Shown: in pieces, positions 1 to 64,000 of the stretch
How the letters are laid out: each line of letters opens with the position of its first letter
Numbering within the stretch: the stretch's first letter is position 1
Assembly (NCBI RefSeq): GCF_027587175.1
Contig: NZ_JAPCID010000015.1
Location: 62,001 to 126,000 of the forward strand
Origin: Solirubrobacter deserti
GTDB taxonomy: Bacteria; Actinomycetota; Thermoleophilia; Solirubrobacterales; Solirubrobacteraceae
Direction: 5' to 3'
DNA: 64,000 nucleotides
Made by a program: the position numbers and the translations under genes
The notes under the pieces: model-generated
The model's database searches: none
Seen by the model: the letters and a program-made list of their open reading frames with translations, nothing else
Told to the model about the DNA's origin: nothing

Positions 1-185
1 GCCGCGATCCGCTCGATCGCGGCGAGGGCCGGCTGCGTGCGCAGCGTCACCTCGATCGCCGGGAGGCCGCCGCGCACGAGCGCGGCGGCCAGCGGGACGG
101 CGTCGTCGAGCTCGTCGATCACGACCACCGGGACGACCGGGGCCAGCGCGACGAGTGCTTGCGTGGTGAGAGTCACGGTCGTCAT
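1..185 (-). CDS. eda: KDPG aldolase, partial (N-terminal part only)
   Basis: 2-keto-3-deoxy-6-phosphogluconate aldolase would split KDPG into pyruvate and glyceraldehyde-3-phosphate, the last step of the Entner-Doudoroff pathway. Only about 61 residues lie in the window; the gene runs off the left edge. The readable part has the family N-terminus, [18 protein letters not shown] followed by [12 protein letters not shown], where the Glu of IEVTLRT is the conserved active-site region of class I KDPG/KHG aldolases. The ATG at 185 overlaps the edd stop codon (ATGA), so the two are almost certainly translationally coupled in one edd-eda transcript. Confidence 0.85.
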
Positions 186-1987
186 GCAATCACCACCTGG
201 GGAGGAAGGCTGGGCGCGAATACGGAGGCGCCCTCGTCCGGACGGCCGACGCGCTCGCGGAAGCCCGCGAACAGCTCGCGGCCGGTGCCGTGCGTGGCGT
301 ACTCGGGGAACCACGGCTCGCGCTCGTTGAGGTCGACGTCGATGTCCAGACGGCCGGCCTCGGCGTCGACGCGGATGACGTCGCCGTCGCGCACGCGGGC
401 GAGCGGGCCGCCCGCGGCGGCCTCGGGCGTGCAGTGGATGGCGGCCGGGACCTTGCCCGAGGCGCCGGACATGCGGCCGTCGGTGACGAGTGCGACGCGG
501 TGGCCGCGATCCATCAGCACGCCGAGCGCCGGGGTGAGCTTGTGCAGCTCCGGCATGCCGTTCGCGCGCGGGCCCTGATGGCGGATGACGGCCACGAAGT
601 CGTGGTTGAGCTCGTCGCGGTCGAACGCCGCCAGGAAGTCGAGCTGGTCGTCGAACACGCGCGCGGGCGCGGTCACGACGCGGTGCTCGGGCGCCACGGC
701 GCTGACCTTCATGACGGCGCGGCCGAGCGCGCCGTCCAGGACGCGGATGCCGCCGTCGGGCGCGAACGCCTCGGCGACCGGCCGCAGCACCGACTCGTTC
801 TTGGACCCGCGCGCGGCCGGGCGCCAGTCCAGCGTCCCGTCCTCGTGCAGGAACGGCTCATCGCGGTAGCGGCCGAGGCCGTGCCCGGCGACGGTGTCCA
901 CGTCCGGATGCATGAGGCCGGCGTCGAGCAGCTCGCCGATCAGAAACGGCATGCCGCCCGCCTGCTGGAAGTGGTTGATGTCCGCGGCGCCGTTCGGGTA
1001 CACACGGGCCAGCAGCGGGACGTGCGCGCTCAGGTCGTTGAAGTCGTCCCAGGTGAGCGTGATGCCGGCGGCGGCCGCGGTCGCCACGAGGTGCATCGTG
1101 TGGTTGGTGGAGCCGCCCGTGGCGAGCAGCGCGACGACGCCGTTGACGACGACCCGTTCGTCGACGATCTCGCCGATCGGCGTGGCGTCGAGCACCGCGC
1201 GGCCGGCGTGCTCGGTCAGGGCGCGGCGCAGCGGCGTGCCAGGGTTGACGAAGCTCGCGCCCGGCAGGTGCAGGCCCATCGCCTCGAGCACGAGCTGGTT
1301 GGAGTTCGCCGTGCCGTAGAACGTGCACGTGCCGGCGGAGTGGTAGGACGCCGACTCGGCCTCCAGCAGCTCCTCGCGGCCCACCTTGCCCTCGGCGTAG
1401 AGCTGGCGGATGCGGCTCTTCTCGGTGTTGGGCAGGCCGCTCGGCATCGGGCCGGCCGGGACGAAGATCGTCGGCAGCTGCCCGAAGGAGAGCGCGCCGA
1501 TCAGCAGCCCGGGGACGATCTTGTCGCACACGCCGAGCATCAGCGCGGCGTCGAACATGTCGTGGCTGAGCGCGACGGCCGTGCTCATGGCGACGACGTC
1601 GCGCGAGAACAGGCTGAGCTCCATGCCGGCGCGGCCCTGCGTGATGCCGTCGCACATGGCGGGCACGCCGCCGGCGAACTGGGCGACGCCGCCGGCCTGC
1701 AGGACGGCCTTCTTCAAGATCGCGGGGTAGCGCTCCAGCGGCTGGTGCGCAGAGAGCATGTCGTTGTAGGCGGAGACGATCGCCACGTTGCGGCGCTCGG
1801 CGCCCATCAGGTGGAGCTTCTCGTCGGGCCCGCAGGCGGCGAAGCCGTGGGCGAGGTTGGCGCAGCCCAGGGCTCCTCGCGCCGGTCCTTCGGCGGCGGC
1901 CGCCCGGATGCGCTGCACGTACGCGCCGCGGCGCTCGGCGGAGCGGGCCGCGATACGGGCAGTGACCTCGGCGATGACGGGGTGCAT
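182..1987 (-). CDS. edd: 6-phosphogluconate dehydratase
   Basis: Edd dehydrates 6-phosphogluconate to KDPG in the Entner-Doudoroff pathway, using a [4Fe-4S] cluster. The 601-residue product matches the family's usual length (about 600) and is the Edd rather than the shorter IlvD branch. Visible landmarks are [42 protein letters not shown] and [15 protein letters not shown], which carry the cluster cysteines, and a C-terminal [14 protein letters not shown]. In-frame codons continue upstream to 2044, but ATG 1987 starts at MHPVIAEV, and a TACCGT box lies 7 nt before it, which suggests a leaderless message. It is divergent from the LacI-type gene across a tandem palindrome, so gluconate-type repression is likely (inference). 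Confidence 0.95.
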
Positions 1988-1994
1988 GGGTCTG

Positions 1995-2000
1995 ACGGTA
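1995..2000 (-). promoter_or_regulatory. Probable -10 box of the edd promoter (leaderless)
   Basis: On the minus strand a TTGCGC box (2018-2023) and TACCGT (1995-2000) are separated by 17 nt, and TACCGT is followed after 7 nt by the edd ATG at 1987. Transcription would start at or next to the start codon. The -35 box lies within the second palindromic half of the operator. Inferred from sequence only. Confidence 0.55.
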
Positions 2001-2004
2001 CCGG

Positions 2005-2032
2005 CGCAAGCGCTTGCGCGCAAGCGCTTGCG
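2005..2032. promoter_or_regulatory. Tandem LacI-family operator between edd and the repressor gene
   Basis: Two identical 14-bp perfect palindromes, CGCAAGCGCTTGCG, stand back to back (2005-2018 and 2019-2032). A palindrome with a central CG is the standard operator form for LacI-family repressors. The pair covers the -35 regions of both divergent promoters, so one bound repressor tetramer or two dimers could shut both. The likely ligand is a gluconate or KDPG-pathway intermediate (inference). Confidence 0.75.
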
Positions 2033-2051
2033 GGATCTCTTCACAGCCCGT

Positions 2052-2057
2052 TAAACT
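2052..2057 (+). promoter_or_regulatory. Probable -10 box of the lacI-type promoter (leaderless)
   Basis: TAAACT (2052-2057) lies 18 nt after TTGCGG (2028-2033) and is followed after 7 nt by the GTG at 2065. This supports the GTG 2065 start and a leaderless transcript. The -35 box is inside the palindromic operator, consistent with autoregulation. Confidence 0.5.
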
Positions 2058-2064
2058 TCGTCCC

Positions 2065-3093
2065 GTGGTGACCATGTCCGAGGTGGCCAAGCTCGCGGGC
2101 GTGTCCGTGACGACGGTCTCGCACGTCATCAACGGGACCCGCCCGGCGAGCGAGAAGGCACGCCGCGCCGTGCTCGACGCGATCGAGCGCACGGGCTACC
2201 GGCCCAACACGCTGGCGCGGGCGCTGGCCCGCGGCGGCACGCAGTCGCTGGGGCTCGCGATCTCCGGCCTGTCGAACCCGTACTTCATGGACGTGGTCGC
2301 CGCGGTCGAGGCCGCGGCGGGCCGTGCCGGCCACACCCTGCTGCTCGGCGACACGCGCGAGGACCCCGAGCACGAGCTGCGGATCGTGCGCACGCTGGCC
2401 GAGCGCCAGGTCGACGGGCTGCTGCTGGCGCCGTCGGTCGGTGCGCTGGAGTCCGCGTTGCCGTATCTGGAGTCGGCCGAGATCCCCGTGGTGCTGCTGG
2501 ACCGCTTCCTCGACGTCGCGCTCGACCAGGTCGGCTGCGACAACGAGCAGCCGACGGCCCGCCTCGTGGAGCACCTGGTCGACATCGGCCACACGCGGAT
2601 CGCGATGGCGATCGGCATCCCGGGCCTCTCCACGACCGAGGAGCGCGTGCGCGGCTACCGGATGGCGCTCGACCGCGCCGGCGTGCCGTTCGACCCGGCG
2701 CTCGTGGCCGAGGGCGGCTCCCAGCGCGACCAGGCGCGCGCGGCGATGCACGCGCTGCTGGACCTCGACCAGCCGCCGACCGCGGTGGTGTCCGGCAACA
2801 ACTTCATGACCATCGGCCTACTCCGCGCGATCAACGAGCGCGACCTGACGGTCCCCGAGGACATCGCGCTCGTGGCCTTCGACGACTTCGAGTGGGCCGA
2901 CCTGTTCGCACCGCGGCTGACCGTCATCCGCCAGCCGACGACCGAGCTCGGCGCGCGCGCCGTGGAGCTGCTGCTCTCGCGCCTACAAGACCCGTCGCGG
3001 CCCGTCAGGACCGAGCGGCTGGAGGCGACGTTCGTGCACCGTGACTCCTGCGGGTGCACAGGATCGTCACGCGCAGCTCACGCGCTCGCGTAA
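2065..3093 (+). CDS. LacI-family transcriptional regulator, probable repressor of edd-eda
   Basis: The 342-residue product has the LacI layout. An N-terminal helix-turn-helix with hinge helix occupies about residues 4-60 ([20 protein letters not shown], then RPNTLARAL), and a periplasmic-binding-protein-like effector domain follows from about residue 65. The C-terminus has the usual [12 protein letters not shown] run and ends in an HRDSCGC segment. GTG 2065 is preferred over GTG 2068 and ATG 2074 because of the -10 box spacing. It faces away from edd-eda and shares a tandem palindromic operator with them, so control of gluconate or KDPG catabolism is the natural reading. The effector cannot be read from sequence. 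Confidence 0.9.
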
Positions 3094-3157
3094 CCCTGAT
3101 GAACATGGTCCCCTCCAACCCACGGGAGCTGGGCGTCTCCGCCCTGCTCCTCTCCAT

Positions 3158-3676
3158 CTACGTGTCCGCACGTGGAGGCGCGTCCGTCGCCGGGGCGGCG
3201 CGCAGGTTCTTCCGGTAGACCCAGAGGTCGGCGGGGCGCGCGAGCTCTGGCTCGTCGAAGTCCCGTCGGCCGACCTGCCGGTAGCCGAGCCGGGAGTACC
3301 AGTCGTGCAACCGGACCTTGCTCGGGAGCGGCGCGCCGCGCGGGATCAGCAGCTCGAGCTCCATCTCAGAGACGTCGTACGCGGACTCGGCGAACGCGAT
3401 CAGCGCCCTGCCCAGCCCGGTTCCGTGCGCGGCGGGGTCGACGGACAGCATGCCGAACATCGCGGTGTCCTCGTCGAGGCGCTGGATGCGCACGCAGCCG
3501 ACCGGCGGGTCGCCGGCCACCGCGATCTCACCCGCCGCGACGAGCTCGCGCATCCGCTCGGCGCTCACCCGCCGCCAGCCCGGCCGCCAGAGGCCGGCCT
3601 CGCCGCTGTCGTAGGCGGCGTTGACGATCCGCGCGAGCTCGGCCTCGACGCCGTGTCCGCCGAACGCGATCTTCAC
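3158..3676 (-). CDS. GNAT-family N-acetyltransferase
   Basis: A 172-residue single-domain GNAT protein. Motif A, the acetyl-CoA pyrophosphate loop, reads MLSVDPAAHGTGLGRALIAF near residues 75-95, and a C-terminal WYSRLGYRQVGRRDF is motif B. The substrate is unknown. Its GTG start overlaps the stop of the CCA-adding enzyme gene (GTGA), so it is the last gene of the minus-strand run from 8.1 kb. It converges on the LacI-type gene; the 64 bp between them hold only a weak ACGTG-TCCG-CACGT hairpin at 3160-3173. Confidence 0.8.
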   Translation of the reverse strand: MKIAFGGHGVEAELARIVNAAYDSGEAGLWRPGWRRVSAERMRELVAAGEIAVAGDPPVGCVRIQRLDEDTAMFGMLSVDPAAHGTGLGRALIAFAESAYDVSEMELELLIPRGAPLPSKVRLHDWYSRLGYRQVGRRDFDEPELARPADLWVYRKNLRAAPATDAPPRADT

Positions 3677-5052
3677 CGCGCGAGCTCGCGGGCCCGGGCC
3701 AGCGCGTCCTCGCGAGTGACGATCTCCCCCGCGTACCGATCCTCCTCCAGCTGGGCGAGGATCGTCCCGAGCTGCTTGCCCGCGGGTACGCCGGCCTCCT
3801 TGATCAGCTCGTCGCCGCGCACCAACGGCTTCGGCGGGCCGGCGGCGTCCTCCTCGCGCGCCGCCGCCAGCAGCTCGCGCGCGACCTCGAGGTGCGCCTC
3901 GATCGCCGGCCCGCTGTTGTCGCCGCGCGTGGCGAGCCGGTCGGCCACGGTGAAGATGGTCGTGTCGGCGCTGTAGGGCTGCGTGGCGCGCAGGTAGCGC
4001 CAGACGATCCGCCGGTCCAGCGGCCGCTCGTGCACGAGGAAGCCGGCGTCGAGGTGGTGGAGCGTGACCGCGGCGACGTAGTCGCGCAGGCGCTGGGAGG
4101 ACTTCAGCCGCCCGAGCACGTCGCGCGCGAGCTGCGCGCCCGCGACGTCGTGACCCATGAACGTCACCCGGCCCTGGTACTCGCCGCGCGTGTCGGGTTT
4201 GGCCGCGTCGTGCAGCAGGGCGGCCCAGCGCAGCGCCTCCCCACGGGTCAGCTCGTCCGACAGCGGCTCGGCGAGCAGCGTCCGCACCGCGTCGTCGAGG
4301 CCGGCCGCCGCCGGGTCGCGCTGCAACAGCGCGACGGCGTCCAGCACCTCCAGGGTGTGGTCGTGGACGTCGAGATGGTGGAAGCGGCTCTGCTCGATCC
4401 CGTGCAGCGCCGTCAGCTCCGGCAACACGACCTGCGTCAGCCCGTACGCCTCCATCGCCGCGAGCCCGCGGCGCACGGCGTCGGCGCTCACCACCCGCTT
4501 GAGCTCGCCGAAGACGCGCTCGTTGGCGACCGCCGCGATGCCGGCGGCGTGCCGGGCAGCGGCCGCGCCCGTCGGCGGGTCGATCTCCAGCCCGAGCTCG
4601 ACCGCGATCCGCACCGCTCGCAGACTGCGCAGCGGGTCCTCCTCGAGCGCCCGCTCGCTCACCATACGCACCAGCCGGCGCTCGAGGTCGGCGCGGCCCC
4701 CGTGCGGGTCGACGAGCTCGCCGCCCGCGAGCGGCTCGGCCATCGCGTTGATGGTGAAGTCGCGCGCCGCAAGGTCGGCGACGATGTCGTCGTCGCGCAG
4801 CGTCACGAGATCGATGTGCCAGGCGTGCTCCGGCCCCACCACCCGCCAGGCGCCGAACGCGCCGCTCAGCTGGAACGCGGTGCCGCCGGACGCGCGCGCG
4901 ATCGCCTTCGCGCAGCGCTTCGGGTCCCCGGGAAGGGCGAGGTCCACGTCGTCGGTGTCGCGCCCGAGCAGCTGGTCGCGGACCGCGCCGCCGACCAGCC
5001 AGGCCGTCTCGCCGGCCAACGTGGCGCGCGCGATCTCGAGCGCCTCACTCAT
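3673..5052 (-). CDS. cca: CCA tRNA nucleotidyltransferase / poly(A) polymerase family with HD domain
   Basis: Adds or repairs the 3' CCA end of tRNAs. The 459-residue product shows the class II nucleotidyltransferase head: LVGGAVRDQLLG followed by DTDDVDLALPG (the G-G and D-x-D catalytic site, about residues 19-42), then ARDFTINAMA and RMVSERALEEDPLRSLRA for nucleotide selection. An HD hydrolase-like region follows (HLDVHDHTLEVLDAV, AALLHDAAKPDTR), as in many bacterial cca genes. The ATG at 5052 overlaps the end of alr by 8 bp and the stop overlaps the GNAT start, so the three are co-transcribed. It is presumably the only CCA-adding enzyme, but that cannot be checked here. Confidence 0.92.
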   Translation of the reverse strand: MSEALEIARATLAGETAWLVGGAVRDQLLGRDTDDVDLALPGDPKRCAKAIARASGGTAFQLSGAFGAWRVVGPEHAWHIDLVTLRDDDIVADLAARDFTINAMAEPLAGGELVDPHGGRADLERRLVRMVSERALEEDPLRSLRAVRIAVELGLEIDPPTGAAAARHAAGIAAVANERVFGELKRVVSADAVRRGLAAMEAYGLTQVVLPELTALHGIEQSRFHHLDVHDHTLEVLDAVALLQRDPAAAGLDDAVRTLLAEPLSDELTRGEALRWAALLHDAAKPDTRGEYQGRVTFMGHDVAGAQLARDVLGRLKSSQRLRDYVAAVTLHHLDAGFLVHERPLDRRIVWRYLRATQPYSADTTIFTVADRLATRGDNSGPAIEAHLEVARELLAAAREEDAAGPPKPLVRGDELIKEAGVPAGKQLGTILAQLEEDRYAGEIVTREDALARARELAR

Positions 5053-6073
5053 AGGTCCGCGGCACGCGCGCCGTCAGCCCGCACGTGATCTCGTAGTTGA
5101 TCGTGCCCAGCTTGGACGCGAGCTCCTCCGCGAGCAGGCCTTGGCCGATCAGCACGGCCTCGGTGCCGAGATCGACCGGGTCCTCGCCGAGGTCGACCGT
5201 GATGTTGTCCATCGAGACCGTGCCCGCGAGCGGCACCCGCCGCCCGCCGACCAGCACCTCGGCGCGGCCCGTGAGCCCGCGCCGGTACCCGTCGCCGTAG
5301 CCGATCGGGATCGTGCCGACCCACGTGTCACGCTCTGCGATGAAGCGCCGCCCGTAGCCCACGCTGTCGCCGGCCCGCGCGCGCTTGACCGCGGCGACGT
5401 AGCTCACGAGCGAGAGCGCCGGCTCGAGCCCGTGGTCGGCCGGGTCGCGGTGGAACGGGTCCATGCCGTAGATCGCGATCCCGCAGCGCAGCAGGTCCAG
5501 CCGCGCTTCCGGCTCCCCCAGCGCGCCCGCGGAGTTGGCGGCGTGGCGCATGACGCCGAACTGGTCGGCCCAGGGCACGAACCGTTCCAGCTGCTCACGC
5601 ATGAACGCGGGATCGTCGTCGGCCGTCGCGAAGTGGGTCATCACCCCCACGAGCCGGTCGCCGGCGGCGGCCGCCACGCGCTCGGCCTCCGCCGGGTCCC
5701 GCGTGCCCAGCCGCCCCATGCCGGTGTCCAGCTTCACGTGCACGCGCGCGGAGGGGGGCAGCCCGGCGACGAACGCCTCCCGCCACGCGATCACGTCGGC
5801 CTCGGCGCGCAGCGCCGTGCGCAGCTCGTCCGGCGCGAGCGCGCCCATCACCAGCAGCGGACCGGAGATCCCCGCCGCCCGCAGCTCGGCCGCCTCGTTC
5901 GCGGTCGCCACGGCGAGCCACGCCGCGCCACCGCGCTGGGCCGCGCGCGCCGCCTCGACCGCCCCGTGCCCGTAGCCGTTGGCCTTGACCACCGCGCACA
6001 GCGGCCCGAGCGTCGCGAGCCGCGCGCAGTTGCGCTCGATCGCGCCCGTCGAGATGCGCGCGAGCGCTCTCAC
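5045..6073 (-). CDS. alr: Alanine racemase
   Basis: PLP enzyme that makes D-alanine for peptidoglycan. The PLP lysine is in AVVKANGYGHG (Lys30), followed by HVKLDTGMGRLG, MTHFATADD, RCGIAIYGMDP, the catalytic SVGYGRRF tyrosine region, IPIGYGDGYRRGL and the C-terminal VSMDNITVDLG. The GTG at 6073 overlaps the stop of the CBS gene (GTGA) and gives 342 residues, slightly short for the family. Open reading continues far upstream in frame through the CBS gene, but that extension is not Alr-like. The start RALARISTGAIERNCARL fits an Alr N-terminus. Confidence 0.93.
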   Translation of the reverse strand: MRALARISTGAIERNCARLATLGPLCAVVKANGYGHGAVEAARAAQRGGAAWLAVATANEAAELRAAGISGPLLVMGALAPDELRTALRAEADVIAWREAFVAGLPPSARVHVKLDTGMGRLGTRDPAEAERVAAAAGDRLVGVMTHFATADDDPAFMREQLERFVPWADQFGVMRHAANSAGALGEPEARLDLLRCGIAIYGMDPFHRDPADHGLEPALSLVSYVAAVKRARAGDSVGYGRRFIAERDTWVGTIPIGYGDGYRRGLTGRAEVLVGGRRVPLAGTVSMDNITVDLGEDPVDLGTEAVLIGQGLLAEELASKLGTINYEITCGLTARVPRTYE

Positions 6074-6531
6074 TCCGCCGTCAGGGCGTCCAGGACGTCG
6101 ATGCGCGTGACGACGCCGATCAGGCGCCCGTGCTCGACGACCGGCAGCCGGTTGTGCTTGTGGCGCGCGATCACCCGCCCGGCCTCGGCGACCGTCGCGT
6201 CGGGCTCGATCGTGATCGGATCCTCGGTCATGACGTCGGCGGCCTTGGCCCCGATCGCCTTGCGCAGGCGCTCCTCGAACTTCTTCGTCGACTCCAGGAA
6301 CACGATGCCCCCGAAGAGCTCGATGTAGTGCGGGAGGTGCAGGTCCTCGGTCTCGCCCACCATCACCAGGTCGGACTCGGTGATGATCCCGACGCAGCGC
6401 CCGCCCTCGTTGACCACCGGGACGCCCGGGAGCTCGTGGTCGCGCAGCGTGTGCACGACCTGCTCGATCGGGTCGTCGGGATAGACCGAGGGGACGTTCG
6501 TCTCCATGATGTCGCGGACCGTCAGCGCCAT
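6070..6531 (-). CDS. CBS-domain pair protein
   Basis: A 153-residue protein made of two CBS domains and no other catalytic domain: the first about residues 5-65 (VRDIMETNVPSVYPDDPIEQ, GIITESDLV), the second about 90-150 (DVMTEDPITIEPDATV, GVVTRIDVLDAL). CBS pairs bind adenosyl nucleotides (ATP, AMP, SAM) and act as energy or ion sensors. Its place between the NAD(P)HX repair gene (15 bp away) and alr (4-bp overlap) is a firm operon arrangement, but the functional link is not evident. Confidence 0.85.
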   Translation of the reverse strand: MALTVRDIMETNVPSVYPDDPIEQVVHTLRDHELPGVPVVNEGGRCVGIITESDLVMVGETEDLHLPHYIELFGGIVFLESTKKFEERLRKAIGAKAADVMTEDPITIEPDATVAEAGRVIARHKHNRLPVVEHGRLIGVVTRIDVLDALTAE

Positions 6532-6546
6532 GTGCTCGGCGAGAGG

Positions 6547-8067
6547 TTAGGCGCTGAGCGCCGCGGGCAGCGCAGCGATGACGTCCGAGGCGATCACACC
6601 GTCCGGCCCATGCGGCGCCGCGGCGATCTGCCCCGCGCGCACGTGCGCGTAGACGCCGGCGCACGCGGCCTGCGCCGTCGGCATCCCCTTGGCCAGCATC
6701 GCGCCGATCACGCCCGCCAGCACGTCGCCGGTCCCGGCCGTCGCCAGCCCCGGCGCGCGCCCACGCGAGATCGCCACACGGCCGGACGGGTCGGCGATCA
6801 GCGTGTCGTCGCCCTTGAGCACCACGAACGCGTGCGTGATTGCCGCCGCCTCGCGCGCGTGACGCAGCCGCGAGCGCTCCACGTCCTCCGACGTCGTGTC
6901 CAGCAGCCGCGCCAGCTCCCCAGCGTGCGGCGTGAGCACGGTCGGCCAGCGCCGCTGGGGCAGGATCTCCTCGACGCTGCCGACCAGCGCGTTCAGGCCG
7001 TCCGCGTCGATCACGAGCGGCACGTCGATGCGCGGGATCACCGCGCGCGCGAGCGCCTGCGCGTCCGGGGCCTTCGACAGGCCCGGACCCAGCACCACGG
7101 CGTCCGCGCGGCCGATCGCCTTGAGCACCTGCTCCTCGCCCGAGACGTCCAGGTGCCCGTCCCCGTCCTCGGGCAGCCCGACCATCATCGCCTCCAACAG
7201 TCTCACCGTGAAGCTGAGCTCGAGACTGGCCGGCGCGCCGACCGTCACATAGCCTGCGCCGGCGCGCATCGCGGCCAGTGCGCTCATGGACGGCGCGCCC
7301 GTCAGCCCGCGCGAGCCGCCGACGATGAAGACGTTGCCGGAGGAGAACTTGGTCGACTCGGACGTGCGCCGCGGCATGTCGCGCAGGACGCCCGCGCCGA
7401 TCAGCCCCGCGTCCGGCCGCGCCGGGCCGCCGCGCGGGATGCCGATCTCCACGACCTCCACATCGCCCGCGTAGGCCTTCCCCGGCCGCACCCAGACGCC
7501 GAGCTTGGGCCGGTGGAACGCGACCGTCGCCACGCAGTGCACCGCCGGGCCCGCCACCTCGCCGGTGGTTGCGTCCACGCCCGAGGGGATGTCGGCCGCG
7601 ATGACCGGCGCCCGCGCCGCCTCCATCTCCTCGATCACGCGCGCGGCCGGCTCGCGCGGCACCCCAGACGACCCCGTCCCGAGCAGCGCGTCGACGATCA
7701 CGTGCGCCTTGTTCAGCCGCCCCGCCTCGAACGGGATCGGGCCCGCCCCGGGGAGCTTCTTGATCTGCGCCTGGGCGTCCTCGCCCATCCACTCGGGCGG
7801 CCACACGGCGTGGACCTCGACCTCGCGCCCGGCCGCGCGCAGCAGCCGGGCGGCGACGATCCCGTCCCCGCCGTTGTTGCCCTTGCCGCAGACGATCGCG
7901 ATCCGGCCCGCGGGTGCGCGCCGCGCGATCACGCCCGCCAGCCCTTCGCCGGCGCGCTCCATGAGCTGCTCGACCGGCACCTTCTTCTCGCTGATCGCCC
8001 AGCGATCCAGCTCACGCATCTCCCCCGCCTCGAGCAGGGGCTCCATCCATCGGGGGAGCGCAGTCAT
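6547..8067 (-). CDS. nnr: Bifunctional NAD(P)H-hydrate epimerase / ADP-dependent NAD(P)H-hydrate dehydratase
   Basis: Repairs damaged, hydrated NADH and NADPH. The N-terminal YjeF_N epimerase domain (about residues 12-215) has VCGKGNNGGDGIVAARLL and ADIPSGVDATTG. The C-terminal YjeF_C/ribokinase-like dehydratase domain (about 230-500) has LVIDADGLNAL, TVLTPHAGELARLL and the catalytic ATAGTGDVLAGVIGAML. At 506 residues it has the usual length of the fused enzyme. The start at ATG 8067 is clear. It heads a tight run with the CBS, alr, cca and GNAT genes, 42 bp behind the response regulator. Confidence 0.93.
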   Translation of the reverse strand: MTALPRWMEPLLEAGEMRELDRWAISEKKVPVEQLMERAGEGLAGVIARRAPAGRIAIVCGKGNNGGDGIVAARLLRAAGREVEVHAVWPPEWMGEDAQAQIKKLPGAGPIPFEAGRLNKAHVIVDALLGTGSSGVPREPAARVIEEMEAARAPVIAADIPSGVDATTGEVAGPAVHCVATVAFHRPKLGVWVRPGKAYAGDVEVVEIGIPRGGPARPDAGLIGAGVLRDMPRRTSESTKFSSGNVFIVGGSRGLTGAPSMSALAAMRAGAGYVTVGAPASLELSFTVRLLEAMMVGLPEDGDGHLDVSGEEQVLKAIGRADAVVLGPGLSKAPDAQALARAVIPRIDVPLVIDADGLNALVGSVEEILPQRRWPTVLTPHAGELARLLDTTSEDVERSRLRHAREAAAITHAFVVLKGDDTLIADPSGRVAISRGRAPGLATAGTGDVLAGVIGAMLAKGMPTAQAACAGVYAHVRAGQIAAAPHGPDGVIASDVIAALPAALSA

Positions 8068-8109
8068 CGGGCCGGAAAGTTATCCGGCGCGAGGACGCAA
8101 AGCGGGCAG

Positions 8110-8799
8110 CTAAGCGGGCAGCCCGGAGATGCTGCGCAGCTTCGACGCCGCCCGCACCGCTTCTTCGCGCGAGTTGACCTCGAGCTTGCGGTACAGGTTC
8201 TTCAGGTGCGAACGGACCGTCTCGCTCGACAGCACGAGCTGCTTGGCGATCTGGTCGGTCGTCGCGCCCGTCGAGAGCAGGTCCAGTACCTCCCACTCGC
8301 GGTCGGTCAGCCGCGAGCGGACCGGACGCAGGCCGGCGCCGCCGGTCGGTGAGGCGCGATAGCGCTCGATCAGCTTCATCGCGAGCTGGCGCGAGATCGC
8401 GGCCTCACCGTCGAGCGCGCCGCGCAGCGCGCGCGGGAGCGCCTCGAGCTCGACCTCCTTGGACAGATAGCCCGACGCGCCGGCGCGCAGCCCGCGCAGG
8501 CCGAGCTCCTCGTCGCCTGCACCCGTGAGCAGCACGATGCGGATCGACGGGTCCTGCTCATAGATCCGGCGTGTGGCCTCGATGCCGTCCATCTCGGGCA
8601 TCATGTAGTCCATCACGACGACGTCCGGGCGGTAGAAGAGCGCGAGCTCGACGGCCTCGCGGCCGGTGGACGCCTCCGCGATGACGGTGACGTCGGCGCG
8701 CTGCAGCGTGTCCCGGATGAGACGACGCACCAGCGGATCGTCATCCGCGATGATCGTCCGCAGCACCGTCTCTTGTGGGTTGTCGTCCTTGTCAATCAC
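8110..8799 (-). CDS. NarL/FixJ-type response regulator
   Basis: A 229-residue two-domain regulator. The receiver (about residues 13-130) has the acid pocket IIADDDP (Asp19/Asp20), phospho-acceptor Asp64 in VVVMDYMMPEMDG, Thr92 and Lys114 (YLSKEV). The C-terminal GerE/LuxR helix-turn-helix (about 160-220) has LTDREWEVLDLL and SSETVRSHLKNLYRKLEV. It starts at GTG 8799 behind a GGAGG-like ribosome site. No histidine kinase is adjacent; the nearest is the hybrid kinase at 59.8 kb. Its recognition helix differs from those of the two other LuxR-type proteins in this window, so it probably reads a different site. Confidence 0.9.
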   Translation of the reverse strand: MIDKDDNPQETVLRTIIADDDPLVRRLIRDTLQRADVTVIAEASTGREAVELALFYRPDVVVMDYMMPEMDGIEATRRIYEQDPSIRIVLLTGAGDEELGLRGLRAGASGYLSKEVELEALPRALRGALDGEAAISRQLAMKLIERYRASPTGGAGLRPVRSRLTDREWEVLDLLSTGATTDQIAKQLVLSSETVRSHLKNLYRKLEVNSREEAVRAASKLRSISGLPA

Positions 8800-8994
8800 T
8801 GGCGGAGCCTCCGGGTCCGTGCAAGCCGCATGGTACGTAGGTCATCGGCCGCTGTGGGGGATTTTTCTGCCCGCGGGGGGTCGGATATCCGTTTAGTGGG
8901 GTATTGAAGTCCCCCACGGTCGGCAGAAACGAGCCCGACCTGGTCAGGTGAAGACCACCTTCCACGACCTAGGTCTAGCCGCGAGGCTGTTCCC
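8800..8994. promoter_or_regulatory. Divergent intergenic region with interleaved inverted repeats
   Basis: 195 bp separate the response regulator and the small ferritin-like gene. Two inverted-repeat pairs are interleaved: GTGGGGGA (8854-8861) with TCCCCCAC (8910-8917), and TTTCTGCC (8864-8871) with GGCAGAAA (8922-8929). Between them are a 10-bp palindrome CGGATATCCG (8882-8891) and a short hairpin GTGGGG/CCCCAC (8896-8917). A CCTAGGTCTAGCC stretch lies near 8969. This suggests protein binding sites or a structured leader; no promoter could be assigned with confidence. Confidence 0.4.
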
Positions 8995-9285
8995 GTGTCC
9001 AAGTGGCAAGGCGAACACGGAACGCGGTCAAGCCTGGCTGGCCTGCGCGAAGCGGACGACGTCGATCAGACGCTCCAGAACCTGCTCCGCGCGCTGACCC
9101 TGAACCTTGAACTTCGCGCACGCTACCGCGTGTTCGAGTTCGAGGCGACGCAGGACGGCCATGCGGAGACCGCCCGGCTCTTCCACGAGCTCCGCGAGTC
9201 GGCAGGCGAGCAGATCGCCGGCCTGATGACCGGGCTGCGCGATCGCCTGGGCCCGGACGCAGCGTCCACTGAGGGAATTGCATGA
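8995..9285 (+). CDS. Small protein of unknown function, possibly ferritin/rubrerythrin-like half domain
   Basis: A 96-residue, predicted mostly helical protein. Residues about 33-85 (NLELRARYRVFEFEA, ETARLFHELRESAGEQ) resemble one helical pair of ferritin-like/rubrerythrin proteins, where Glu-x-x-x-Arg-Tyr and a second Glu-x-x-x-x-Glu-Gln helix bind a metal. The match is by eye and weak, and the second helix lacks the usual histidine. It starts at GTG 8995, and its TGA at 9283-9285 lies 20 bp before the WbpA-like gene, so it is probably the first gene of that transcript. A function is not claimed. Confidence 0.55.
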   Translation: MSKWQGEHGTRSSLAGLREADDVDQTLQNLLRALTLNLELRARYRVFEFEATQDGHAETARLFHELRESAGEQIAGLMTGLRDRLGPDAASTEGIA

Positions 9286-9305
9286 GTCACCGTCAAGGAG
9301 GAAGC

Positions 9306-10607
9306 ATGACCATCGGCATCGTTGGGCTCGGCTACGTCGGCCTTCCACTGGCCGTCGCGTTCGCCGAGGCCGGCGAGCGAGTGATCGGCATCGACACGAG
9401 CGTGGCCAAGGTCGCCTCGATCCGGCGCGGAGAGTCCTATATCGAGGACATCCCGTCGGAGCAGCTCGCCGCCGTCCGCCCGCAGCTGGAGGCCACCACG
9501 CGCACCTCGCGCCTGGCGCTCGCCGACGCGATCATCATCGCCGTCCCGACCCCGCTGACCGCGAACCGCGAGCCGGATCTCGGCCCGCTGCTCGCCGCCG
9601 CCCAGTCCGTCTCGGACGTGCTGCAGGCCGGCCAGCTCGTCGTCCTCGAGTCCACGACGTACCCGGGCACCACGCGTGAGCGCTTGCTGCCGATCCTGGA
9701 GGAAACGGGCCTGCAGGCCGGCGTCGACTTCCACCTCGCCTTCTCGCCCGAGCGCGTCGATCCGGGCAACGAGACGTTCAGCCTGGAGAACACGCCGAAG
9801 ATCATCGGCGGCCTCACGCCCGCGTGCGCCGCGAAGGCCGAAGGCCTGTACGGCAAGGTCTGCGAGTCCATCGTTCCCGTGACCACCCCTGAGGTGGCCG
9901 AGATGGCGAAGCTGCTCGAGAACATCTTCCGCAGCGTGAACATCGCGCTCGTCAACGAGCTCGGAATGCTGGCCGAGCGCATGGGCGTCGACATCTACGA
10001 GGTCATCGACGCGGCCGCGACCAAGCCGTTCGGCTACATGCGCTTCGAGCCGGGCCCCGGCATGGGCGGCCACTGCCTCCCCGTGGACCCGTTCTATCTG
10101 TCCTGGAAGGCGCGTGAGTACGACTTCTCGACCGAGTTCATCGAGCTCGCCGGCAAGGTCAACCAAAACATGCCGTACGTCTGCGTCGAACGCGCCGAGC
10201 GCAAGCTCAACGACCTCGGCAAGGCCGTCAAGGGCTCCAAGATCGCGATCCTCGGCGTCGCGTATAAGCCGGCCGTCGGCGACACGCGCGAGTCGCCGGC
10301 GCTGAAGATCATCGAGCGCCTGCAGTCGCTCGGCGGCAACGTCGTCTACCACGACGAGTTCGTCCCCGAGTTGGCGAAGTTCGGCCTCACCAACACGTCC
10401 CTCGAGGACACGCTCGACGGCGCTGACATCGCGCTGATTGTCACCGCTCACCCGGGCATCGATCACATGGCCGTCGCGGCGAAGGTGCCGACGGTCGACT
10501 ATCGCGGGGTCACCCGCACCACGCGGGCGGCAGCGAGGCCGCCCATGAACATGGCCGTCCTGCCTCAGCGGGACGCCGACATCGAGCCCACGGAGGTGGC
10601 GGCATGA
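9306..10607 (+). CDS. wbpA: UDP-N-acetylglucosamine 6-dehydrogenase-type nucleotide sugar dehydrogenase
   Basis: Oxidises the C6 hydroxyl of a UDP-HexNAc to a uronic acid with two NAD+. The N-terminal Rossmann fold starts IGIVGLGYVGLPLAVAFA. The middle domain has EMAKLLENIFRSVNIALVNE, and the catalytic cysteine is Cys257 in GMGGHCLPVDPFYL. The C-terminal domain contains ILGVAYKPAVGDTRESPAL. At 433 residues it fits the WbpA/WecC/TviB group rather than UDP-glucose dehydrogenases. ATG 9306 is chosen because AAGGAGG (9295-9301) precedes it; in-frame ATG 9282 lacks such a site. With the WbpD-, WbpE- and WbpB-like genes it suits a diacetamido-uronic acid pathway. Confidence 0.88.
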   Translation: MTIGIVGLGYVGLPLAVAFAEAGERVIGIDTSVAKVASIRRGESYIEDIPSEQLAAVRPQLEATTRTSRLALADAIIIAVPTPLTANREPDLGPLLAAAQSVSDVLQAGQLVVLESTTYPGTTRERLLPILEETGLQAGVDFHLAFSPERVDPGNETFSLENTPKIIGGLTPACAAKAEGLYGKVCESIVPVTTPEVAEMAKLLENIFRSVNIALVNELGMLAERMGVDIYEVIDAAATKPFGYMRFEPGPGMGGHCLPVDPFYLSWKAREYDFSTEFIELAGKVNQNMPYVCVERAERKLNDLGKAVKGSKIAILGVAYKPAVGDTRESPALKIIERLQSLGGNVVYHDEFVPELAKFGLTNTSLEDTLDGADIALIVTAHPGIDHMAVAAKVPTVDYRGVTRTTRAAARPPMNMAVLPQRDADIEPTEVAA

Positions 10608-11230
10608 AGCGTCTGATGATCGTGGCGGACCATTCGTTCGTCGTTCAGGCCATCCGGATGGCGCTGCGCCAGACGGCCGGCTTCCAAGTCGTCGGTTTCT
10701 TCGACGGACGCAACTCGATCGCCGAGGCGCTCGCGGAGCTCAAGCCCGACGTCGTCCTGGTGGACGACATGCAGGAGATCGAATCTGCGATGTCGCGCCT
10801 GAAGGAGATCAAGGCGCTGGCGCCGGATGCCACCTCCCTCATGCTCACCCTGCGGATGGATTCGGATTCGCTCGACGCCGCGTTCGCGGCCGGCGCGAAC
10901 GCCGTCGTGTCCAAGAACGTGCACCCGGTGTCGCTGGGCACGCTACTGCGCGAGATCTCGCTCAACAACGTCGTGCACCGCTACGAGCCGCGCGCGGCGA
11001 CGGTCGCCGAGACCGACTGCCCGCTCACCGACCGTGAGCTCGAGATCCTCCAGCTCGTCGCGGAGGGCCACACCAACAGCCGCATCGCCCGCCAGCTGTG
11101 GGTGACCGAGCAGACCGTCAAGTTCCACCTGTCGAACACCTACCGCAAGCTCGGCGTGGCCAACCGCACCGAGGCCAGCCGCTACGCGCACGTGCACAAC
11201 CTCACCGCGCCGGAGCGCCTCGCTTCCTGA
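10604..11230 (+). CDS. LuxR/NarL-type response regulator inside the sugar operon
   Basis: 208 residues. The receiver (about 1-120) keeps phospho-acceptor Asp54 or Asp55 (VVLVDDM), Thr82 and Lys104, but has a single acid followed by His (VADHSF) at the acid pocket, so phosphorylation may be weak. The HTH (about 139-197) reads LTDRELEILQLVAEGHTNS with recognition helix TVKFHLSNTYRKLGVANRT. That helix closely resembles the one in the 73-aa LuxR protein at 47.8 kb (AVKFHLSSIFHKLGVRNRT), suggesting they share target sites. It overlaps the WbpA-like gene by ATGA and lies 2 bp from the acetyltransferase, so it is embedded in the operon it may control. Confidence 0.88.
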   Translation: MKRLMIVADHSFVVQAIRMALRQTAGFQVVGFFDGRNSIAEALAELKPDVVLVDDMQEIESAMSRLKEIKALAPDATSLMLTLRMDSDSLDAAFAAGANAVVSKNVHPVSLGTLLREISLNNVVHRYEPRAATVAETDCPLTDRELEILQLVAEGHTNSRIARQLWVTEQTVKFHLSNTYRKLGVANRTEASRYAHVHNLTAPERLAS

Positions 11231-11232
11231 CC

Positions 11233-11760
11233 GTGACCGCCTCGCTGCCGGCTGGGTCCGCCCCGGCCAACGAGGCGCCCTACCGCCTGCTCCGCGACGT
11301 CGAGTTCGGAGCAGGCGTGCTGGTGTACTCGTTCACGAACCTCTACGGCTGCCGGATCGGCGACGAGAGCCGCATCGGCACGTTCGTCGAGGTCCAGCGC
11401 GGGGCGTCGATCGGCGCGCGCTGCAAGATCCAGAGTCACACCTTCATCTGTGATGGCGTCACGATCGGCGACGAGGTGTTCGTCGGCCACGGCGTCATGT
11501 TCGTCAACGACAAGCGTCCCGCGGCGACCTCCGCGATTGGCAGTCTGCAAACGGAGGCGGACTGGGAGCTGTTGCCGACCGTCGTCGAAGACCGTTCGAG
11601 CATCGGAACGGGAGCTGTGATCCTCGGTGGTGTGCGGATCGGCGCGGGCGCGCTGATCGGCGCCGGCGCAGTCGTCACGCGTGACGTCGCACCGGGGGAG
11701 ACCGTGGCCGGAGTGCCCGCACGCGCCACGTTCGCGACCGCCCAAAGCGGACGGGCCTGA
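11233..11760 (+). CDS. wbpD: Hexapeptide-repeat N-acetyltransferase (WbpD/WlbB-like)
   Basis: A 175-residue left-handed beta-helix acetyltransferase with repeated hexapeptides (GCRIGDESRIGTFVEVQ, GASIGARCKIQSHTF, GVTIGDEVFVGHGV) and a C-terminal coil ending in GAVVTRDVAPGETVAGVPAR. FVNDKRP matches WbpD-type UDP-3-amino-glucuronate N-acetyltransferases, which acetylate the amine installed by the DegT-type aminotransferase encoded next. GTG 11233, 2 bp after the regulator's stop, is the preferred start; the longer frame upstream is a shadow of the regulator. Confidence 0.82.
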   Translation: MTASLPAGSAPANEAPYRLLRDVEFGAGVLVYSFTNLYGCRIGDESRIGTFVEVQRGASIGARCKIQSHTFICDGVTIGDEVFVGHGVMFVNDKRPAATSAIGSLQTEADWELLPTVVEDRSSIGTGAVILGGVRIGAGALIGAGAVVTRDVAPGETVAGVPARATFATAQSGRA

Positions 11761-11820
11761 TCTACCCATTCGTAGTACGCACCCGCCCGGGCCGACGGGG
11801 ACACTTGCGGCTCTAAGACC

Positions 11821-12954
11821 ATGACTTCCACGCACACTGAAATCCCGCTCACCCGTCTCGACAATGCGGATCCCGCGCTGACCGAGGAGCTTCTGGCGGT
11901 CGTCGGCGATCTGGCTTCCCGCTCGGCCTTCATCGGCGGCCCAGAGGTCGACGCCTTCGATCGCGAGTTCGCCGATTACTGCGGAACCGCTCACGCCGTC
12001 GGGTTGTCTTCGGGCACTGAGGCGCTGGCCCTGGCGTTGCGCGCGCTCGGCGTCGGTCCCGGAGATGAGGTCATCGTCCCGGCGAATTCGTTCATCGCTA
12101 CAGCCGAGGCAGTCACGCTCGTCGGGGCACAGCCTCGGTTCGTCGATGTCGATCCGGACACGGCGCTGATGACGGCGGCGCACCTCGCAGCGGCCATCGG
12201 CCCGAACACCCGCTGTGTCATGCCCGTCCACCTGTATGGGCGCACCCTCGACCTGGACCCGATCGTCGAGGTCGCGCGCGCCGCCGGCCTGTTCGTGGTC
12301 GAGGACGCTTGCCAGGCCCACGGCGCGTTCTTGGGCGAGCGCCGAGCGGGCTCGATCGGCCACGCGGCCGCGTTCTCCTTCTACCCGGCGAAGAATCTCG
12401 GCGCCTGGGGTGACGCTGGGGCGATGGTGACCAACGACGAGCAGATCGCCGACACCGTGCGTCTGCTGCGTTCACACGGGGAGCGCCCGCGATATCACCA
12501 CCGGATGCCGGGCACGACGGCGCGTCTGGACGCCATCCAGGCCGCGGTGCTGCGCGTCAAACTGCCTCGCCTCGAGGCAGCCAACGCCGGTCGCCGGCGC
12601 GCCGCGGCGGCCTTGACGAAGGCGCTCAGCGGCGGGCCGGTGCGCACGCCGGCTCCGGCCACAGACGGCGGGGATCACGTCTTCCACCAGTACGTCGTCA
12701 CCACGCCGGCCCGCGACGCGTTGCGTGAGCACCTCGCGGCACATGGCGTTGCGAGCGCCATCCACTATCCGGTGCCGATCCATCTGACGCAGGCCTACGC
12801 CGCGCAAGGCGAGGGACCGGGCTCACTTCCGGTCGCCGAGCGGCTGGCCAAGCAGTCGTGCACGCTCCCGATGTGGCCGACCATGGAAGATCACGTGATT
12901 GAGCGCGTCGCCGAGGTCGTGCACGACTTCCAGGCGCTGGACGAGGCGGCCTGA
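11821..12954 (+). CDS. wbpE: DegT/DnrJ/EryC1-type sugar aminotransferase (WbpE-like)
   Basis: PLP enzyme that transfers an amino group to a keto-sugar nucleotide. It has the family signatures FIGGPEVDAFDREFADYCG at the N-terminus, GLSSGTEALALALRALG, VEDACQAHGA and the PLP lysine Lys191 in FSFYPAKNLGAWGDAGA, then RLDAIQAAVLRVKLP and a C-terminal SCTLPMWPTM. It has 377 residues, typical for the family. The 60-bp gap from the acetyltransferase suggests a possible internal promoter. Taken with its neighbours it would make the 3-amino group of a UDP-2,3-diamino-uronic acid. Confidence 0.88.
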   Translation: MTSTHTEIPLTRLDNADPALTEELLAVVGDLASRSAFIGGPEVDAFDREFADYCGTAHAVGLSSGTEALALALRALGVGPGDEVIVPANSFIATAEAVTLVGAQPRFVDVDPDTALMTAAHLAAAIGPNTRCVMPVHLYGRTLDLDPIVEVARAAGLFVVEDACQAHGAFLGERRAGSIGHAAAFSFYPAKNLGAWGDAGAMVTNDEQIADTVRLLRSHGERPRYHHRMPGTTARLDAIQAAVLRVKLPRLEAANAGRRRAAAALTKALSGGPVRTPAPATDGGDHVFHQYVVTTPARDALREHLAAHGVASAIHYPVPIHLTQAYAAQGEGPGSLPVAERLAKQSCTLPMWPTMEDHVIERVAEVVHDFQALDEAA

Positions 12955-12959
12955 TCCAC

Positions 12960-14477
12960 GTGAGCGCTCTGGACGAGCCTGGCCTGTTCGGCCCGGATGC
13001 CGCCGAGTTGATGACGGCAACGGCGGCGCTCGACGAGCCGCGCAGGCTGTTCAGACGGCCGCAGAGCCGTGGCTGGCTCGTCCGCAGGGCGCTCGTCGCC
13101 GCCGACGTCGTCGGGCTCACGGCGGCGTTTGTGATCGCGCTCGCGGTGCTGGGCCGGCATGGCCAGCTGCGCTCGGCGACCGAGCTGCTGCTCTTGCTCG
13201 GCACACTTCCAGTGTGGGTGACGGCGGGCAAGCTCTCCGGGCTCTATGACCAGGACGAGGAGCGGACCGAGCATTCCACCGTCGACGAGCTCGCCGGCGT
13301 CCTCAATCTCGTAACGATCGGCGTTTGGACCTTCTACGCGGCCACGTGGGTGACCGGCGTCACGACGCCGAGTCCGGCGCGCATGGTCCTGTTTTGGCTG
13401 CTCTCGATTGCGCTCGTGACGACTGGTCGCGTGGTCGCGCGCTCGCTGTGTCGCAAGTCCAGCGCCTACATGCAGAACACGCTGATCGTTGGCGCCGGTG
13501 ACGTCGGCCAGCTGATCGGCCGCAAGCTCAAGCAGCATCCGGAATACGGCATCAACCTGGTCGGCTTCGTCGACGACGCGCCCAAGGAGCGCCGCGTCGA
13601 GCTCGACGATGTCACCATCCTCGGCCCGCCGGAGTTGCTGCCGGAGATCGTGCGTGCCTACGGCATCGAACGCGTCCTGATCGCGTTCTCGAACGCCCCT
13701 CACGACGAGACGCTGCAACTGGTCCGTGCCGTGCGCGATATGGGCGTGCAGATTGATCTCGTACCGCGGTTGTTCGACATCGTGGGTCCGCGCGTCAGCG
13801 TGCACACCGTTGAGGGCCTTCCCCTCATCGGTCTGCCGCCGGTGCGCCTGACGCGGTCCTCGCGCTTCGTCAAGCGGACGATCGACATAGCCGGATCGCT
13901 CGCCGGCCTGATCGCCACCGCACCGCTGTTCGCTTTCATCGCGTGGCGGGTGCACCGGGACTCGCCAGGCCCCGTCTTCTTCCGGCAGACCCGCATCGGG
14001 CTGGACATGAAGGAGTTCACGACCCTCAAGTTCCGCACGATGTTCGTCGACACCGACGACAGCGAGCACCGTGCGTACATCAAGGCAACCATGGACACCA
14101 ACGCCGCGCCCGAGGGCAACGGCCTCTACAAGCTCGAGCGCCAGCACGCGATCACGCGCAGCGGTCACTGGCTTCGCAAGACAAGCCTCGACGAGCTCCC
14201 GCAGCTGATCAACGTGCTCCGCGGCGACATGTCGCTCGTGGGTCCGCGCCCGTGCTTGGCGTACGAAACCGAGAGTTTTGAGGTCCATCATTTCGAGCGC
14301 TTCCTCGTCCCTGCAGGTATCACAGGCCTGTGGCAAGTCACCGCTCGGGCGCACGCGACGTTCCGCGAGGCACTCGACCTGGACGTCGCGTACGCGCGTG
14401 GGTGGTCACTCACGCTCGATCTGCGTCTGCTGATCCGCACGCCGGTGCAGCTGCTGCGCCGCCGCGGAACTGCATGA
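12960..14477 (+). CDS. Polyprenyl glycosylphosphotransferase (initiating sugar-phosphate transferase)
   Basis: Transfers the first sugar-1-phosphate to undecaprenyl phosphate to start the polysaccharide repeat unit. It has 505 residues. Several transmembrane helices lie within about residues 40-150 (VAADVVGLTAAFVIALAVL and following), then a CoA-binding-like Rossmann region (TLIVGAGDVGQLIGRKL) and the C-terminal bacterial sugar transferase domain: KRTIDIAGSLAGL, SPGPVFFRQTRIGLD, TLKFRTMF, LRKTSLDELPQLINVLRGDM, SLVGPRPCL, ITGLWQVTAR. This is the WbaP/WcaJ/PssY layout. The GTG at 12960 lies 5 bp after the aminotransferase; an in-frame ATG near 13011 is an alternative. Confidence 0.9.
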   Translation: MSALDEPGLFGPDAAELMTATAALDEPRRLFRRPQSRGWLVRRALVAADVVGLTAAFVIALAVLGRHGQLRSATELLLLLGTLPVWVTAGKLSGLYDQDEERTEHSTVDELAGVLNLVTIGVWTFYAATWVTGVTTPSPARMVLFWLLSIALVTTGRVVARSLCRKSSAYMQNTLIVGAGDVGQLIGRKLKQHPEYGINLVGFVDDAPKERRVELDDVTILGPPELLPEIVRAYGIERVLIAFSNAPHDETLQLVRAVRDMGVQIDLVPRLFDIVGPRVSVHTVEGLPLIGLPPVRLTRSSRFVKRTIDIAGSLAGLIATAPLFAFIAWRVHRDSPGPVFFRQTRIGLDMKEFTTLKFRTMFVDTDDSEHRAYIKATMDTNAAPEGNGLYKLERQHAITRSGHWLRKTSLDELPQLINVLRGDMSLVGPRPCLAYETESFEVHHFERFLVPAGITGLWQVTARAHATFREALDLDVAYARGWSLTLDLRLLIRTPVQLLRRRGTA

Positions 14478-14495
14478 GAGTTCGCTGAATCCGCG

Positions 14496-14536
14496 ACGTT
14501 CGGCCAGTTTTCGCGAGCGCGCCAGTTCCAGATACT
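14496..14536 (+). promoter_or_regulatory. Promoter with GTTCGG-type element for the secreted protein gene
   Basis: ACGTTCGGCCAG (14496-14507) is followed after about 23 nt by GATACT (14531-14536), a reasonable -10 box. The start codon lies about 38 nt further on, behind GGAGG-like sites. The GTTCGG-YCA element recurs upstream of other genes of this locus (24982, 27223, 44272, 48108). Confidence 0.45.
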
Positions 14537-14574
14537 CGGAGGCGTAAGCACAGCTCCTACGGAGGGAAGCTCGA

Positions 14575-15771
14575 ATGAGGAAGACGGTCGGATGGATCGT
14601 GGCCGTGGCCGTAGCGTCGCTATTGGCAGCGCCGCTTGCTCACGCGGATGGAACCGAGACGCTCGGGGTGCCCAGCATCCCGATCGCGACCGGGTCGGCA
14701 TCGCTCGTCGCTGGCGTCGGGACCAAGGACTTCCCCGGCACGCCGGTCTCATTCACGTTCGACGTGCCGGCGAACGCGACGATCAAACAGGTGCTTGCCT
14801 ACTGGCACGGTCACGCCTGGTATGAGAATCAGCCGGACTCCCAGATCTCGTTCAACAACAAGAGCGTCACCGGGTCGCTCATCGGCGGCCCGTCGACCTT
14901 CTATCAGGGCGAGGTGTTCTGGACCTACCGCGCCGACGTGACCAACCTCGCGTTGGTCGCCGCCGGCACCAACACGGTCACGGTCTCCGACATGCACTTC
15001 CGGTCCACGTCGTTGCCGCCGAGCGGCAACGAAGGCGCGGCGCTCGTCGTGATCTACGACGTCCCCGGGACGTCCAAGTTCGCTGGGCTGCGTGACGGCA
15101 ACGACCTCGCCTATGAGGGGTTCAGCGGCGACTTCAAAAAGACGGTGCCGCAGACGTTCAACTTCGCGGGCTCGACAACCGCGCGCGCCGGCTCGCTGGG
15201 CCTTCTCGTCGGGAGCGCCTACGGGCCGGCCTCGACCGGCGTCTACGGCAACGTGGTCAAGGGCACGTTCAACACGGGCGAGACATTCTCGATCGTGAAT
15301 CAACTGCAGTCCAACGAGGGCTGGCAGCTCGACACCGCGAACCTGCCGATCACCGTTCCACCGAACGCAACATCGGTGACGATCGAGCTGGTCTCCGAGG
15401 GAGGCGACACCCCCGGCTCTCTGACGTGGACCGCCGCGACGCTCAGCATCGAAGGCGGACAGACGCCTCCCACCGAACAGCCGTGCGTGCCCGGTGCCGA
15501 CAACGCCAAGTACCAGGCGTGGGTGAACTGGTGGAAGACCTACCTTGCCCAGAAGTTCGGGCAGGCGTACGCTGATAAGTTCCTTAAGTACTTCGGCGGC
15601 CCAGACTGCAATACAGGCGACGGCGACGGTTGCACCGTCAAGAAGACGACGTTCGGCTTCTACTGGCACCGGAGGGACTGCGCGCCGCCGGCCGACACGT
15701 GCCGCAACCCGAAGACCCTTGTCGAGCTGATCAAGTTCTTGGCCTGGCGCAACGACTGGTGCCGCCGCTAG
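14575..15771 (+). CDS. Secreted protein with beta-sandwich-like domain and six-cysteine C-terminal domain
   Basis: 398 residues. A clean signal peptide ends near residue 24 (VAVAVASLLAAPLAHA). Residues about 25-300 look like an all-beta extracellular domain (TFDVPANATIKQVLAYWHGH, VFWTYRADVTNLALVAAG, GAALVVIYDVPG), reminiscent by eye of DUF3344-type adhesin domains. The last 95 residues are helical and contain six cysteines, enough for three disulfides, with a WVNWWKTYLAQKFGQAYADK stretch that I do not recognise. It sits between the initiating transferase and secreted protein A, and ends at a strong bidirectional terminator. A surface or polysaccharide-binding role is inference. Confidence 0.7.
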   Translation: MRKTVGWIVAVAVASLLAAPLAHADGTETLGVPSIPIATGSASLVAGVGTKDFPGTPVSFTFDVPANATIKQVLAYWHGHAWYENQPDSQISFNNKSVTGSLIGGPSTFYQGEVFWTYRADVTNLALVAAGTNTVTVSDMHFRSTSLPPSGNEGAALVVIYDVPGTSKFAGLRDGNDLAYEGFSGDFKKTVPQTFNFAGSTTARAGSLGLLVGSAYGPASTGVYGNVVKGTFNTGETFSIVNQLQSNEGWQLDTANLPITVPPNATSVTIELVSEGGDTPGSLTWTAATLSIEGGQTPPTEQPCVPGADNAKYQAWVNWWKTYLAQKFGQAYADKFLKYFGGPDCNTGDGDGCTVKKTTFGFYWHRRDCAPPADTCRNPKTLVELIKFLAWRNDWCRR

Positions 15772-15784
15772 CGACCGCCGCTGA

Positions 15785-15819
15785 ACGCCTCGCGCCGGAC
15801 CCCACCCGGCGCGAGGCGT
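15785..15819. terminator. Bidirectional hairpin terminator between convergent genes
   Basis: A perfect 14-bp stem, ACGCCTCGCGCCGG (15785-15798) pairing with its reverse complement at 15806-15819 across a 7-nt loop. It sits in the 53-bp gap between the tail ends of two convergent secreted-protein genes and is followed by GGTTTC on the plus side. It can serve both strands. Confidence 0.8.
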
Positions 15820-15824
15820 CGGTT

Positions 15825-18800
15825 TCAACGCTCGTCGGCGCCCGCGTCGCAGCCTGTTGACGGGCGGGACTGGCCGTCGATGTCCGCTTCAGGGCACGCG
15901 GCCTTGACGTAGCCGTCGAGCGGACTGGTTGCGCCGACGAGGTGTGCGTCGGGCGTGGTGTTGCTATTGGACACGACGCGGGCATCGAGCGCGGTGATCG
16001 TGGTCCCGAGCGTCAGCGCGTTCGTGCCGCAGACCACCGAGCCGCCGTAGAACAGCTCCCAGCTCGAGGCAGGGAGCGCTGCCCACGCACCACCTGATCC
16101 GCACGCTGATCGGACGTTGATGCCGAGGCGGACGTTGCCGCTCAGGGTCACGCCCGGGTTGCCCTGCGTGCAGCCGCCGCTGATGTCAAAGCCCGACCCG
16201 CCCAAGAACGAGTTGTTCCGGATAACGACATTGCTCAGGTCCGTTCCGCCGTAGATGTTGCAGTGGCCGGAAATACCGAACGCGAAATCCAGCCGCCCAC
16301 CACACGGCGCCGACGAGTTGTTGCACGTCTTGGTGAACACGTTGTTCTCGATCGTCAACCCCGTATACCCGTAATCAGCCGTAAAGCCGCCGCCCGCGTT
16401 GGAATACGTAAAGAAGATGTTCCCGCCGTTCGCGCAATTGACGAACGTGTTCCCACGAATCGTCAGATTCCGCGGATACGAGACATACATGCACTCCCAA
16501 TGCGGATCATTCGACCCCCCGCCACCAAAAAACGAGTCATCAGCACCGAAATCGTGCACCAAATTGCCCTCGACCACATGCCCCTCGTTGTACTGCGTGC
16601 AATGCGCAAACCCCGCCTCGCAGTACTCAATCGACCCGTTATCGCAATTCCCACCGCCACCATCGCTATCGATCGTGTCACACGGACCGATGTCATTGTT
16701 GCGATACGTCACATTGTTGCTGTTGTCAATCTGCCAACCACCGAAATCAGCACCCTGCAACGTCACAAACTTCGAACCACCCGAAGCGTAGGCACCGTAC
16801 TGATTGCGCTCAGAGCCACTACCCGGAATCGTCGTGGTCACCAACCGGGCGCCGACACCATTGCGCGCACCGCCACCGTCGACGGTCACGCGTGACGCGC
16901 TTTGGAACTGAAGGTTGCCGTTGAGCCGGGCGGCCTCGCCGCCAGCCACGCGCATGATGCAGTCGCTGGTGCGTGAGTTGCCGCCCGTGACGGTCTGACC
17001 ACCGTAGGTCCCGCCCTTGATCAACACCGTGTCCCCGGCGCGGCAGACGTCGTTGGCCGCGTCCAGCGAGCCGCACGCGGCGGCGTCGTTGTAGGCGGCG
17101 GGCGAAGCCTGACGAGTGCACGAGCCGCCGTTGGGGTCGACCCAAAAGTGGGCCACTCGTGGATCCTCGGGGGTCACGGTCGGCGTCACCGTCACCGTCG
17201 GGGTCACGGTGACCGTGGGCGTGACCGTGACGGTCGGCGTGACCGTGACGGTCGGCGTGACCGTGACGGTCGGCGTGACGGTGACCGTGGGCGTGACGGT
17301 GACCGTGGGCGTCGGCGTCACGCACGCCGCGGTCGACGCGGTGCCCGCGGCCTCCGCGCGGTTGGACGCGTTACCCGCCGCGTCATACGCCTCCAGAGCG
17401 AAGGTGTACGACGTCGCGCAACTCAACCCGGAGAACGTGTACGACAGCGCCGTCGTCGTCCCGACGAGGGTGCCGTTGCGGTACAGGCGGTAGCCCGCGA
17501 CGCCGACGTTGTCGCTCGCCGCGCTCCACTTCAGGCCGACCGACGTCTGACCCACGCCGTCCCAGGCCATGCCCTGCGGCACCGACGGCGCCTGCGTGTC
17601 CGGCGGCGCCGTGGCGGTGGGCGTCGGGGTCGGGCAGGCCGACGTCGTCGTCGTGCCCGTGGCCTCGGCCCGGTTGGACGCGTTGCCCGCGGCGTCGTAG
17701 GCCTCGAGCGCGAACGTGTAGCTCGTGTTGCAGGCGAGGCCGGAGAACGTGTACGAGAGCGAGGTCGTCGTGCCGACCGCGGTGCCGTTGCGGTAGAGCC
17801 GGTAGCCGACGACCGCACGGTCGTCGGTCGCGGCGTTCCAGCGCAGGCCGACCGAGGTCTGCGTGACGCCGTTCCACGCCATGCCCGTCGGGACCGAGGG
17901 CGCCCGCGTGTCGGGTGCGGCGGTCGCCGTCGCGGTGGCCGTCGCCGTCTCCGTGGCGGTGGCCGTCGCGGTGACCGTCACCGTGGGCGTCGGCGTCGGA
18001 GCGGCGATCGTGAACGTCCGCTGCGCGGGGCTCGCGACGTTGCCCGCCGGGTCGGTCGCCCGCACCCGGAACGTGTACTCGCCGGCGCCCAGGCCGCTGT
18101 AGCGCTGCGGGCTCGAGCACGCCGTGTACGTGCCGTTGAGCGTGCAGCTGAAGGCCACACCGGCCTCGTCGGCGTCGAAGCCGAACGTCGCCGCGCCGGC
18201 CTCGCCGCCCGGGCCGGACGTGATCGAGACGACGGGCGCGCGGACGTCGACGCGCACCGTGCGCGCGGCCGAGGCGGCCGACGTGTTGCCGGCCGCGTCG
18301 GCGACGGTGACCGTCAGAGCGTGCGAGCCGTCGGCGAGCCCGGTCACGCTGGTGGAGAACGCACCGCCCGAGGACGAAACCGTCGTGGCGCGCGCCGTCG
18401 GGCCGTCAAAGACCGTGATCGTCGCGTTCGGCTCCGCCGTGCCCGTCACGGTGACGCTCGAGCTGTTCTGCAGGCGGTTGTTCTCCGGAGCGGTCAGCGT
18501 CGCGGGCGAGGGCGCGATCGTGTCCACGCGCACCGAGCGCGCGCTTGACGGCGCCGAGGTCCCGGCCGCCGTCGTCGCCGTGGCGGTGTAGCTGTGGAGG
18601 CCGTCGGTGACGCCCGCCAGCATCAGCGACCACGTCCCGGTGAGCGACGCCGTCGCCGTGCCGCGCGTCACGCTGCCCTCGCGCACGGTCACGGTCGCGC
18701 CGGCGACGGCCGTGCCCGAGAGCGCGACCGTGGACAGGCGGCTCCAGCCGCCGTCCACCGGCGCCGTGATCACGGGCGCGGCAGGCGGCTGGGGCGTGGG

Positions 18801-19439
18801 CCCGCCGCCGACGACCACGGAACGCACGGCGGACAGGGCGGAGACGTTGCGGGCGAAGTCGGTCGTGCGGGCCGTGAAGTTCACGCGCGCGCCGTCCTTG
18901 AGGCCGGTGAACTCACGGCTCCACGTCCCGCTCGAGGCCGCGACCGTGCCGCGGGGCTGGCCGTTCTCGAACAACTCGACCGTCGTCCCGCTCTCGGCGG
19001 TGCCCGACAGGGTCATCCTCGTCCCGACGCCGGCGCCTTCCGCCGGGCTGGTGATGACCGGCGCCGCCGGCGCCGTCGTGTCGATGCGGACGACGACGAT
19101 GCTCGACGCGGGCGACTTGCCCGTGGCGTCGGACGCGGTCGCGGTCAAGAGCCGGTCACCGTCCGGCACCGTGATCGTGCGCGTCCAGGTGCCGGAGCTC
19201 GTGGCGGTCGTCGTACCGCGCGAGACGGAGTCGACCAGCACGTCGACCGTGGAGCCGGCAGCAGCCGTACCCGAGACGGTGAGCGAGGAGCTGTTGCTCC
19301 AGGAGTAGCTCGTGGGCGACTTCACCGACGGCGCCGCAGGAGCGGCGGTCGCCACGGATGCGTGAGCGAACGCGAACAGCGCACCCACCAGGACGACCAG
19401 CACGGCACGCGAGGTGCCTGGGACCCTTCCCCCCGACAA
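15825..19439 (-). CDS. Secreted Ig-like/FN3/beta-helix surface protein (protein A)
   Basis: 1204 residues. Signal peptide about 1-33, four bacterial Ig-like domains (about 34-398, each with a VSGTAxxGxxV core), one chitobiase/PKD-like domain (about 399-480), an Ala/Thr linker, two FN3 domains (about 510-706, GYRLYRNGTxVGTTT and FALEAYDAAGNASNRAEA), a TPTVTV repeat linker (about 707-760) and a C-terminal right-handed beta-helix (about 764-1204). It ends in DIDGQSRPSTGCDAGADER, resembling choice-of-anchor-Q C-termini. The TTG at 19439 has GAGAGG upstream. The beta-helix contains a 760-bp stretch nearly identical in DNA to protein D. Unlike B, C and D it lacks the WGVxVD N-terminal domain. A polysaccharide-binding or cleaving role is inferred. 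Confidence 0.85.
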   Translation of the reverse strand: MSGGRVPGTSRAVLVVLVGALFAFAHASVATAAPAAPSVKSPTSYSWSNSSSLTVSGTAAAGSTVDVLVDSVSRGTTTATSSGTWTRTITVPDGDRLLTATASDATGKSPASSIVVVRIDTTAPAAPVITSPAEGAGVGTRMTLSGTAESGTTVELFENGQPRGTVAASSGTWSREFTGLKDGARVNFTARTTDFARNVSALSAVRSVVVGGGPTPQPPAAPVITAPVDGGWSRLSTVALSGTAVAGATVTVREGSVTRGTATASLTGTWSLMLAGVTDGLHSYTATATTAAGTSAPSSARSVRVDTIAPSPATLTAPENNRLQNSSSVTVTGTAEPNATITVFDGPTARATTVSSSGGAFSTSVTGLADGSHALTVTVADAAGNTSAASAARTVRVDVRAPVVSITSGPGGEAGAATFGFDADEAGVAFSCTLNGTYTACSSPQRYSGLGAGEYTFRVRATDPAGNVASPAQRTFTIAAPTPTPTVTVTATATATETATATATATAAPDTRAPSVPTGMAWNGVTQTSVGLRWNAATDDRAVVGYRLYRNGTAVGTTTSLSYTFSGLACNTSYTFALEAYDAAGNASNRAEATGTTTTSACPTPTPTATAPPDTQAPSVPQGMAWDGVGQTSVGLKWSAASDNVGVAGYRLYRNGTLVGTTTALSYTFSGLSCATSYTFALEAYDAAGNASNRAEAAGTASTAACVTPTPTVTVTPTVTVTPTVTVTPTVTVTPTVTVTPTVTVTPTVTVTPTVTPEDPRVAHFWVDPNGGSCTRQASPAAYNDAAACGSLDAANDVCRAGDTVLIKGGTYGGQTVTGGNSRTSDCIMRVAGGEAARLNGNLQFQSASRVTVDGGGARNGVGARLVTTTIPGSGSERNQYGAYASGGSKFVTLQGADFGGWQIDNSNNVTYRNNDIGPCDTIDSDGGGGNCDNGSIEYCEAGFAHCTQYNEGHVVEGNLVHDFGADDSFFGGGGSNDPHWECMYVSYPRNLTIRGNTFVNCANGGNIFFTYSNAGGGFTADYGYTGLTIENNVFTKTCNNSSAPCGGRLDFAFGISGHCNIYGGTDLSNVVIRNNSFLGGSGFDISGGCTQGNPGVTLSGNVRLGINVRSACGSGGAWAALPASSWELFYGGSVVCGTNALTLGTTITALDARVVSNSNTTPDAHLVGATSPLDGYVKAACPEADIDGQSRPSTGCDAGADER
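16123..16882 (-). repeat. 760-bp near-identical direct repeat, copy 1 (inside protein A)
   Basis: Matches 41532-42291 with no gap and only two mismatches seen by eye (16821 a/c, 16826 g/a). Homology at DNA level drops sharply at both edges while the encoded domain continues. The segment is visibly AT-richer, with many T-ending codons, than the rest of either gene. This indicates a recent gene conversion or copy event. Confidence 0.9.
17172..17320 (-). repeat. 18-bp tandem repeat encoding a TPTVTV linker (protein A)
   Basis: About eight imperfect 18-bp units (minus strand ACGCCGACCGTCACGGTC type) encode repeated Thr-Pro-Thr-Val-Thr-Val. This makes an extended, probably glycosylatable spacer between the FN3 and beta-helix domains. 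Copy number is likely variable by slippage. Confidence 0.8.
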
Positions 19440-19645
19440 GCTGACCTCTCATCTCGCGCGCCGCGGCCCCCATGCCTGGGCACGTCATTCGTCTGGAGTA
19501 TCCGCGCTGACCGTGCGCGAACGCGTTCTGCTGCGTTGACCAAACGCAGACTCAATTCACTCTCGCCCAGAGGGCAGCAACGTCTTCACGCTGACCCCTG
19601 TGCGAGGCGAATATACAGAACGGGCGCGTCGAAAGGTCCGAGCCT
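19440..19645. promoter_or_regulatory. 206-bp gap upstream of protein A
   Basis: Lies between the methyltransferase stop and the protein A start, both on the minus strand. A GATACT box (minus strand, 19497-19502) could be the -10 of protein A, giving a leader of about 50 nt with GAGAGG before the TTG. No convincing terminator hairpin was seen. Confidence 0.35.
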
Positions 19646-20815
19646 TTAGACGGCGACGAGCTCCGCGTTCACACCGAAGCGGTGGAGGTCGGCGCCGATC
19701 TCCTCCAGGTAGATGGGGTTCATGGCCACGACGAGATCCGGCTGCTCGGTGCGCAGGCGCTCCGGCGAACTGACCTCGTGCCCGGTGCCCGCCATGAACT
19801 TGTCCTGCTTGAACGGGTTGACGTCCACGACGAAGTCGACCTCGGCCGAGAGGCCGAGCGTCGTGAGGAACGCGACGCCCTTGGAGCCGCCACCCCACAG
19901 CACGGTCCTGCGGCCGTCAGCACGGGCGCTGCGCACGCGGTCCTGCCACGCCGTGCGCGTGGCCTCGAAGTCGCGCACGAACGCCGCCACGTCGGCGGCC
20001 ACGGCCTCCGGCGTCTCCTCCAGCGCCAGCGGCGCGTTGGGCGCGCCCGTGGCCGGACGGCCCTCGATGAGGATGTATTGATCGTCGTAGTCGAGCTCGA
20101 GGTCGAGCACGTCGAGCCCCGCCTTGCGGTACAGCCGGGCCAGCGACCCGGGCGTGAAGTACGAGCAGTGCTCGTAGTAGATGTCCCAGAACGCGCACTC
20201 GCGCAGCACGCGGCCGACGTCGGGCAGCTCGAACAACACGGCCGTGTCGGGGCGCCCTTCGAGCGAGCGCGTGATGATGCTGACGAAGTCGAGCACCGGC
20301 CCGATGTGCTCGAGCGTGTGACGGCACACGACCGCGTCGCCCGTCAATGCGCCGTGACGCTCGGAGTAGTGCTCCTTGATGAACGAGATGCGGTCGGCGA
20401 GCGCCGGGTCCAGCCGCTCGTCGAGCAGCGCCGGGTCCACGCCGACGGCGTGGCCGGCGCCGGCCTCGATCATGTCGACGAGGAACTCGCCCTTGCCGGA
20501 GCCGATCTCCAGGACGCCCTTACCTTCGAGTCCGTAACGCTCCACCCAGCGCCGGGCGAGCTCCTTCGAGAACGCGTTGAACGTCGGCGAGAAGCCCTGG
20601 CTGGCCTCGTTGCCGATGCCGTAGTCCTGCAGCGCGGCGTCGTAGAGCGTGTTCGTGATGAATCCGCACGCCGCGCAGAACCCGAGCCGCAGATCGCCGG
20701 TCGGGAACGACAGCGCCTCCTCGCGGGAATTCACGAGGCGGACGCTGTGGACCGGGATGCCGCGTTTCTCGTAAAAGTGCTCGAGCTGCTGGGCGCCACA
20801 CGCCGGGCAGCTCAC
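19646..20815 (-). CDS. SAM-dependent C-methyltransferase family protein (MT1)
   Basis: 389 residues. An N-terminal zinc-ribbon-like pair (CPACG, CAACGF) is followed by the class I SAM fold with VLEIGSGKGEFL and AVVCRHTLEHI, then a C-terminal Methyltransf_14-like domain with TVLWGGGSKGVAFL and VVDVNPFKQDKF. This three-part layout is that of NDP-sugar C-methyltransferases. It is closely related to MT3 at 25.0 kb and more distantly to MT2 next door. The GTG at 20815 overlaps the MT2 stop (GTGA). It is the last gene of the five-gene operon from 24.9 kb. The acceptor is probably a keto-sugar nucleotide (inference). Confidence 0.8.
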   Translation of the reverse strand: MSCPACGAQQLEHFYEKRGIPVHSVRLVNSREEALSFPTGDLRLGFCAACGFITNTLYDAALQDYGIGNEASQGFSPTFNAFSKELARRWVERYGLEGKGVLEIGSGKGEFLVDMIEAGAGHAVGVDPALLDERLDPALADRISFIKEHYSERHGALTGDAVVCRHTLEHIGPVLDFVSIITRSLEGRPDTAVLFELPDVGRVLRECAFWDIYYEHCSYFTPGSLARLYRKAGLDVLDLELDYDDQYILIEGRPATGAPNAPLALEETPEAVAADVAAFVRDFEATRTAWQDRVRSARADGRRTVLWGGGSKGVAFLTTLGLSAEVDFVVDVNPFKQDKFMAGTGHEVSSPERLRTEQPDLVVAMNPIYLEEIGADLHRFGVNAELVAV

Positions 20816-22083
20816 AGGATCTGCGGCTCCGGCACCGGGATGATGAACCGGCCGCCGCGCTCGAGGTACTCGGCCTGCTGGCGCATGACCTCGTCGCGGT
20901 AGTTCCAGGCCAGCAGCAGCACGTAGTCGGGCTGATCCTCGAGCAACTTCTCGACCGGATGGATCGGCTGGTGTATGCCCGGCATGTGCTTGCCGTGCTT
21001 GTGCACGTTGCGGTCGACCACGTAGTCGATGAACTCGCCGTCGACGCCGGTGAAGTTCAACAGCGTGGACGCCTTCGCGGCCGCGCCGTAGCCGACGATC
21101 GACTTGCCCTCGGCGCGCAGGCCGGCCAGCAGCTCGCGCAAGCCCTTGCGGATGCCCGTGACGCGCTCGCCGAAGCGCTCGTAGTACTCGAAGCTCGTCA
21201 GCCCCTGCTCGCGCTCGGCGGCGAGGAAGCCGCGCGCGGACTCCTGCACGTCCTCACGGGCGCCGATGATCCAGCGCAGCGTGCCGCCCTGCAGCGTCGG
21301 GAAGTGCTCGACGGCGTTCAGGAACAGCCCGTGGCGGCGCATCAGCGCGTCCACCGCGGTGCACGAGAAGTAGCAGAAGTGCTCGTGGTAGATCGTGTCG
21401 AACTCGCAGTGGTCGATCAGATCCTTGACGTAGGTGTTCTCGATCGTCGCCACGCCGTCCTCGGCGAGCAGGATGCTCAGGCCCTCGGCGAACGAGTTGA
21501 GCGTCGGCGTGTGCGCCATCACGTTGTTGGCGATGATCACGTCGGCACGCTTGCCCTCGGCCACCAGCCGGCGGGCGCAGTCGGCGTCGAAGAACTCCTG
21601 GCGCGTGGGCACGCCCTCGGCGATCGCGGCCGCGGCCTGCGGCGGACCCGGCTCGATGCCGAGCGCCGGGATGCCGTGCTCGACGAAGTTCTTGAGCATG
21701 TACCCGTCGTTGGAGGCGATCTCCACGACGAGGCTGCCCGCGCCGAGGCCACGCGTCTGGATCAGGTTCAGCGCGTGCTCGCGGCAGTGCTTGAGCAGGC
21801 CGGCCGAGAACGACGAGAAGTAGAGGTTGTTCTCGACGAACAGCGCCTCCGGCGACACGTCCTGGCGGATCTGCACGAGCGAGCACTCGCGGCAGAACGT
21901 GACGTCCATGGGGAACCGCGCCTCGGGACCGTCGAGGTCGGCCGTGGCGAGGAGCGCGTCCGGCAGCGGCAGCTCGCCCAGGTCGAGGAAGTCGACGAGC
22001 GGGCCGGAGCCGCAGCCCCGACAGCGCTCGACGACGACGAAGTCCGTGCGCGCCTGTTCCGACGACGGGGCGGGACTAGGCAA
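20812..22083 (-). CDS. NDP-hexose C-methyltransferase (TylCIII-like, MT2)
   Basis: 423 residues with an N-terminal zinc-binding domain (CRGCGSGPLVDFLDLGELPL and a second CREC), a SAM fold (VVEIASNDGYMLKNF, GIEPGPPQAAAAIAEG), then NNVMAHTPTLNSF, YHEHFCYFS and a C-terminal domain with VGYGAAAKASTLL. These are the signatures of sugar 3-C-methyltransferases such as TylCIII. The TTG at 22083 is chosen because it has GGAGG 6 nt upstream and overlaps the epimerase gene by 8 bp; residues encoded further upstream are epimerase shadow. Likely substrate: a 4-keto-6-deoxy CDP-sugar made by the neighbouring enzymes. Confidence 0.85.
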   Translation of the reverse strand: MPSPAPSSEQARTDFVVVERCRGCGSGPLVDFLDLGELPLPDALLATADLDGPEARFPMDVTFCRECSLVQIRQDVSPEALFVENNLYFSSFSAGLLKHCREHALNLIQTRGLGAGSLVVEIASNDGYMLKNFVEHGIPALGIEPGPPQAAAAIAEGVPTRQEFFDADCARRLVAEGKRADVIIANNVMAHTPTLNSFAEGLSILLAEDGVATIENTYVKDLIDHCEFDTIYHEHFCYFSCTAVDALMRRHGLFLNAVEHFPTLQGGTLRWIIGAREDVQESARGFLAAEREQGLTSFEYYERFGERVTGIRKGLRELLAGLRAEGKSIVGYGAAAKASTLLNFTGVDGEFIDYVVDRNVHKHGKHMPGIHQPIHPVEKLLEDQPDYVLLLAWNYRDEVMRQQAEYLERGGRFIIPVPEPQIL

Positions 22084-23116
22084 CGGAGGCCTCCAGACGG
22101 CGGAGGCTGTCGTCCAGGACGCCCTCCTCCTGCAGCTCGCGGACGTGCTTGATGCGCATGAAGCGGCGTGACAGGAAGTCGTCGAGCTCGAGCCCGTTGG
22201 CAACGTAGGCCGCGTACAGCTCCTCGACCGACTTGCGGACCGTCCACACCGGCTGGAAGGCCGGCAGGGTCTCCATGATCTTGTCGCAGTTGACGCGGTA
22301 GTTGCGGATGTCCGGAGACGCGCCGTCCGCGAACGTGACCGTGCTGCCGGGCACGACCTCGCCGACGATCGTCGCGACGTCGCGAATCTTGTAGTTCTCC
22401 TCGGTGCGGCCGACGTTGAACGGCTCGTTGTGCACCAGCTCGCGCGGCGCCTCGAGGATCGCCACGAAGGCGCGGCTGATGTCCTCGATGTGCACGAGCG
22501 GGCGCCAGGAGGAACCGTCGCTCTTGAGCAGCACCTGGCCCGTCGTGACCGCGTAGCCCGTGAGGTTGTTGACCACCAGGTCGCCGCGCAGGCGGGCCGA
22601 GAGGCCGTAAGCCGTGGCGTTGCGCAGGTAGGTCGGGCTGAAGTCGTCGTCGGCCAGCTCGCGCAGGTCGTTCTCGACCAGCAGCTTGGACTCGCCGTAG
22701 GGCGTGACCGGGTTGAAGCTCGCGCTCTCGTCGAGGATGTCGTCGCCTGCGGCGCCGTAGAGGCTGCACGAGGACGAGAACAGGAAGCGCTCGACGCCCG
22801 CCTCCTTGGCCAGCTTGGCCAGGCGGGTGGACGCGCGGTGGTTGATCGAGTACGTCGCGTCCGGGTTCAGGTCGCCGACGGGATCGTTGGAGATGGCCGC
22901 CAGGTGGATGACGGCGTCGAAGCCCTCGAGGTCGCCGAGCTCGACGTCGCGGACGTCCTTGCGCAGCGACGGCACATCCGGGACGTCCGGCCCGAAGGTG
23001 CACGTCTCATAGAGGTAGTTGTCGAGGCCCACGACCTCGTGGCCCGCCTGCTGCAGCAGAGGCAGCAGCGAGCAGCCGATGTAGCCGTTGTGGCCGGTGA
23101 CGAGTACGCGCATCAT
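22076..23116 (-). CDS. NAD-dependent epimerase/dehydratase (extended SDR)
   Basis: 346 residues. N-terminal dinucleotide motif VLVTGHNGYIGCSLLPLL, HLAAISNDP, an active-site FSSSCSLYG followed by PYGESK (Tyr-x-x-x-Lys), and RNATAYGLSARLRGDLV. It belongs to the SDR group often found beside cytidylyltransferases and C-methyltransferases in surface-sugar loci. A dedicated CDP-glucose 4,6-dehydratase (RfbG) is not visible elsewhere in the window, so this enzyme may fill that step or a later epimerisation. The ATG at 23116 overlaps the rfbF stop (ATGA) and an ATG at 23113 follows directly. Confidence 0.82.
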   Translation of the reverse strand: MMRVLVTGHNGYIGCSLLPLLQQAGHEVVGLDNYLYETCTFGPDVPDVPSLRKDVRDVELGDLEGFDAVIHLAAISNDPVGDLNPDATYSINHRASTRLAKLAKEAGVERFLFSSSCSLYGAAGDDILDESASFNPVTPYGESKLLVENDLRELADDDFSPTYLRNATAYGLSARLRGDLVVNNLTGYAVTTGQVLLKSDGSSWRPLVHIEDISRAFVAILEAPRELVHNEPFNVGRTEENYKIRDVATIVGEVVPGSTVTFADGASPDIRNYRVNCDKIMETLPAFQPVWTVRKSVEELYAAYVANGLELDDFLSRRFMRIKHVRELQEEGVLDDSLRRLEASVA

Positions 23117-23889
23117 TCCCAGGTCCTCCACGGAGCCCCGTCGTTCCAGAGTTCCTCCAGCAGCTTCTTGTCGCGGAGGGTGTCCATGCACTGCCAAAAG
23201 TCTTCGTGCTTGTAGGCCATCAGCTGGCCTTCGCGGGCGAGCCGCTCGAGCGGCTCGCGCTCCCACATCGTGTCGTCGCCCGGGACGTAGTCGAACACCT
23301 CGGGCTCGAGCACGAAGAAGGCGCCGTTGATCCAGCCTTCGCCGATCTGCGGCTTCTCGTTGAAGTCGGAGATGACGTTGCCGTCGAGCTCCAGGTGGCC
23401 GAAGCGGGCCGGCGGCCGGACCGCCGTCATCGTGGCCAGCTTGCCGTGCGAGCGGTGGAACTCGAGCAGCTTGTCCAGGTCGACGTTGGAGACGCCGTCG
23501 CCCCACGTGCACATGAACGTCTCGTTGCCGATGGTCGGCGCGAGGCGCTTGATGCGACCGCCGGTGGCCGTGCCCTGGCCTGTGTCCACGAGCGAGACGG
23601 TCCAGTCGTCGATCTCCGCGCCGTGGCCGTTGCGGCGCTCGATGTGCCCGTTCGCGAGGCCAACGGTCAGATCGCCGTACAGCGACGCGTAGTCGACCAT
23701 GTAGCGCTTGATGACCTCGCCCTTGTACCCGAGGGCGATCGCGAAGTCCGTGTACCCGTAGTGGGCGTAGTGCTTCATGATGTGCCAGAGGATCGGGCGG
23801 CCGCCGATTTCGACCATCGGCTTGGGCTTGATCTCGGTCTCCTCCGAGATGCGGCTGCCGACGCCGCCGGCGAGGATCGCGACCTTCAT
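23113..23889 (-). CDS. rfbF: Glucose-1-phosphate cytidylyltransferase
   Basis: Makes CDP-glucose from CTP and glucose-1-phosphate, the entry to CDP-6-deoxy sugars. The 258-residue product begins MKVAILAGGVGSRISEET and contains KPKPMVEIGGRPILWHIMKH, MCTWGDGVSNVDLDKLL and INGAFFVLEPEVFDYV, all diagnostic for RfbF rather than RmlA. ATG 23889 overlaps the GT2 stop (ATGA). The gene is in the middle of the minus-strand operon 24941 to 19646. Confidence 0.93.
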   Translation of the reverse strand: MKVAILAGGVGSRISEETEIKPKPMVEIGGRPILWHIMKHYAHYGYTDFAIALGYKGEVIKRYMVDYASLYGDLTVGLANGHIERRNGHGAEIDDWTVSLVDTGQGTATGGRIKRLAPTIGNETFMCTWGDGVSNVDLDKLLEFHRSHGKLATMTAVRPPARFGHLELDGNVISDFNEKPQIGEGWINGAFFVLEPEVFDYVPGDDTMWEREPLERLAREGQLMAYKHEDFWQCMDTLRDKKLLEELWNDGAPWRTWE

Positions 23890-24941
23890 GATGCGGGAGT
23901 CACCTCTGTTGGGGTTGGGCGCCGCAGCGCCCGCTTGATTGCAGTGGTCGCGCGCGCGCCGAGCAGCGAGCCCGCGAGCAGCCGCCACGCCGTCGGCTCG
24001 AAGACGACGGCCGCATCGCGCCGCGCGCAGGCGCGGAGCACACGGGCGGTGGGCGCCGGCCGGCGCGCGGGGAACGTGGCGTGCGCCGCGTGCTCGATGA
24101 GCTCGCGGCGGAACGCGCGGTGCGCCTCGCGCCGCAGGGCGGGGACGCCGGTGAGGCGGTCACCGTGCTCGTCCAGGAAGCGCAGCTTGACTTCCAGGAA
24201 CTTCTCGATCCGTTCGGTGCCTTGGATGTAGCCGCCGTCGGTCACCTGCGCCGCACCAGCGCTGTAGGCACCGTCGTGGATGCGGTAGCGCGCGATCGTC
24301 TGCTTGCGGAACACCACGTCCCAGTCGAGCGCGATCCGCATGAAGTGCCCCAGATCGGTAACGGGGTAGTCGCGCTCGTCGAGCAGCACGCTGCGCACGG
24401 CCTCCGTGCGCAGCAGGACCGTGGTCGCGTGTACCCGGTAGGACATCTGCATCGAGCGGCGGATGAAGTCGGTCCCACGCTCGACGGTGTTGCTGTCGAG
24501 GCCGCTCATGTGGTGCTCCGCGGCGATCACCTCGCCGGCTTCGTCGACCACATCGACTTGGGCGTGGATCATCGCGGCGCGCGGGTTGGCCTCGAGCGCC
24601 GCGACGGTCACCGCCAGAGCGTCTGGAGTGAGCCGGTCGTCGTCCGGGACCATGTACAGGTAGTCGGCCTCGACGTTGGCGAACCAGCCGTTGTAGTGCT
24701 CGTTCAGGCCGCAGTTGGTCGCTCGTCGCACGTACGTCAGGCGCGGATCGTCGAAGCGAGCGACGACCGCGGCCGTGTCATCCGTCGACGCGTTGTCGGA
24801 GACGACCAGGCGGAAGTCCTTGTACGTCTGCGCGAGGATGCTCTCGATTGCCCCGCCGAGCCAGCGAGCCCGGTTGTAGGTCGGGATCACGACGGCCACA
24901 CGAGGCGCCGGAGCGTTCTGCGCTGTGGGGTTCTTGACCAT
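23886..24941 (-). CDS. Family 2 glycosyltransferase
   Basis: 351 residues with a GT-A fold: VAVVIPTYNRARWLGGAIES, VVSDNASTDDT and the metal-binding PDDD in YLYMVPDDDRLTPDAL (about residue 100). No transmembrane helix is evident, so it is probably a cytoplasmic or membrane-associated repeat-unit transferase. It leads a five-gene operon with rfbF, the SDR, MT2 and MT1, so it likely adds the sugar those enzymes make. ATG 24941 has a TAGCAT box 8 nt upstream, pointing to a leaderless or nearly leaderless mRNA. Confidence 0.85.
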   Translation of the reverse strand: MVKNPTAQNAPAPRVAVVIPTYNRARWLGGAIESILAQTYKDFRLVVSDNASTDDTAAVVARFDDPRLTYVRRATNCGLNEHYNGWFANVEADYLYMVPDDDRLTPDALAVTVAALEANPRAAMIHAQVDVVDEAGEVIAAEHHMSGLDSNTVERGTDFIRRSMQMSYRVHATTVLLRTEAVRSVLLDERDYPVTDLGHFMRIALDWDVVFRKQTIARYRIHDGAYSAGAAQVTDGGYIQGTERIEKFLEVKLRFLDEHGDRLTGVPALRREAHRAFRRELIEHAAHATFPARRPAPTARVLRACARRDAAVVFEPTAWRLLAGSLLGARATTAIKRALRRPTPTEVTPAS

Positions 24942-24949
24942 CGATGGCG

Positions 24950-25022
24950 ATGCTAGGTCTGGGGTTCTACGCCGTCCCCGCCCGTTCGGTTAGCGGGTCG
25001 GCGATCCTCGCCGATCGGCTAG
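24950..25022 (-). promoter_or_regulatory. Promoter with composite upstream element (copy 1)
   Basis: Reading the minus strand: CCTAGCAT (24950-24957) is the -10 region, 24 nt upstream of it is CTAACCGAACGG (24982-24993), and 6 nt beyond that is a 23-nt block (25000-25022) containing CTAGCC and CGGCGAGGATCGCC. The same two blocks occur upstream of the dioxygenase gene at 27.2 kb with a 16-nt spacer. Probably an activator site for this operon. Confidence 0.6.
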
Positions 25023-25023
25023 T

Positions 25024-26178
25024 TCAGACGCACAGGATCTCGGCGCTCTGGCCCAACTCGGCGAGGATCCCGCGGACCTCGTCGCGGTAGATCGGGTTTG
25101 CCAGCACCACCACATCCGGCGAGAAGGCGCGCAGCGCCTCCGGGGACACGACCGGTGTCCCCGCCCCCGGCACGTAGGTGCCGTGCTTGCGCGGGTTGAC
25201 GTCCACGACCCGCGCGATGGCGTCGTGGTCCTCGAGTGAGTTCAGCAGGCTCACCCCCTTGGCGCCGGCGCCCCAGAGGACGACGCGGCGTCCCTGCGTG
25301 CGCAGGCCGTCGACCCGCCGGCGCCAATCGCCGACGAAGCCGCTGTACCCGGCGGCGAAGCGCTCGACGGCGGCGCGGACGGCGTCCAGGTCGGCCGACG
25401 GGGCGTCGGGCACGGGCGCGTCCGTCGGACGCGCCTCGAGCCACAGGTACTGATCGCCGAAGGCCGCACCGCTGTCGAGGATCTCGAAGCCCCCGAGCTC
25501 GAAGAGGGTGCGCAGCGACGGCTCCGTGTAGGTCGCGTAGTGTGCGTAGATCATGTCCCAGACCACGCCGTTGAGGAGTTGGTGCGTGCCGTTGGGGACC
25601 TCTACATACACGGTCGCCGCGCGCTCGGCGGAGAGCGTGCGCCGCAGCGAGCGGACGAACGCCAGCGGCTGCTCCAGGTGCTCGAGTACGTGACGGCAGC
25701 ACACGAACTCGGGTTCGAGGTCGCCGACTGTTTCCTCGGAATACAGCTCGCGGCGAATCGTGATCCGCGGGTCGCTGTCGTCGCCCACGTAGGTCGGGTC
25801 GTAGCCGAAGCCGCGGTTGTGGCCGGCGTTGCACAGGGCGCGCAGGAACTCCGCCTGGCCGCAGCCGATCTCGGCCACGCGGCGGCCGCGGACGTCGTAG
25901 CGCTCGACGAGCCGCTGGGCGAGTCCGTTCGCGTAGTCGGTGAACGCGCGCGAGTGATCGAGCGAGTTCTCGTAGGCCGCGTCGTACTCGACAAGCGCCG
26001 CATCGAAGGCGACGTTCCAGATGAAGCCGCAGCCGGCGCAGAAGGCCAGCTGCAGATCGCCCCGGCGCGCGGTCCGCGCGCCGCTCGGCGTCGTGTGCAA
26101 CTGGCTCACGTGCACGGGCACGCCGGCGATGTGCACGAAGGGCGCGTCGGCGGGACGCTTGCAGACCGGGCAGCTCAC
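25024..26178 (-). CDS. SAM-dependent C-methyltransferase family protein (MT3)
   Basis: 384 residues, the same architecture as MT1: a CPVC/CAGCGF zinc-ribbon-like head, SAM motif VAEIGCGQAEFLRAL, CCRHVLEHLEQPL, and a C-terminal domain with VVLWGAGAKGVSLL and VVDVNPRKHGTYVPG. It is the second gene of a two-gene operon, 25 bp after the dioxygenase. GTG 26178 is chosen because MT1 begins with the same V/M-S-C-P pattern; the frame upstream is not conserved. MT1 and MT3 may act on different carbons or different sugars. Confidence 0.8.
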   Translation of the reverse strand: MSCPVCKRPADAPFVHIAGVPVHVSQLHTTPSGARTARRGDLQLAFCAGCGFIWNVAFDAALVEYDAAYENSLDHSRAFTDYANGLAQRLVERYDVRGRRVAEIGCGQAEFLRALCNAGHNRGFGYDPTYVGDDSDPRITIRRELYSEETVGDLEPEFVCCRHVLEHLEQPLAFVRSLRRTLSAERAATVYVEVPNGTHQLLNGVVWDMIYAHYATYTEPSLRTLFELGGFEILDSGAAFGDQYLWLEARPTDAPVPDAPSADLDAVRAAVERFAAGYSGFVGDWRRRVDGLRTQGRRVVLWGAGAKGVSLLNSLEDHDAIARVVDVNPRKHGTYVPGAGTPVVSPEALRAFSPDVVVLANPIYRDEVRGILAELGQSAEILCV

Positions 26179-26203
26179 GTCCCGCCTCGCTTTCGTTTCT
26201 CGG

Positions 26204-27118
26204 TTAGGCCGGCTGGTAGACCAGCACGCCGTCGGCGGACGACTCGTCGTCGTACTTGGCGACGAGCTCCTCGGGCATGGCGGAGCGGTCCGAGCCGCGG
26301 ATGAAGTCACGCAGCGACGTGCCGGTGCAGTGGCTGTCGAGGTTCGGGGCGCCCTTGCCCTCCGCCAGGTCGACGGCGTTGACCGTGCGGAAATCGATGC
26401 TGTAGCGGGCCCGGCCGGACGTGTTCGGCACGGTCGAATGCAGGTGCGCCGCGGAGAACAGGACGATGCCGCCGGCCGGCGGCAGCAGGCGCAGAGACGG
26501 CTCGAGCTCGAGCTCCTCCTCCGGCTTGGGCTGCTTGCGCGTATCGGACTTGATCTGCTTCGCCGCGTCCTTGCGCCCGCTCGAGTTCCAGTCGTAGTAA
26601 TTGAACTCCGACGAGCCGTTCTTGATCGCCTTGTCGAAGTAGTGCGGGTGGAACGCCATCGACTGCTCGGTCTCGATGTCGTAGATCGGCAGCCACCAGT
26701 TCAGCTGCGCCATCGGCGCCGAGTACCACGTGTCGCGGTGCGGATGGTGCGCGTAGCCGACCCCCGAGGTCAGATAGCCGTCGCTCGTGACCATGCGCAG
26801 GCGCGGCACGTCGATGAAGGTCTCCTCGAGCACGCAGCCGAAGTCCTCGACGACGTCCTTCAGGAGCTGCTTGGTCCTGTCGTTGTGGATGAACGCCGGC
26901 TTCAGCGGCGCGCAGATCTCCACGTAGCGCTCGACCGGCATCTCGTACTGCGCGAGGGCCGGATCGATGTCGCCGAACGCAGCCTCGATCATCTCGCGGG
27001 CATGCTCGACCAGCGCCAGCGTGCTGGGGCGGGGAGCGAGGACGAACAGGTGGCCGTTGTACAGGCGCTCGCGGCGCGTGGCCTCATCCGTGTTGGTGTC
27101 GACGTAGACGGTGTTCAC
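26204..27118 (-). CDS. Phytanoyl-CoA dioxygenase-like Fe(II)/2-oxoglutarate oxygenase
   Basis: 304 residues of the PhyH-like cupin fold. A His-x-Asp iron motif is at His127-Arg-Asp129 (AHHPHRDTWYSAP). The distal histidine is in FSAAHLHSTVPN (His225 or His227) and a 2-oxoglutarate-binding Arg follows (SGRARYSIDFR, about Arg236-238). Such enzymes hydroxylate small molecules, including sugars and lipids. The start is GTG 27118. It leads an operon with MT3, so a hydroxylated-then-methylated sugar, or removal of a methyl group, are possibilities (inference). Confidence 0.75.
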   Translation of the reverse strand: MNTVYVDTNTDEATRRERLYNGHLFVLAPRPSTLALVEHAREMIEAAFGDIDPALAQYEMPVERYVEICAPLKPAFIHNDRTKQLLKDVVEDFGCVLEETFIDVPRLRMVTSDGYLTSGVGYAHHPHRDTWYSAPMAQLNWWLPIYDIETEQSMAFHPHYFDKAIKNGSSEFNYYDWNSSGRKDAAKQIKSDTRKQPKPEEELELEPSLRLLPPAGGIVLFSAAHLHSTVPNTSGRARYSIDFRTVNAVDLAEGKGAPNLDSHCTGTSLRDFIRGSDRSAMPEELVAKYDDESSADGVLVYQPA

Positions 27119-27189
27119 TGGGCGATTCCCCCTGGATGGGTCGAAGGCTGGCTGCAGGCGCCCATCGCGCCGGCTGAGCAGGTGACGTG

Positions 27190-27273
27190 ATCGTAGGCTT
27201 GGGCCTCCGTGCCGTTGACCCCCCGTTCGGTCAGTTCCCGGCGCAAGACGGGCGACCCTCGCCGACTGGCTAG
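27190..27273 (-). promoter_or_regulatory. Promoter with composite upstream element (copy 2)
   Basis: Minus strand: CCTACGAT (27190-27197) as the -10 region, 25 nt upstream of it CTGACCGAACGG (27223-27234), then 16 nt further the 23-nt block 27251-27273 that matches 25000-25022 with three mismatches. The spacing between the two blocks is 10 bp longer than in copy 1, which keeps them on the same helix face. Confidence 0.6.
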
Positions 27274-27328
27274 GTCAACCGCAGCGGATCCCATCCATTG
27301 GGTTGTCGAAGCCGCGCGGGCGAGCGCC

Positions 27329-27334
27329 TAGCTT
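27329..27334 (+). promoter_or_regulatory. Possible -10 box of the asnB-GT2 operon
   Basis: TAGCTT lies 9 nt before the ATG at 27344, just beyond the 6-8 nt spacing of other likely leaderless genes here. No good -35 box is visible. The divergent composite element ends about 55 bp upstream and could serve both directions. Confidence 0.35.
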
Positions 27335-27343
27335 GGCGGTCAT

Positions 27344-30157
27344 ATGTGCGGCATCTGCGGAGTGGTACAGGTGGGCGGGGAGGCTCGCGAGGTCATCTCG
27401 CCCGAGGTCCTCAACCAGATGACGGACGCGATGACCCATCGCGGACCGAATGATCGCGGCATCATGCAGGCGCCCGGCGTCGCCTTCGGCGCGCGCCGCC
27501 TCAGCATCGTCGACGTCGAGGCCGGCCACCAGCCGTTCCCGAACGAGACCGGCGACATCTGGGGGATGCAGAACGGCGAGCTCTACAACCACGCCGAGAT
27601 CACGCGCCAGCTCAAGGCCGAGGGCCACGTCCTTCGGACACGCTGCGACACCGAGATCCTGCCGCACCTGTACGAGCGCTACGGGACGCACGTACCCGAG
27701 CAGCTTCGGGGCAAGTTCGCCATCGCGATCTGGGACGGAACCCGCCGCCGCGCCGTGATCGCGCGCGACCGCCTCGGCGTCAAGCCGCTGTACTGGGCTC
27801 AGGTCGGCGACCGCGTCATCTTCGCGTCTGAGCTCAAGAGCCTGCTCGCGTCCGGGTTGATCGGTCCGGACCTCGACTACGAGGCGATCGACAGCTACCT
27901 CACCTTCGGCTTCTTCTCCGGTCCGCGCACGCCTCTGGCCGGCGTTTCGAAGCTGATGCCCGGGCACCGGCTCGTGATCGACGAGTCCGGCGTGAGCGTC
28001 GAGCGGTATTGGGCCTATCCCCGCCCCGAGGCCCAGCCCGGCCTGACGGTCGACGACTGGGGCGAGGGTCTGATCGCCGAGCTCGAGGACGCCGTCAAGT
28101 CCCGGCTGATGGCCGATGTGCCGCTCGGCGCGATGCTGAGCGGCGGCCTGGATTCGAGCGTGATAGTCGCGCTGATGGCGCGCAACATGAGCGAGCCTGT
28201 CAAGACGTTCTCGGTCGGCTTCGCCGAGGACGGCAAGAAGAACGAGCTCTCGGACGCCAAGCTCGTGGCGGACTCGATCGGGGCTGAGCACCACGAGCTG
28301 CAGCTGTCGGTATCGGACGCCGCGGTCGATCTCGAGACGCTTTCCTGGCAGATCGACGAGCCGCTCGCCGATCTCTCGTCACTCGGCTTCTCGGCCCTGT
28401 CGGAGCTCGCGGCCAAGCACGTGACCGTCACGCTCTCCGGCCAGGGCGCCGACGAGCTCCTCGGCGGCTACAACAAGCATCAGGCCGCTGCCGCCGCGGC
28501 CGCGTTCAGCCGGCTTCCCGCCCCCGCTCGCGCCGCCATCACGTCCGCGGCCAGGCGCGGCCCCGGCAAGGTGCAGCGCATGGCCCGAACGCTCGAGGCC
28601 CCCGGCTCCGTCGACCGCCTCCTGGCGATGAGCGGCAAGCTCGACGACGACCTGCGCGGCCGTCTGCTGCGGGGCCCGCTTGCCGAGTTGGACGGGGACG
28701 CGGCTCGCCGCGTCGTGGCCGAGCGGTTGGGGGATATCGCCGACGAGCCGCTTGCCGCAACGCTGTACATCGACGGCCAGCTGGCACTCGTGGACGACAT
28801 GCTCCACTACTTCGACCGCGCCTCGATGGCGCACTCGCTCGAGGTGCGCGTGCCGTTCCTCGATCACAAGATGGTCGAGTACTGCGCCACGATCCCGACC
28901 GCCATGAAGGTGCGGCGCGTCACGACGACCAAGCACGTGCTCAAGCATGCGGCGCGGGGCATCATCCCGGATCGGATCATCGACAAGCAGAAGATCGGGT
29001 TCTTCGCCGGCTCCGTCGACCGCTGGTTCGCGGCCCAGGCCGGCGGCGGGATCAGCGACTTCCTGCTCACTCCCTCCCCGCGTTACGCCGAGTTCCTGGA
29101 CCGCGGCACGGTCGCCTCGCTGGTGCGCCGTCACGCCGACGGGACCGACACACGGAACGGCCGCCTGCTGCTCGCGATCGTCATGCTCGAGGTGTGGCTG
29201 TCGTCCACGCTGCCGCGGGCGATCCCGTCGGCCGGCGGCGCCCCCCTGACCCTCGACACCAAGCCCGTCCCGTCTGAGCCCGAGCTGTCGTACGCCGTCG
29301 TGACTCCCGTCCGCGATGAGGCCGAGAACCTCCCGCGGCTCGCCGCGAGCCTCGCCTCACAGACGGTCACGCCCACGCAGTGGGTCGTCGTCGATACCGG
29401 CTCCACAGACGACACGTGCTCGTTGACGCGGACGCTGGCCACCGAGCACCCGTGGATCACGCTCGTCGAGGCCCCCGAGATCGCGCGCACCGTCGAGCGG
29501 GGCGCGCCGATCGTACGCGGCTTCGAGCGCGGCGTCGCGGCCCTTGCCGGCCGCGACGAGGTGGTGGTCAAGGTGGACGCCGACGTCTCATTCGAGCCCG
29601 ATCATTTCCAGCGCCTGCTGTCCGCGTTCGCCGAGGATCGCTCGCTGGGGATCGCCGGCGGCAACGCTGTCGAGCTCGAGGACGGTCAATGGGTCGCGCG
29701 GTACAACACGGGCTCGAGCGTCTGGGGCGCCGACCGTGCGTACCGCCGGGAGTGTCTGGACGACGTCATGCCGCTCGAGCGCAGCATGGGCTGGGACGGG
29801 ATCGACGAGCTGAAGGCGCATCTGCGCGGCTGGCACACGCGGACGCTCGTGAACTTGCCGTTCAAGCATCACCGCGGTGAGGGCGAGCGCGACGGCCACC
29901 GGCTGAAGCCGTGGACGGCGCGCGGTCGCGCCGCCCACTACATGGGCTACCGCGGCTGGTTCCTCACCTTGCGCGCGCTGCATCACACCCGCTCCGAGCC
30001 CGCCGCTCTCGCGATGATCTGGGGCTACGCGGCAGCGGCGCTGAAGCGCCAGCCCGTGTGCTCGGATGCCGAGGTGCGCGCGGAGCTGCGTCGATCCCAG
30101 AGCGTGCGCAGCCTGAGAGCTCGCCGGCGCCGGGCGATCGGGGCGGCCACGTCGTGA
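27344..30157 (+). CDS. asnB: Asparagine synthetase (glutamine-hydrolysing) fused to a family 2 glycosyltransferase
   Basis: 937 residues in one frame. Residues 1 to about 630 are class II AsnB: MCGICGVVQVGG with the Ntn nucleophile Cys2, MQNGELYNH, RCDTEILPHLYERYG and the ATP loop MLSGGLDSSVIVAL near residue 265. A short Pro-rich linker follows, then from about residue 646 a GT2 domain: YAVVTPVRDEAENLPRLAA, VVVDTGSTDDT and VVKVDADVSFEPDHF as the metal site. No stop or frameshift separates them. AsnB-type enzymes in O-antigen loci (for example WbpS) amidate uronic acids, so coupling amidation to sugar transfer is plausible. It is the first gene of a four-gene operon joined by 4-bp overlaps. 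Confidence 0.9.
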   Translation: MCGICGVVQVGGEAREVISPEVLNQMTDAMTHRGPNDRGIMQAPGVAFGARRLSIVDVEAGHQPFPNETGDIWGMQNGELYNHAEITRQLKAEGHVLRTRCDTEILPHLYERYGTHVPEQLRGKFAIAIWDGTRRRAVIARDRLGVKPLYWAQVGDRVIFASELKSLLASGLIGPDLDYEAIDSYLTFGFFSGPRTPLAGVSKLMPGHRLVIDESGVSVERYWAYPRPEAQPGLTVDDWGEGLIAELEDAVKSRLMADVPLGAMLSGGLDSSVIVALMARNMSEPVKTFSVGFAEDGKKNELSDAKLVADSIGAEHHELQLSVSDAAVDLETLSWQIDEPLADLSSLGFSALSELAAKHVTVTLSGQGADELLGGYNKHQAAAAAAAFSRLPAPARAAITSAARRGPGKVQRMARTLEAPGSVDRLLAMSGKLDDDLRGRLLRGPLAELDGDAARRVVAERLGDIADEPLAATLYIDGQLALVDDMLHYFDRASMAHSLEVRVPFLDHKMVEYCATIPTAMKVRRVTTTKHVLKHAARGIIPDRIIDKQKIGFFAGSVDRWFAAQAGGGISDFLLTPSPRYAEFLDRGTVASLVRRHADGTDTRNGRLLLAIVMLEVWLSSTLPRAIPSAGGAPLTLDTKPVPSEPELSYAVVTPVRDEAENLPRLAASLASQTVTPTQWVVVDTGSTDDTCSLTRTLATEHPWITLVEAPEIARTVERGAPIVRGFERGVAALAGRDEVVVKVDADVSFEPDHFQRLLSAFAEDRSLGIAGGNAVELEDGQWVARYNTGSSVWGADRAYRRECLDDVMPLERSMGWDGIDELKAHLRGWHTRTLVNLPFKHHRGEGERDGHRLKPWTARGRAAHYMGYRGWFLTLRALHHTRSEPAALAMIWGYAAAALKRQPVCSDAEVRAELRRSQSVRSLRARRRRAIGAATS

Positions 30158-30639
30158 GCCACGGCACCGAGCACGTCGACGTCCTGCTCGTCTGCACCGC
30201 CGGCGGTCACCTCCTGCAGCTGTGGTCGCTCCGACAGGCGTGGAGCGAGTACGACCACGCCTGGGTCGTCGGCAGCCACGGCGGCGGCGACGTGGAGTCG
30301 TTGCTCGAAGGTGAGCGGCTCTTCTATGCGCACTCACCCGCTGCGCGTAGCCTCAAGAACGCCGTGCGCAACGTGCTGCTGGCGCGGCGCCTGATCAAGC
30401 GGCTACGCCCGCAGGTCCTCGTGACCACCGGCGCAGCCGTGGCGGTGCCGTTCGCGTGGGTCGCACGGGCGCACGGTGTGCGGGTCGCCTACGTGGAGAC
30501 GCTCGCGCGCGCCGAGCGGCCGTCGCTCAGTTGTCGACTCGCTCGTCCGATCGCCGATCGCGTGTACGTGCAGTGGCCTGAGCTGGTTGACGCGGTCCCC
30601 GGCGCACGCTACGCCGGCACGGTGTTCGGAGACCGATGA
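30154..30639 (+). CDS. Alg14/PssD-like glycosyltransferase subunit
   Basis: 161 residues. The N-terminal VLLVCTAGGHLLQLWSL and a central VLVTTGAAVAVPFAWVAR, then VAYVETLARAERPSLS, match the Alg14/PssD/EpsE family, the membrane-tethering and acceptor-binding half of a split GT28-type transferase. The GTG at 30154 overlaps the asnB-GT2 stop (GTGA), and the stop overlaps the Alg13-like partner (ATGA). Together they should transfer a sugar, often GlcNAc, GlcA or Gal, to the lipid-linked repeat. Confidence 0.82.
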   Translation: MSHGTEHVDVLLVCTAGGHLLQLWSLRQAWSEYDHAWVVGSHGGGDVESLLEGERLFYAHSPAARSLKNAVRNVLLARRLIKRLRPQVLVTTGAAVAVPFAWVARAHGVRVAYVETLARAERPSLSCRLARPIADRVYVQWPELVDAVPGARYAGTVFGDR

Positions 30640-31133
30640 TCCTCGTCGTCACCGGCGCCAGCCAGTTCCCGTTCGATCGCCTCCTGCGGGCGGTCGAGAC
30701 GCTCTCCGGCGACGAGCGCGTCGTCGCGCAGTACGGCTGCTCGGCCGTGCAGCCACGCAACGCCGAGTGCGTGGACTTCGTCCCCATGGCGCGCTTGGCC
30801 GAGCTGGTCCGGGAGGCTCGCGTCGTCATCACGCACGCCGGGGTCGGGTCGATCCTGCTGTGCCTGAGCAACGGCCGGCGCCCCGTTGTCGTCCCGCGGT
30901 TCAAGCGCTTCGACGAGACCGTCGACGACCATCAGGTCGAGTCGTCGCGGCGGTTCGCCGGCGCCGGCCTCGTCACGCTGGTCGAGGATCCGAGCCGCCT
31001 GGCGGAGGCCATTCCCACCCTCGCGGTGGGCGACGAGTTCGCCGTACCGACCTTCGGCGAAGGGTCGCTCGTTCGCGACCTTCGCGGTTACTTCCAACAG
31101 ACCATCGAGACCAGGAGTCGTCCGCGGCCATGA
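30636..31133 (+). CDS. Alg13/PssE-like glycosyltransferase catalytic subunit
   Basis: 165 residues of the GT28 C-terminal type: MILVVTGASQFPFDRLL, then VVITHAGVGSILLCLSNGRRPVVVPR, the nucleotide-sugar-binding signature, and DDHQVESSRRFAGAGLV. It depends on the Alg14-like protein encoded just upstream, with which it shares a 4-bp overlap. The next GT2 gene overlaps its stop by 4 bp. Confidence 0.85.
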   Translation: MILVVTGASQFPFDRLLRAVETLSGDERVVAQYGCSAVQPRNAECVDFVPMARLAELVREARVVITHAGVGSILLCLSNGRRPVVVPRFKRFDETVDDHQVESSRRFAGAGLVTLVEDPSRLAEAIPTLAVGDEFAVPTFGEGSLVRDLRGYFQQTIETRSRPRP

Positions 31134-31951
31134 TCGCCGTCGTCGTGCTCACGCATGAGCGCGCCCACCTGCTGAAGCTGTGCGTGGAAAACGTCCTCTC
31201 GCGCACGTCCGAGCTCACGACCGAGATCCTCGTGTGGGACAACGCGTCGACCGACGGTACGGTCGAGTACCTCGAGAGCCTCGACGATCCGCGCCTCCGC
31301 GTGGTCCGCCACGACAAGAACATCGGCGCGAACGCGTACGCCGAGGCCGTCAAGCTCACCAGCGCGCCGTACATCGTCGAGCTCGACGACGACATGATCG
31401 ACGCGCCGCACGAGTGGGATCGAACCCTGCTTGAGTCCTATGAGAAGCTGCCGCAGATCGGGTTCCTCGCGGCGAACCTCGTCAACAACCCGCACGACAC
31501 GGCGGCGCGGGTCATGTACGAGGAGCGTCCGCACGCATACCACACCGAGGTCATCAACGGGGTGCGGCTCAAGCGCGGACCGGTCGGCGGCGGCTGCGCG
31601 CTGACGTCGCGCGAACTGATGGAGCGCGCCGGCGGCTTTCGGCAAAATCCCGGCGAGGTCTTCTGGCTCGAGGACGCGGCGTACATCGAGGACATCGCGA
31701 AGCTCGGGTTCGAGGCGGCGTACCTCGAGGACACGCAGCTCAAGCACGCCGGCGGCGCCTTCTACGCCAAGCCCACCCGCGAGAAGCACGCGTACTGGAA
31801 GGCCTACTGGGAGCGCGAGATCCGCAAGAACCGCGTCAAGCGGGCATTGCTCGCCGTGCCCGGCGTGCGGGGCCTGAACGAGCGCCACGGCTGGTTCCGG
31901 CTCGCCGACATCCCGGACTTCCCTCCGGGTTGGCGCAAGTATCCGGGCTGA
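31130..31951 (+). CDS. Family 2 glycosyltransferase
   Basis: 273 residues with a GT-A fold: IAVVVLTHERAHLLKLCVEN, LVWDNASTDGTVEYL and the metal-binding DDD in YIVELDDDMIDAPHEW (about residue 88). A long catalytic C-terminal half includes GPVGGGCALTSRELMERAGG and EDAAYIEDIAKLG. No membrane segment. Last gene of the asnB-GT2, Alg14-like, Alg13-like, GT2 operon. The frame upstream of ATG 31130 is shadow; ATGA overlap fixes the start. Confidence 0.85.
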   Translation: MIAVVVLTHERAHLLKLCVENVLSRTSELTTEILVWDNASTDGTVEYLESLDDPRLRVVRHDKNIGANAYAEAVKLTSAPYIVELDDDMIDAPHEWDRTLLESYEKLPQIGFLAANLVNNPHDTAARVMYEERPHAYHTEVINGVRLKRGPVGGGCALTSRELMERAGGFRQNPGEVFWLEDAAYIEDIAKLGFEAAYLEDTQLKHAGGAFYAKPTREKHAYWKAYWEREIRKNRVKRALLAVPGVRGLNERHGWFRLADIPDFPPGWRKYPG

Positions 31952-31995
31952 CGCGCCTTTATGAGAGGTCCCGGGCGAGTTGTGCCGGGGCCTAA

Positions 31996-32035
31996 ACCGT
32001 CGGCCAGTGAAGTCGCTCAAGATCCGCGATACGGT
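31996..32035 (+). promoter_or_regulatory. Promoter of protein B with TCGGCCAGT element
   Basis: ACCGTCGGCCAGT (31996-32008) is followed after about 21 nt by TACGGT (32030-32035), which is 7 nt before ATG 32043, so the mRNA is probably leaderless. The element resembles ACGTTCGGCCAGT upstream of the secreted protein at 14.6 kb, with one base missing. Confidence 0.5.
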
Positions 32036-32042
32036 CGCGGTG

Positions 32043-35000
32043 ATGAGGGGGTGGATGTGCCTGCACGGCAGCACGCCGGCGCGGCTCGGCGGGTGGCTGG
32101 TCGCGCTTGTCGCGGCGTCCGCCTTGTTCGCCGCCTCGGCACAGGCCGCACCGTCGGCGCCTGACGCCTTGCCGCAGACGTGGGGTGTGCAGGTGGACGC
32201 CGCCCTGGCGCGTGCGCTCGATCGCCCCGTCCTGCGGCAGCTGCGCGCCGTGGGCATGACCTTGGTGGCCGCGCCCGGTCTGGACGCGGCGACCGGGCGC
32301 CGGCTCACGAGCCTGGCGCAGCGCGAGAAGCTGCCGCTGATTCAGCCACTCGGCGGCGGTGCCGAGGCGTGCGTTCAGCACAAATTGGCCGAGCCGGGCC
32401 ATCGGTGCGCGGTCGCCGCCGCCTCGCCCGCCGCGGCGCGAGCGCTCGCCGCCGGAGGCGACGCCGACCTCGTGGTGGTTTCCGCATCCACCGGCAGCGG
32501 TCTGAACGCCGGCGCGAGCCGTGTCATGGCGGTGGTGCCGCTGCGTGGCAGCGGCTATCGCGCCGCGACCTGGCGTCGCGAGATCAACGCCGCGCGGTCG
32601 GCCGACGGGCTTGATCTCGCCGTCCTCCCCACCGGCTCCGGTGCGCAAGCGGCATTGATCCGGTACCTCAAGCAGTTGCGGCCTCTCGCGCGCGGCGATC
32701 GGTCGGCGCCGACCCGGCCCGCAACGCCACTCGTCGTCCCTTCGGGCGGCGGCGGGCTCGCGGTCTCGTGGAGCGCGGTGAAGGACGCCGTCGCATACGC
32801 GGTCTACCTCGACGGTCGCCGGACGTCAACGGTGGCGTCTCCGGGCGTTCAGCTGCCCAGCCTGGCGTGCACGCCGCACCTCGTGGAGGTCGACGCCGTC
32901 GACAAGGCGGGCAACCGGTCGGCGAAGGCGTTCGCGACCGCGACGCCGAGCGGGTGCGGAATCGCGGCCCCACCGAGCCCGATCAGCATCTTGCCCGGGC
33001 CACCGGCGCCCGGGATGCCCACGCCGACGCCCACCGCGACGGCCGCGCCAACCCCCGAGACGACGATCACGAGCGGGCCGAGCGGGCCGACGAACCGCGC
33101 GGACGCCTCGTTCACCTTCACCGCGACAGTGCCCGGCGCCACGTTCGAGTGCCGGCTGGACACACCCGCCGGAGCGGGTACGTTCAGCCCGTGCACCTCC
33201 CCGCGCAGCTACGCGACGAACGTCGACGGCGACTACACGTTCGTGGTCCGCGCGGTAGACGCCGCCGGCAACCCCGACCCCACGCCGGCGACCCGCACCT
33301 TCACCGTCCAGACCACACCCTCGGACACCCAGCCGCCGACCACGCCGGGCCAGCTCGGGTATGGGACTCGGAGTCAGACGTCCGTGCAGATCGAGTGGGA
33401 GGCCTCGACCGACAGCGTGGGAGTCGCGGGGTACCGCGTGTTCCGGGACAGCACGCTCGTCGGCACGACCCAGGCGCTGACCTTCACGTATTCGCTGCTT
33501 ACCTGCGGGACGTCGTACTCGCTCGGCGTCGAGGCGCTCGACGGGGCCGGCAACGTCTCGCAGCGGGCGACGATCGTGGTCGGGACCGACGACTGCCCTG
33601 ACACCTCGCCGCCCACCGCCCCGGCCCGGCTACGGGCGCTGTCCGTCGGCGAGACGTCGATCCGCCTCGCCTGGGAGCCGTCGATCGACGACATTGGCGT
33701 GACTGGGTACTACGTGTATCGCGGAGGCTCGTTGGTCGACGCCACCACCGGCACCGAGATCGAGATGTCGAATCTGCAATGCGGCGCGCCGGTCGAGGTC
33801 GGGATCGTCGCGCGGGACGCCGCCGAGAACTTGTCCCAGCGCAACACCGTGACGGTCTCGACGGCAGAGTGCTCGGACAAGACGCCGCCCTCGTCCCCGG
33901 CGGGACTGAAGCTCATAGAGGCGACACCGGAACTGGTGTCGATCGCGTGGGACCCGTCGACCGACGACGTCGGCGTCACCGGCTACCGGGTCTACATCGA
34001 CGGCCGGCTCACCGACACGGTGGATGGGACGTCGGCGATCCTGCCGGTCCCTGCCTGCGACACGGCGTACCAGGTCGCGGTCGAGGCGCGCGACGCGGCC
34101 GGCAACGGCTCGGTCAAGGCGACGCTCGCGGTGCGCTCCGCGATCTGCCCGGACACCTCGCCCCCGACGCCGCCGCGAAGCCTGCGCGCGACCGCCAGCA
34201 CGGAAACGACCGTGACGCTGGTGTGGGACGCCGGCACGGACGACCGCGGTGTCGCCGAGTACCGGCTCCATCGCAACGGCGTGCGGGTCACGAGCACATC
34301 CGGTACGAGTGCGACGGTGACCGGGCTCAAATGCGGGACCACGTACGAGGTCGGCGTCGTATCCGCCGACGCGGCCGGTAACACGTCCGCATCCACGGTC
34401 GTCTCAGCGTCCACGAGCAACTGCACGTCGCCCGAGCCGGAGCCGGCCACGCTGTTCGTCTCACCCACCGGATCGGACCAGAACGAGTGCACGCGCGCCG
34501 CCCCGTGTGCCGGCTTCGACCGCGCGTTCCGCATCTCCAAGCCCGGCGACGTCGTCGAGGTTGCGTCGGGGCGCTACGGGTCGCAGATCATCAAGCAGGC
34601 GCCAGGCCACGAGAACGGGCCCGACATACTCTTTCGCCCCGCCAAGGGCGCACGAGTCGTGCTCGACGAGCTCGCGTTCGGCTCCGACGAGACCGGCCCG
34701 GACCACATCGCGGTGCGAGGCATGGAGATGAGCGTCAAGGCCACCGAACCGGGCGTCGGTAACCAGGTGGGCATCTACGTCGGACCGGGCTCGACCTTCA
34801 TCACGCTCGACGACATGGACGCCGGCAGCGTGCACGCGTGGCTCGTCGACCATCTGACGGTCCGCGGCGGCGACTACGGCCCTTGCCACGTCGTCGCGCC
34901 GATCACGCAGACCTGCGGAAACTCCAAGCTCGATCTCGCGACCAACGTGACCATCGACGGCGCGACGTTCCATGACTACCGCTTCGACGAGACATGCTTC

Positions 35001-35663
35001 GAAGCGGGCTTCGAGTGCCACTGGGAGTGCATGTACATCAACGCCGGCCACAACATCTCGATCGTCAACTCGAAGTTCCGCCAGTGCGCGATCTTCGACA
35101 TCTTCGCCACGATCTCTGGCCCGCAGGCGGGAGAGATGGGGCATCGTGACCTGACCATAGAGAACAACTGGCTGGCGGCGCCCTGGGCCGAAACGCCGAC
35201 GGGCGGAACACCCACAAGAGCCTCCGCCGTCGCGCTCTCGTGGTGTCAGAACGGGCCAGAAGTCGCCTTCGACGGCGTCCGTGTGGCGTTCAACTCGTTC
35301 GCCGCCGACACCACGCTCGAACTCGACACCAATCCCGAGTGCACCTGGAAGGACGTCGACGTCGTGGGCAATCTGATGATGTGGGACGGGTGCCATCCGG
35401 GCGACGGCTGGACGTACGCCTACAACGTCTGGTCCGACAGCCGCCGCCGCGGCACGTGCGCGGCCACCGACAGCACCATCGGCTCAGACGCCTTCCCGTA
35501 CGCAGACGCCAGTACCGACGACGAACTCGACTTCCACCTCGACCAGCAGAGCGTCGCTGACGACCATGTCCCGGCGGTGGCGGGCTGCCCTGCGAAGGAC
35601 ATCGACGGACAACCCCGACCGGCGGCCGGTAGTCGCTGCGACGCGGGCGCCGACGAGCGTTGA
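32043..35663 (+). CDS. Secreted FN3/beta-helix surface protein with WGVxVD N-terminal domain (protein B)
   Basis: 1206 residues. A signal peptide (about 1-38, LVALVAASALFAASAQA) is followed by an unrecognised 190-residue domain shared with proteins C and D (TWGVQVDAAL, RAVGMTLVAAPG, LDLAVLPTGSGAQAAL). Then an FN3-like domain, a Pro/Thr linker, a chitobiase/PKD-like domain, and four FN3 domains, each opening D(T/K)xPPxxP. The C-terminal right-handed beta-helix (about 800-1206) starts ATLFVSPTGSDQNECTRAAP and ends DIDGQPRPAAGSRCDAGADER. The beta-helix is the most divergent of the four. ATG 32043 is set by the TACGGT box. Probably exported and surface-retained; lyase or binding activity is inference. 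Confidence 0.83.
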   Translation: MRGWMCLHGSTPARLGGWLVALVAASALFAASAQAAPSAPDALPQTWGVQVDAALARALDRPVLRQLRAVGMTLVAAPGLDAATGRRLTSLAQREKLPLIQPLGGGAEACVQHKLAEPGHRCAVAAASPAAARALAAGGDADLVVVSASTGSGLNAGASRVMAVVPLRGSGYRAATWRREINAARSADGLDLAVLPTGSGAQAALIRYLKQLRPLARGDRSAPTRPATPLVVPSGGGGLAVSWSAVKDAVAYAVYLDGRRTSTVASPGVQLPSLACTPHLVEVDAVDKAGNRSAKAFATATPSGCGIAAPPSPISILPGPPAPGMPTPTPTATAAPTPETTITSGPSGPTNRADASFTFTATVPGATFECRLDTPAGAGTFSPCTSPRSYATNVDGDYTFVVRAVDAAGNPDPTPATRTFTVQTTPSDTQPPTTPGQLGYGTRSQTSVQIEWEASTDSVGVAGYRVFRDSTLVGTTQALTFTYSLLTCGTSYSLGVEALDGAGNVSQRATIVVGTDDCPDTSPPTAPARLRALSVGETSIRLAWEPSIDDIGVTGYYVYRGGSLVDATTGTEIEMSNLQCGAPVEVGIVARDAAENLSQRNTVTVSTAECSDKTPPSSPAGLKLIEATPELVSIAWDPSTDDVGVTGYRVYIDGRLTDTVDGTSAILPVPACDTAYQVAVEARDAAGNGSVKATLAVRSAICPDTSPPTPPRSLRATASTETTVTLVWDAGTDDRGVAEYRLHRNGVRVTSTSGTSATVTGLKCGTTYEVGVVSADAAGNTSASTVVSASTSNCTSPEPEPATLFVSPTGSDQNECTRAAPCAGFDRAFRISKPGDVVEVASGRYGSQIIKQAPGHENGPDILFRPAKGARVVLDELAFGSDETGPDHIAVRGMEMSVKATEPGVGNQVGIYVGPGSTFITLDDMDAGSVHAWLVDHLTVRGGDYGPCHVVAPITQTCGNSKLDLATNVTIDGATFHDYRFDETCFEAGFECHWECMYINAGHNISIVNSKFRQCAIFDIFATISGPQAGEMGHRDLTIENNWLAAPWAETPTGGTPTRASAVALSWCQNGPEVAFDGVRVAFNSFAADTTLELDTNPECTWKDVDVVGNLMMWDGCHPGDGWTYAYNVWSDSRRRGTCAATDSTIGSDAFPYADASTDDELDFHLDQQSVADDHVPAVAGCPAKDIDGQPRPAAGSRCDAGADER

Positions 35664-35719
35664 TGTCCACGCCCGGCAGAGGTCGCGAAGACAACTGTTC
35701 GGACGTCGAGGAGATTGCG

Positions 35720-35748
35720 TTGGCGAGCCGCTGGTCCAGGACTATGTT
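35720..35748 (+). promoter_or_regulatory. Promoter of the GT2/GT4/FkbM operon
   Basis: TTGGCG (35720-35725), a 17-nt spacer and TATGTT (35743-35748) make a good vegetative promoter. ATG 35758 follows 9 nt after the -10 box, so the transcript has no or almost no leader. Confidence 0.55.
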
Positions 35749-35757
35749 CCGAACAGG

Positions 35758-36732
35758 ATGAATGTGGACGAACGACGGCCGCGGGTAAGCGTCATCACGC
35801 CGGTGCGCAACGGCGCGAAGGACATCGCCGAGCTCCTCGCGTGCTTGGAGCACCAGACCTTGAACCGCGCGGACTTCGAGATCGTGATCGGCGACGACGG
35901 CTCTACAGACGGTGGCACGACCGGCATCGAGACGCCGGACGGCCATGTGCGGGTCGCGTTCGGCCCGCCCCGCAACTCCTACGCCACCCGCAACATGGCC
36001 GTCGCGGCCTCGCGCGGCGAGGTGCTCGCGTTCTGCGACGCTGACTGCCGGCCCGAGCCGGACTGGCTGGAGCGCGGTCTCGCAGCGCTCGAGGGCACCG
36101 ACCTTGCCGCCGGACGCTTCCGCTTCACGCTTCCGGAGCGCATCACCGCCTGGACCTTGATCGACATGGACGGCTCGAAGGACCACGAGCATTCCGTGCG
36201 GCTGGGCCTCGCCGAAACCGCCAACCTCTTCTGCCTGCGGGCCACGTTCGACCGCCTCGGCGGCCTCGACGGCTCCATCAAGGAGTACGGCGACTACGAG
36301 TTCTCCGAGCGTGCCGTCGCGGCCGGCGCCCGTCTGACCTATGCCGGCGACGCCGTCGTCTGGCATCCGACGCGTGACGAGGGCAAGCCGTTGCTGCGCG
36401 CTCTGTGGAAGTACAACCGCGGCTACGCGGTCCACGCCGGCCGCGCCGGAACGGTGGCCGACGGCATCAAGCTGCGCGAGTGGGTGCCCGTGGTGCAGAC
36501 GTACCGCTCGCGGCGTCGCTTCGGCCGCTCCATCGGCCCCGACCGGCGGTGGATGCGCGACAACGACGTCCACCCGTCGCCGGTGCTCACATTGCAGTCG
36601 CTGCCGATCCTGTACATCGTCGTCCCGTACCTGCGATGCGCGGCCCAGCTTGCCGGCTGGCTCGAGGGACGCCGGATGCGGGGCACGAGTGGCCCGGTGA
36701 GGGTGGCCGATGAACTCGTCGACACCGCCTAG
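35758..36732 (+). CDS. Family 2 glycosyltransferase
   Basis: 324 residues, GT-A fold: VSVITPVRNGAKDIAELLAC, VIGDDGSTDGGT and a DAD metal site (VLAFCDADCRPEPDWLE). The C-terminal half has FDRLGGLDGSIKEYGDYEFS, the acceptor/catalytic Glu-Asp region, and ends in a hydrophobic stretch (LPILYIVVPYLRCAAQLAGWL) that may tether it to the membrane. ATG 35758 is chosen over the longer frame, which overlaps the end of protein B. The next gene overlaps it by 23 bp. Confidence 0.85.
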   Translation: MNVDERRPRVSVITPVRNGAKDIAELLACLEHQTLNRADFEIVIGDDGSTDGGTTGIETPDGHVRVAFGPPRNSYATRNMAVAASRGEVLAFCDADCRPEPDWLERGLAALEGTDLAAGRFRFTLPERITAWTLIDMDGSKDHEHSVRLGLAETANLFCLRATFDRLGGLDGSIKEYGDYEFSERAVAAGARLTYAGDAVVWHPTRDEGKPLLRALWKYNRGYAVHAGRAGTVADGIKLREWVPVVQTYRSRRRFGRSIGPDRRWMRDNDVHPSPVLTLQSLPILYIVVPYLRCAAQLAGWLEGRRMRGTSGPVRVADELVDTA

Positions 36733-37933
36733 TGCCATGACGCAAGCTTCCGCCACTGCCGGCCGCGGCGTGCGCGTGCTGCACAGCTTCCCGCATCGCC
36801 TCGGCGCGGGCCGGATCTGCGACACGGCCTTCTACGAGGTCGCGGGCGCGGCGAACGCCGGCGCCGACGTCACGGTGATGCCTGCCTCGCTCGCCCGAAC
36901 CGTGCCCGACGGCGTCACCGTCCGCCCGACGCTCGCCCGCGGCTCGGTCCGAGTGCCCTATCGCGTGATCGGGGAGCTTCGGGCGCTGCGCGCGCACGAT
37001 CACATCGTGGCCCGCCGCCTCGCCCGCTCCCGGCAGCGTCCCGACGTCGTCCACGTCTGGCCGCTCGGCGCGCTGCGGACGCTCGAGGTCGCCAAGCGCC
37101 TCGGGATCCCGACCGTGCTCGAGCGCCCCAATACCCACACGCGGTACGCGTACGAGACCGTCCGCGCCGAGTGCGAGCGTCTCGGCGTGCCGCTTCCCGC
37201 CGATCACGAGCACGCGTTCAACGAGACGGTGCTGCGGATCGAGGAAGCCGAGTACGACCTCGCCGACCACCTGCTGTGCCCGTCGGACTTCGTCGCCGGG
37301 ACGTTCGAGCGCGCGGGCTATTCGCCCGACCGGCTCGTGCGGCACCTCTACGGTTACGACCCCGCGGTCTTCACTCCCGGCGAGCCGCCTGCTCCCGGAC
37401 AACCGCTGCGGATGCTGTACGTCGGTGTGGCTGCGGTCCGCAAGGGACTGCACTTCGCGCTCGAGGCGTGGCTACGGTCCCCCGCGTCGAGTTCCGGCAC
37501 CTTCACCGTCGCCGGCGATCTGCTCCCCGCCTACGGGGAGAAGCTGAAGGACCAGCTCGCACACCCCAGCGTCCAGGTGCTCGGCCACCGCAGCGACATC
37601 CCCGAGCTGATGCGCTTGCACGACGTGCTCGTGCTCCCGAGCATCGAGGAAGGCTCCGCGCTGGTTTGCAACGAGGCGATCGGCAGCGGCTGTGTGCCGC
37701 TCGTGTCCGACGCCGCCAGCGGCGTCTGCCATCACGAGGTCAACGCGCTCGTGCATCCCGTGCGCGACGTCGACGCGCTCGCCGCGCACATCACAGCGGT
37801 GAACGCCGACCGCGGGCTGCTGCGCGCGCTGCGCGAGCAGGGCCTGGCGCACGCCGCCGACATCACCTGGAGCGCGGCCGGACGGCGTCTCGCTGATATC
37901 TACTCGGAGGTCGCTCTTGTCCCCGCTCGCTGA
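36710..37933 (+). CDS. GT4-type (group 1) glycosyltransferase
   Basis: 407 residues, GT-B fold. The N-terminal acceptor domain starts VRVLHSFPHRLGAGRICDT. The donor-binding half has LRMLYVGVAAVRKGLHFALEAW, VQVLGHRSDIPELMRLHDVLVLPS and the EX7E-like IEEGSALVCNEAIGSGC, typical of GT4 enzymes. The ATG at 36710 has GAGGG upstream and overlaps the GT2 by 23 bp; ATG 36737 is an alternative. The end overlaps the FkbM gene by 17 bp. Confidence 0.85.
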   Translation: MNSSTPPSAMTQASATAGRGVRVLHSFPHRLGAGRICDTAFYEVAGAANAGADVTVMPASLARTVPDGVTVRPTLARGSVRVPYRVIGELRALRAHDHIVARRLARSRQRPDVVHVWPLGALRTLEVAKRLGIPTVLERPNTHTRYAYETVRAECERLGVPLPADHEHAFNETVLRIEEAEYDLADHLLCPSDFVAGTFERAGYSPDRLVRHLYGYDPAVFTPGEPPAPGQPLRMLYVGVAAVRKGLHFALEAWLRSPASSSGTFTVAGDLLPAYGEKLKDQLAHPSVQVLGHRSDIPELMRLHDVLVLPSIEEGSALVCNEAIGSGCVPLVSDAASGVCHHEVNALVHPVRDVDALAAHITAVNADRGLLRALREQGLAHAADITWSAAGRRLADIYSEVALVPAR

Positions 37934-38732
37934 TCACAAGGTCGGGCAGCACGCTTCGACGCTGCTCACCTACGGACGCGAGGCGCGCACGCCGCGCGAC
38001 TTCTGGCGCGTGCTGCGGGTCCGCCTGAGCCAGAGCAAGCTCGGTCCGGTCGTCTGCCGGCGGCCGATCGCGGTGGACGTCAACCTGCGAAGCCTGGGCC
38101 GCGTCCGCCTGCGCAGCCACACGTCCGACGTCGTCGTGCTCGGCGAGTTGATCGAAGGCGGCTCCTACGAGCCACTCGCCGCCGCGGCGGGTGAGCCCGT
38201 GCGCACGATCGTCGACCTGGGTGCCAACACGGGTCTCGCGGCACGCTGGCTGCTCGGGCGTTTCCCCGGCGCGCGGATCGCAGCCGTGGAGCCTGAGGAC
38301 GGCAACCTGTCCGTGCTGCGCCGCAATCTCGAGCCGATCGGCTCCGCCGCCCACGTAGTCGGCGCGTGCATCGGCGCCACACCGCGACGCGTCGTGATGG
38401 TGGGCGCCCGCGAGGACGGCTTCCGCATGTCCGACGACAGCGACGGCACGACGGACGTGGTGACGATGGAGCACGTGCTCGAGACGCTCGAGGCCGACCG
38501 CGTCGATCTGCTGAAGGTCGACATCGAGGGCGCGGAAGAAGAGCTGTTCGACCACTGCGGCGGATGGATCCACCGCGTCGGCGTCGTGTCGGTCGAGTGC
38601 CATCACCCGTTCACGGCCGATTCGCTGCTCGAGCGGCTCGAGCGCCACGGCGCTCAGCCCGAGGCGCTGTCGATCGAGCGCACGCCACTTGGATACGACA
38701 TGGCGCTGGTGCGCATCGGCGCGCGCGTCTGA
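37917..38732 (+). CDS. FkbM-family methyltransferase
   Basis: 271 residues. The SAM-binding site TIVDLGANTGLAARWLLGRF with AAVEPEDGNL, and a later VDLLKVDIEGAEEELF, are FkbM signatures. These enzymes O-methylate sugars or polyketides, so methyl-capping of a residue in the polysaccharide is likely. The TTG at 37917 has CGGAGG 6 nt upstream and overlaps the GT4 gene by 17 bp. Its stop is only 4 bp from the convergent protein C stop; GAGCGC-TCA-GCGCTC (38731-38745) spans both. Confidence 0.8.
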   Translation: MSPLADHKVGQHASTLLTYGREARTPRDFWRVLRVRLSQSKLGPVVCRRPIAVDVNLRSLGRVRLRSHTSDVVVLGELIEGGSYEPLAAAAGEPVRTIVDLGANTGLAARWLLGRFPGARIAAVEPEDGNLSVLRRNLEPIGSAAHVVGACIGATPRRVVMVGAREDGFRMSDDSDGTTDVVTMEHVLETLEADRVDLLKVDIEGAEEELFDHCGGWIHRVGVVSVECHHPFTADSLLERLERHGAQPEALSIERTPLGYDMALVRIGARV

Positions 38733-38736
38733 GCGC

Positions 38737-41136
38737 TCAGCGCTCGTCCGCGCCGGCGTCGCAGCCCGTCGCCGGCCGGGGCTGACCGTCGATGTCCCGC
38801 TCCGGGCACTCGGCGGCGACGAAGCCGTCCAGCGGCCCGCGCGGACCCTTGAGATGCGCGTCGGGTGCTGTCGCGGAGTTGCTGGCGACCAGCGGGTCGA
38901 GCGCCGTCGCGGCCACGCCAAGCGTGCGAGCGTCGCGAGCGCACGTGACCGCCCCCCCGTAGAACACCTCGTTCACCGACGTCGGCGGGAGCTCCCATGC
39001 GCCGTCGGCTCCGCACGAAGACTGCGCGCTGTTCCCCAGTCGGACATTGCCGGAGAGCGTGACTCCCGGATTGCCCTGGGTGCATCCGCCGCTGCTGTCG
39101 AACCCGGCCCCGCCCAGGAACGTGTTGTGGCGGATCACGACGTCGGTCAGGTCAACGCCGCCGTAGAGGTTGCAGTGACCGCTGATGCCGAAGGCGAAGT
39201 CCGCGCGGCCGCCACACGGCGGCGATGAGCTGTCGCACGTCGTCGTGAACACGTTGTTCTCGATCACCACGTTCGTGTAGCCGTAGTCGGCCTCGAACGT
39301 CCCGCCGCCGTTGGCGTACGTGAAGAAGATGTTCCCGCCGTTGGCGCAGTTGACGAACGTGTTGCCGCGGATGGTCAGGTTCCTCGGGTAGGAGACGTAC
39401 ATGCACTCCCAGTGCGGATCGTTGGAGCCGCCGCCGGTGTATAGCGAGTCGTCGGTTCCGAAGTCGTGGATCAGGTTGCCCTCGACCACGTGTCCCTCGT
39501 TGTAACCCGTGCAGGCGCGGTCGGCGCCGAGCGCGAGCCCCGGCTCGCAGTACTCGATCGAGCCGTTGTCGCAGTCGTTGCCGCCGGCGTCTTCGTCGAC
39601 CGCATCGCACGGGCCGATGTCGTTGTCGCGGATGGTGACGTTGGTCGAGTTCTCGATCTTCCACCCCCCGACGTCGGTGCCCTGCACCGTGACCGACGAG
39701 GACTGCCCACCGGCGTTTCCGCCTCCGATCACCTCGAGCGGGTACTGGTTGCGAGGCGAACCGCTGTTCGGGATGGTCGACGTGACGAGCCGCGCGCCCA
39801 CTCCGTTGCGGGCTCCACCACCGCCGAGATGCACACGCGCGGCGCTCTCGAACATCAGCGCGCCGTTGAGCACCATGGCCTCACCGATCACGACCCACAG
39901 CTTGCAGTCCGCGGCGCGCCCGTTGTCGCCGGTCACGTGCTGCTCCGGGTAGGTCCCTCCCTTGATGAGCACCAGGTCGCCCGCCTGGCACACGTCGTTC
40001 GCGGCGTCGAGCGAGCCACATGCGGCTGCGTCATCGTATGGTGCGGGCGCCGCCCGCCGCGCGCACGAGCCGCCGCTGGCGTCGACCCAGAGGTTCGCCG
40101 CGGTCGTAGCACCCGGGTCCGCGGCGGCCGTCGCCGGCGCCGCACATCCCTCGGCGGCGACTCGCACGGACGTCTTCGGCGACCGGTTCCCAACCGCGTC
40201 GACGGCATCGACCTCCAGCAGGTGCGGCGCGCACCGCAGGCCGGTGAGCGTCGTGGCGGCCGTGCTCACGCTGCGTATGTATGCGCCGTCCCGGTACAGG
40301 CCGTAGCGCACGACCCGCCGGTCGTCGCTTGAGCGCGTCCAGCGCACGTCGGCGGAGCGGCGATCTGCCCGCGCGATCGAGACTCGGGTCGGCGCGGACG
40401 GCGCGCGACGGTCAGCGCCACGTTGGCTCGCCGTCAATGCGCGCGTGAACCGATCCAGTGCGGCGCCGCGGTGATTGCCCACGGGCCGGACCACCAGGTC
40501 AAGGTTGGAGCTCTGCTGGGCGGTCCGCACCGCAGCGCGCCAGCGGTGGGCGCTGTAGCCGGTCGAGCGCAAGTCGACGACTCCGGCGACGCGGACGCCG
40601 TCACGCCCACGCAACCGGCGGAACGCCGCGGTGCTGCCCGCGTGCACGAGGATGAGATCAACCGCACCGCGCTCGGCCAATATCCCGGCGTTGCTAACCG
40701 ACGTGGCGCGCACTCCACAGCGCAGGCCGGGAGCAGTGGCCTTGTCTGCCGTGCAGACGGCGCTGGCTTCGGCACTGACCGGCGCGATCACCGGCAGGCG
40801 CCATCGTCGGGCGCGCTTGACGAGCCGTACTTGTTCCTGCGCCGTCAAGCGACCGGGCGGGACGATCAGGGTCATCCCGACCGCCCGCATGCCTGCTGCG
40901 CGCTTGCCGTCGAGCGCCTGCAACGTCTCCCCATCCACCTCAACGCCCCAGAGCTGTGGCATTGCCTTCGGCGCCGTTGGAAGCGAGGCCGGAGTGACCG
41001 GCGCGGTGGCGGCGACGCGGGTTCCGAGGAACATCAAGCAGGCCGCGGCCAGAACGATCCGGCCGAGGACCCCGAGACGGCTCCGGCGAGGTTTCATCGC
41101 GTGGCGGTCGCGGTCGTCGGACGCCGGCGCGGCCAT
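38737..41136 (-). CDS. Secreted beta-helix surface protein with WGVxVD N-terminal domain (protein C)
   Basis: 799 residues. Signal peptide (LGRIVLAAACLMFLGTRVAATA), the shared unrecognised domain (about 55-235: QLWGVEVDGETLQALDG, RAVGMTLIVPPG, LDLVVRPVGNHRGAALDRF), one FN3 domain, and the beta-helix (about 350-799) opening NLWVDASGGSCARRAAP and ending DIDGQPRPATGCDAGADER. The beta-helix protein is close to those of A and D, but its codons are uniformly GC-rich, unlike the shared 760-bp segment in A and D. A TACGGT box 6 nt before ATG 41136 supports that start; ATG 41097 is a shorter option. Confidence 0.83.
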   Translation of the reverse strand: MAAPASDDRDRHAMKPRRSRLGVLGRIVLAAACLMFLGTRVAATAPVTPASLPTAPKAMPQLWGVEVDGETLQALDGKRAAGMRAVGMTLIVPPGRLTAQEQVRLVKRARRWRLPVIAPVSAEASAVCTADKATAPGLRCGVRATSVSNAGILAERGAVDLILVHAGSTAAFRRLRGRDGVRVAGVVDLRSTGYSAHRWRAAVRTAQQSSNLDLVVRPVGNHRGAALDRFTRALTASQRGADRRAPSAPTRVSIARADRRSADVRWTRSSDDRRVVRYGLYRDGAYIRSVSTAATTLTGLRCAPHLLEVDAVDAVGNRSPKTSVRVAAEGCAAPATAAADPGATTAANLWVDASGGSCARRAAPAPYDDAAACGSLDAANDVCQAGDLVLIKGGTYPEQHVTGDNGRAADCKLWVVIGEAMVLNGALMFESAARVHLGGGGARNGVGARLVTSTIPNSGSPRNQYPLEVIGGGNAGGQSSSVTVQGTDVGGWKIENSTNVTIRDNDIGPCDAVDEDAGGNDCDNGSIEYCEPGLALGADRACTGYNEGHVVEGNLIHDFGTDDSLYTGGGSNDPHWECMYVSYPRNLTIRGNTFVNCANGGNIFFTYANGGGTFEADYGYTNVVIENNVFTTTCDSSSPPCGGRADFAFGISGHCNLYGGVDLTDVVIRHNTFLGGAGFDSSGGCTQGNPGVTLSGNVRLGNSAQSSCGADGAWELPPTSVNEVFYGGAVTCARDARTLGVAATALDPLVASNSATAPDAHLKGPRGPLDGFVAAECPERDIDGQPRPATGCDAGADER

Positions 41137-41142
41137 GACGAA

Positions 41143-41148
41143 ACCGTA
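41143..41148 (-). promoter_or_regulatory. Probable -10 box of protein C (leaderless)
   Basis: TACGGT on the minus strand, 6 nt before ATG 41136, the same box and near-identical spacing as before protein B and the GT2 at 44.6 kb. Confidence 0.45.
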
Positions 41149-41192
41149 GCGCCGCCCGGCCGCCGGACCCCAGCCAGAGGTCCAGCAAATCC

Positions 41193-41224
41193 GTCTGGCG
41201 ACCCACCGTTGTGGGCCGCCAGAC
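41193..41224 (-). terminator. Hairpin terminator after protein D
   Basis: GTCTGGCG (41193-41200) pairs with CGCCAGAC (41217-41224), and inside it CCCAC (41202-41206) pairs with GTGGG (41211-41215) around a CGTT loop, with one A/C mismatch. It lies 9 bp past the protein D stop and separates it from protein C. The following T-run is weak. Confidence 0.65.
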
Positions 41225-41233
41225 GTGTGCTCG

Positions 41234-44200
41234 CTAGCGCTCGTCGGCGCCGGCGTCGCAGCCGGTCGCCGGCCGCGGCTGTCCGTCGATGTCGGTGGCC
41301 GGGCAGCTCGTGGCCACGAATGCGTCGAACGGGCCCGTCGAGCCCTTCAGGTGAGGATCAGGCGCAGTGTTGGAGTTCGACATCACGTGCGGGTCGATCG
41401 CCGCCTCGGCGGACCCGAGCGTCTGCGGGTTGGAGCCGCACGTCACGGCGCCGCCGTAGAACGTCTCGCGCAGCTGGCTGGGCTGTGCCGGCCAGGCGCC
41501 ATTGGCGCCGCAGGCGTTGGCGTAGTTGCGCCCGAGGCGGACGTTGCCGCTCAGGGTCACGCCCGGGTTGCCCTGCGTGCAGCCGCCGCTGATGTCAAAG
41601 CCCGACCCGCCCAAGAACGAGTTGTTCCGGATAACGACATTGCTCAGGTCCGTTCCGCCGTAGATGTTGCAGTGGCCGGAAATACCGAACGCGAAATCCA
41701 GCCGCCCACCACACGGCGCCGACGAGTTGTTGCACGTCTTGGTGAACACGTTGTTCTCGATCGTCAACCCCGTATACCCGTAATCAGCCGTAAAGCCGCC
41801 GCCCGCGTTGGAATACGTAAAGAAGATGTTCCCGCCGTTCGCGCAATTGACGAACGTGTTCCCACGAATCGTCAGATTCCGCGGATACGAGACATACATG
41901 CACTCCCAATGCGGATCATTCGACCCCCCGCCACCAAAAAACGAGTCATCAGCACCGAAATCGTGCACCAAATTGCCCTCGACCACATGCCCCTCGTTGT
42001 ACTGCGTGCAATGCGCAAACCCCGCCTCGCAGTACTCAATCGACCCGTTATCGCAATTCCCACCGCCACCATCGCTATCGATCGTGTCACACGGACCGAT
42101 GTCATTGTTGCGATACGTCACATTGTTGCTGTTGTCAATCTGCCAACCACCGAAATCAGCACCCTGCAACGTCACAAACTTCGAACCACCCGAAGCGTAG
42201 GCACCGTACTGATTGCGCTCAGAGCCACTCCCCGAAATCGTCGTGGTCACCAACCGGGCGCCGACACCATTGCGCGCACCGCCACCGTCGAGGACGAGCC
42301 GCGATGCGCCGGAGAACCCCAGGTTCCCAGAAACGCGGGCCGTCTCGCCCGTGATGACCTGCATCGTGCAGTTCGCGGAGCGTGAGTTGCCGCCGCTGAG
42401 AGTCTGTGCGCCGTAAGACCCGCCCTTGATGAGCACGATGTCGCCGTCGCGGCACGCGTCGTTGGCTGCGTCGAACGAACCGCACGCCGTGCCGTCGTTG
42501 TAGGCGGCGAGCGAGGCCTGTCGCGTGCACGAGCCGCCGTTGGGATCGACCCACAGGTTCGCGCTGTTCCCACCGACCGGCGGCGGCGAGACCGTCGGCG
42601 TGGCCGTCACGGTCGGCGTGGCCGTCACGGTCGGCGTAGCCGTCACGGTCGGCGTAGCCGTCACGGTCGGCGTAGCCGTGACCGTCGGCGCAGCCGTCGC
42701 GGTGGGCGTGGCCGTGACCGTGGGCGTGGCGGTGGCCGTAGCGGTCGGGGTCGGGGTCGGGCATGCGCTCGTGAGCGTGGTGCCCGCAGCCTCGGCGCGA
42801 TTGGACGCATTCCCGGCCGCGTCATAGGCCTCGAGCGCGAACGTGTATGACGTCGCGCAACTCAATCCTGAGAACGTGTAAGACAGCGACGTCGTCGTCC
42901 CTACCGCGACGCCGTTGCGATACAGGCGATAGCCCGCCACGCCGCGATCATCAGTCGACGCGTTCCAACGCAAGCCGACCGTCGTCTGGGTCACGCCGTT
43001 CCACGCCATCCCCTGTGGGACGCTCGGCGCCCGCGTGTCCGGCGCGACGGTGGGCGTCGGTGTCGGCGTCGGGCATGCGCTTGTGCTCGTCGTGCCCGTG
43101 GCCTCGGCCCGGTTGGACACGTTGCCAGCGGCGTCGTAGGCCTCGAGCGCGATCGTGTACCGCGTGGCGCAGGACAAGCCGGAGAAGGTGTACGACAGCG
43201 ACGACGTCGTCCCGACCGCCACGCCGTTGCGGAACAAGCGGTAGCCGGCGACGCCCGTGTTGTCCGAGGACGCGTTCCAGGCGAGGCCGATCGTGTTGGG
43301 AGTCGTCCCGGTCCAACGCATGCCCTGCGGAACGGACGGACGTTGCGTGTCGGCGGCCAACGTGCTCACCCCTCCGGAGGACGCGTCGGCCTCGGGAGCA
43401 AGCGTCGATGCGCAACCGGTCGGCGCGGCCGTCACCAGCGCCTGCGCCGACCGATTTCCCGCGGCGTCCATGGCGTCGATCGCGAGCTGATGCGTGGCGC
43501 AGCTGAGGTTCTTGAACACGGTCGACGTGCTCTGCGTGCTGCCGACGTAGCGGCCGTCGACGTAGAGCCCGTAGCCCGTGACCTTGGTGTTGTCGGTCGC
43601 GCGCGACCACTTCACCGAGACGGAGTTGAGCGCCGTGGAGGTGACACGCGCAGCGCCCGTCAGGCGCGGCGGCGTCCGGTCGGTGCTGGCGCTTGACGCG
43701 GTGACCGCGCTGAGATGGCGCGCGAGCGTGGCCTCGGCGCCCACTCCGGTCGGCTTGATCACGAGGTCCAGCACCGGGCTCTGGCGAGCGACGGCGACCG
43801 CCTTTCGCCACGAGGCAGCCGAAGTCGCGCGCTTGAGCTCAAGCACGCCGGCCACGCGGGTCGGCCCATTCGCGAGGCGCTCGAACGCGGCAAGGTTGCT
43901 CGCGTCCACGAACGTCATCGTGCGGGCATCAGAGCGCGCGATCCCGCGCACGCCCCACTTGGAGGCCGCAACAGCGAGCTTGCGCTCGTCCGCCGCGGTG
44001 AGCGACGAAGCGGCGACAAGAGTCAAGCCGCGCTTACGGAACTCTCGCCCCTCCGCGCGCGTAAGCGATGCCAGCGTGGACGCGTCCACCTCGACGCCCC
44101 AGGGTTGAGAAGAGGCCACTTGCGCAGTGCGCGCCGCGGCGTTCGCTTGGCCGACCGTCAAGGCAAGCGAACTGACGAGAACTGCGAATCCCAAAGCCAG

Positions 44201-44239
44201 CCACAGCTGGCGACGACCAATGCGGAGAGGTTCGCACAT
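41234..44239 (-). CDS. Secreted FN3/beta-helix surface protein with WGVxVD N-terminal domain (protein D)
   Basis: 1001 residues. Signal peptide (LWLALGFAVLVSSLALTVGQANA), shared unrecognised domain (about 45-235: QPWGVEVDASTLASLTR, RGLTLVAASS, LDLVIKPTGVGAEATLARHL), an FN3-like domain, two further FN3 domains, a TPTVTA repeat linker and a beta-helix (about 565-1001) ending DIDGQPRPATGCDAGADER. The beta-helix carries copy 2 of the 760-bp near-identical segment. ATG 44239 has a GAGAAG-like site and begins the signal peptide neatly; an in-frame codon at 44284 would add a polar extension. GGTTCGGTCAA (minus, 44272-44282) lies just upstream. Confidence 0.85.
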   Translation of the reverse strand: MCEPLRIGRRQLWLALGFAVLVSSLALTVGQANAAARTAQVASSQPWGVEVDASTLASLTRAEGREFRKRGLTLVAASSLTAADERKLAVAASKWGVRGIARSDARTMTFVDASNLAAFERLANGPTRVAGVLELKRATSAASWRKAVAVARQSPVLDLVIKPTGVGAEATLARHLSAVTASSASTDRTPPRLTGAARVTSTALNSVSVKWSRATDNTKVTGYGLYVDGRYVGSTQSTSTVFKNLSCATHQLAIDAMDAAGNRSAQALVTAAPTGCASTLAPEADASSGGVSTLAADTQRPSVPQGMRWTGTTPNTIGLAWNASSDNTGVAGYRLFRNGVAVGTTSSLSYTFSGLSCATRYTIALEAYDAAGNVSNRAEATGTTSTSACPTPTPTPTVAPDTRAPSVPQGMAWNGVTQTTVGLRWNASTDDRGVAGYRLYRNGVAVGTTTSLSYTFSGLSCATSYTFALEAYDAAGNASNRAEAAGTTLTSACPTPTPTATATATPTVTATPTATAAPTVTATPTVTATPTVTATPTVTATPTVTATPTVSPPPVGGNSANLWVDPNGGSCTRQASLAAYNDGTACGSFDAANDACRDGDIVLIKGGSYGAQTLSGGNSRSANCTMQVITGETARVSGNLGFSGASRLVLDGGGARNGVGARLVTTTISGSGSERNQYGAYASGGSKFVTLQGADFGGWQIDNSNNVTYRNNDIGPCDTIDSDGGGGNCDNGSIEYCEAGFAHCTQYNEGHVVEGNLVHDFGADDSFFGGGGSNDPHWECMYVSYPRNLTIRGNTFVNCANGGNIFFTYSNAGGGFTADYGYTGLTIENNVFTKTCNNSSAPCGGRLDFAFGISGHCNIYGGTDLSNVVIRNNSFLGGSGFDISGGCTQGNPGVTLSGNVRLGRNYANACGANGAWPAQPSQLRETFYGGAVTCGSNPQTLGSAEAAIDPHVMSNSNTAPDPHLKGSTGPFDAFVATSCPATDIDGQPRPATGCDAGADER
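41532..42291 (-). repeat. 760-bp near-identical direct repeat, copy 2 (inside protein D)
   Basis: Pairs with 16123-16882 at a constant offset of 25,409 bp, same orientation, two mismatches by eye. Recombination between the copies would delete or duplicate 25.4 kb, which carries the CDP-sugar and asnB-GT2 operons. Confidence 0.9.
42593..42735 (-). repeat. 18-bp tandem repeat encoding a TPTVTA linker (protein D)
   Basis: About eight 18-bp units of the type GGCGTAGCCGTCACGGTC on the plus strand encode Thr-Pro-Thr-Val-Thr-Ala. Three middle units are identical, pointing to recent slippage. Same place in the domain order as the TPTVTV linker of protein A. Confidence 0.8.
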
Positions 44240-44271
44240 GGCGTTTCTTCTCGGCTCCCTTTGAGAATGGC

Positions 44272-44282
44272 TTGACCGAACC
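44272..44282 (-). promoter_or_regulatory. GTTCGG-type element upstream of protein D
   Basis: GGTTCGGTCAA on the minus strand, 33 nt before ATG 44239, the same core as upstream of the secreted protein at 14.6 kb. No clear -10 box is visible between it and the start. Confidence 0.4.
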
Positions 44283-44284
44283 AC

Positions 44285-44645
44285 TCCCCAGATGGGGTGT
44301 GGGCCCTAGGCGCCTCGCCACGGGCACACGCGAAGACGCGCGCCCCCGGCGAGGACACCGCCAAGGCATCCGCGAGCACCCCTGTCGCCGATGGCCCTGG
44401 TCCGACCGATGTGAACTTTGTGGTCCCCCCGACGCTTATCCGCTGGCTCGACGCGGGTTCCGTGCCGGTATGGAACGCCCGGTTTGTGCCCCCCGTACCG
44501 GACCGGCAAACCCAGTACGGGGCCAAACCTCACAAGAAGATGACAACCCTGTTCAACCCCGATCCGGTCGTTAGAATTCCCCGAATCAGGACTATCTGCG
44601 CCGCTAGGCGGCGAGCGACGGGCCGGGCACGGTACGGTCCTGTCC
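44285..44645. promoter_or_regulatory. 361-bp divergent intergenic region
   Basis: No gene seen. It holds an imperfect long inverted repeat, GGTTTG...GTAC (44481-44498) with GTACGGGGCCAAACC (44515-44529), and near its right end TACGGT (44633-44638), 7 nt before the GT2 ATG at 44646, which is a probable leaderless promoter. The region is less GC-rich around 44540-44600 (TTAGAATTCCCCGAATCAGG), as expected for a regulatory stretch. Confidence 0.5.
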
Positions 44646-45542
44646 ATGCCGCCGATAGACGTCGTCGTGGTCTCGTACAACAGCGCGGACGAGCTGCGCG
44701 CCTGCGTGGAACCGTTGACGAGGATCGATGGCGTCCACGTCTACGTGGTCGACAGCAACTCGAGCGATGACAGTCTCCAGACCGTGGCCGACCTGCCGGT
44801 GACGACCATCGCGCTGGAGGTGAACCGCGGGTTCGGCTTCGGCTGCAACGCCGGCGCGCGTGCCGGGAGCGCGCCGTACGTGCTGCTCCTGAACCCTGAT
44901 GCGACGATCGACGGTGAGTCGCTGACGCGCATGGTCGCCGTCGCCGAAGGCGACGCGCGGATCGGCGCTGTCGCACCGCGCATCATCGAGCCTGACGGCA
45001 CGCTCGACTGGTCACAACGCCGCTTCCCACGGCTGCGCTCCACGTACGCGCAGGCGTTGTTTCTGCATCGTTTCTTCCCCTTGGCGCCGTGGACAGATGA
45101 GCTCGTCCGCGATCCGGCGGCATACGCGTCACCCGCCTCGCCCGAATGGGCGTCCGGCGCCTGCCTGCTCGTCCGCCGGTCCGCCTATGAACGGCTGGGC
45201 GGACTCGACGACGGGTTCTTCCTCTACTGCGAGGACATGGATCTGTGTCGCCGGCTGCGCGATGCCGGGCTCGACATACGATTCGAGCCGGCGGCGGTGT
45301 GCGTGCACCAGGGCGGGATGTCCGCGCCCCGCGCCGCGCTACTTCCCGTGCTGGCGGCCAGCCGCGTCCGGTACGCGCAACTTCATCGATCCGCCCAGGT
45401 CGCTTTCTTGGAGCGGCTCGGAGTGGTACTGGGCGGACTATCCCACGCGCTGGTCACGCGCGGCGGCGGCGAGGCTAGGCGCGGCAACCTGCGCGCCGTC
45501 CGACGCGCGCTGTCCCCGCGACCGCGGATGGGCGTCGACTGA
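44646..45542 (+). CDS. Family 2 glycosyltransferase, rhamnosyltransferase (WbbL)-like
   Basis: 298 residues: IDVVVVSYNSADELRACVEP, YVVDSNSSDDSLQ, NRGFGFGCNAGARAG, the metal-binding NPDA (LLLNPDATIDGESL) and the catalytic FFLYCEDMDLCRRLRDAGL. These are the hallmarks of WbbL-type rhamnosyl and related deoxysugar transferases. ATG 44646 follows a TACGGT box by 7 nt. The last 160 bp overlap the 3' end of the convergent polymerase gene. Confidence 0.87.
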   Translation: MPPIDVVVVSYNSADELRACVEPLTRIDGVHVYVVDSNSSDDSLQTVADLPVTTIALEVNRGFGFGCNAGARAGSAPYVLLLNPDATIDGESLTRMVAVAEGDARIGAVAPRIIEPDGTLDWSQRRFPRLRSTYAQALFLHRFFPLAPWTDELVRDPAAYASPASPEWASGACLLVRRSAYERLGGLDDGFFLYCEDMDLCRRLRDAGLDIRFEPAAVCVHQGGMSAPRAALLPVLAASRVRYAQLHRSAQVAFLERLGVVLGGLSHALVTRGGGEARRGNLRAVRRALSPRPRMGVD

Positions 45543-47020
45543 GCTGCGGCGTCGGCTTCGCGGGCGTTCATCCGGGCCGCGGCCGCGAGGCCGAGGATCA
45601 GGAACAGCACGAACGTCACCTGAGAAAAGCCGAGCGCGTCGAACGTCACCGACCCCACCGCGTAGGCAGTCACCGATGCCGTCACTGCGACCTGCAGCCA
45701 TCCCGCGGGTGAGTCGTCGTACTTGGACCCGCGTCCGAACCGCCTCGCCACGCGGGTGAACAGCAGCAGCCACGCGACGAGGCCGAAGTAGCCCACCTCG
45801 TATGTGGTGCCAAGCCATTGGTTGTCCAAGATGCACGCGTTCGAGGACGGTCCGGAGATGACGCGTGTACCGTACCCGTAGCCCAGGAACGGCTTCTTGG
45901 CGACCTCAGCCAGTGTCGGACCGATGTCTGCGACGCGCCCCGAGGAGGCGCAGTCGCCTGCGAGGGCGCTCTGTTGGCCCACGAGCCCGCCTTCAGGGAA
46001 AAACGACTCCTTCAAGGAGCCCAAGGTTCCGGGCATCGCGATCTGTGTCACGAGGATCACCGGCAGCAGCAGCGGCCACATCCGCTTCATCTCGGCCGTG
46101 CGCAGCCAGAAGAAGACGATCAACAGCGTGAGCAGCATCATGATCCCGGTGCGCGAGACCGTCGAAAGCACTCCGAGCGTGATTGCGGCCACGGCGAAGT
46201 ACCACTTCGAGCTGCTGACGCGGGTGACGTAGACGCCCAACGGAATCAGCATCACCAAGACCGCGCTCAGAGCGATCGGATGCTCCGCCGGGCCTACGGT
46301 ACGCGTCGCGCTGCCGCGGCCCAGGCCCGACTCGAAGCTTGGATCACCGACCAGGATCGGGATCACCTTGTCCACGTACGCGAACGGTGAGAACCCAGTG
46401 CGCGACTCGACAATCGCCAACAAGCCGATGATCGCTCCGCCCATCACCAGCGTCTTCGCGAGCAGATCGATCGCGGACTGCGTGCGGACGACGCTGACGA
46501 CGACGTAGAAGACGACCATGAAGCTCGCCAGGAACGTGACCGCTTTCAGCACCTCAGACTGCAGCGGGCCGGCCCGCTCAGGGTTGGTCAGCACCGAGCC
46601 GACGACCACGAGCAAGATGCACGCGAGCGTGCCGTCGATGCCACTCTTACGGACGCGCACGCGCGAATCGACCAGCAGTGCCCCGAGCCAGCCCGCGACG
46701 ATGAGCGCGACCAGAAGCCGATAGGGCTCGAGCGAGATTCCCGCGTCGCCCGGGAACTTGTACCGGCGCAGCGGGATGAACAGGATCACCAGCACCAGGA
46801 CCATGAGCACCCGGTCCCAGGGCAGGAACGGGCGCCTAACCACAAGGGCGCCCGCGAGCAGCACCGTGCCCACGGCGCCGCCCAGGATCGCAGTCTTCAT
46901 ATTGCCGGCCCCACCGACCCCGCCGACCAGGCACGCCAACGCGACCATGACCAGCGCGATGCCGGCCCGTCGCTCAACGGCCGTCGGCTCCGACGGACCG
47001 GACTGAGCTAGTGCAGCCAT
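45383..47020 (-). CDS. O-antigen ligase/polymerase (Wzy/WaaL-like) membrane protein
   Basis: 545 residues with about ten to twelve hydrophobic helices up to about residue 485, and a large extracytoplasmic loop containing the KPFLGYGYGTRVI and DNQWLGTTYEVGYFGL region typical of Wzy_C/O-antigen ligases. It would polymerise or ligate the repeat unit at the outer face. The last 55 or so residues are Arg/Ser/Pro-rich and exist only because the frame runs into the antisense strand of the GT2 gene, with no earlier stop. Three bp separate it from the Wzz-like gene, so they form one operon with the small LuxR gene. Confidence 0.82.
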   Translation of the reverse strand: MAALAQSGPSEPTAVERRAGIALVMVALACLVGGVGGAGNMKTAILGGAVGTVLLAGALVVRRPFLPWDRVLMVLVLVILFIPLRRYKFPGDAGISLEPYRLLVALIVAGWLGALLVDSRVRVRKSGIDGTLACILLVVVGSVLTNPERAGPLQSEVLKAVTFLASFMVVFYVVVSVVRTQSAIDLLAKTLVMGGAIIGLLAIVESRTGFSPFAYVDKVIPILVGDPSFESGLGRGSATRTVGPAEHPIALSAVLVMLIPLGVYVTRVSSSKWYFAVAAITLGVLSTVSRTGIMMLLTLLIVFFWLRTAEMKRMWPLLLPVILVTQIAMPGTLGSLKESFFPEGGLVGQQSALAGDCASSGRVADIGPTLAEVAKKPFLGYGYGTRVISGPSSNACILDNQWLGTTYEVGYFGLVAWLLLFTRVARRFGRGSKYDDSPAGWLQVAVTASVTAYAVGSVTFDALGFSQVTFVLFLILGLAAAARMNAREADAAAQSTPIRGRGDSARRTARRLPRLASPPPRVTSAWDSPPSTTPSRSKKATWADR

Positions 47021-47023
47021 GAC

Positions 47024-47812
47024 TCAGGCTGCGACCTGGTGACGCTCCCGCTCCGCCCAGTGTTCCTCCGTCGGCGCGTCGCCCTGACGCGGCGCCGGAG
47101 GGCCCTTGCGCTTGGACCGCGGGCGCAGGTTCTCGAGCGCGAACGCGAGCGCGAGGAAGCCGATGTTGATCAGCAGGAAGAGGAAGATCGGACGCACCAT
47201 GGAACGCTTCTCGAACAGCTCGGGATTGGTGGCCTTCTGCGTGACGACCACCTCCACGCGCTTGTCCTTCGGGATGTTGCTTGCAGCTTGCTGACGATCC
47301 AGGAACTCCCGGAACGCCTTGCTCGAGCGCATGGCCACATCCATCGCGGACTCGGGCGTCGGGCCGAGGCCCTTCATCGTGATCAGCGGCAGCGTGGAGT
47401 TGGTCCCAGGCGGCTGGACGACCATCGGGACGACCGATTCACCGGGCTTGGAGTTCTTCATGACCTCCGCCTGCACCTCGTCGCTCTTGGCGAGTTCTGC
47501 GTAAAGCCCCGCGAGGCCGGAGTAGCGGCCCGGATCTCCGTACTTCGGGATCAGAATCGGGTCGTCGGTGCCGGAGTCGACCTGGATCATGTCGTCGAGG
47601 ATCGCGCGGCCCCACGGGAAGCCGGCCTGGGTGATCAATAGCGTCGAAGCGCTGGCCCAGACTTCCTGCTCCCGGTAGGTCAACGTGGGCTTGCCGCCCT
47701 CGACACTGATCCGCGCCGAGGACATGACCGCGACAAACGTCGCGAGCATGAACCCAATGACGAGCACCACCTTGAAGCGCCACGCCACGGAAAGGAAACG
47801 TGCGAGGTCCAC
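47024..47812 (-). CDS. Wzz-like polysaccharide chain-length / copolymerase protein
   Basis: 262 residues with a transmembrane helix at about 13-31 (FKVVLVIGFMLATFVAVMS) and a second at about 207-227 (IFLFLLINIGFLALAFALE), enclosing an extracytoplasmic region, then a 35-residue charged cytoplasmic tail. This is the Wzz/PCP layout without a tyrosine-kinase domain (no Walker A). The typical Pro-rich motif before TM2 is not obvious. The GTG at 47812 lies 4 bp after the LuxR stop, and the polymerase follows after 3 bp. Confidence 0.75.
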   Translation of the reverse strand: MDLARFLSVAWRFKVVLVIGFMLATFVAVMSSARISVEGGKPTLTYREQEVWASASTLLITQAGFPWGRAILDDMIQVDSGTDDPILIPKYGDPGRYSGLAGLYAELAKSDEVQAEVMKNSKPGESVVPMVVQPPGTNSTLPLITMKGLGPTPESAMDVAMRSSKAFREFLDRQQAASNIPKDKRVEVVVTQKATNPELFEKRSMVRPIFLFLLINIGFLALAFALENLRPRSKRKGPPAPRQGDAPTEEHWAERERHQVAA

Positions 47813-47816
47813 GGGC

Positions 47817-48038
47817 TCAGCTCACCGTCCCGCGCGAAGACAGGTACAGCGCCGCGGCGCCAGTCCGGTTGCGCACTCCCAGCTTGTGGAAGATCGAGCT
47901 CAGGTGAAACTTGACGGCGTGCACGGTGACACCGAGTCCCGCGGCGATCTGGGCGTTCGTCTCGCCGTGCGCGGTGCGATGAAGCACTTCGCGCTCTCGG
48001 ACCGTCAAGCGCGCCAAGCTGGAGTTGTCCACATCCAT
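47817..48038 (-). CDS. 73-residue LuxR/GerE-type DNA-binding protein (HTH only)
   Basis: A stand-alone GerE-type helix-turn-helix (LTVREREVLHRTAHGET, AVKFHLSSIFHKLGVRNRT) with no receiver or sensor domain, the same size as Bacillus GerE (74 aa). ATG 48038 is preceded by TACAGT with 6 nt between, so leaderless. In-frame codons run up to 48179 but are not HTH-like. It leads the operon with the Wzz- and Wzy-like genes. Its recognition helix is close to that of the response regulator at 10.6 kb. An 18-bp inverted repeat lies 65 bp upstream. Likely a local regulator of polymer export or length. Confidence 0.82.
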   Translation of the reverse strand: MDVDNSSLARLTVREREVLHRTAHGETNAQIAAGLGVTVHAVKFHLSSIFHKLGVRNRTGAAALYLSSRGTVS

Positions 48039-48044
48039 GAGGCG

Positions 48045-48050
48045 ACTGTA
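48045..48050 (-). promoter_or_regulatory. Probable -10 box of the luxR-wzz-wzy operon
   Basis: TACAGT on the minus strand, 6 nt before ATG 48038. A second weak candidate, GATACG, lies at 48069-48074. Confidence 0.45.
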
Positions 48051-48102
48051 GACCGGCTCCCGCCTTCTCGTATCCGCCGTTGGACCAGCCCCTGGACCCC
48101 AA

Positions 48103-48120
48103 CCTAGCCGTTCCGCTAGG
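48103..48120. promoter_or_regulatory. 18-bp inverted repeat in the luxR/wzx divergent promoter
   Basis: CCTAGC-CGTTCC-GCTAGG, two 6-bp arms with a 6-nt spacer. It contains CCGTTCCGCTAG (48108-48119), a relative of CCGTTCGGTTAG and CCGTTCGGTCAG at 24982 and 27223. A good candidate binding site for one or both similar LuxR-type proteins. Confidence 0.55.
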
Positions 48121-48165
48121 TGCGGTCCTCGTCGTTTCCCCGAAGACGCCGGAGGCCTGCAGACA

Positions 48166-48171
48166 TAGCCT
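48166..48171 (+). promoter_or_regulatory. Probable -10 box of the flippase gene (leaderless)
   Basis: TAGCCT, 7 nt before ATG 48179. It supports this ATG over in-frame codons upstream to 48080. Confidence 0.45.
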
Positions 48172-48178
48172 GGGCGCA

Positions 48179-49666
48179 ATGGGTCAGGAGCTATCGAGCA
48201 GCGTCATCCGGCGACGCGCCAAGAGCGGCATCTTCTTCGTCGGCTCGTGGGGCGTGATGAACCTGATCGTGGGATTCGGCGGCAACATCGTGCTCGCGCG
48301 ACTCCTCGAGCCGCGCGATTTCGGCATCGTCGCCATCGGCGCCACGCTGATGATGTTCACGACGTCTATCGCGGACGGCGGGCTCGGCAGCGGGTTGATC
48401 CGGCGCGAGCACGACCCGGACAAGCCGGAGCTCCGCGCCACGCTCGCGCTGCAGCTCACGCTCACGAGCACGCTCGCGGTGCTCGCCGCCGCCATCGGCT
48501 GGTTGGTCGGCGGCGCCGGGCTCGTCGTGGCGATGATGATGCTGGCGCTGCCCGTCGCGGCGTTCCAGACGCCCGGCCGCGTCGTCCTCTCGCGTGCGAT
48601 GCGCTTCAAGGCCCTCTCCACCACGGAGGCGGTCTGCAACCTCCTCTACTACGTGTGGTCCATCGGGCTCGTGGTGTTCTTCGACGCGGGTGTCTGGGCG
48701 CTGGCCTCGGCAGTCGTGATCCGCGCGCTGACCCTTGCCGTGGGCATCACCGCCGTCGCGCGCCACGGGGTGCTCATCCCCTCGTTCAGCGCTGCCTCCA
48801 GGCTGCGTCCGGTGATCGCGTTCGGACTGCGCTTCCAGGGCGTGAGCCTGGCGGGCATGCTGCGTGAGCAGGGCCTGAACGCCGGCATCGCCGCCATCGC
48901 GGGCGTCGGCACGCTCGGCTTTTGGACGCTCACGAAGCGCCTGCTCGAGCTGCCGGCCCTGATGTTCGAGCCCTTGCACCGCGTGTCGTTCCCACTGCTC
49001 TCGCGCGTCCTTGCCGACAAGCAGGATCCGGCGCGCATGCTCGACCGCGGTGTTGCGGTCGCCAGTACCGCCTCCGGTGTGGTGCTCGTCGGTATGGCCT
49101 GCTCGGCACAGGAGCTCGTCCCGTTCGTCTTCGGCGAGCAGTGGCGAGCAGTCGGGGAGATCATCCCTTGGATCTGCGGTTCGCTGCTGGTAGCGGGTCC
49201 GCTCTCGGTCGTCGCCGTGGGCTTCCTGTACGCCAGCGACGCCCCTCACGTCGTGCTGTGGTCGACGGTCATCCATACCGCCGTCCTGTTCGCGGTCGCG
49301 TTCCCGCTGCTCGACGTCGTCGGCCCGGCTGCCATCGGGGTCGGGTCGCTCGCGGGCGCGATCGTTGATGCCGCAATCATGGCGCGTGCGATCAGCCAGC
49401 GGTCGTCGGCACGTCCCCTCGACGGCCTCCTGCCGACGGTAGCGGTCGCGGTGGTCGCGGCGGCGGCCGGGCTTGCGGTTTCGGCCTGGGCGGGGAACGG
49501 CGTCTTGGCCGGCATCGCGGCCGGAGCCACCGGTGCGATGGTGTACCTCGTCGTCATGGCGATCGTGCGGCGCGCGGTCGTGACCGACACGCTGCGCCTG
49601 ATCGGCGACGCGGTCCGCTCCGGGCTTACGAAGGAGACCCCGCTCGCCGCGGGCGAGGCGAGCTAG
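48179..49666 (+). CDS. wzx: Polysaccharide flippase (Wzx-like, oligosaccharide flippase family)
   Basis: 495 residues with about twelve to fourteen transmembrane helices: an N-terminal SGIFFVGSWGVMNLIVGFGG followed by LARLLEPRDFGIVAIGATLM (the family signature after TM1), and hydrophobic stretches throughout. It would move the undecaprenyl-linked repeat unit to the outer face. It is divergent from the Wzz/Wzy operon with a shared regulatory gap, fitting coordinated control. Its last 41 bp overlap the convergent GT4 gene. Confidence 0.88.
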   Translation: MGQELSSSVIRRRAKSGIFFVGSWGVMNLIVGFGGNIVLARLLEPRDFGIVAIGATLMMFTTSIADGGLGSGLIRREHDPDKPELRATLALQLTLTSTLAVLAAAIGWLVGGAGLVVAMMMLALPVAAFQTPGRVVLSRAMRFKALSTTEAVCNLLYYVWSIGLVVFFDAGVWALASAVVIRALTLAVGITAVARHGVLIPSFSAASRLRPVIAFGLRFQGVSLAGMLREQGLNAGIAAIAGVGTLGFWTLTKRLLELPALMFEPLHRVSFPLLSRVLADKQDPARMLDRGVAVASTASGVVLVGMACSAQELVPFVFGEQWRAVGEIIPWICGSLLVAGPLSVVAVGFLYASDAPHVVLWSTVIHTAVLFAVAFPLLDVVGPAAIGVGSLAGAIVDAAIMARAISQRSSARPLDGLLPTVAVAVVAAAAGLAVSAWAGNGVLAGIAAGATGAMVYLVVMAIVRRAVVTDTLRLIGDAVRSGLTKETPLAAGEAS

Positions 49667-51017
49667 AGCTAGCCGCCCGAGCGACCACTGCGTCGTATAG
49701 CGCCGACAGCTCGTTGATCAGGCGCTCGCTGGAACAGCGGGCCACGACGTCAGGGTCGGGCACGGCCGATGCCTTCCCAGCGCGCCAGCGATCGATCTCC
49801 GCCTCCAAGTGCGCGGCGATGGCGGCGGTGTCGGAGGGCCGGCTCAGGCGCGCCGCGCCGGACGCCTCCAGCAGGTCGCGCGCGTCACCGTCGGGAACGG
49901 CCGCGAGAATCGGGCGGCCCGCCGCGAGATACTCGTAGGTCTTGTGCGGGATCAACCCGGTGCGACGGCCCGGCGGCAGGTCGTACAGCGGCAGGAAGAG
50001 CAGGTCGGCGGTCCGCATCAGCTCAAGCGTCCCGGCGTGCGGGACGAAGTCCCTGAGGGTCACGAACGGGTAGCGCGAGGCGACCTCACGATCGGGGCCG
50101 GTGAAGACGCCCGCGAGCACCACCTCGACGCTGCGCGTGAGCTGCGGCCGGCGTGCGAGCAGGGCTGCCATCGCTTCGAGCAGGTAAATGTGCGAGCGCG
50201 TGAGAAAGTCGACCCCGGGCGCGCCGCCGCCGAGCGCGCGCCGGAGGCGGGACGCGTTGCGCTGCTCGAGTCCGAGCTCGGTGTGCAGTGAGCCTGCGTG
50301 CAGGATCCGGAAGCGAGCATCGTCGCGCGGCGTCACGGGACCCGCGAAGTCCGTCGGGTCGAACGCGTTCGGGATTGCGACCACGCGCTCGGGATCCAGA
50401 CCCGGGAAGGCGTTCAGGACGCGCACGCGCGCCTCGGGCGCGTTCATCACCACCGCATCCGCTGCGGCCAGCATTCGACCCATCTCCCGCACCTCCAGCC
50501 GGCGGTGCCAGCGGGTCGTGTAGACCAGCATGTCGTCCAACGCCCACGGATCCTCGAAATCCATGACGAGCGGCAGGCCGAGCCGCCGCGCGATTCGGAT
50601 CGCGGTGCTCGCTGTGTAATAGGGCGCGACCGACGCGTGAACGAGGTCCGCGTCACGGCCGACCTTCGCGGCCAGCTCGGGCGCCTCGGCGTTCCACCAC
50701 CGCTCCCACCGTGCCGGCCGACGCAGCCAGCGCTCGAATCTGGCCTCCCAGGCGTTGCCGTGCGGCGGCTCGGTGGTCGGCAACCGATGGATCTCGGCTT
50801 GCACCCGCGCGTCCGACAGCGCGTCGTCGGCGGGCATCCAGCGGTACTCCACCGTTCCCGGCCCAGTCACCACGATCGGGCGAACGCCGGCCGCGGGCAG
50901 GTGCCGGGCCAGCTGCAGGTTGCGCTGCACGCCCGCCCCACCACTAGGCGGGAACCGGTGGGCAAGCATCAACACAGAGTGGCGCGGATCGCTCGAAGGC
51001 GCCGACGATTGCGGCAT
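49626..51017 (-). CDS. GT4-type glycosyltransferase
   Basis: 463 residues, GT-B fold. The acceptor domain begins VLMLAHRFPPSGGAGVQRNL, with VVAIPNAFDPTDF and RILHAGSLH in the middle. The donor site is less canonical: LMRTADLLFLPLYDLPPGRRTGLIPHKTYEYLAAGRPILA, in which Lys-Thr-Tyr-Glu-Tyr replaces the usual EX7E start. This resembles the WbpH/WcaL-like group that looks for proteins of the form LIPxKxYEYLA. ATG 51017 follows 32 bp after the preceding GT4. The Ser/Arg-rich tail overlaps the flippase end on the other strand. Confidence 0.82.
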   Translation of the reverse strand: MPQSSAPSSDPRHSVLMLAHRFPPSGGAGVQRNLQLARHLPAAGVRPIVVTGPGTVEYRWMPADDALSDARVQAEIHRLPTTEPPHGNAWEARFERWLRRPARWERWWNAEAPELAAKVGRDADLVHASVAPYYTASTAIRIARRLGLPLVMDFEDPWALDDMLVYTTRWHRRLEVREMGRMLAAADAVVMNAPEARVRVLNAFPGLDPERVVAIPNAFDPTDFAGPVTPRDDARFRILHAGSLHTELGLEQRNASRLRRALGGGAPGVDFLTRSHIYLLEAMAALLARRPQLTRSVEVVLAGVFTGPDREVASRYPFVTLRDFVPHAGTLELMRTADLLFLPLYDLPPGRRTGLIPHKTYEYLAAGRPILAAVPDGDARDLLEASGAARLSRPSDTAAIAAHLEAEIDRWRAGKASAVPDPDVVARCSSERLINELSALYDAVVARAASSSSPRPRRAGSPS

Positions 51018-51049
51018 GGACGGCAGCCTACCCTCGGCCGACGCGGCGC

Positions 51050-52318
51050 TCAGGTCTCGCTCACGGGTGTCGCCACGTGCCGGCTCGGCGCGCGCGGCGC
51101 CCGCGCGGCAGTCTCGAGCACGTGCTCGAACTCGGCGGTTACGCCGTCCCACGAGAAGTGCTTGGCGGCACGTGCGCGTCCCGCCGCGCCAAGCGCCGCC
51201 CGGCGCGCCGGATCGTCGACCAGCGCGACGATGGCCGCGGCCAGCCCGTCGACGTCGCCGCGCTCGACGAACAGCCCCGTCTCCCCCTCGACCACGCTTT
51301 CGTTGGCCCCGCCCACTGGCGAGGAGATCACGGGGAGGCCGGCGGCCATGGCCTCGACCGGCGGGATGCCCATCGACTCGAAGTAAGACGGGAAGACGAA
51401 CAGGTCGGCGGCGGCGTAGTGGCGCGCCGTCTCGCTGTGGTCGATCCTCCCCACGAACTGGGTCCGCTCGGCCAGCGCCTTCGACATGCGATCCTTGATC
51501 TGCTCCAGATAGCTTGAGCCATAGAAGCGCTCCAGGTCCCGGATCACCGGATCGGACGAGATCCCTACTGCCCACTCGATCGGGATCACGGACTCCTCCC
51601 CGACAAGGACGAGCCGCACCTGCGGGTGGTCGGGAAGCACCTGGTTGAGCGCGTCAAAGAGCACGTGGTGGCCCTTCTCGGGTGAAATTCGGCCGACGTG
51701 GAGCAGCGTGACGGTTCCGTCCGCCTCGCGCGGTGCCGGCTCGGGACCGATCTCCACGCCGTTGGACACTGTGTGGCACCGGTCGGCGAGATCCGGGAAG
51801 CGCTCGCGAATGGGTTCGGTGATGTGCCGGCTCACGCCGAGGATCGCGTCGGCGTGCCGCAAGCGGCGCGCGACCAGGCGACGGTCGAGTTGGATCAGCC
51901 ACTCGCAATGCATGTGAAGCACGAGCCGTATGTCTGGGTTCAGGCGCCGGATCACGGGAAGCGCCTGCGTCAGGTTGGCGACGTGGACGACGTCATAGCC
52001 CTCGCGGCGAATGTCGGACGCGACGCGCAGCCAGTAGAGCAGCGAGTTCAGCGGGGACGCGAAAAAGCCCTTGTCCGCCGGCCGCAACCGGTGCAGCGGA
52101 CGGAACACGCGTCCGAGCTTGGCGTCGGCGCCGTGCCGGATGAAGCGGTAGCGGATTCCGGCGTCGGTGGCGTCCTCGCGACCCGGGGCGGAGGAGCCGT
52201 ACACCGTCACGGCGTGCCGCTCGGCCAGCCGCCGAGCGACCTCATGCGTGCAGATCTCGACCGAGCCGGCGGGCGGGAGCACGGCGTAGCCGGGATGACT
52301 GACGAACGCGATCTTCAC
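51050..52318 (-). CDS. GT4-type glycosyltransferase
   Basis: 422 residues, GT-B fold: IAFVSHPGYAVLPPAGSVEICTHE cut at the acceptor loop, YDVVHVANLTQALPVIRRL, DAILGVSRHITEP, VSNGVEIGPEP, LLHVGRISPEKGHHVLFDAL and the donor-binding FESMGIPPVEAMAAGLPVISS (EX7E glutamates). GTG 52318 gives a clean MKIAFVSHPG start; the frame further upstream belongs to the shadow of the next gene. It lies 10 bp after the giant PIG-L gene's stop and 32 bp before the next GT4, so all three are co-transcribed. Confidence 0.87.
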   Translation of the reverse strand: MKIAFVSHPGYAVLPPAGSVEICTHEVARRLAERHAVTVYGSSAPGREDATDAGIRYRFIRHGADAKLGRVFRPLHRLRPADKGFFASPLNSLLYWLRVASDIRREGYDVVHVANLTQALPVIRRLNPDIRLVLHMHCEWLIQLDRRLVARRLRHADAILGVSRHITEPIRERFPDLADRCHTVSNGVEIGPEPAPREADGTVTLLHVGRISPEKGHHVLFDALNQVLPDHPQVRLVLVGEESVIPIEWAVGISSDPVIRDLERFYGSSYLEQIKDRMSKALAERTQFVGRIDHSETARHYAAADLFVFPSYFESMGIPPVEAMAAGLPVISSPVGGANESVVEGETGLFVERGDVDGLAAAIVALVDDPARRAALGAAGRARAAKHFSWDGVTAEFEHVLETAARAPRAPSRHVATPVSET

Positions 52319-52328
52319 GGAACGTGGC

Positions 52329-55300
52329 TCACCCGAGCGGGGCGACCTGCGTGACGGTGGCGTTCCCGAACGTGGCGTCCGCCTCGTGCGCGAGCAGCAC
52401 CGCCGAGCCTGAACGCTGCCCGGTCGTGCCCGGCCAATCCGGGATGTCCGTCTGTAGATCCCAGGCCGCCGGCTCGGACTGGTCCGCACGCCAGACCTTG
52501 CAGCTGTAGCGCGTCAGGCCTGCCGACAGCCCTTGCTGGCGGAACCGCATGACGTACTGCACGCCGTGAGCCATTGAGAAGTCCTTCGACGCCAGTGTCG
52601 TGTCGTCCACCGGACCCGGGCTGTACCCGATCTGGAGCTTGAAGGGCATCGGCTCCGACCCGCCGCGCGCGTACAGGCACAGGCCGCCGCCGGGATGGCC
52701 GTGGCGCGGTTGGCCCCAGGCATTGTGACCTTGCCACCCGACCGCGAGGCCAACGGCGGCGCCCTGCGATGTGGTCGGATCGAACGAGTTGATCGTGATC
52801 GGTGCTCGCACGTCGTAGTTGATCCAGTTGATGTCGCCGATCAGCAGCGCTCGGTCGAAGCCCGTCGTGAGCGGACGGACACCGCCGGCCTCGTATCGCC
52901 ACTGCCCCTCGAGCACCTGCGCCTGCTGAGCGATCGACGCGTTCGAAGTCCAGTTGGTCGTGTACGGACGCGACCAGGTGCGGCGGGAGCCGAAGTCGTA
53001 GCGCCAGAAGAACTCGCTCTTCTTGACGAACGCCCGCATGTAGCCGCAGTTGACGTGGTACTCCTGGGGGTTCGTGCAGTCGATCTGCGACTCGTGCTCG
53101 CTGATCGCTTGCCACTTCTTGTTGGTCGCCTCCGAGGTCGTTTGCATGCTCGCGGGAACGGTGACGATCTCGTTCGGGTCGCCCATCGGGCCCCAACTCG
53201 CCTGCGTCTGCGACGTGTCGCAGGGGAACGCCGGCGGGGCGCTGAAGTCGATGGTCGGCGTGAAGCGCGCGAACGGGTTGTTGTTGGCCAGCGCCGGGTT
53301 GGGCCAGCGCGCCGACGAGAGCGCCATGCAGTCGCGGTCTCCAGCCGGGTGCTGGATCGTCATGTGCACGCGGGCGGGCGTGTTCCCGCGGCGCACGGCC
53401 GCGAGAAGCTGCTTGCCGATCTCCGAGTGGTCGGGGTGACCGTCGAAGATCGCATGCGTGTAAATGTCGCTCGCACCCGTGAGCGCCAGCAACGAGTCGA
53501 GGTCCGCGCGCAATGCCTGCGCCGTGAACTGCGAGTGCGTGCCACTCAGCTTGTGGCGGAAGTCGCCGTTGCAGGTGGTGACGCTGGCGTCGAAGTCCTC
53601 GGCGTAGGTACGCTGCACACCGGTCTGGCTGTTGGTGATCGGCGTGTCCGCGGAGGCGACGTCCATGATGCGCCCGCCCGGATATCCGAGGAACATGAGC
53701 TCGGTCGTGCTCAGGCTCGACGTCCACGTCAGCCCGAGCACAGTCATCGCGGCGCGAGCCTCCGCGTCGCGCATCAAGCCGTAGCGCGCGGCCGGGGCCG
53801 CGTCCGCCGGAGCCCCGCAGTCGTTGACCGCGCCGGCCACGCCACCGCCCTCGCCGTTGGTGACCATCGCGACATAGACCCGGCGGCCCTGCGACTTGGC
53901 GCGATCGATGATCCCCGCCATGCCGAGGGTCTCGTCGTCCGGATGTGCGACGAGCACGAGCACCGGCCCGGTAGCCGAGGGCGCCGAGCCCGCACCCTGA
54001 CCCGCCCAGTTCACGACGACCGTGCGAGTGGTGACCCGGCCCCCGGCGTCGGTGGCGCGCAGCGTGACGTAGTTGGCGCCGGGGATGAGCTCGGCGATGT
54101 TGACCTCGTAGTTGAAGTCGCCCGCACGCTGGACGCGCCAGCCGTCTGGCACGGTGCCGAGGGTCTCCCAACCACCGCCGTTGAGCGAGCCCTGCAGCGA
54201 CTGAAGGCCGTCTGGGTCGGACGCGTTGCCATTGATGTTGACCCAGGTCTGCGGGATGCCGACGGCGCCGAAAGTTTGTGTGTCGCCGTTCCAGACGTCG
54301 ATGTCGGGCCCACCGGTCGCGGTGCACGCGGCGGTCGTGAGTGAGGACTCACCCGAGGTGGCCAGGTTGCCGTTGGCGTCCGCGGACTTGACTCGAATCG
54401 TGTAGGTCGACGCGCAGGCAAGCCCGGTGACCGCGACGCTGTGCCGCGTTTCGAGTGGCTCGCTGCCGGATCGTGTCTGCCACGCGCCACTCCCCTGGCG
54501 ATACTCGACAACCGAGCTCGACGGCTCGTTCGTCGTCCACGTGACCTGAGCCTGCCGGCTCAGCGGTCGCGAGCCGATCTGCGTGATGGCGGGCGGCGTG
54601 CGATCCGTGATCTCGTGGAAAAAATCGATCTGACTCTGGAAGGCCGGTTTGCTGCCGCCGTTGCCCACGTACGGGCCGATCGCCGAGACGGCCATCGTGT
54701 GGTTGAAGCCGTGCGAGCGCCAGCCTTCGCCGTCGTTGGAGTAGCTCAGCGTCCACTGGTTGCCCACGCGCCGGACCTTCAGGTACGCGGGCGCGCCGCT
54801 CGGGACGATGCTCGAATGCAGGATCTCGGCGTTGGCGCCGTTGATCGCGGCGATGAACATGCGCGTCGAGCCGCCGTCGGAGTAGGTCTCCAGACGCAGG
54901 AGCTTGGTGGCCGACTCCTCCACCACGATGCCCTGCTGCTGGGTCGTGACGCCGACGCCGGTGTTGAACTTGGTGACGACCTCGAAGTCGCCGTTGGGCG
55001 CGGCCTGCAGCAGACGGGGCACCGAGTTCACGTTGGCCCACAGATCGTGGGCCTGCCCCGCGGGCACCGAAAGCAGCGCCGCTCCGGCACCGACCGAGAC
55101 GGACGAATCACCCAGCGGGTCGACGAACGCCCACTTGGACATGTCCAGCGCGGTGGTGTTGAACTCGTCGGATTCGAGCAGCGTCGGGCACGGCGCGCTC
55201 GTGAAGGTCTTGTCCGCCCCGTTGGTGGCGTTGCCGGACGGGTCGACCGAGCGTACGCGGTAGTGGTAAAGCGTGTTGCACTTGAGCCCGTGCAGGACCA

Positions 55301-57044
55301 CGGTGTGGTCGGACACTTCGGACGGGCCCGCGACGATGCCGCCGGCGTAGCTCGTCGTCTCACCGTAGGCGACCTCGGAGCTCGACGCCTCGTCCGTCGT
55401 CCACTGAATGCGTGCCGCCGAGCCGGCGCCCGCCGTGGCAGTCACGCTGGGAGCGGCAATCACCGGCGGCGTGCGGTCGGGCGGTGTGTAGTGGAACCAG
55501 TCCACGCGAGCCTGAAAGAACGGCGCGAACGAGCCGCTGTTGCCGAACAGCAGGCCAACCGCGGTGACGGTCATCGCACGCGTGAAGGTCGTGCTGCGCG
55601 TCCACACGGTGCCATTCGGCGAGTAGGAAAGCGTCCACTGGTCGCCAGACCGCCGTAGCCGCAGATAGACGGGCGCGCCGTCGGTGACCGTCATCGAGTT
55701 GCCGACCACGGAGGCGATGCCGTTCGCGATCGACGCGGCGAACAGGTTCGTGTTCGGGCCCTCGGCGTGGACCTCGAGCCGCAGCAGGTCGTTCGCGTCC
55801 TGTTGGACGACGAAGCCCTGCATCTGGTAGGTCATCTGAACGGCCGAGTCGAACTTCGCCGTCATCTCGAAGTTGTCGTCCGGCGCGGGCTGCAACAGGC
55901 GCGCGAGCGTGTCGGAGCCTGTCCAGATGTCGTGCTGGATGCCCGCCGCGAGGTCGACGACGGCCTGGCCACCGCTCTCGGCCAACGTCACTCCACCGAC
56001 CGGGTTGGTCAGCGTCCAGCGGTTGTCGATCGAGGTGTCGTTGAACTCGTCGCTCTGCGTCATCACCGGACACGCGGCCGTCGTCAGCGTGCGGTTCGCG
56101 CCCGAGGCGGTGTTGTTGGACGCGTCCTTGGACCGCACCTGATACTGGTAGGTCGTACCGCACGCCAGCCCGTGGACGACGACGCTGTGGTTGGTCACCA
56201 GGCCGTCGTTTGCGACCTTCGCATTCCCATAGGCCGTCGTGGCGCCGTAGGCAACCTCGGACGTCGACGGTTCGTCGGTGGTCCACGTCACGGTGGCGTC
56301 GATGGTGCGAGCGCTGTGGGCGACGTTGCTGAGGACGGGCGCGGTCGTATCGGGCAGGACCTCGCGGAAGGAGTCGATCTGGCCGGCGAAGGACGGGCCG
56401 TTGCTGTTGCCGACCAGCGGACCCATACGGTTGACCGTCAACGCGAGCGTGAACGGCTCGGTCGTCGTCCAACTCTCACCATCGCGCGAGTACCGGACCC
56501 GCCAGACGTCGCCCTGCCGCACGACGCGCACGTACTGTGGCGCCCCTCCGGTGACCGTGGAGTGATGACGGACCTCAGAAGCGCCGTTGGCGATCGTCGC
56601 CACGAACAGACGCGTCCCGCCGCCATCGTGATGCACCTCCGCGCGGACGAGATCGTTCGAGTCCTGTTCGACGATGATGCCCTGCATCTGGAAGCCGCTG
56701 CCAACGGCCGTATTGAATTTGGCCTCGACCTCGAAGTCGCGGTTCGGCACATTCTGGCGCAGACCCGTGCTTGTGTTCACGTTGCCCCACACGTCGTGCG
56801 TGCTGTTGGCGGGCAGCGACACAGTGGCCTGGCCACCGCCGACGCTCACGCTCGCGTCACCCGCCGGGTTGACAAACGTCCACACGGTCGTGTTGAGCGT
56901 GGTACCGGGGAACTCGTCGGCGACGATGGTGCCCTGGGCGGCGGCGCTTGCAGGGGCGGCGGCGGCAATCCCGAGTGCCGCGCACGCCAGCCATCGAGCC
57001 GAACGACCGGAAACTGAGCGGGGGAAATGTCTGAAGGCGAACAC
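52329..57044 (-). CDS. Giant secreted protein: three lectin-like/FN3 modules plus a PIG-L (LmbE) deacetylase domain
   Basis: 1571 residues from GTG 57044. Signal peptide (ARWLACAALGIAAAAPASAAA, about 17-36). Three repeats of a concanavalin-like beta-sandwich (about 190 aa, each with DEFxxTxL, HD(V/I/L)W and GQxxF-type motifs) and an FN3-like domain (TVTWTTDEPSTSEVAYG). A fourth beta domain follows, then a PIG-L domain from about residue 1025: VLVLVAHPDDETLGMAGIID and HAIFDGHPDHSEIGKQL, the metal-binding AHPDDE and HPDH motifs. A C-terminal 330 residues of unknown all-beta type complete it. PIG-L enzymes de-N-acetylate GlcNAc; here, outside the cell, the substrate could be the surface polymer (inference). 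Confidence 0.85.
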   Translation of the reverse strand: MFAFRHFPRSVSGRSARWLACAALGIAAAAPASAAAQGTIVADEFPGTTLNTTVWTFVNPAGDASVSVGGGQATVSLPANSTHDVWGNVNTSTGLRQNVPNRDFEVEAKFNTAVGSGFQMQGIIVEQDSNDLVRAEVHHDGGGTRLFVATIANGASEVRHHSTVTGGAPQYVRVVRQGDVWRVRYSRDGESWTTTEPFTLALTVNRMGPLVGNSNGPSFAGQIDSFREVLPDTTAPVLSNVAHSARTIDATVTWTTDEPSTSEVAYGATTAYGNAKVANDGLVTNHSVVVHGLACGTTYQYQVRSKDASNNTASGANRTLTTAACPVMTQSDEFNDTSIDNRWTLTNPVGGVTLAESGGQAVVDLAAGIQHDIWTGSDTLARLLQPAPDDNFEMTAKFDSAVQMTYQMQGFVVQQDANDLLRLEVHAEGPNTNLFAASIANGIASVVGNSMTVTDGAPVYLRLRRSGDQWTLSYSPNGTVWTRSTTFTRAMTVTAVGLLFGNSGSFAPFFQARVDWFHYTPPDRTPPVIAAPSVTATAGAGSAARIQWTTDEASSSEVAYGETTSYAGGIVAGPSEVSDHTVVLHGLKCNTLYHYRVRSVDPSGNATNGADKTFTSAPCPTLLESDEFNTTALDMSKWAFVDPLGDSSVSVGAGAALLSVPAGQAHDLWANVNSVPRLLQAAPNGDFEVVTKFNTGVGVTTQQQGIVVEESATKLLRLETYSDGGSTRMFIAAINGANAEILHSSIVPSGAPAYLKVRRVGNQWTLSYSNDGEGWRSHGFNHTMAVSAIGPYVGNGGSKPAFQSQIDFFHEITDRTPPAITQIGSRPLSRQAQVTWTTNEPSSSVVEYRQGSGAWQTRSGSEPLETRHSVAVTGLACASTYTIRVKSADANGNLATSGESSLTTAACTATGGPDIDVWNGDTQTFGAVGIPQTWVNINGNASDPDGLQSLQGSLNGGGWETLGTVPDGWRVQRAGDFNYEVNIAELIPGANYVTLRATDAGGRVTTRTVVVNWAGQGAGSAPSATGPVLVLVAHPDDETLGMAGIIDRAKSQGRRVYVAMVTNGEGGGVAGAVNDCGAPADAAPAARYGLMRDAEARAAMTVLGLTWTSSLSTTELMFLGYPGGRIMDVASADTPITNSQTGVQRTYAEDFDASVTTCNGDFRHKLSGTHSQFTAQALRADLDSLLALTGASDIYTHAIFDGHPDHSEIGKQLLAAVRRGNTPARVHMTIQHPAGDRDCMALSSARWPNPALANNNPFARFTPTIDFSAPPAFPCDTSQTQASWGPMGDPNEIVTVPASMQTTSEATNKKWQAISEHESQIDCTNPQEYHVNCGYMRAFVKKSEFFWRYDFGSRRTWSRPYTTNWTSNASIAQQAQVLEGQWRYEAGGVRPLTTGFDRALLIGDINWINYDVRAPITINSFDPTTSQGAAVGLAVGWQGHNAWGQPRHGHPGGGLCLYARGGSEPMPFKLQIGYSPGPVDDTTLASKDFSMAHGVQYVMRFRQQGLSAGLTRYSCKVWRADQSEPAAWDLQTDIPDWPGTTGQRSGSAVLLAHEADATFGNATVTQVAPLG

Positions 57045-57129
57045 GATAGTTCCGGCAACTGTCCCGCAAGCGGGCGCGCGAAGCCACCCCCTAACGTCGA
57101 GGATGAGCTCCGGGGAGAGAAGAAGGCGC

Positions 57130-58131
57130 CTAGGCGGCCTGGAAGGCGAGCGCGCGGCGCTCGGCGATGACGTCGGCGACGATCTGGTCGAGATCGCGCT
57201 CAGGAGCCCAGCCGATGGCGTGGCGAATCTTGTCGATCGCCGGCTCGCGGTGAAGCATGTCCTCGATGCCTTCGCCGTAGACGCGGTCGTACGGCACGAA
57301 GTTGAACTCGGTGTCGATCCCGACTGCCGCACAGATGCGCTCCGCGAGGCCGAGGATCGTGGTCTTGTTCTTGGAGCCGACGTTGTAGATCTCGCCACGC
57401 GTCTGCGGCGTCTCCATGAGACCACGGAGGGCGCGGACGACATCGGCCACGTGGCAGAAGCAGCGGGTCTGCTCGCCGTTGCCGTGAATGTCGATCACTT
57501 CGCCGTCGAGCGCCCGTTGAATGAAGCTCGGGACGACCATCCCGTACTGGCCGGTCTGACGCGGCCCGACGGTGTTGAAGAGGCGAGCGATCACGAAATC
57601 GAGGTTCTGCTCGGCGCCGTACGCCAGCGCGAGGAATTCATCCATCGCCTTCGAGTCGGCGTACGCCCAGCGGCGTTGGGTGGTCGGGCCGTACACGCGG
57701 CGGTCGTTCTCGTGAAGCGCGCGCTCCTTGCGGTGGTCGCCGTAGACCTCGCTCGTGGAGGCGATCAGCACCCGCTTGTTGAAGCGGTTGCACTTGTCCA
57801 GAACGACCTCGGTGCCACGGATGTTCGTGACGATCGTGTGCACCGGCTGCTCGACGATCAGCCGCACACCGACGACGGCCGCCAGGTGGTACACGACGTC
57901 GCACTTGTGCACGAGCTCGTTGACGACCGCCTCCGAGAGGACTGAGTCGACCACGAGATGGAAATCGCGGCGGTCGAGCAGGTGGCTGATGTTGCTCAGC
58001 GAGCCGGTCGACAGGTCATCGAGGACGTAGACCTCCCAACCATCGGCGAGCAGCGACTCGGCGAGATGGGAACCGATGAAGCCGGCACCGCCGGTGATGA
58101 GCGCCTTGCGGCTGGTTGGGATGGATCGCAT
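57130..58131 (-). CDS. NAD-dependent sugar epimerase/dehydratase, UDP-glucuronate decarboxylase/GalE-like
   Basis: 333 residues, extended SDR: ALITGGAGFIGSHLAESLL, VLDDLSTGS, HLAAVVGVRLIVEQP, active-site ASTSEVYG and YADSKAMDEF (Tyr-x-x-x-Lys), then RLFNTVGPRQTGQYGMVVP and HVADVVRALRGLM. The sequence is nearest by eye to UDP-glucuronate decarboxylases and 4-epimerases. The ATG at 58131 is clear. It is transcribed toward the giant secreted gene with an 85-bp gap, and divergently from the WbpB-like gene. Confidence 0.82.
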   Translation of the reverse strand: MRSIPTSRKALITGGAGFIGSHLAESLLADGWEVYVLDDLSTGSLSNISHLLDRRDFHLVVDSVLSEAVVNELVHKCDVVYHLAAVVGVRLIVEQPVHTIVTNIRGTEVVLDKCNRFNKRVLIASTSEVYGDHRKERALHENDRRVYGPTTQRRWAYADSKAMDEFLALAYGAEQNLDFVIARLFNTVGPRQTGQYGMVVPSFIQRALDGEVIDIHGNGEQTRCFCHVADVVRALRGLMETPQTRGEIYNVGSKNKTTILGLAERICAAVGIDTEFNFVPYDRVYGEGIEDMLHREPAIDKIRHAIGWAPERDLDQIVADVIAERRALAFQAA

Positions 58132-58293
58132 ATCGATGACGATTGTCCGACCCCGCTCCCAACTCGACCACCGACAACAGTCCAGGTTTTCATCCCGCCG
58201 CGCCCCATCTCCCTACCAGGCTGTACGCGCTCGCTCTCCGGCCTAGCCTTTTGGGTCGCGTACGTCCGCAGGCACCAACTTACTGTCGCCTGC
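58132..58293. promoter_or_regulatory. Divergent promoter region, epimerase / WbpB-like gene
   Basis: TACTGT (58281-58286) lies 7 nt before ATG 58294, a probable leaderless promoter. CCTAGCC (58242-58248) sits 32 nt upstream of it, the same half-site found in the luxR/wzx gap. No box was assigned for the epimerase. Confidence 0.45.
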
Positions 58294-59325
58294 ATGACTC
58301 GATTTGCGATCGTCGGACTCGGCTACTGGGGCCCAAATCTCGTCCGCAACCTGCACGAGCTTCCCGACGCCGAGCTCGTGACGGTCTGCGACCTGAGGCC
58401 CGAAGCGCTCGAATCCATCCAGCGACGCTACCCCGCCGTCGGCACCACCCAGGACTTCCAGGACGTCGTCGGCGACGACAGCATCGATGCGGTCGTGATC
58501 TCGACGCCGGTCTCCACGCATCACCGACTCGCCGCTGCCGCGCTGTCTGCCGGCAAGCACGTCTTCGTCGAGAAGCCGCTGGCCGCCTCCTCGGCCGAGG
58601 CGCTCGACCTAGTCGAGATCGCCGACCGCAACAACGTCGTGCTCATGCCCGGACACACGTTCCTCTACAGCCCGCCGGTGATGCTGATCCGCGACCTGAT
58701 CCGGTCGGGCGAGCTCGGGGAGATCTACTTCATCTCCACGAGCCGCGTGAACCTTGGGCTCCACCAGCCCGACGTCAGTGTCGCCTGGGATCTGGGTCCG
58801 CACGACTTCTCGATCCTGCGCTACTGGCTCGGCGAGACGCCCTGTCACGCGAGCGCGCTCGCCCGCGGCTGCGTGATCCCGAACACGCCCGACGTCGCGT
58901 TCATCAACCTCGAGTTCCCCTCCGGAACGGTCGCGCACGTGGAGCTGTCCTGGCTCGCACCCAGCAAGCTGCGCCGGACCACGGTCGTCGGCTCGCAGAA
59001 GATGGTCGTCTACGACGACACGAGCTCCGAACCGGTTCGCATCTTCGACTCAGGCGCGGTGCTCCCGAACCCCGAGACGTTCGGCGAATACAAGCTGACC
59101 TACCGCACGGGTGACATCGTGTCTCCACGCGTCGACGCCGCGGAGCCGCTCTTCCGTGAGCTCGAGGACTTCCAAAACGCGATCAAGACGGGCTCCACGC
59201 CCCGGTCCTCCGCGCACTTGGGTGTCGAGGTGGTGCGCATGATCGAGGCCGTCGATTCCTCGCTGGACTCCGCTGGCTCGCGCGTCTCGATCGGCGCCAG
59301 CGCGCCGCACGCCGCGGCCGCGTAG
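58294..59325 (+). CDS. wbpB: Gfo/Idh/MocA-family oxidoreductase (WbpB-like)
   Basis: 343 residues. Rossmann start FAIVGLGYWGPNLVRNLHEL, then AVVISTPVSTHHRLAAAAL and the family catalytic VFVEKPLAASSAEAL. The C-terminal alpha/beta domain has GELGEIYFISTSRVNLGLHQ and VAWDLGPHDFSILRYWLG with the conserved DLGPHD. WbpB oxidises C3 of UDP-GlcNAcA to the 3-keto sugar that WbpE then aminates; this step is otherwise missing from the 9-13 kb module. Start supported by the TACTGT box. It stands alone, transcribed away from the epimerase. Confidence 0.84.
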   Translation: MTRFAIVGLGYWGPNLVRNLHELPDAELVTVCDLRPEALESIQRRYPAVGTTQDFQDVVGDDSIDAVVISTPVSTHHRLAAAALSAGKHVFVEKPLAASSAEALDLVEIADRNNVVLMPGHTFLYSPPVMLIRDLIRSGELGEIYFISTSRVNLGLHQPDVSVAWDLGPHDFSILRYWLGETPCHASALARGCVIPNTPDVAFINLEFPSGTVAHVELSWLAPSKLRRTTVVGSQKMVVYDDTSSEPVRIFDSGAVLPNPETFGEYKLTYRTGDIVSPRVDAAEPLFRELEDFQNAIKTGSTPRSSAHLGVEVVRMIEAVDSSLDSAGSRVSIGASAPHAAAA

Positions 59326-59770
59326 GCCCGCAAACGTTCAGGAAGCGAGGCAAGCCGGACGAATGGCTCGGCTTCATGCCGCGTCGGACGCTGGCCTTGC
59401 GGCGCGATTCCGGCGTGAACACATCCAGGCGACACCGCGAACGCACGAGCGGTCCGCAGCCATCAGCAGGTTACGAGCCGGTTGAGCAGCGCTCGGAGCC
59501 GGCGTCGGTTCCCGCGTCCCGCAGCGGGGCGGGTGACCGGAGGCCCGGCGCGTGGCGCGCTGGCGCACGCGACCGAGGCGTCATAACCACAGCTCTCGAA
59601 GTTCCCCGTAGATCAGATGGTCAGAGCTCTCGACAAGTGCGCGGATCCGGATGATCTGCATAACGCGACGGCGCCCTGAGTCCTGACTCTCCCGCCGACC
59701 GTTTGCGTCAGCCGCGATGGCGCCGCTTGACAGATGGGATGCCGGGCCGAGTAGATTCGCTGTAGGCACG
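59326..59770. other. 445-bp non-coding stretch
   Basis: No supportable gene. A weak hairpin AAGCCG/CGGCTT (59352-59374) follows the WbpB-like stop and may help termination. Near the right end TTGACA (59727-59732) and TAGATT (59752-59757), 19 nt apart, form a likely promoter for the kinase. AGCTCTCGA occurs twice around 59589 and 59629. Confidence 0.45.
59727..59757 (+). promoter_or_regulatory. Promoter of the hybrid histidine kinase
   Basis: A consensus -35 TTGACA (59727-59732) and TAGATT (59752-59757) with a 19-nt spacer, slightly long. Transcription would begin near 59764, which excludes in-frame codons upstream and supports ATG 59771. Confidence 0.5.
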
Positions 59771-61498
59771 ATGCCGCCCCGACCCAGACTGATGATGGAC
59801 CCGCAAGGACGACGAGTGGACCACTGGCGCGCCTCCTTGGACGCGATCGAAGCCCTGCGCGCCGAGCTGGCGAGCCCGGAGGGCACCGGCACGGACGCGT
59901 TGATGGCGCAGGTCACGAACGCGAAATCCTCGAGCTTCGTTTGTCTGCTCGACGCTGACGGGGCGGTGCTCGACGCTAACCCGGCGGCACTGATCGCCGG
60001 TGGGCTGGAGCGGACCGAGGTCGTCGGTTTGCCGCTATGGGCGGCGCCGTGGTGGACGGGCACCGGCGCGGACACCCTGCGCATGCTCAAGGAGTCCCTG
60101 CGGTCCGCGACCCGCGGGCGATTTGTGCGGTTCGATATTGACATTCGGCTCGCCGGGGCAGAAGTCGCCGCCGAGACCCTCGATCTGATGCTGCGACCGC
60201 TGCGCGGGCGGGACGGCATCGTCGCATTCATCGTCGCCGAAGGCCGCTCGATCGGCGATCGCAAGCGGATCGAGCAGCGACTCGCGCGCAACAACTCCGA
60301 GCTGTCAGCGCTGACGGAACGCCTGGCGCGGGTGCACAACTACCGCGAGCGTCTTCTCGGCGAGCTGTCGCACGACCTGCGCGCTCCGTTGCAAGTCGTC
60401 GTCACGCGCGCCGAACAGGTGCTGCGCTCCCAACCCGACGACGAGTTGCGCAGTCAGGTAGCCGGCATGCGGTTCGCCGCCCTGGACGCGCTCGAGCAGG
60501 TCAACGACATGCTCGAGCAGGTCAAGGCCGACCACGGGGAAGCGCGCCTGACGCTCGTCGACGCCGACCTCGCGCAGGCGCTGCGGACGGTCGTCGAGCA
60601 GTTCCAGCCCCTGGTGGCCGACCGAGGGCTGGAACTGATCGTCGACGCGCCGGAGATGGTGCCGGCGCGCTTCGACATCGAGCGAGTGAGCCGCGTCATC
60701 TCGAACCTGCTCGCGAACTCCATCCGGCACACTCCACCCGAGGGGGTGATTCGCTGCACCCTGCGTGCGGGAGACGCCGCGGCCGCCCTGGAGATTGCCG
60801 ATTCGGGGCCGGGCGTGCCGCCGGATCAGCGTGAGAAGGTCTTCGGTCCCTACTCGTCCGGCGGCAACGGGGACGGCCGCTCCGGCGGTGCGGGAGCCGG
60901 GCTCGGTCTCGCGATCGTCAGCGAGTTCGTCGAGCTTCACGGCGGGGACGTGTCCTTGGGCGACGCGCCTGAAGGCGGAGCTCTATTCGTCGTCACGCTG
61001 CCGTTGAGCCCTCCGCACGGCTCCGCCTCGCCCGCGACACTGAGCCAGCACGTCGCGGCGGCGCAACGCACGCAATACGTGCGTGCCCACCTCGAGGCCG
61101 AGCTCGCGGGCGCTCCGAAGCAAACCGCGGTTCCGACCGTCGTGATCGTGGAGCGTGTCCCCGGACGCGCCGAGGAGATAGTGACGGGCATCGGCGAGGA
61201 CGCCGTGACGTGCGTCGCCGCCGACGCCGAAGAGGCACTGACCGTCGCGGTGGAGCTGCGTCCGAGCGCAGTCGTGGTAGGCACCGCGACCGGTGACTAC
61301 TCCCCGCCCTGGTTGCTGCGGCGGCTCGCTTCGGACCCACGACTGCTCAGTGCGCGCCGCATTGCGCTGGCCGGCGAGCGCGAGCAGGACCCGACGCCCG
61401 AGGCACTGCTCGCAGCCGGCGCTCAGGTCGTCTTGCCGGCCGCGGCTGCACAGGAGCTCGGCGGGCGCCTGCTGGCCGCGCTCGGGCGCTCCGGCTGA
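59771..61498 (+). CDS. PAS-containing sensor histidine kinase with degenerate C-terminal receiver
   Basis: 575 residues, no transmembrane helix or signal peptide, so cytoplasmic. A PAS-like sensor (about 50-160, SSFVCLLDADGAVLDANPAA), an HisKA domain with His201 in GELSHDLRAPLQ, and an HATPase domain with the N box SRVISNLLANSIRHTPP, G1 EIADSGPGVP and G2 GAGAGLGLAIVSEFVELHGG. The last 110 residues have a receiver-like pattern (VVIVERVPG, AVVVGTATG), but the phospho-acceptor position lacks Asp and the acid pocket is Glu-Arg, so it is probably a pseudo-receiver. No partner regulator is adjacent. The end overlaps the convergent membrane-protein gene by 76 bp. Confidence 0.85.
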   Translation: MPPRPRLMMDPQGRRVDHWRASLDAIEALRAELASPEGTGTDALMAQVTNAKSSSFVCLLDADGAVLDANPAALIAGGLERTEVVGLPLWAAPWWTGTGADTLRMLKESLRSATRGRFVRFDIDIRLAGAEVAAETLDLMLRPLRGRDGIVAFIVAEGRSIGDRKRIEQRLARNNSELSALTERLARVHNYRERLLGELSHDLRAPLQVVVTRAEQVLRSQPDDELRSQVAGMRFAALDALEQVNDMLEQVKADHGEARLTLVDADLAQALRTVVEQFQPLVADRGLELIVDAPEMVPARFDIERVSRVISNLLANSIRHTPPEGVIRCTLRAGDAAAALEIADSGPGVPPDQREKVFGPYSSGGNGDGRSGGAGAGLGLAIVSEFVELHGGDVSLGDAPEGGALFVVTLPLSPPHGSASPATLSQHVAAAQRTQYVRAHLEAELAGAPKQTAVPTVVIVERVPGRAEEIVTGIGEDAVTCVAADAEEALTVAVELRPSAVVVGTATGDYSPPWLLRRLASDPRLLSARRIALAGEREQDPTPEALLAAGAQVVLPAAAAQELGGRLLAALGRSG

Positions 61499-62025
61499 CG
61501 CCGGGCGAGGAGCGCGAGCGCCGGCGCGAACAGCAGCCAGCCCGCCAGCTCGGTGCCTTCCTTGAACGCTATCAGCGCTTGAAAGCGCCACAGATCAAGC
61601 CGTTGACGACTTTCCGGCCACCACCCCAGCTCGGCGCCCGCGAGCACGACGACATGCACTGCGAGCGATACGAACAGCAGGCTGAGGCCAACTCGCACCG
61701 CCGAGTCTCGGCCGGCGATACGCAGGCCTCCAATAGCCAAGGCCAGCATCAGCGGTGCGAACACCAGCGGCCACGCGGGCACGGACTCGTGTAGCCGCGT
61801 CACGTTGTCCACAAGTAGGACGCTCGCGACAACGGCGATCACCCCCCACGCGCGTCGACGTGTACGTTGTACTGCGAGATAGCCCGCGCCCGCAGCGAGT
61901 GCGAAGCCGAGCGTCGCCACCACGTGCGAATAGCTGTACTCCATGGCGGAGTCCAGGACGTAGATCGGCGGGTCGAACATGGCGAAGTTGACCAGATGGA
62001 TGGCCGACTCCGCCCCGATGATCAC
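61423..62025 (-). CDS. Multi-spanning membrane protein of unknown function
   Basis: 200 residues from GTG 62025, with about five hydrophobic helices (HVVATLGFALAAGAGYLAV, AWGVIAVVASVLLV, LVFAPLMLALAIGGL, VGLSLLFVSLAVHVVVLAG, ELAGWLLFAPALALLA). I do not recognise a family. The C-terminal 25 residues or so are polar and arise where the frame runs into the antisense of the kinase gene. It lies 28 bp from the glmS stop, the same strand, and may be co-transcribed with it. Confidence 0.6.
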   Translation of the reverse strand: MIIGAESAIHLVNFAMFDPPIYVLDSAMEYSYSHVVATLGFALAAGAGYLAVQRTRRRAWGVIAVVASVLLVDNVTRLHESVPAWPLVFAPLMLALAIGGLRIAGRDSAVRVGLSLLFVSLAVHVVVLAGAELGWWPESRQRLDLWRFQALIAFKEGTELAGWLLFAPALALLARRQPERPSAASRRPPSSCAAAAGKTT

Positions 62026-62053
62026 CGCGGCGAAACGCAGATGACGCAGTTCG

Positions 62054-63907
<1,854 letters not shown>

Positions 63908-64000
63908 GGCCGTCCTCCTTCCAAGGAAATTCGAGCGCACCAGACCGCGCGCCCTCCAGTCTAAGTCGGCCTTCAGCGGTGTTCGCTGGCCGACCGTCCA
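63908..64000. other. Upstream region of glmS, window end
   Basis: 93 bp containing the glmS ribosome site (minus strand AAGGAGG near 63914-63920). No ribozyme-like glmS leader is recognisable in this short stretch, and no other gene is seen. Confidence 0.4.

What the first reader, a model, noticed from the sequence alone, without database searches (positions are those of the whole stretch)
27344..30157. Asparagine synthetase fused in frame to a family 2 glycosyltransferase
A complete class II AsnB (Cys2 nucleophile, SGGLDSS loop) continues without a stop into a GT2 domain with NTP-sugar and DxD-type motifs. In O-antigen clusters, AsnB-like proteins amidate uronic acids. This window also encodes enzymes for an N-acetylated uronic acid. 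A single protein that amidates a uronic acid and transfers it, or transfers and then amidates, would be a new kind of polymer-assembly enzyme. It is followed by an Alg14/Alg13 pair and a GT2 with 4-bp overlaps, so it is clearly part of the polymer machinery.
Basis: partly seen in the sequence, partly recalled or inferred. Interest (0 to 1): 0.68.

Follow-up and report, generated by a model that had tools for sequence, protein, structure and literature searches.

The report
Fused sugar amidotransferase and glycosyltransferase
In one soil bacterium (Solirubrobacter) a gene for an enzyme that probably turns a sugar acid into a sugar amide has merged, apparently by a single extra base, with its usual neighbour, a sugar-attaching enzyme; the pairing is conserved in relatives as separate genes, so the merger is a clue that the two work on the same cell-surface polymer.

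Summary
Window 27344-30157 (+) is one open 937-codon gene: a complete AsnB-type amidotransferase (1-~625), a ~20-residue disordered linker, and a complete GT2 (~648-937). A second assembly of the species is base-identical here. In every other genome examined the halves are separate genes. In the co-directional relatives inspected the GT2 lies in the -1 frame, usually with a 4-bp NTGA overlap. The window keeps that TGA (29247-29249), preceded by a C6 run, so one extra base explains the fusion. The pairing is not accidental: the AsnB half belongs to a well-supported clade linked to this GT2. In 399 class genomes, 11 of 12 carrying that AsnB also carry the GT2 (p=3e-13, phylogeny not corrected); the 12th has a GT2 start cut by a contig end. 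The clade replaces the aspartate-site Glu of asparagine synthetase with Gln (E364Q is inactive in the human enzyme), and the genome keeps another AsnB with Glu. Best reading: a WbpS-like amidotransferase making a sugar amide in an exopolysaccharide repeat, tethered to its partner GT2. Substrate and order of steps are inferred; the link to the N-acetylated uronic acid pathway is only partial. New variant of a known kind; moderately interesting.

The parts
27344..30157 (+). Fused gene: AsnB-type amidotransferase + GT2, 937 aa
   Evidence: identical in G206
27347..27349 (+). Cys2 codon, glutaminase nucleophile
   Evidence: invariant in clade alignment A2
28139..28159 (+). SGGLDSS pyrophosphate-binding loop (residues 266-272)
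28436..28456 (+). SGQGADE (365-371): Gln367 where human asparagine synthetase has catalytic Glu364; mark of the GT2-linked clade
28991..28993 (+). Lys550, aligned with the essential Lys466 of human ASNS
   Evidence: alignment; invariant in A2; role from PMC6748925
29222..29284 (+). Linker, about residues 627-647, predicted disordered
   Evidence: pLDDT <50 at 627-645
29241..29249 (+). Scar of the gene junction: C6 run (29241-29246) followed by TGA (29247-29249) in another frame; one C fewer would end AsnB here with a CTGA overlap
   Evidence: separate-gene junctions in relatives
29285..30154 (+). GT2 domain (648-937): DTGSTD 684, DAD 745, GWDGIDE 816, HHR 842; GT-A fold plus C-terminal helices
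30154..30639 (+). Alg14/PssD-like GT subunit, GTGA overlap with the fused gene
   Evidence: (PssD 99.8 bits, cut-off 110)
30636..31133 (+). Alg13/PssE-like GT subunit, ATGA overlap
   Evidence: (PssE 91 bits, cut-off 120)
31130..31951 (+). GT2 (GT2b), ATGA overlap; relatives at 52-53% in L161 and L224
44646..45542 (+). GT2e, a GT2 whose relatives directly flank AsnB in L174 and L192 (62-63%)
9282..10607 (+). UDP-sugar 6-dehydrogenase (WbpA-like): source of a uronic acid
   Evidence: TIGR03026 411 bits
11098..12954 (+). Hexapeptide acetyltransferase (WbpD-like) and DegT aminotransferase (WbpE-like)

Best explanation
The gene encodes a real two-domain protein of an exopolysaccharide assembly line. 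The N-terminal half is a glutamine-dependent amidotransferase of the AsnB superfamily: it hydrolyses Gln at Cys2, passes NH3 through the protein, and adenylates a carboxylate that is not aspartate, most likely C6 of a uronic acid in the polymer repeat (as nucleotide sugar or on the lipid carrier), giving a uronamide in the way WbpS does. The C-terminal half is a non-processive GT-A/GT2 transferase working on the same repeat unit at the membrane. The fusion arose by about one inserted base at the stop/start overlap of the ancestral asnB-GT2 gene pair and tethers the two enzymes by a flexible ~20-residue linker. Shown: the frame, intact domains and motifs, the conserved pairing and co-inheritance, the Gln substitution, the scar at the junction. 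Inferred: uronic acid as substrate, membrane location, tethering benefit. Unknown: whether amidation comes before or after transfer. Because the GT2 occurs without this AsnB but the AsnB was not found without the GT2, amidation is more likely an optional step on the GT2's donor or product.
For: 937-aa ORF with both domains complete; same bases in second assembly; no ATG/GTG/TTG close to the junction that would give a separate GT2 its whole first strand, other than a GTG 17 codons upstream; confident two-domain model with disordered linker. Separate adjacent genes in relatives, GT2 in the -1 frame, with GTGA/ATGA overlaps in L021, L157, L161, L175 and near-contacts in L174, L192. AsnB half in a 100% SH-aLRT clade of 8, all GT2-adjacent, all SGQGADE. 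Among 399 genomes 11 of 12 with this AsnB have the GT2 versus 17 of 387 without (p=2.8e-13); the twelfth, G418, has a GT2 start directly after AsnB at a contig end. AsnB and GT2 trees show the same near pairs (L021 with L161; window with L174). Human ASNS E364Q is inactive (PMC6748925); own genome keeps another AsnB with Glu, TGEGADE. Precedent: WbpS makes uronamides in P. gingivalis, and H. pullorum WbpS behaves likewise (PMC7468200, PMC6025236). UDP-sugar dehydrogenase on the same contig within about 18 kb in G000, S. phytolaccae, G087 and G341.
Against: No experiment; the polymer is unknown. AsnB half scores 462 bits against the WbpS/XrtA model, cut-off 817, so it is not a close WbpS; it passes the general asparagine synthase model. 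WbpE-like gene detected in only 6 of 12 AsnB-clade genomes and no UDP-sugar dehydrogenase on the AsnB contig in G225, G408, G347 (small contigs) or near it in G239. The two assemblies with the fusion are nearly identical and may not be independent isolates. In G239 the AsnB and GT2 are 9 kb apart in one cluster. The residue at position 364 in characterised WbpS proteins was not checked here.
Confidence: 0.6

Rival explanations
1. The fusion is a sequencing or assembly error: a C5 run was read as C6, and the cell makes two proteins from a CTGA-overlapping gene pair like its relatives.
For: The C6 run sits exactly where relatives have the stop, and removing one C restores an NTGA overlap; co-directional relatives inspected have separate genes in that frame relation.
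Against: Two assemblies agree base for base. Without the fusion the GT2 would need a CTG start, or a GTG 17 codons upstream without a well-spaced ribosome site, or lose part of its first strand.
Confidence: 0.15
2. The AsnB half is an ordinary asparagine synthetase accidentally merged with an EPS gene.
For: Passes TIGR01536 asparagine synthase cut-off (445 versus 267 bits); complete glutaminase and ATP motifs.
Against: Clade-wide Gln at the position where E364Q inactivates human ASNS; beside the GT2 or in its cluster; another AsnB with Glu in the genome.
Confidence: 0.08
3. The amidotransferase acts on a carboxylate other than a sugar uronic acid (an amino-acid or lactyl substituent of the repeat), or joins an amine other than ammonia.
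For: AsnB superfamily is chemically broad: closest solved structure is hydroxyamidotransferase TsnB9; AsnH amidates D-Asp in peptidoglycan (PMC3885529); half of the clade's genomes lack a detected WbpE-like gene.
Against: Glutaminase half intact, so ammonia is the likely donor; all 11 genomes searched have UDP-sugar dehydrogenases, some in the same cluster; WbpS precedent in polysaccharide loci.
Confidence: 0.2

Closest known systems
WbpS / WbqG uronamide-forming amidotransferases (eps_aminotran_1, TIGR03108)
   Same: AsnB superfamily, polysaccharide loci, near uronic-acid genes; best NCBIfam match of the AsnB half; P. gingivalis WbpS acts with the Wbp pathway (PMC7468200)
   Different: Below the family cut-off (462 versus 817 bits); fused to a GT2, paired with a particular GT2 lineage, own clade with Gln367
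Asparagine synthetase B (E. coli AsnB, human ASNS)
   Same: Same two-domain fold, Cys nucleophile, SGGLDSS, Lys550, Asp370, Glu371
   Different: Glu364 equivalent is Gln; AS-B model not met (292 versus 499 bits)
asnB-GT2 neighbour pair of S. phytolaccae KCTC 29190 (L021/L060)
   Same: Orthologous halves (54% and 50%) in the same order
   Different: Two genes overlapping by GTGA
GT2 / GT-A transferases (WrtF fucosyltransferase, RmlT)
   Same: GT-A fold, DxD; nearest solved folds
   Different: TM-score 0.55-0.6 and 16-20% identity only; donor and acceptor unknown; attached amidotransferase

Membership tests
Class II glutamine amidotransferase / AsnB superfamily | N-terminal Cys after Met, GATase_7 and Asn_synthase domains, SGGxDS loop | tested here: met
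Asparagine synthetase (function) | Glu at human position 364, required for aspartate chemistry | tested here: not met
   Gln367 here and in all 8 clade members; E364Q inactive (PMC6748925)
Asparagine synthetase (function) | Score above TIGR01536 cut-off | tested here: met
   445 versus 267 bits; model is broad
WbpS / eps_aminotran_1 (TIGR03108) | Score above curated cut-off 816.9 | tested here: not met
   461.9 bits; so 'works like', not filed as a member
WbpS / eps_aminotran_1 (TIGR03108) | Makes a uronamide | not testable with these tools
   needs polymer chemistry or enzyme assay
WbpS / eps_aminotran_1 (TIGR03108) | Genomic company of uronic acid synthesis genes | tested here: inconclusive
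   WbpE-like in 6/12; UDP-sugar dehydrogenase on the same contig in G000, G003, G087, G341
Glycosyltransferase family 2 | Glycos_transf_2 domain above cut-off, NTP-binding Asp, DxD, GT-A fold | tested here: met
   38.6 versus 23.3 bits

The most novel reading that the evidence does not exclude
A single bifunctional enzyme that couples uronic acid amidation to glycosyl transfer, passing the activated or nascent sugar between its two sites so that only amidated repeat units are built; and a wider, undescribed AsnB clade (Gln at the catalytic Glu position) dedicated to one GT2 lineage.
Probability: 0.3. Interest if true: 0.6.

Novelty: new variant of a known kind. Interest (0 to 1): 0.4.

Why it matters
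The fusion is 'Rosetta stone' evidence that an AsnB-like amidotransferase and a particular GT2 act on the same sugar. It turns a conserved but unexplained gene pair of Thermoleophilia exopolysaccharide clusters into a testable hypothesis, and could show whether amidation of uronic acids happens before or after glycosyl transfer. It also warns that genes annotated 'asparagine synthase' in such clusters may not make asparagine.

Tried and rejected
Scanned 232 order, 399 class and 397 phylum genomes and 80 loci from genome contigs for another fusion: none; long open frames in G023, G189 and G347 are chance high-GC frames or were separate genes on inspection. Tested obligate linkage to the Wbp (UDP-GlcNAc3NAcA) pathway: only partial. 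GGGTAGG motif seen upstream of homologues is not enriched in the window. Literature searches for an AsnB-GT fusion found none in the held library; this is not proof of absence. Position 364 in characterised WbpS/WbqG could not be checked because no sequence was at hand.

Full report
What is there. Window 27344-30157 (+) is one ORF of 937 codons. Pfam places GATase_7 at 51-169, Asn_synthase at 245-619 and Glycos_transf_2 at 652-776. AlphaFold2 gives mean pLDDT 90, with residues 627-645 below 50: two whole domains on a flexible linker. The GT2 alone models at pLDDT 94 as a GT-A fold with C-terminal helices. It opens a tight operon: the next three genes (Alg14/PssD-like, Alg13/PssE-like, GT2) overlap by 4 bp each.

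Organism. The window is contig C31 of a 7.1 Mb genome. A second assembly of the same species, G206, is 99.994% identical over 47 kb and has the ORF base for base. Whether the two are independent isolates is not known.

Is the fusion real? In every other genome examined the halves are separate. In S. phytolaccae, asnB ends ...GTGTCCGCGTGA and the GT2 starts at that GTG. G225 and G408 have ATGA overlaps, G179 a GTGA overlap, G347 a TGATG contact, and G418 has its GT2 GTG a few bases after the asnB stop; in all, the GT2 is in the same -1 frame. In the window, the corresponding place reads GGCGCCCCCCTGACC: with one C fewer, AsnB would end at TGA 29247-29249 with a CTGA overlap. One inserted base thus explains the fusion, and the old stop is still visible out of frame. 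A homopolymer is also where sequencing errors arise, but two assemblies agree, and if unfused the GT2 would have no ATG, GTG or TTG start giving it its whole first strand near the junction, apart from a GTG 17 codons upstream without a well-spaced ribosome site. I give the error hypothesis 0.15.

Is the pairing meaningful? Yes. In a tree of 43 AsnB homologues the window sequence falls in a clade of eight (SH-aLRT 100), every one beside this GT2. In the same 399 genomes of the class, this AsnB clade (E<=1e-260) occurs in 12 and the GT2 in 28; 11 coincide (Fisher p=2.8e-13, not corrected for phylogeny). The twelfth, G418, has a GT2 start right after AsnB where the contig ends. AsnB and GT2 trees show the same near pairs, window with G347 and S. 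phytolaccae with G225. In G239 AsnB and GT2 are 9 kb apart, in one cluster with homologues of the window's Wzx, Wzy, GT2b, GT2c, GT2e, Alg13, Alg14 and initiating transferase. More distant AsnB homologues also lie near relatives of this GT2 in other phyla.

What the AsnB half does. The glutaminase residues (Cys2, Arg52, Asn77-Gly78-Glu79, Asp102) and ATP residues (SGGLDSS, Lys550) are kept. At the aspartate pocket the clade has SGQGADE where human ASNS has SGEGSDE; human E364Q and E364A are inactive (PMC6748925). Other paralogues in the tree have Glu, Asp or Thr (and some neighbouring lineages Gln), and one state change separates Gln from the rest. The same genome has another AsnB with TGEGADE. 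So asparagine is unlikely to be the product. The nearest described function is that of WbpS/WbqG, amidating uronic acids (PMC7468200, PMC6025236), but the protein is far below that family's cut-off, so it is like WbpS, not filed as one.

Substrate. The window has WbpA-, WbpD-, WbpE- and WbpB-like genes, but WbpE-like was detected in only 6 of 12 genomes with this AsnB. A UDP-sugar dehydrogenase lies on the same contig in S. phytolaccae, G087, G341 and the window (95% identical in S. phytolaccae). I therefore favour 'some uronic acid', not specifically GlcNAc3NAcA. In H. pullorum the wbpS mutant still transfers the un-amidated acid, which shows that transfer need not wait for amidation.

Verdict. 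True observation, interpretation half right: a lineage-specific merger of a conserved enzyme pair, useful as functional evidence, not a categorically new enzyme class.

Noticed in passing
19646-24941 (-): A run of two C-methyltransferases (Methyltransf_13/14), an NAD epimerase/dehydratase, a glucose-1-phosphate cytidylyltransferase (TIGR02623 above cut-off) and a GT2: probably a branched C-methyl CDP-deoxysugar pathway.
   Followed up: no
15825-19439 (-), 31980-35663 (+), 41234-44284 (-): Three very large proteins with Ig-like/fn3 domains lie inside the polysaccharide cluster; the DNA of the first and third shows 78-83% similar stretches.
   Followed up: no
9282-10607 and L225:11796-13118: The UDP-sugar dehydrogenase is 95% identical in S. 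phytolaccae while the inner cluster genes are about 50%, as if the core of the locus had been exchanged between conserved flanks.
   Followed up: no
L021, L022, L023, L025 upstream of AsnB or GT2: GGGTAGG occurs shortly upstream of the first gene in four related loci, but in the window it is no more frequent than chance and not at this promoter.
   Followed up: partly
L162, L176: Two different AsnB paralogues (one SGQGADE, one NGDGGDE) sit in the same polysaccharide cluster, suggesting two distinct amidations.
   Followed up: no
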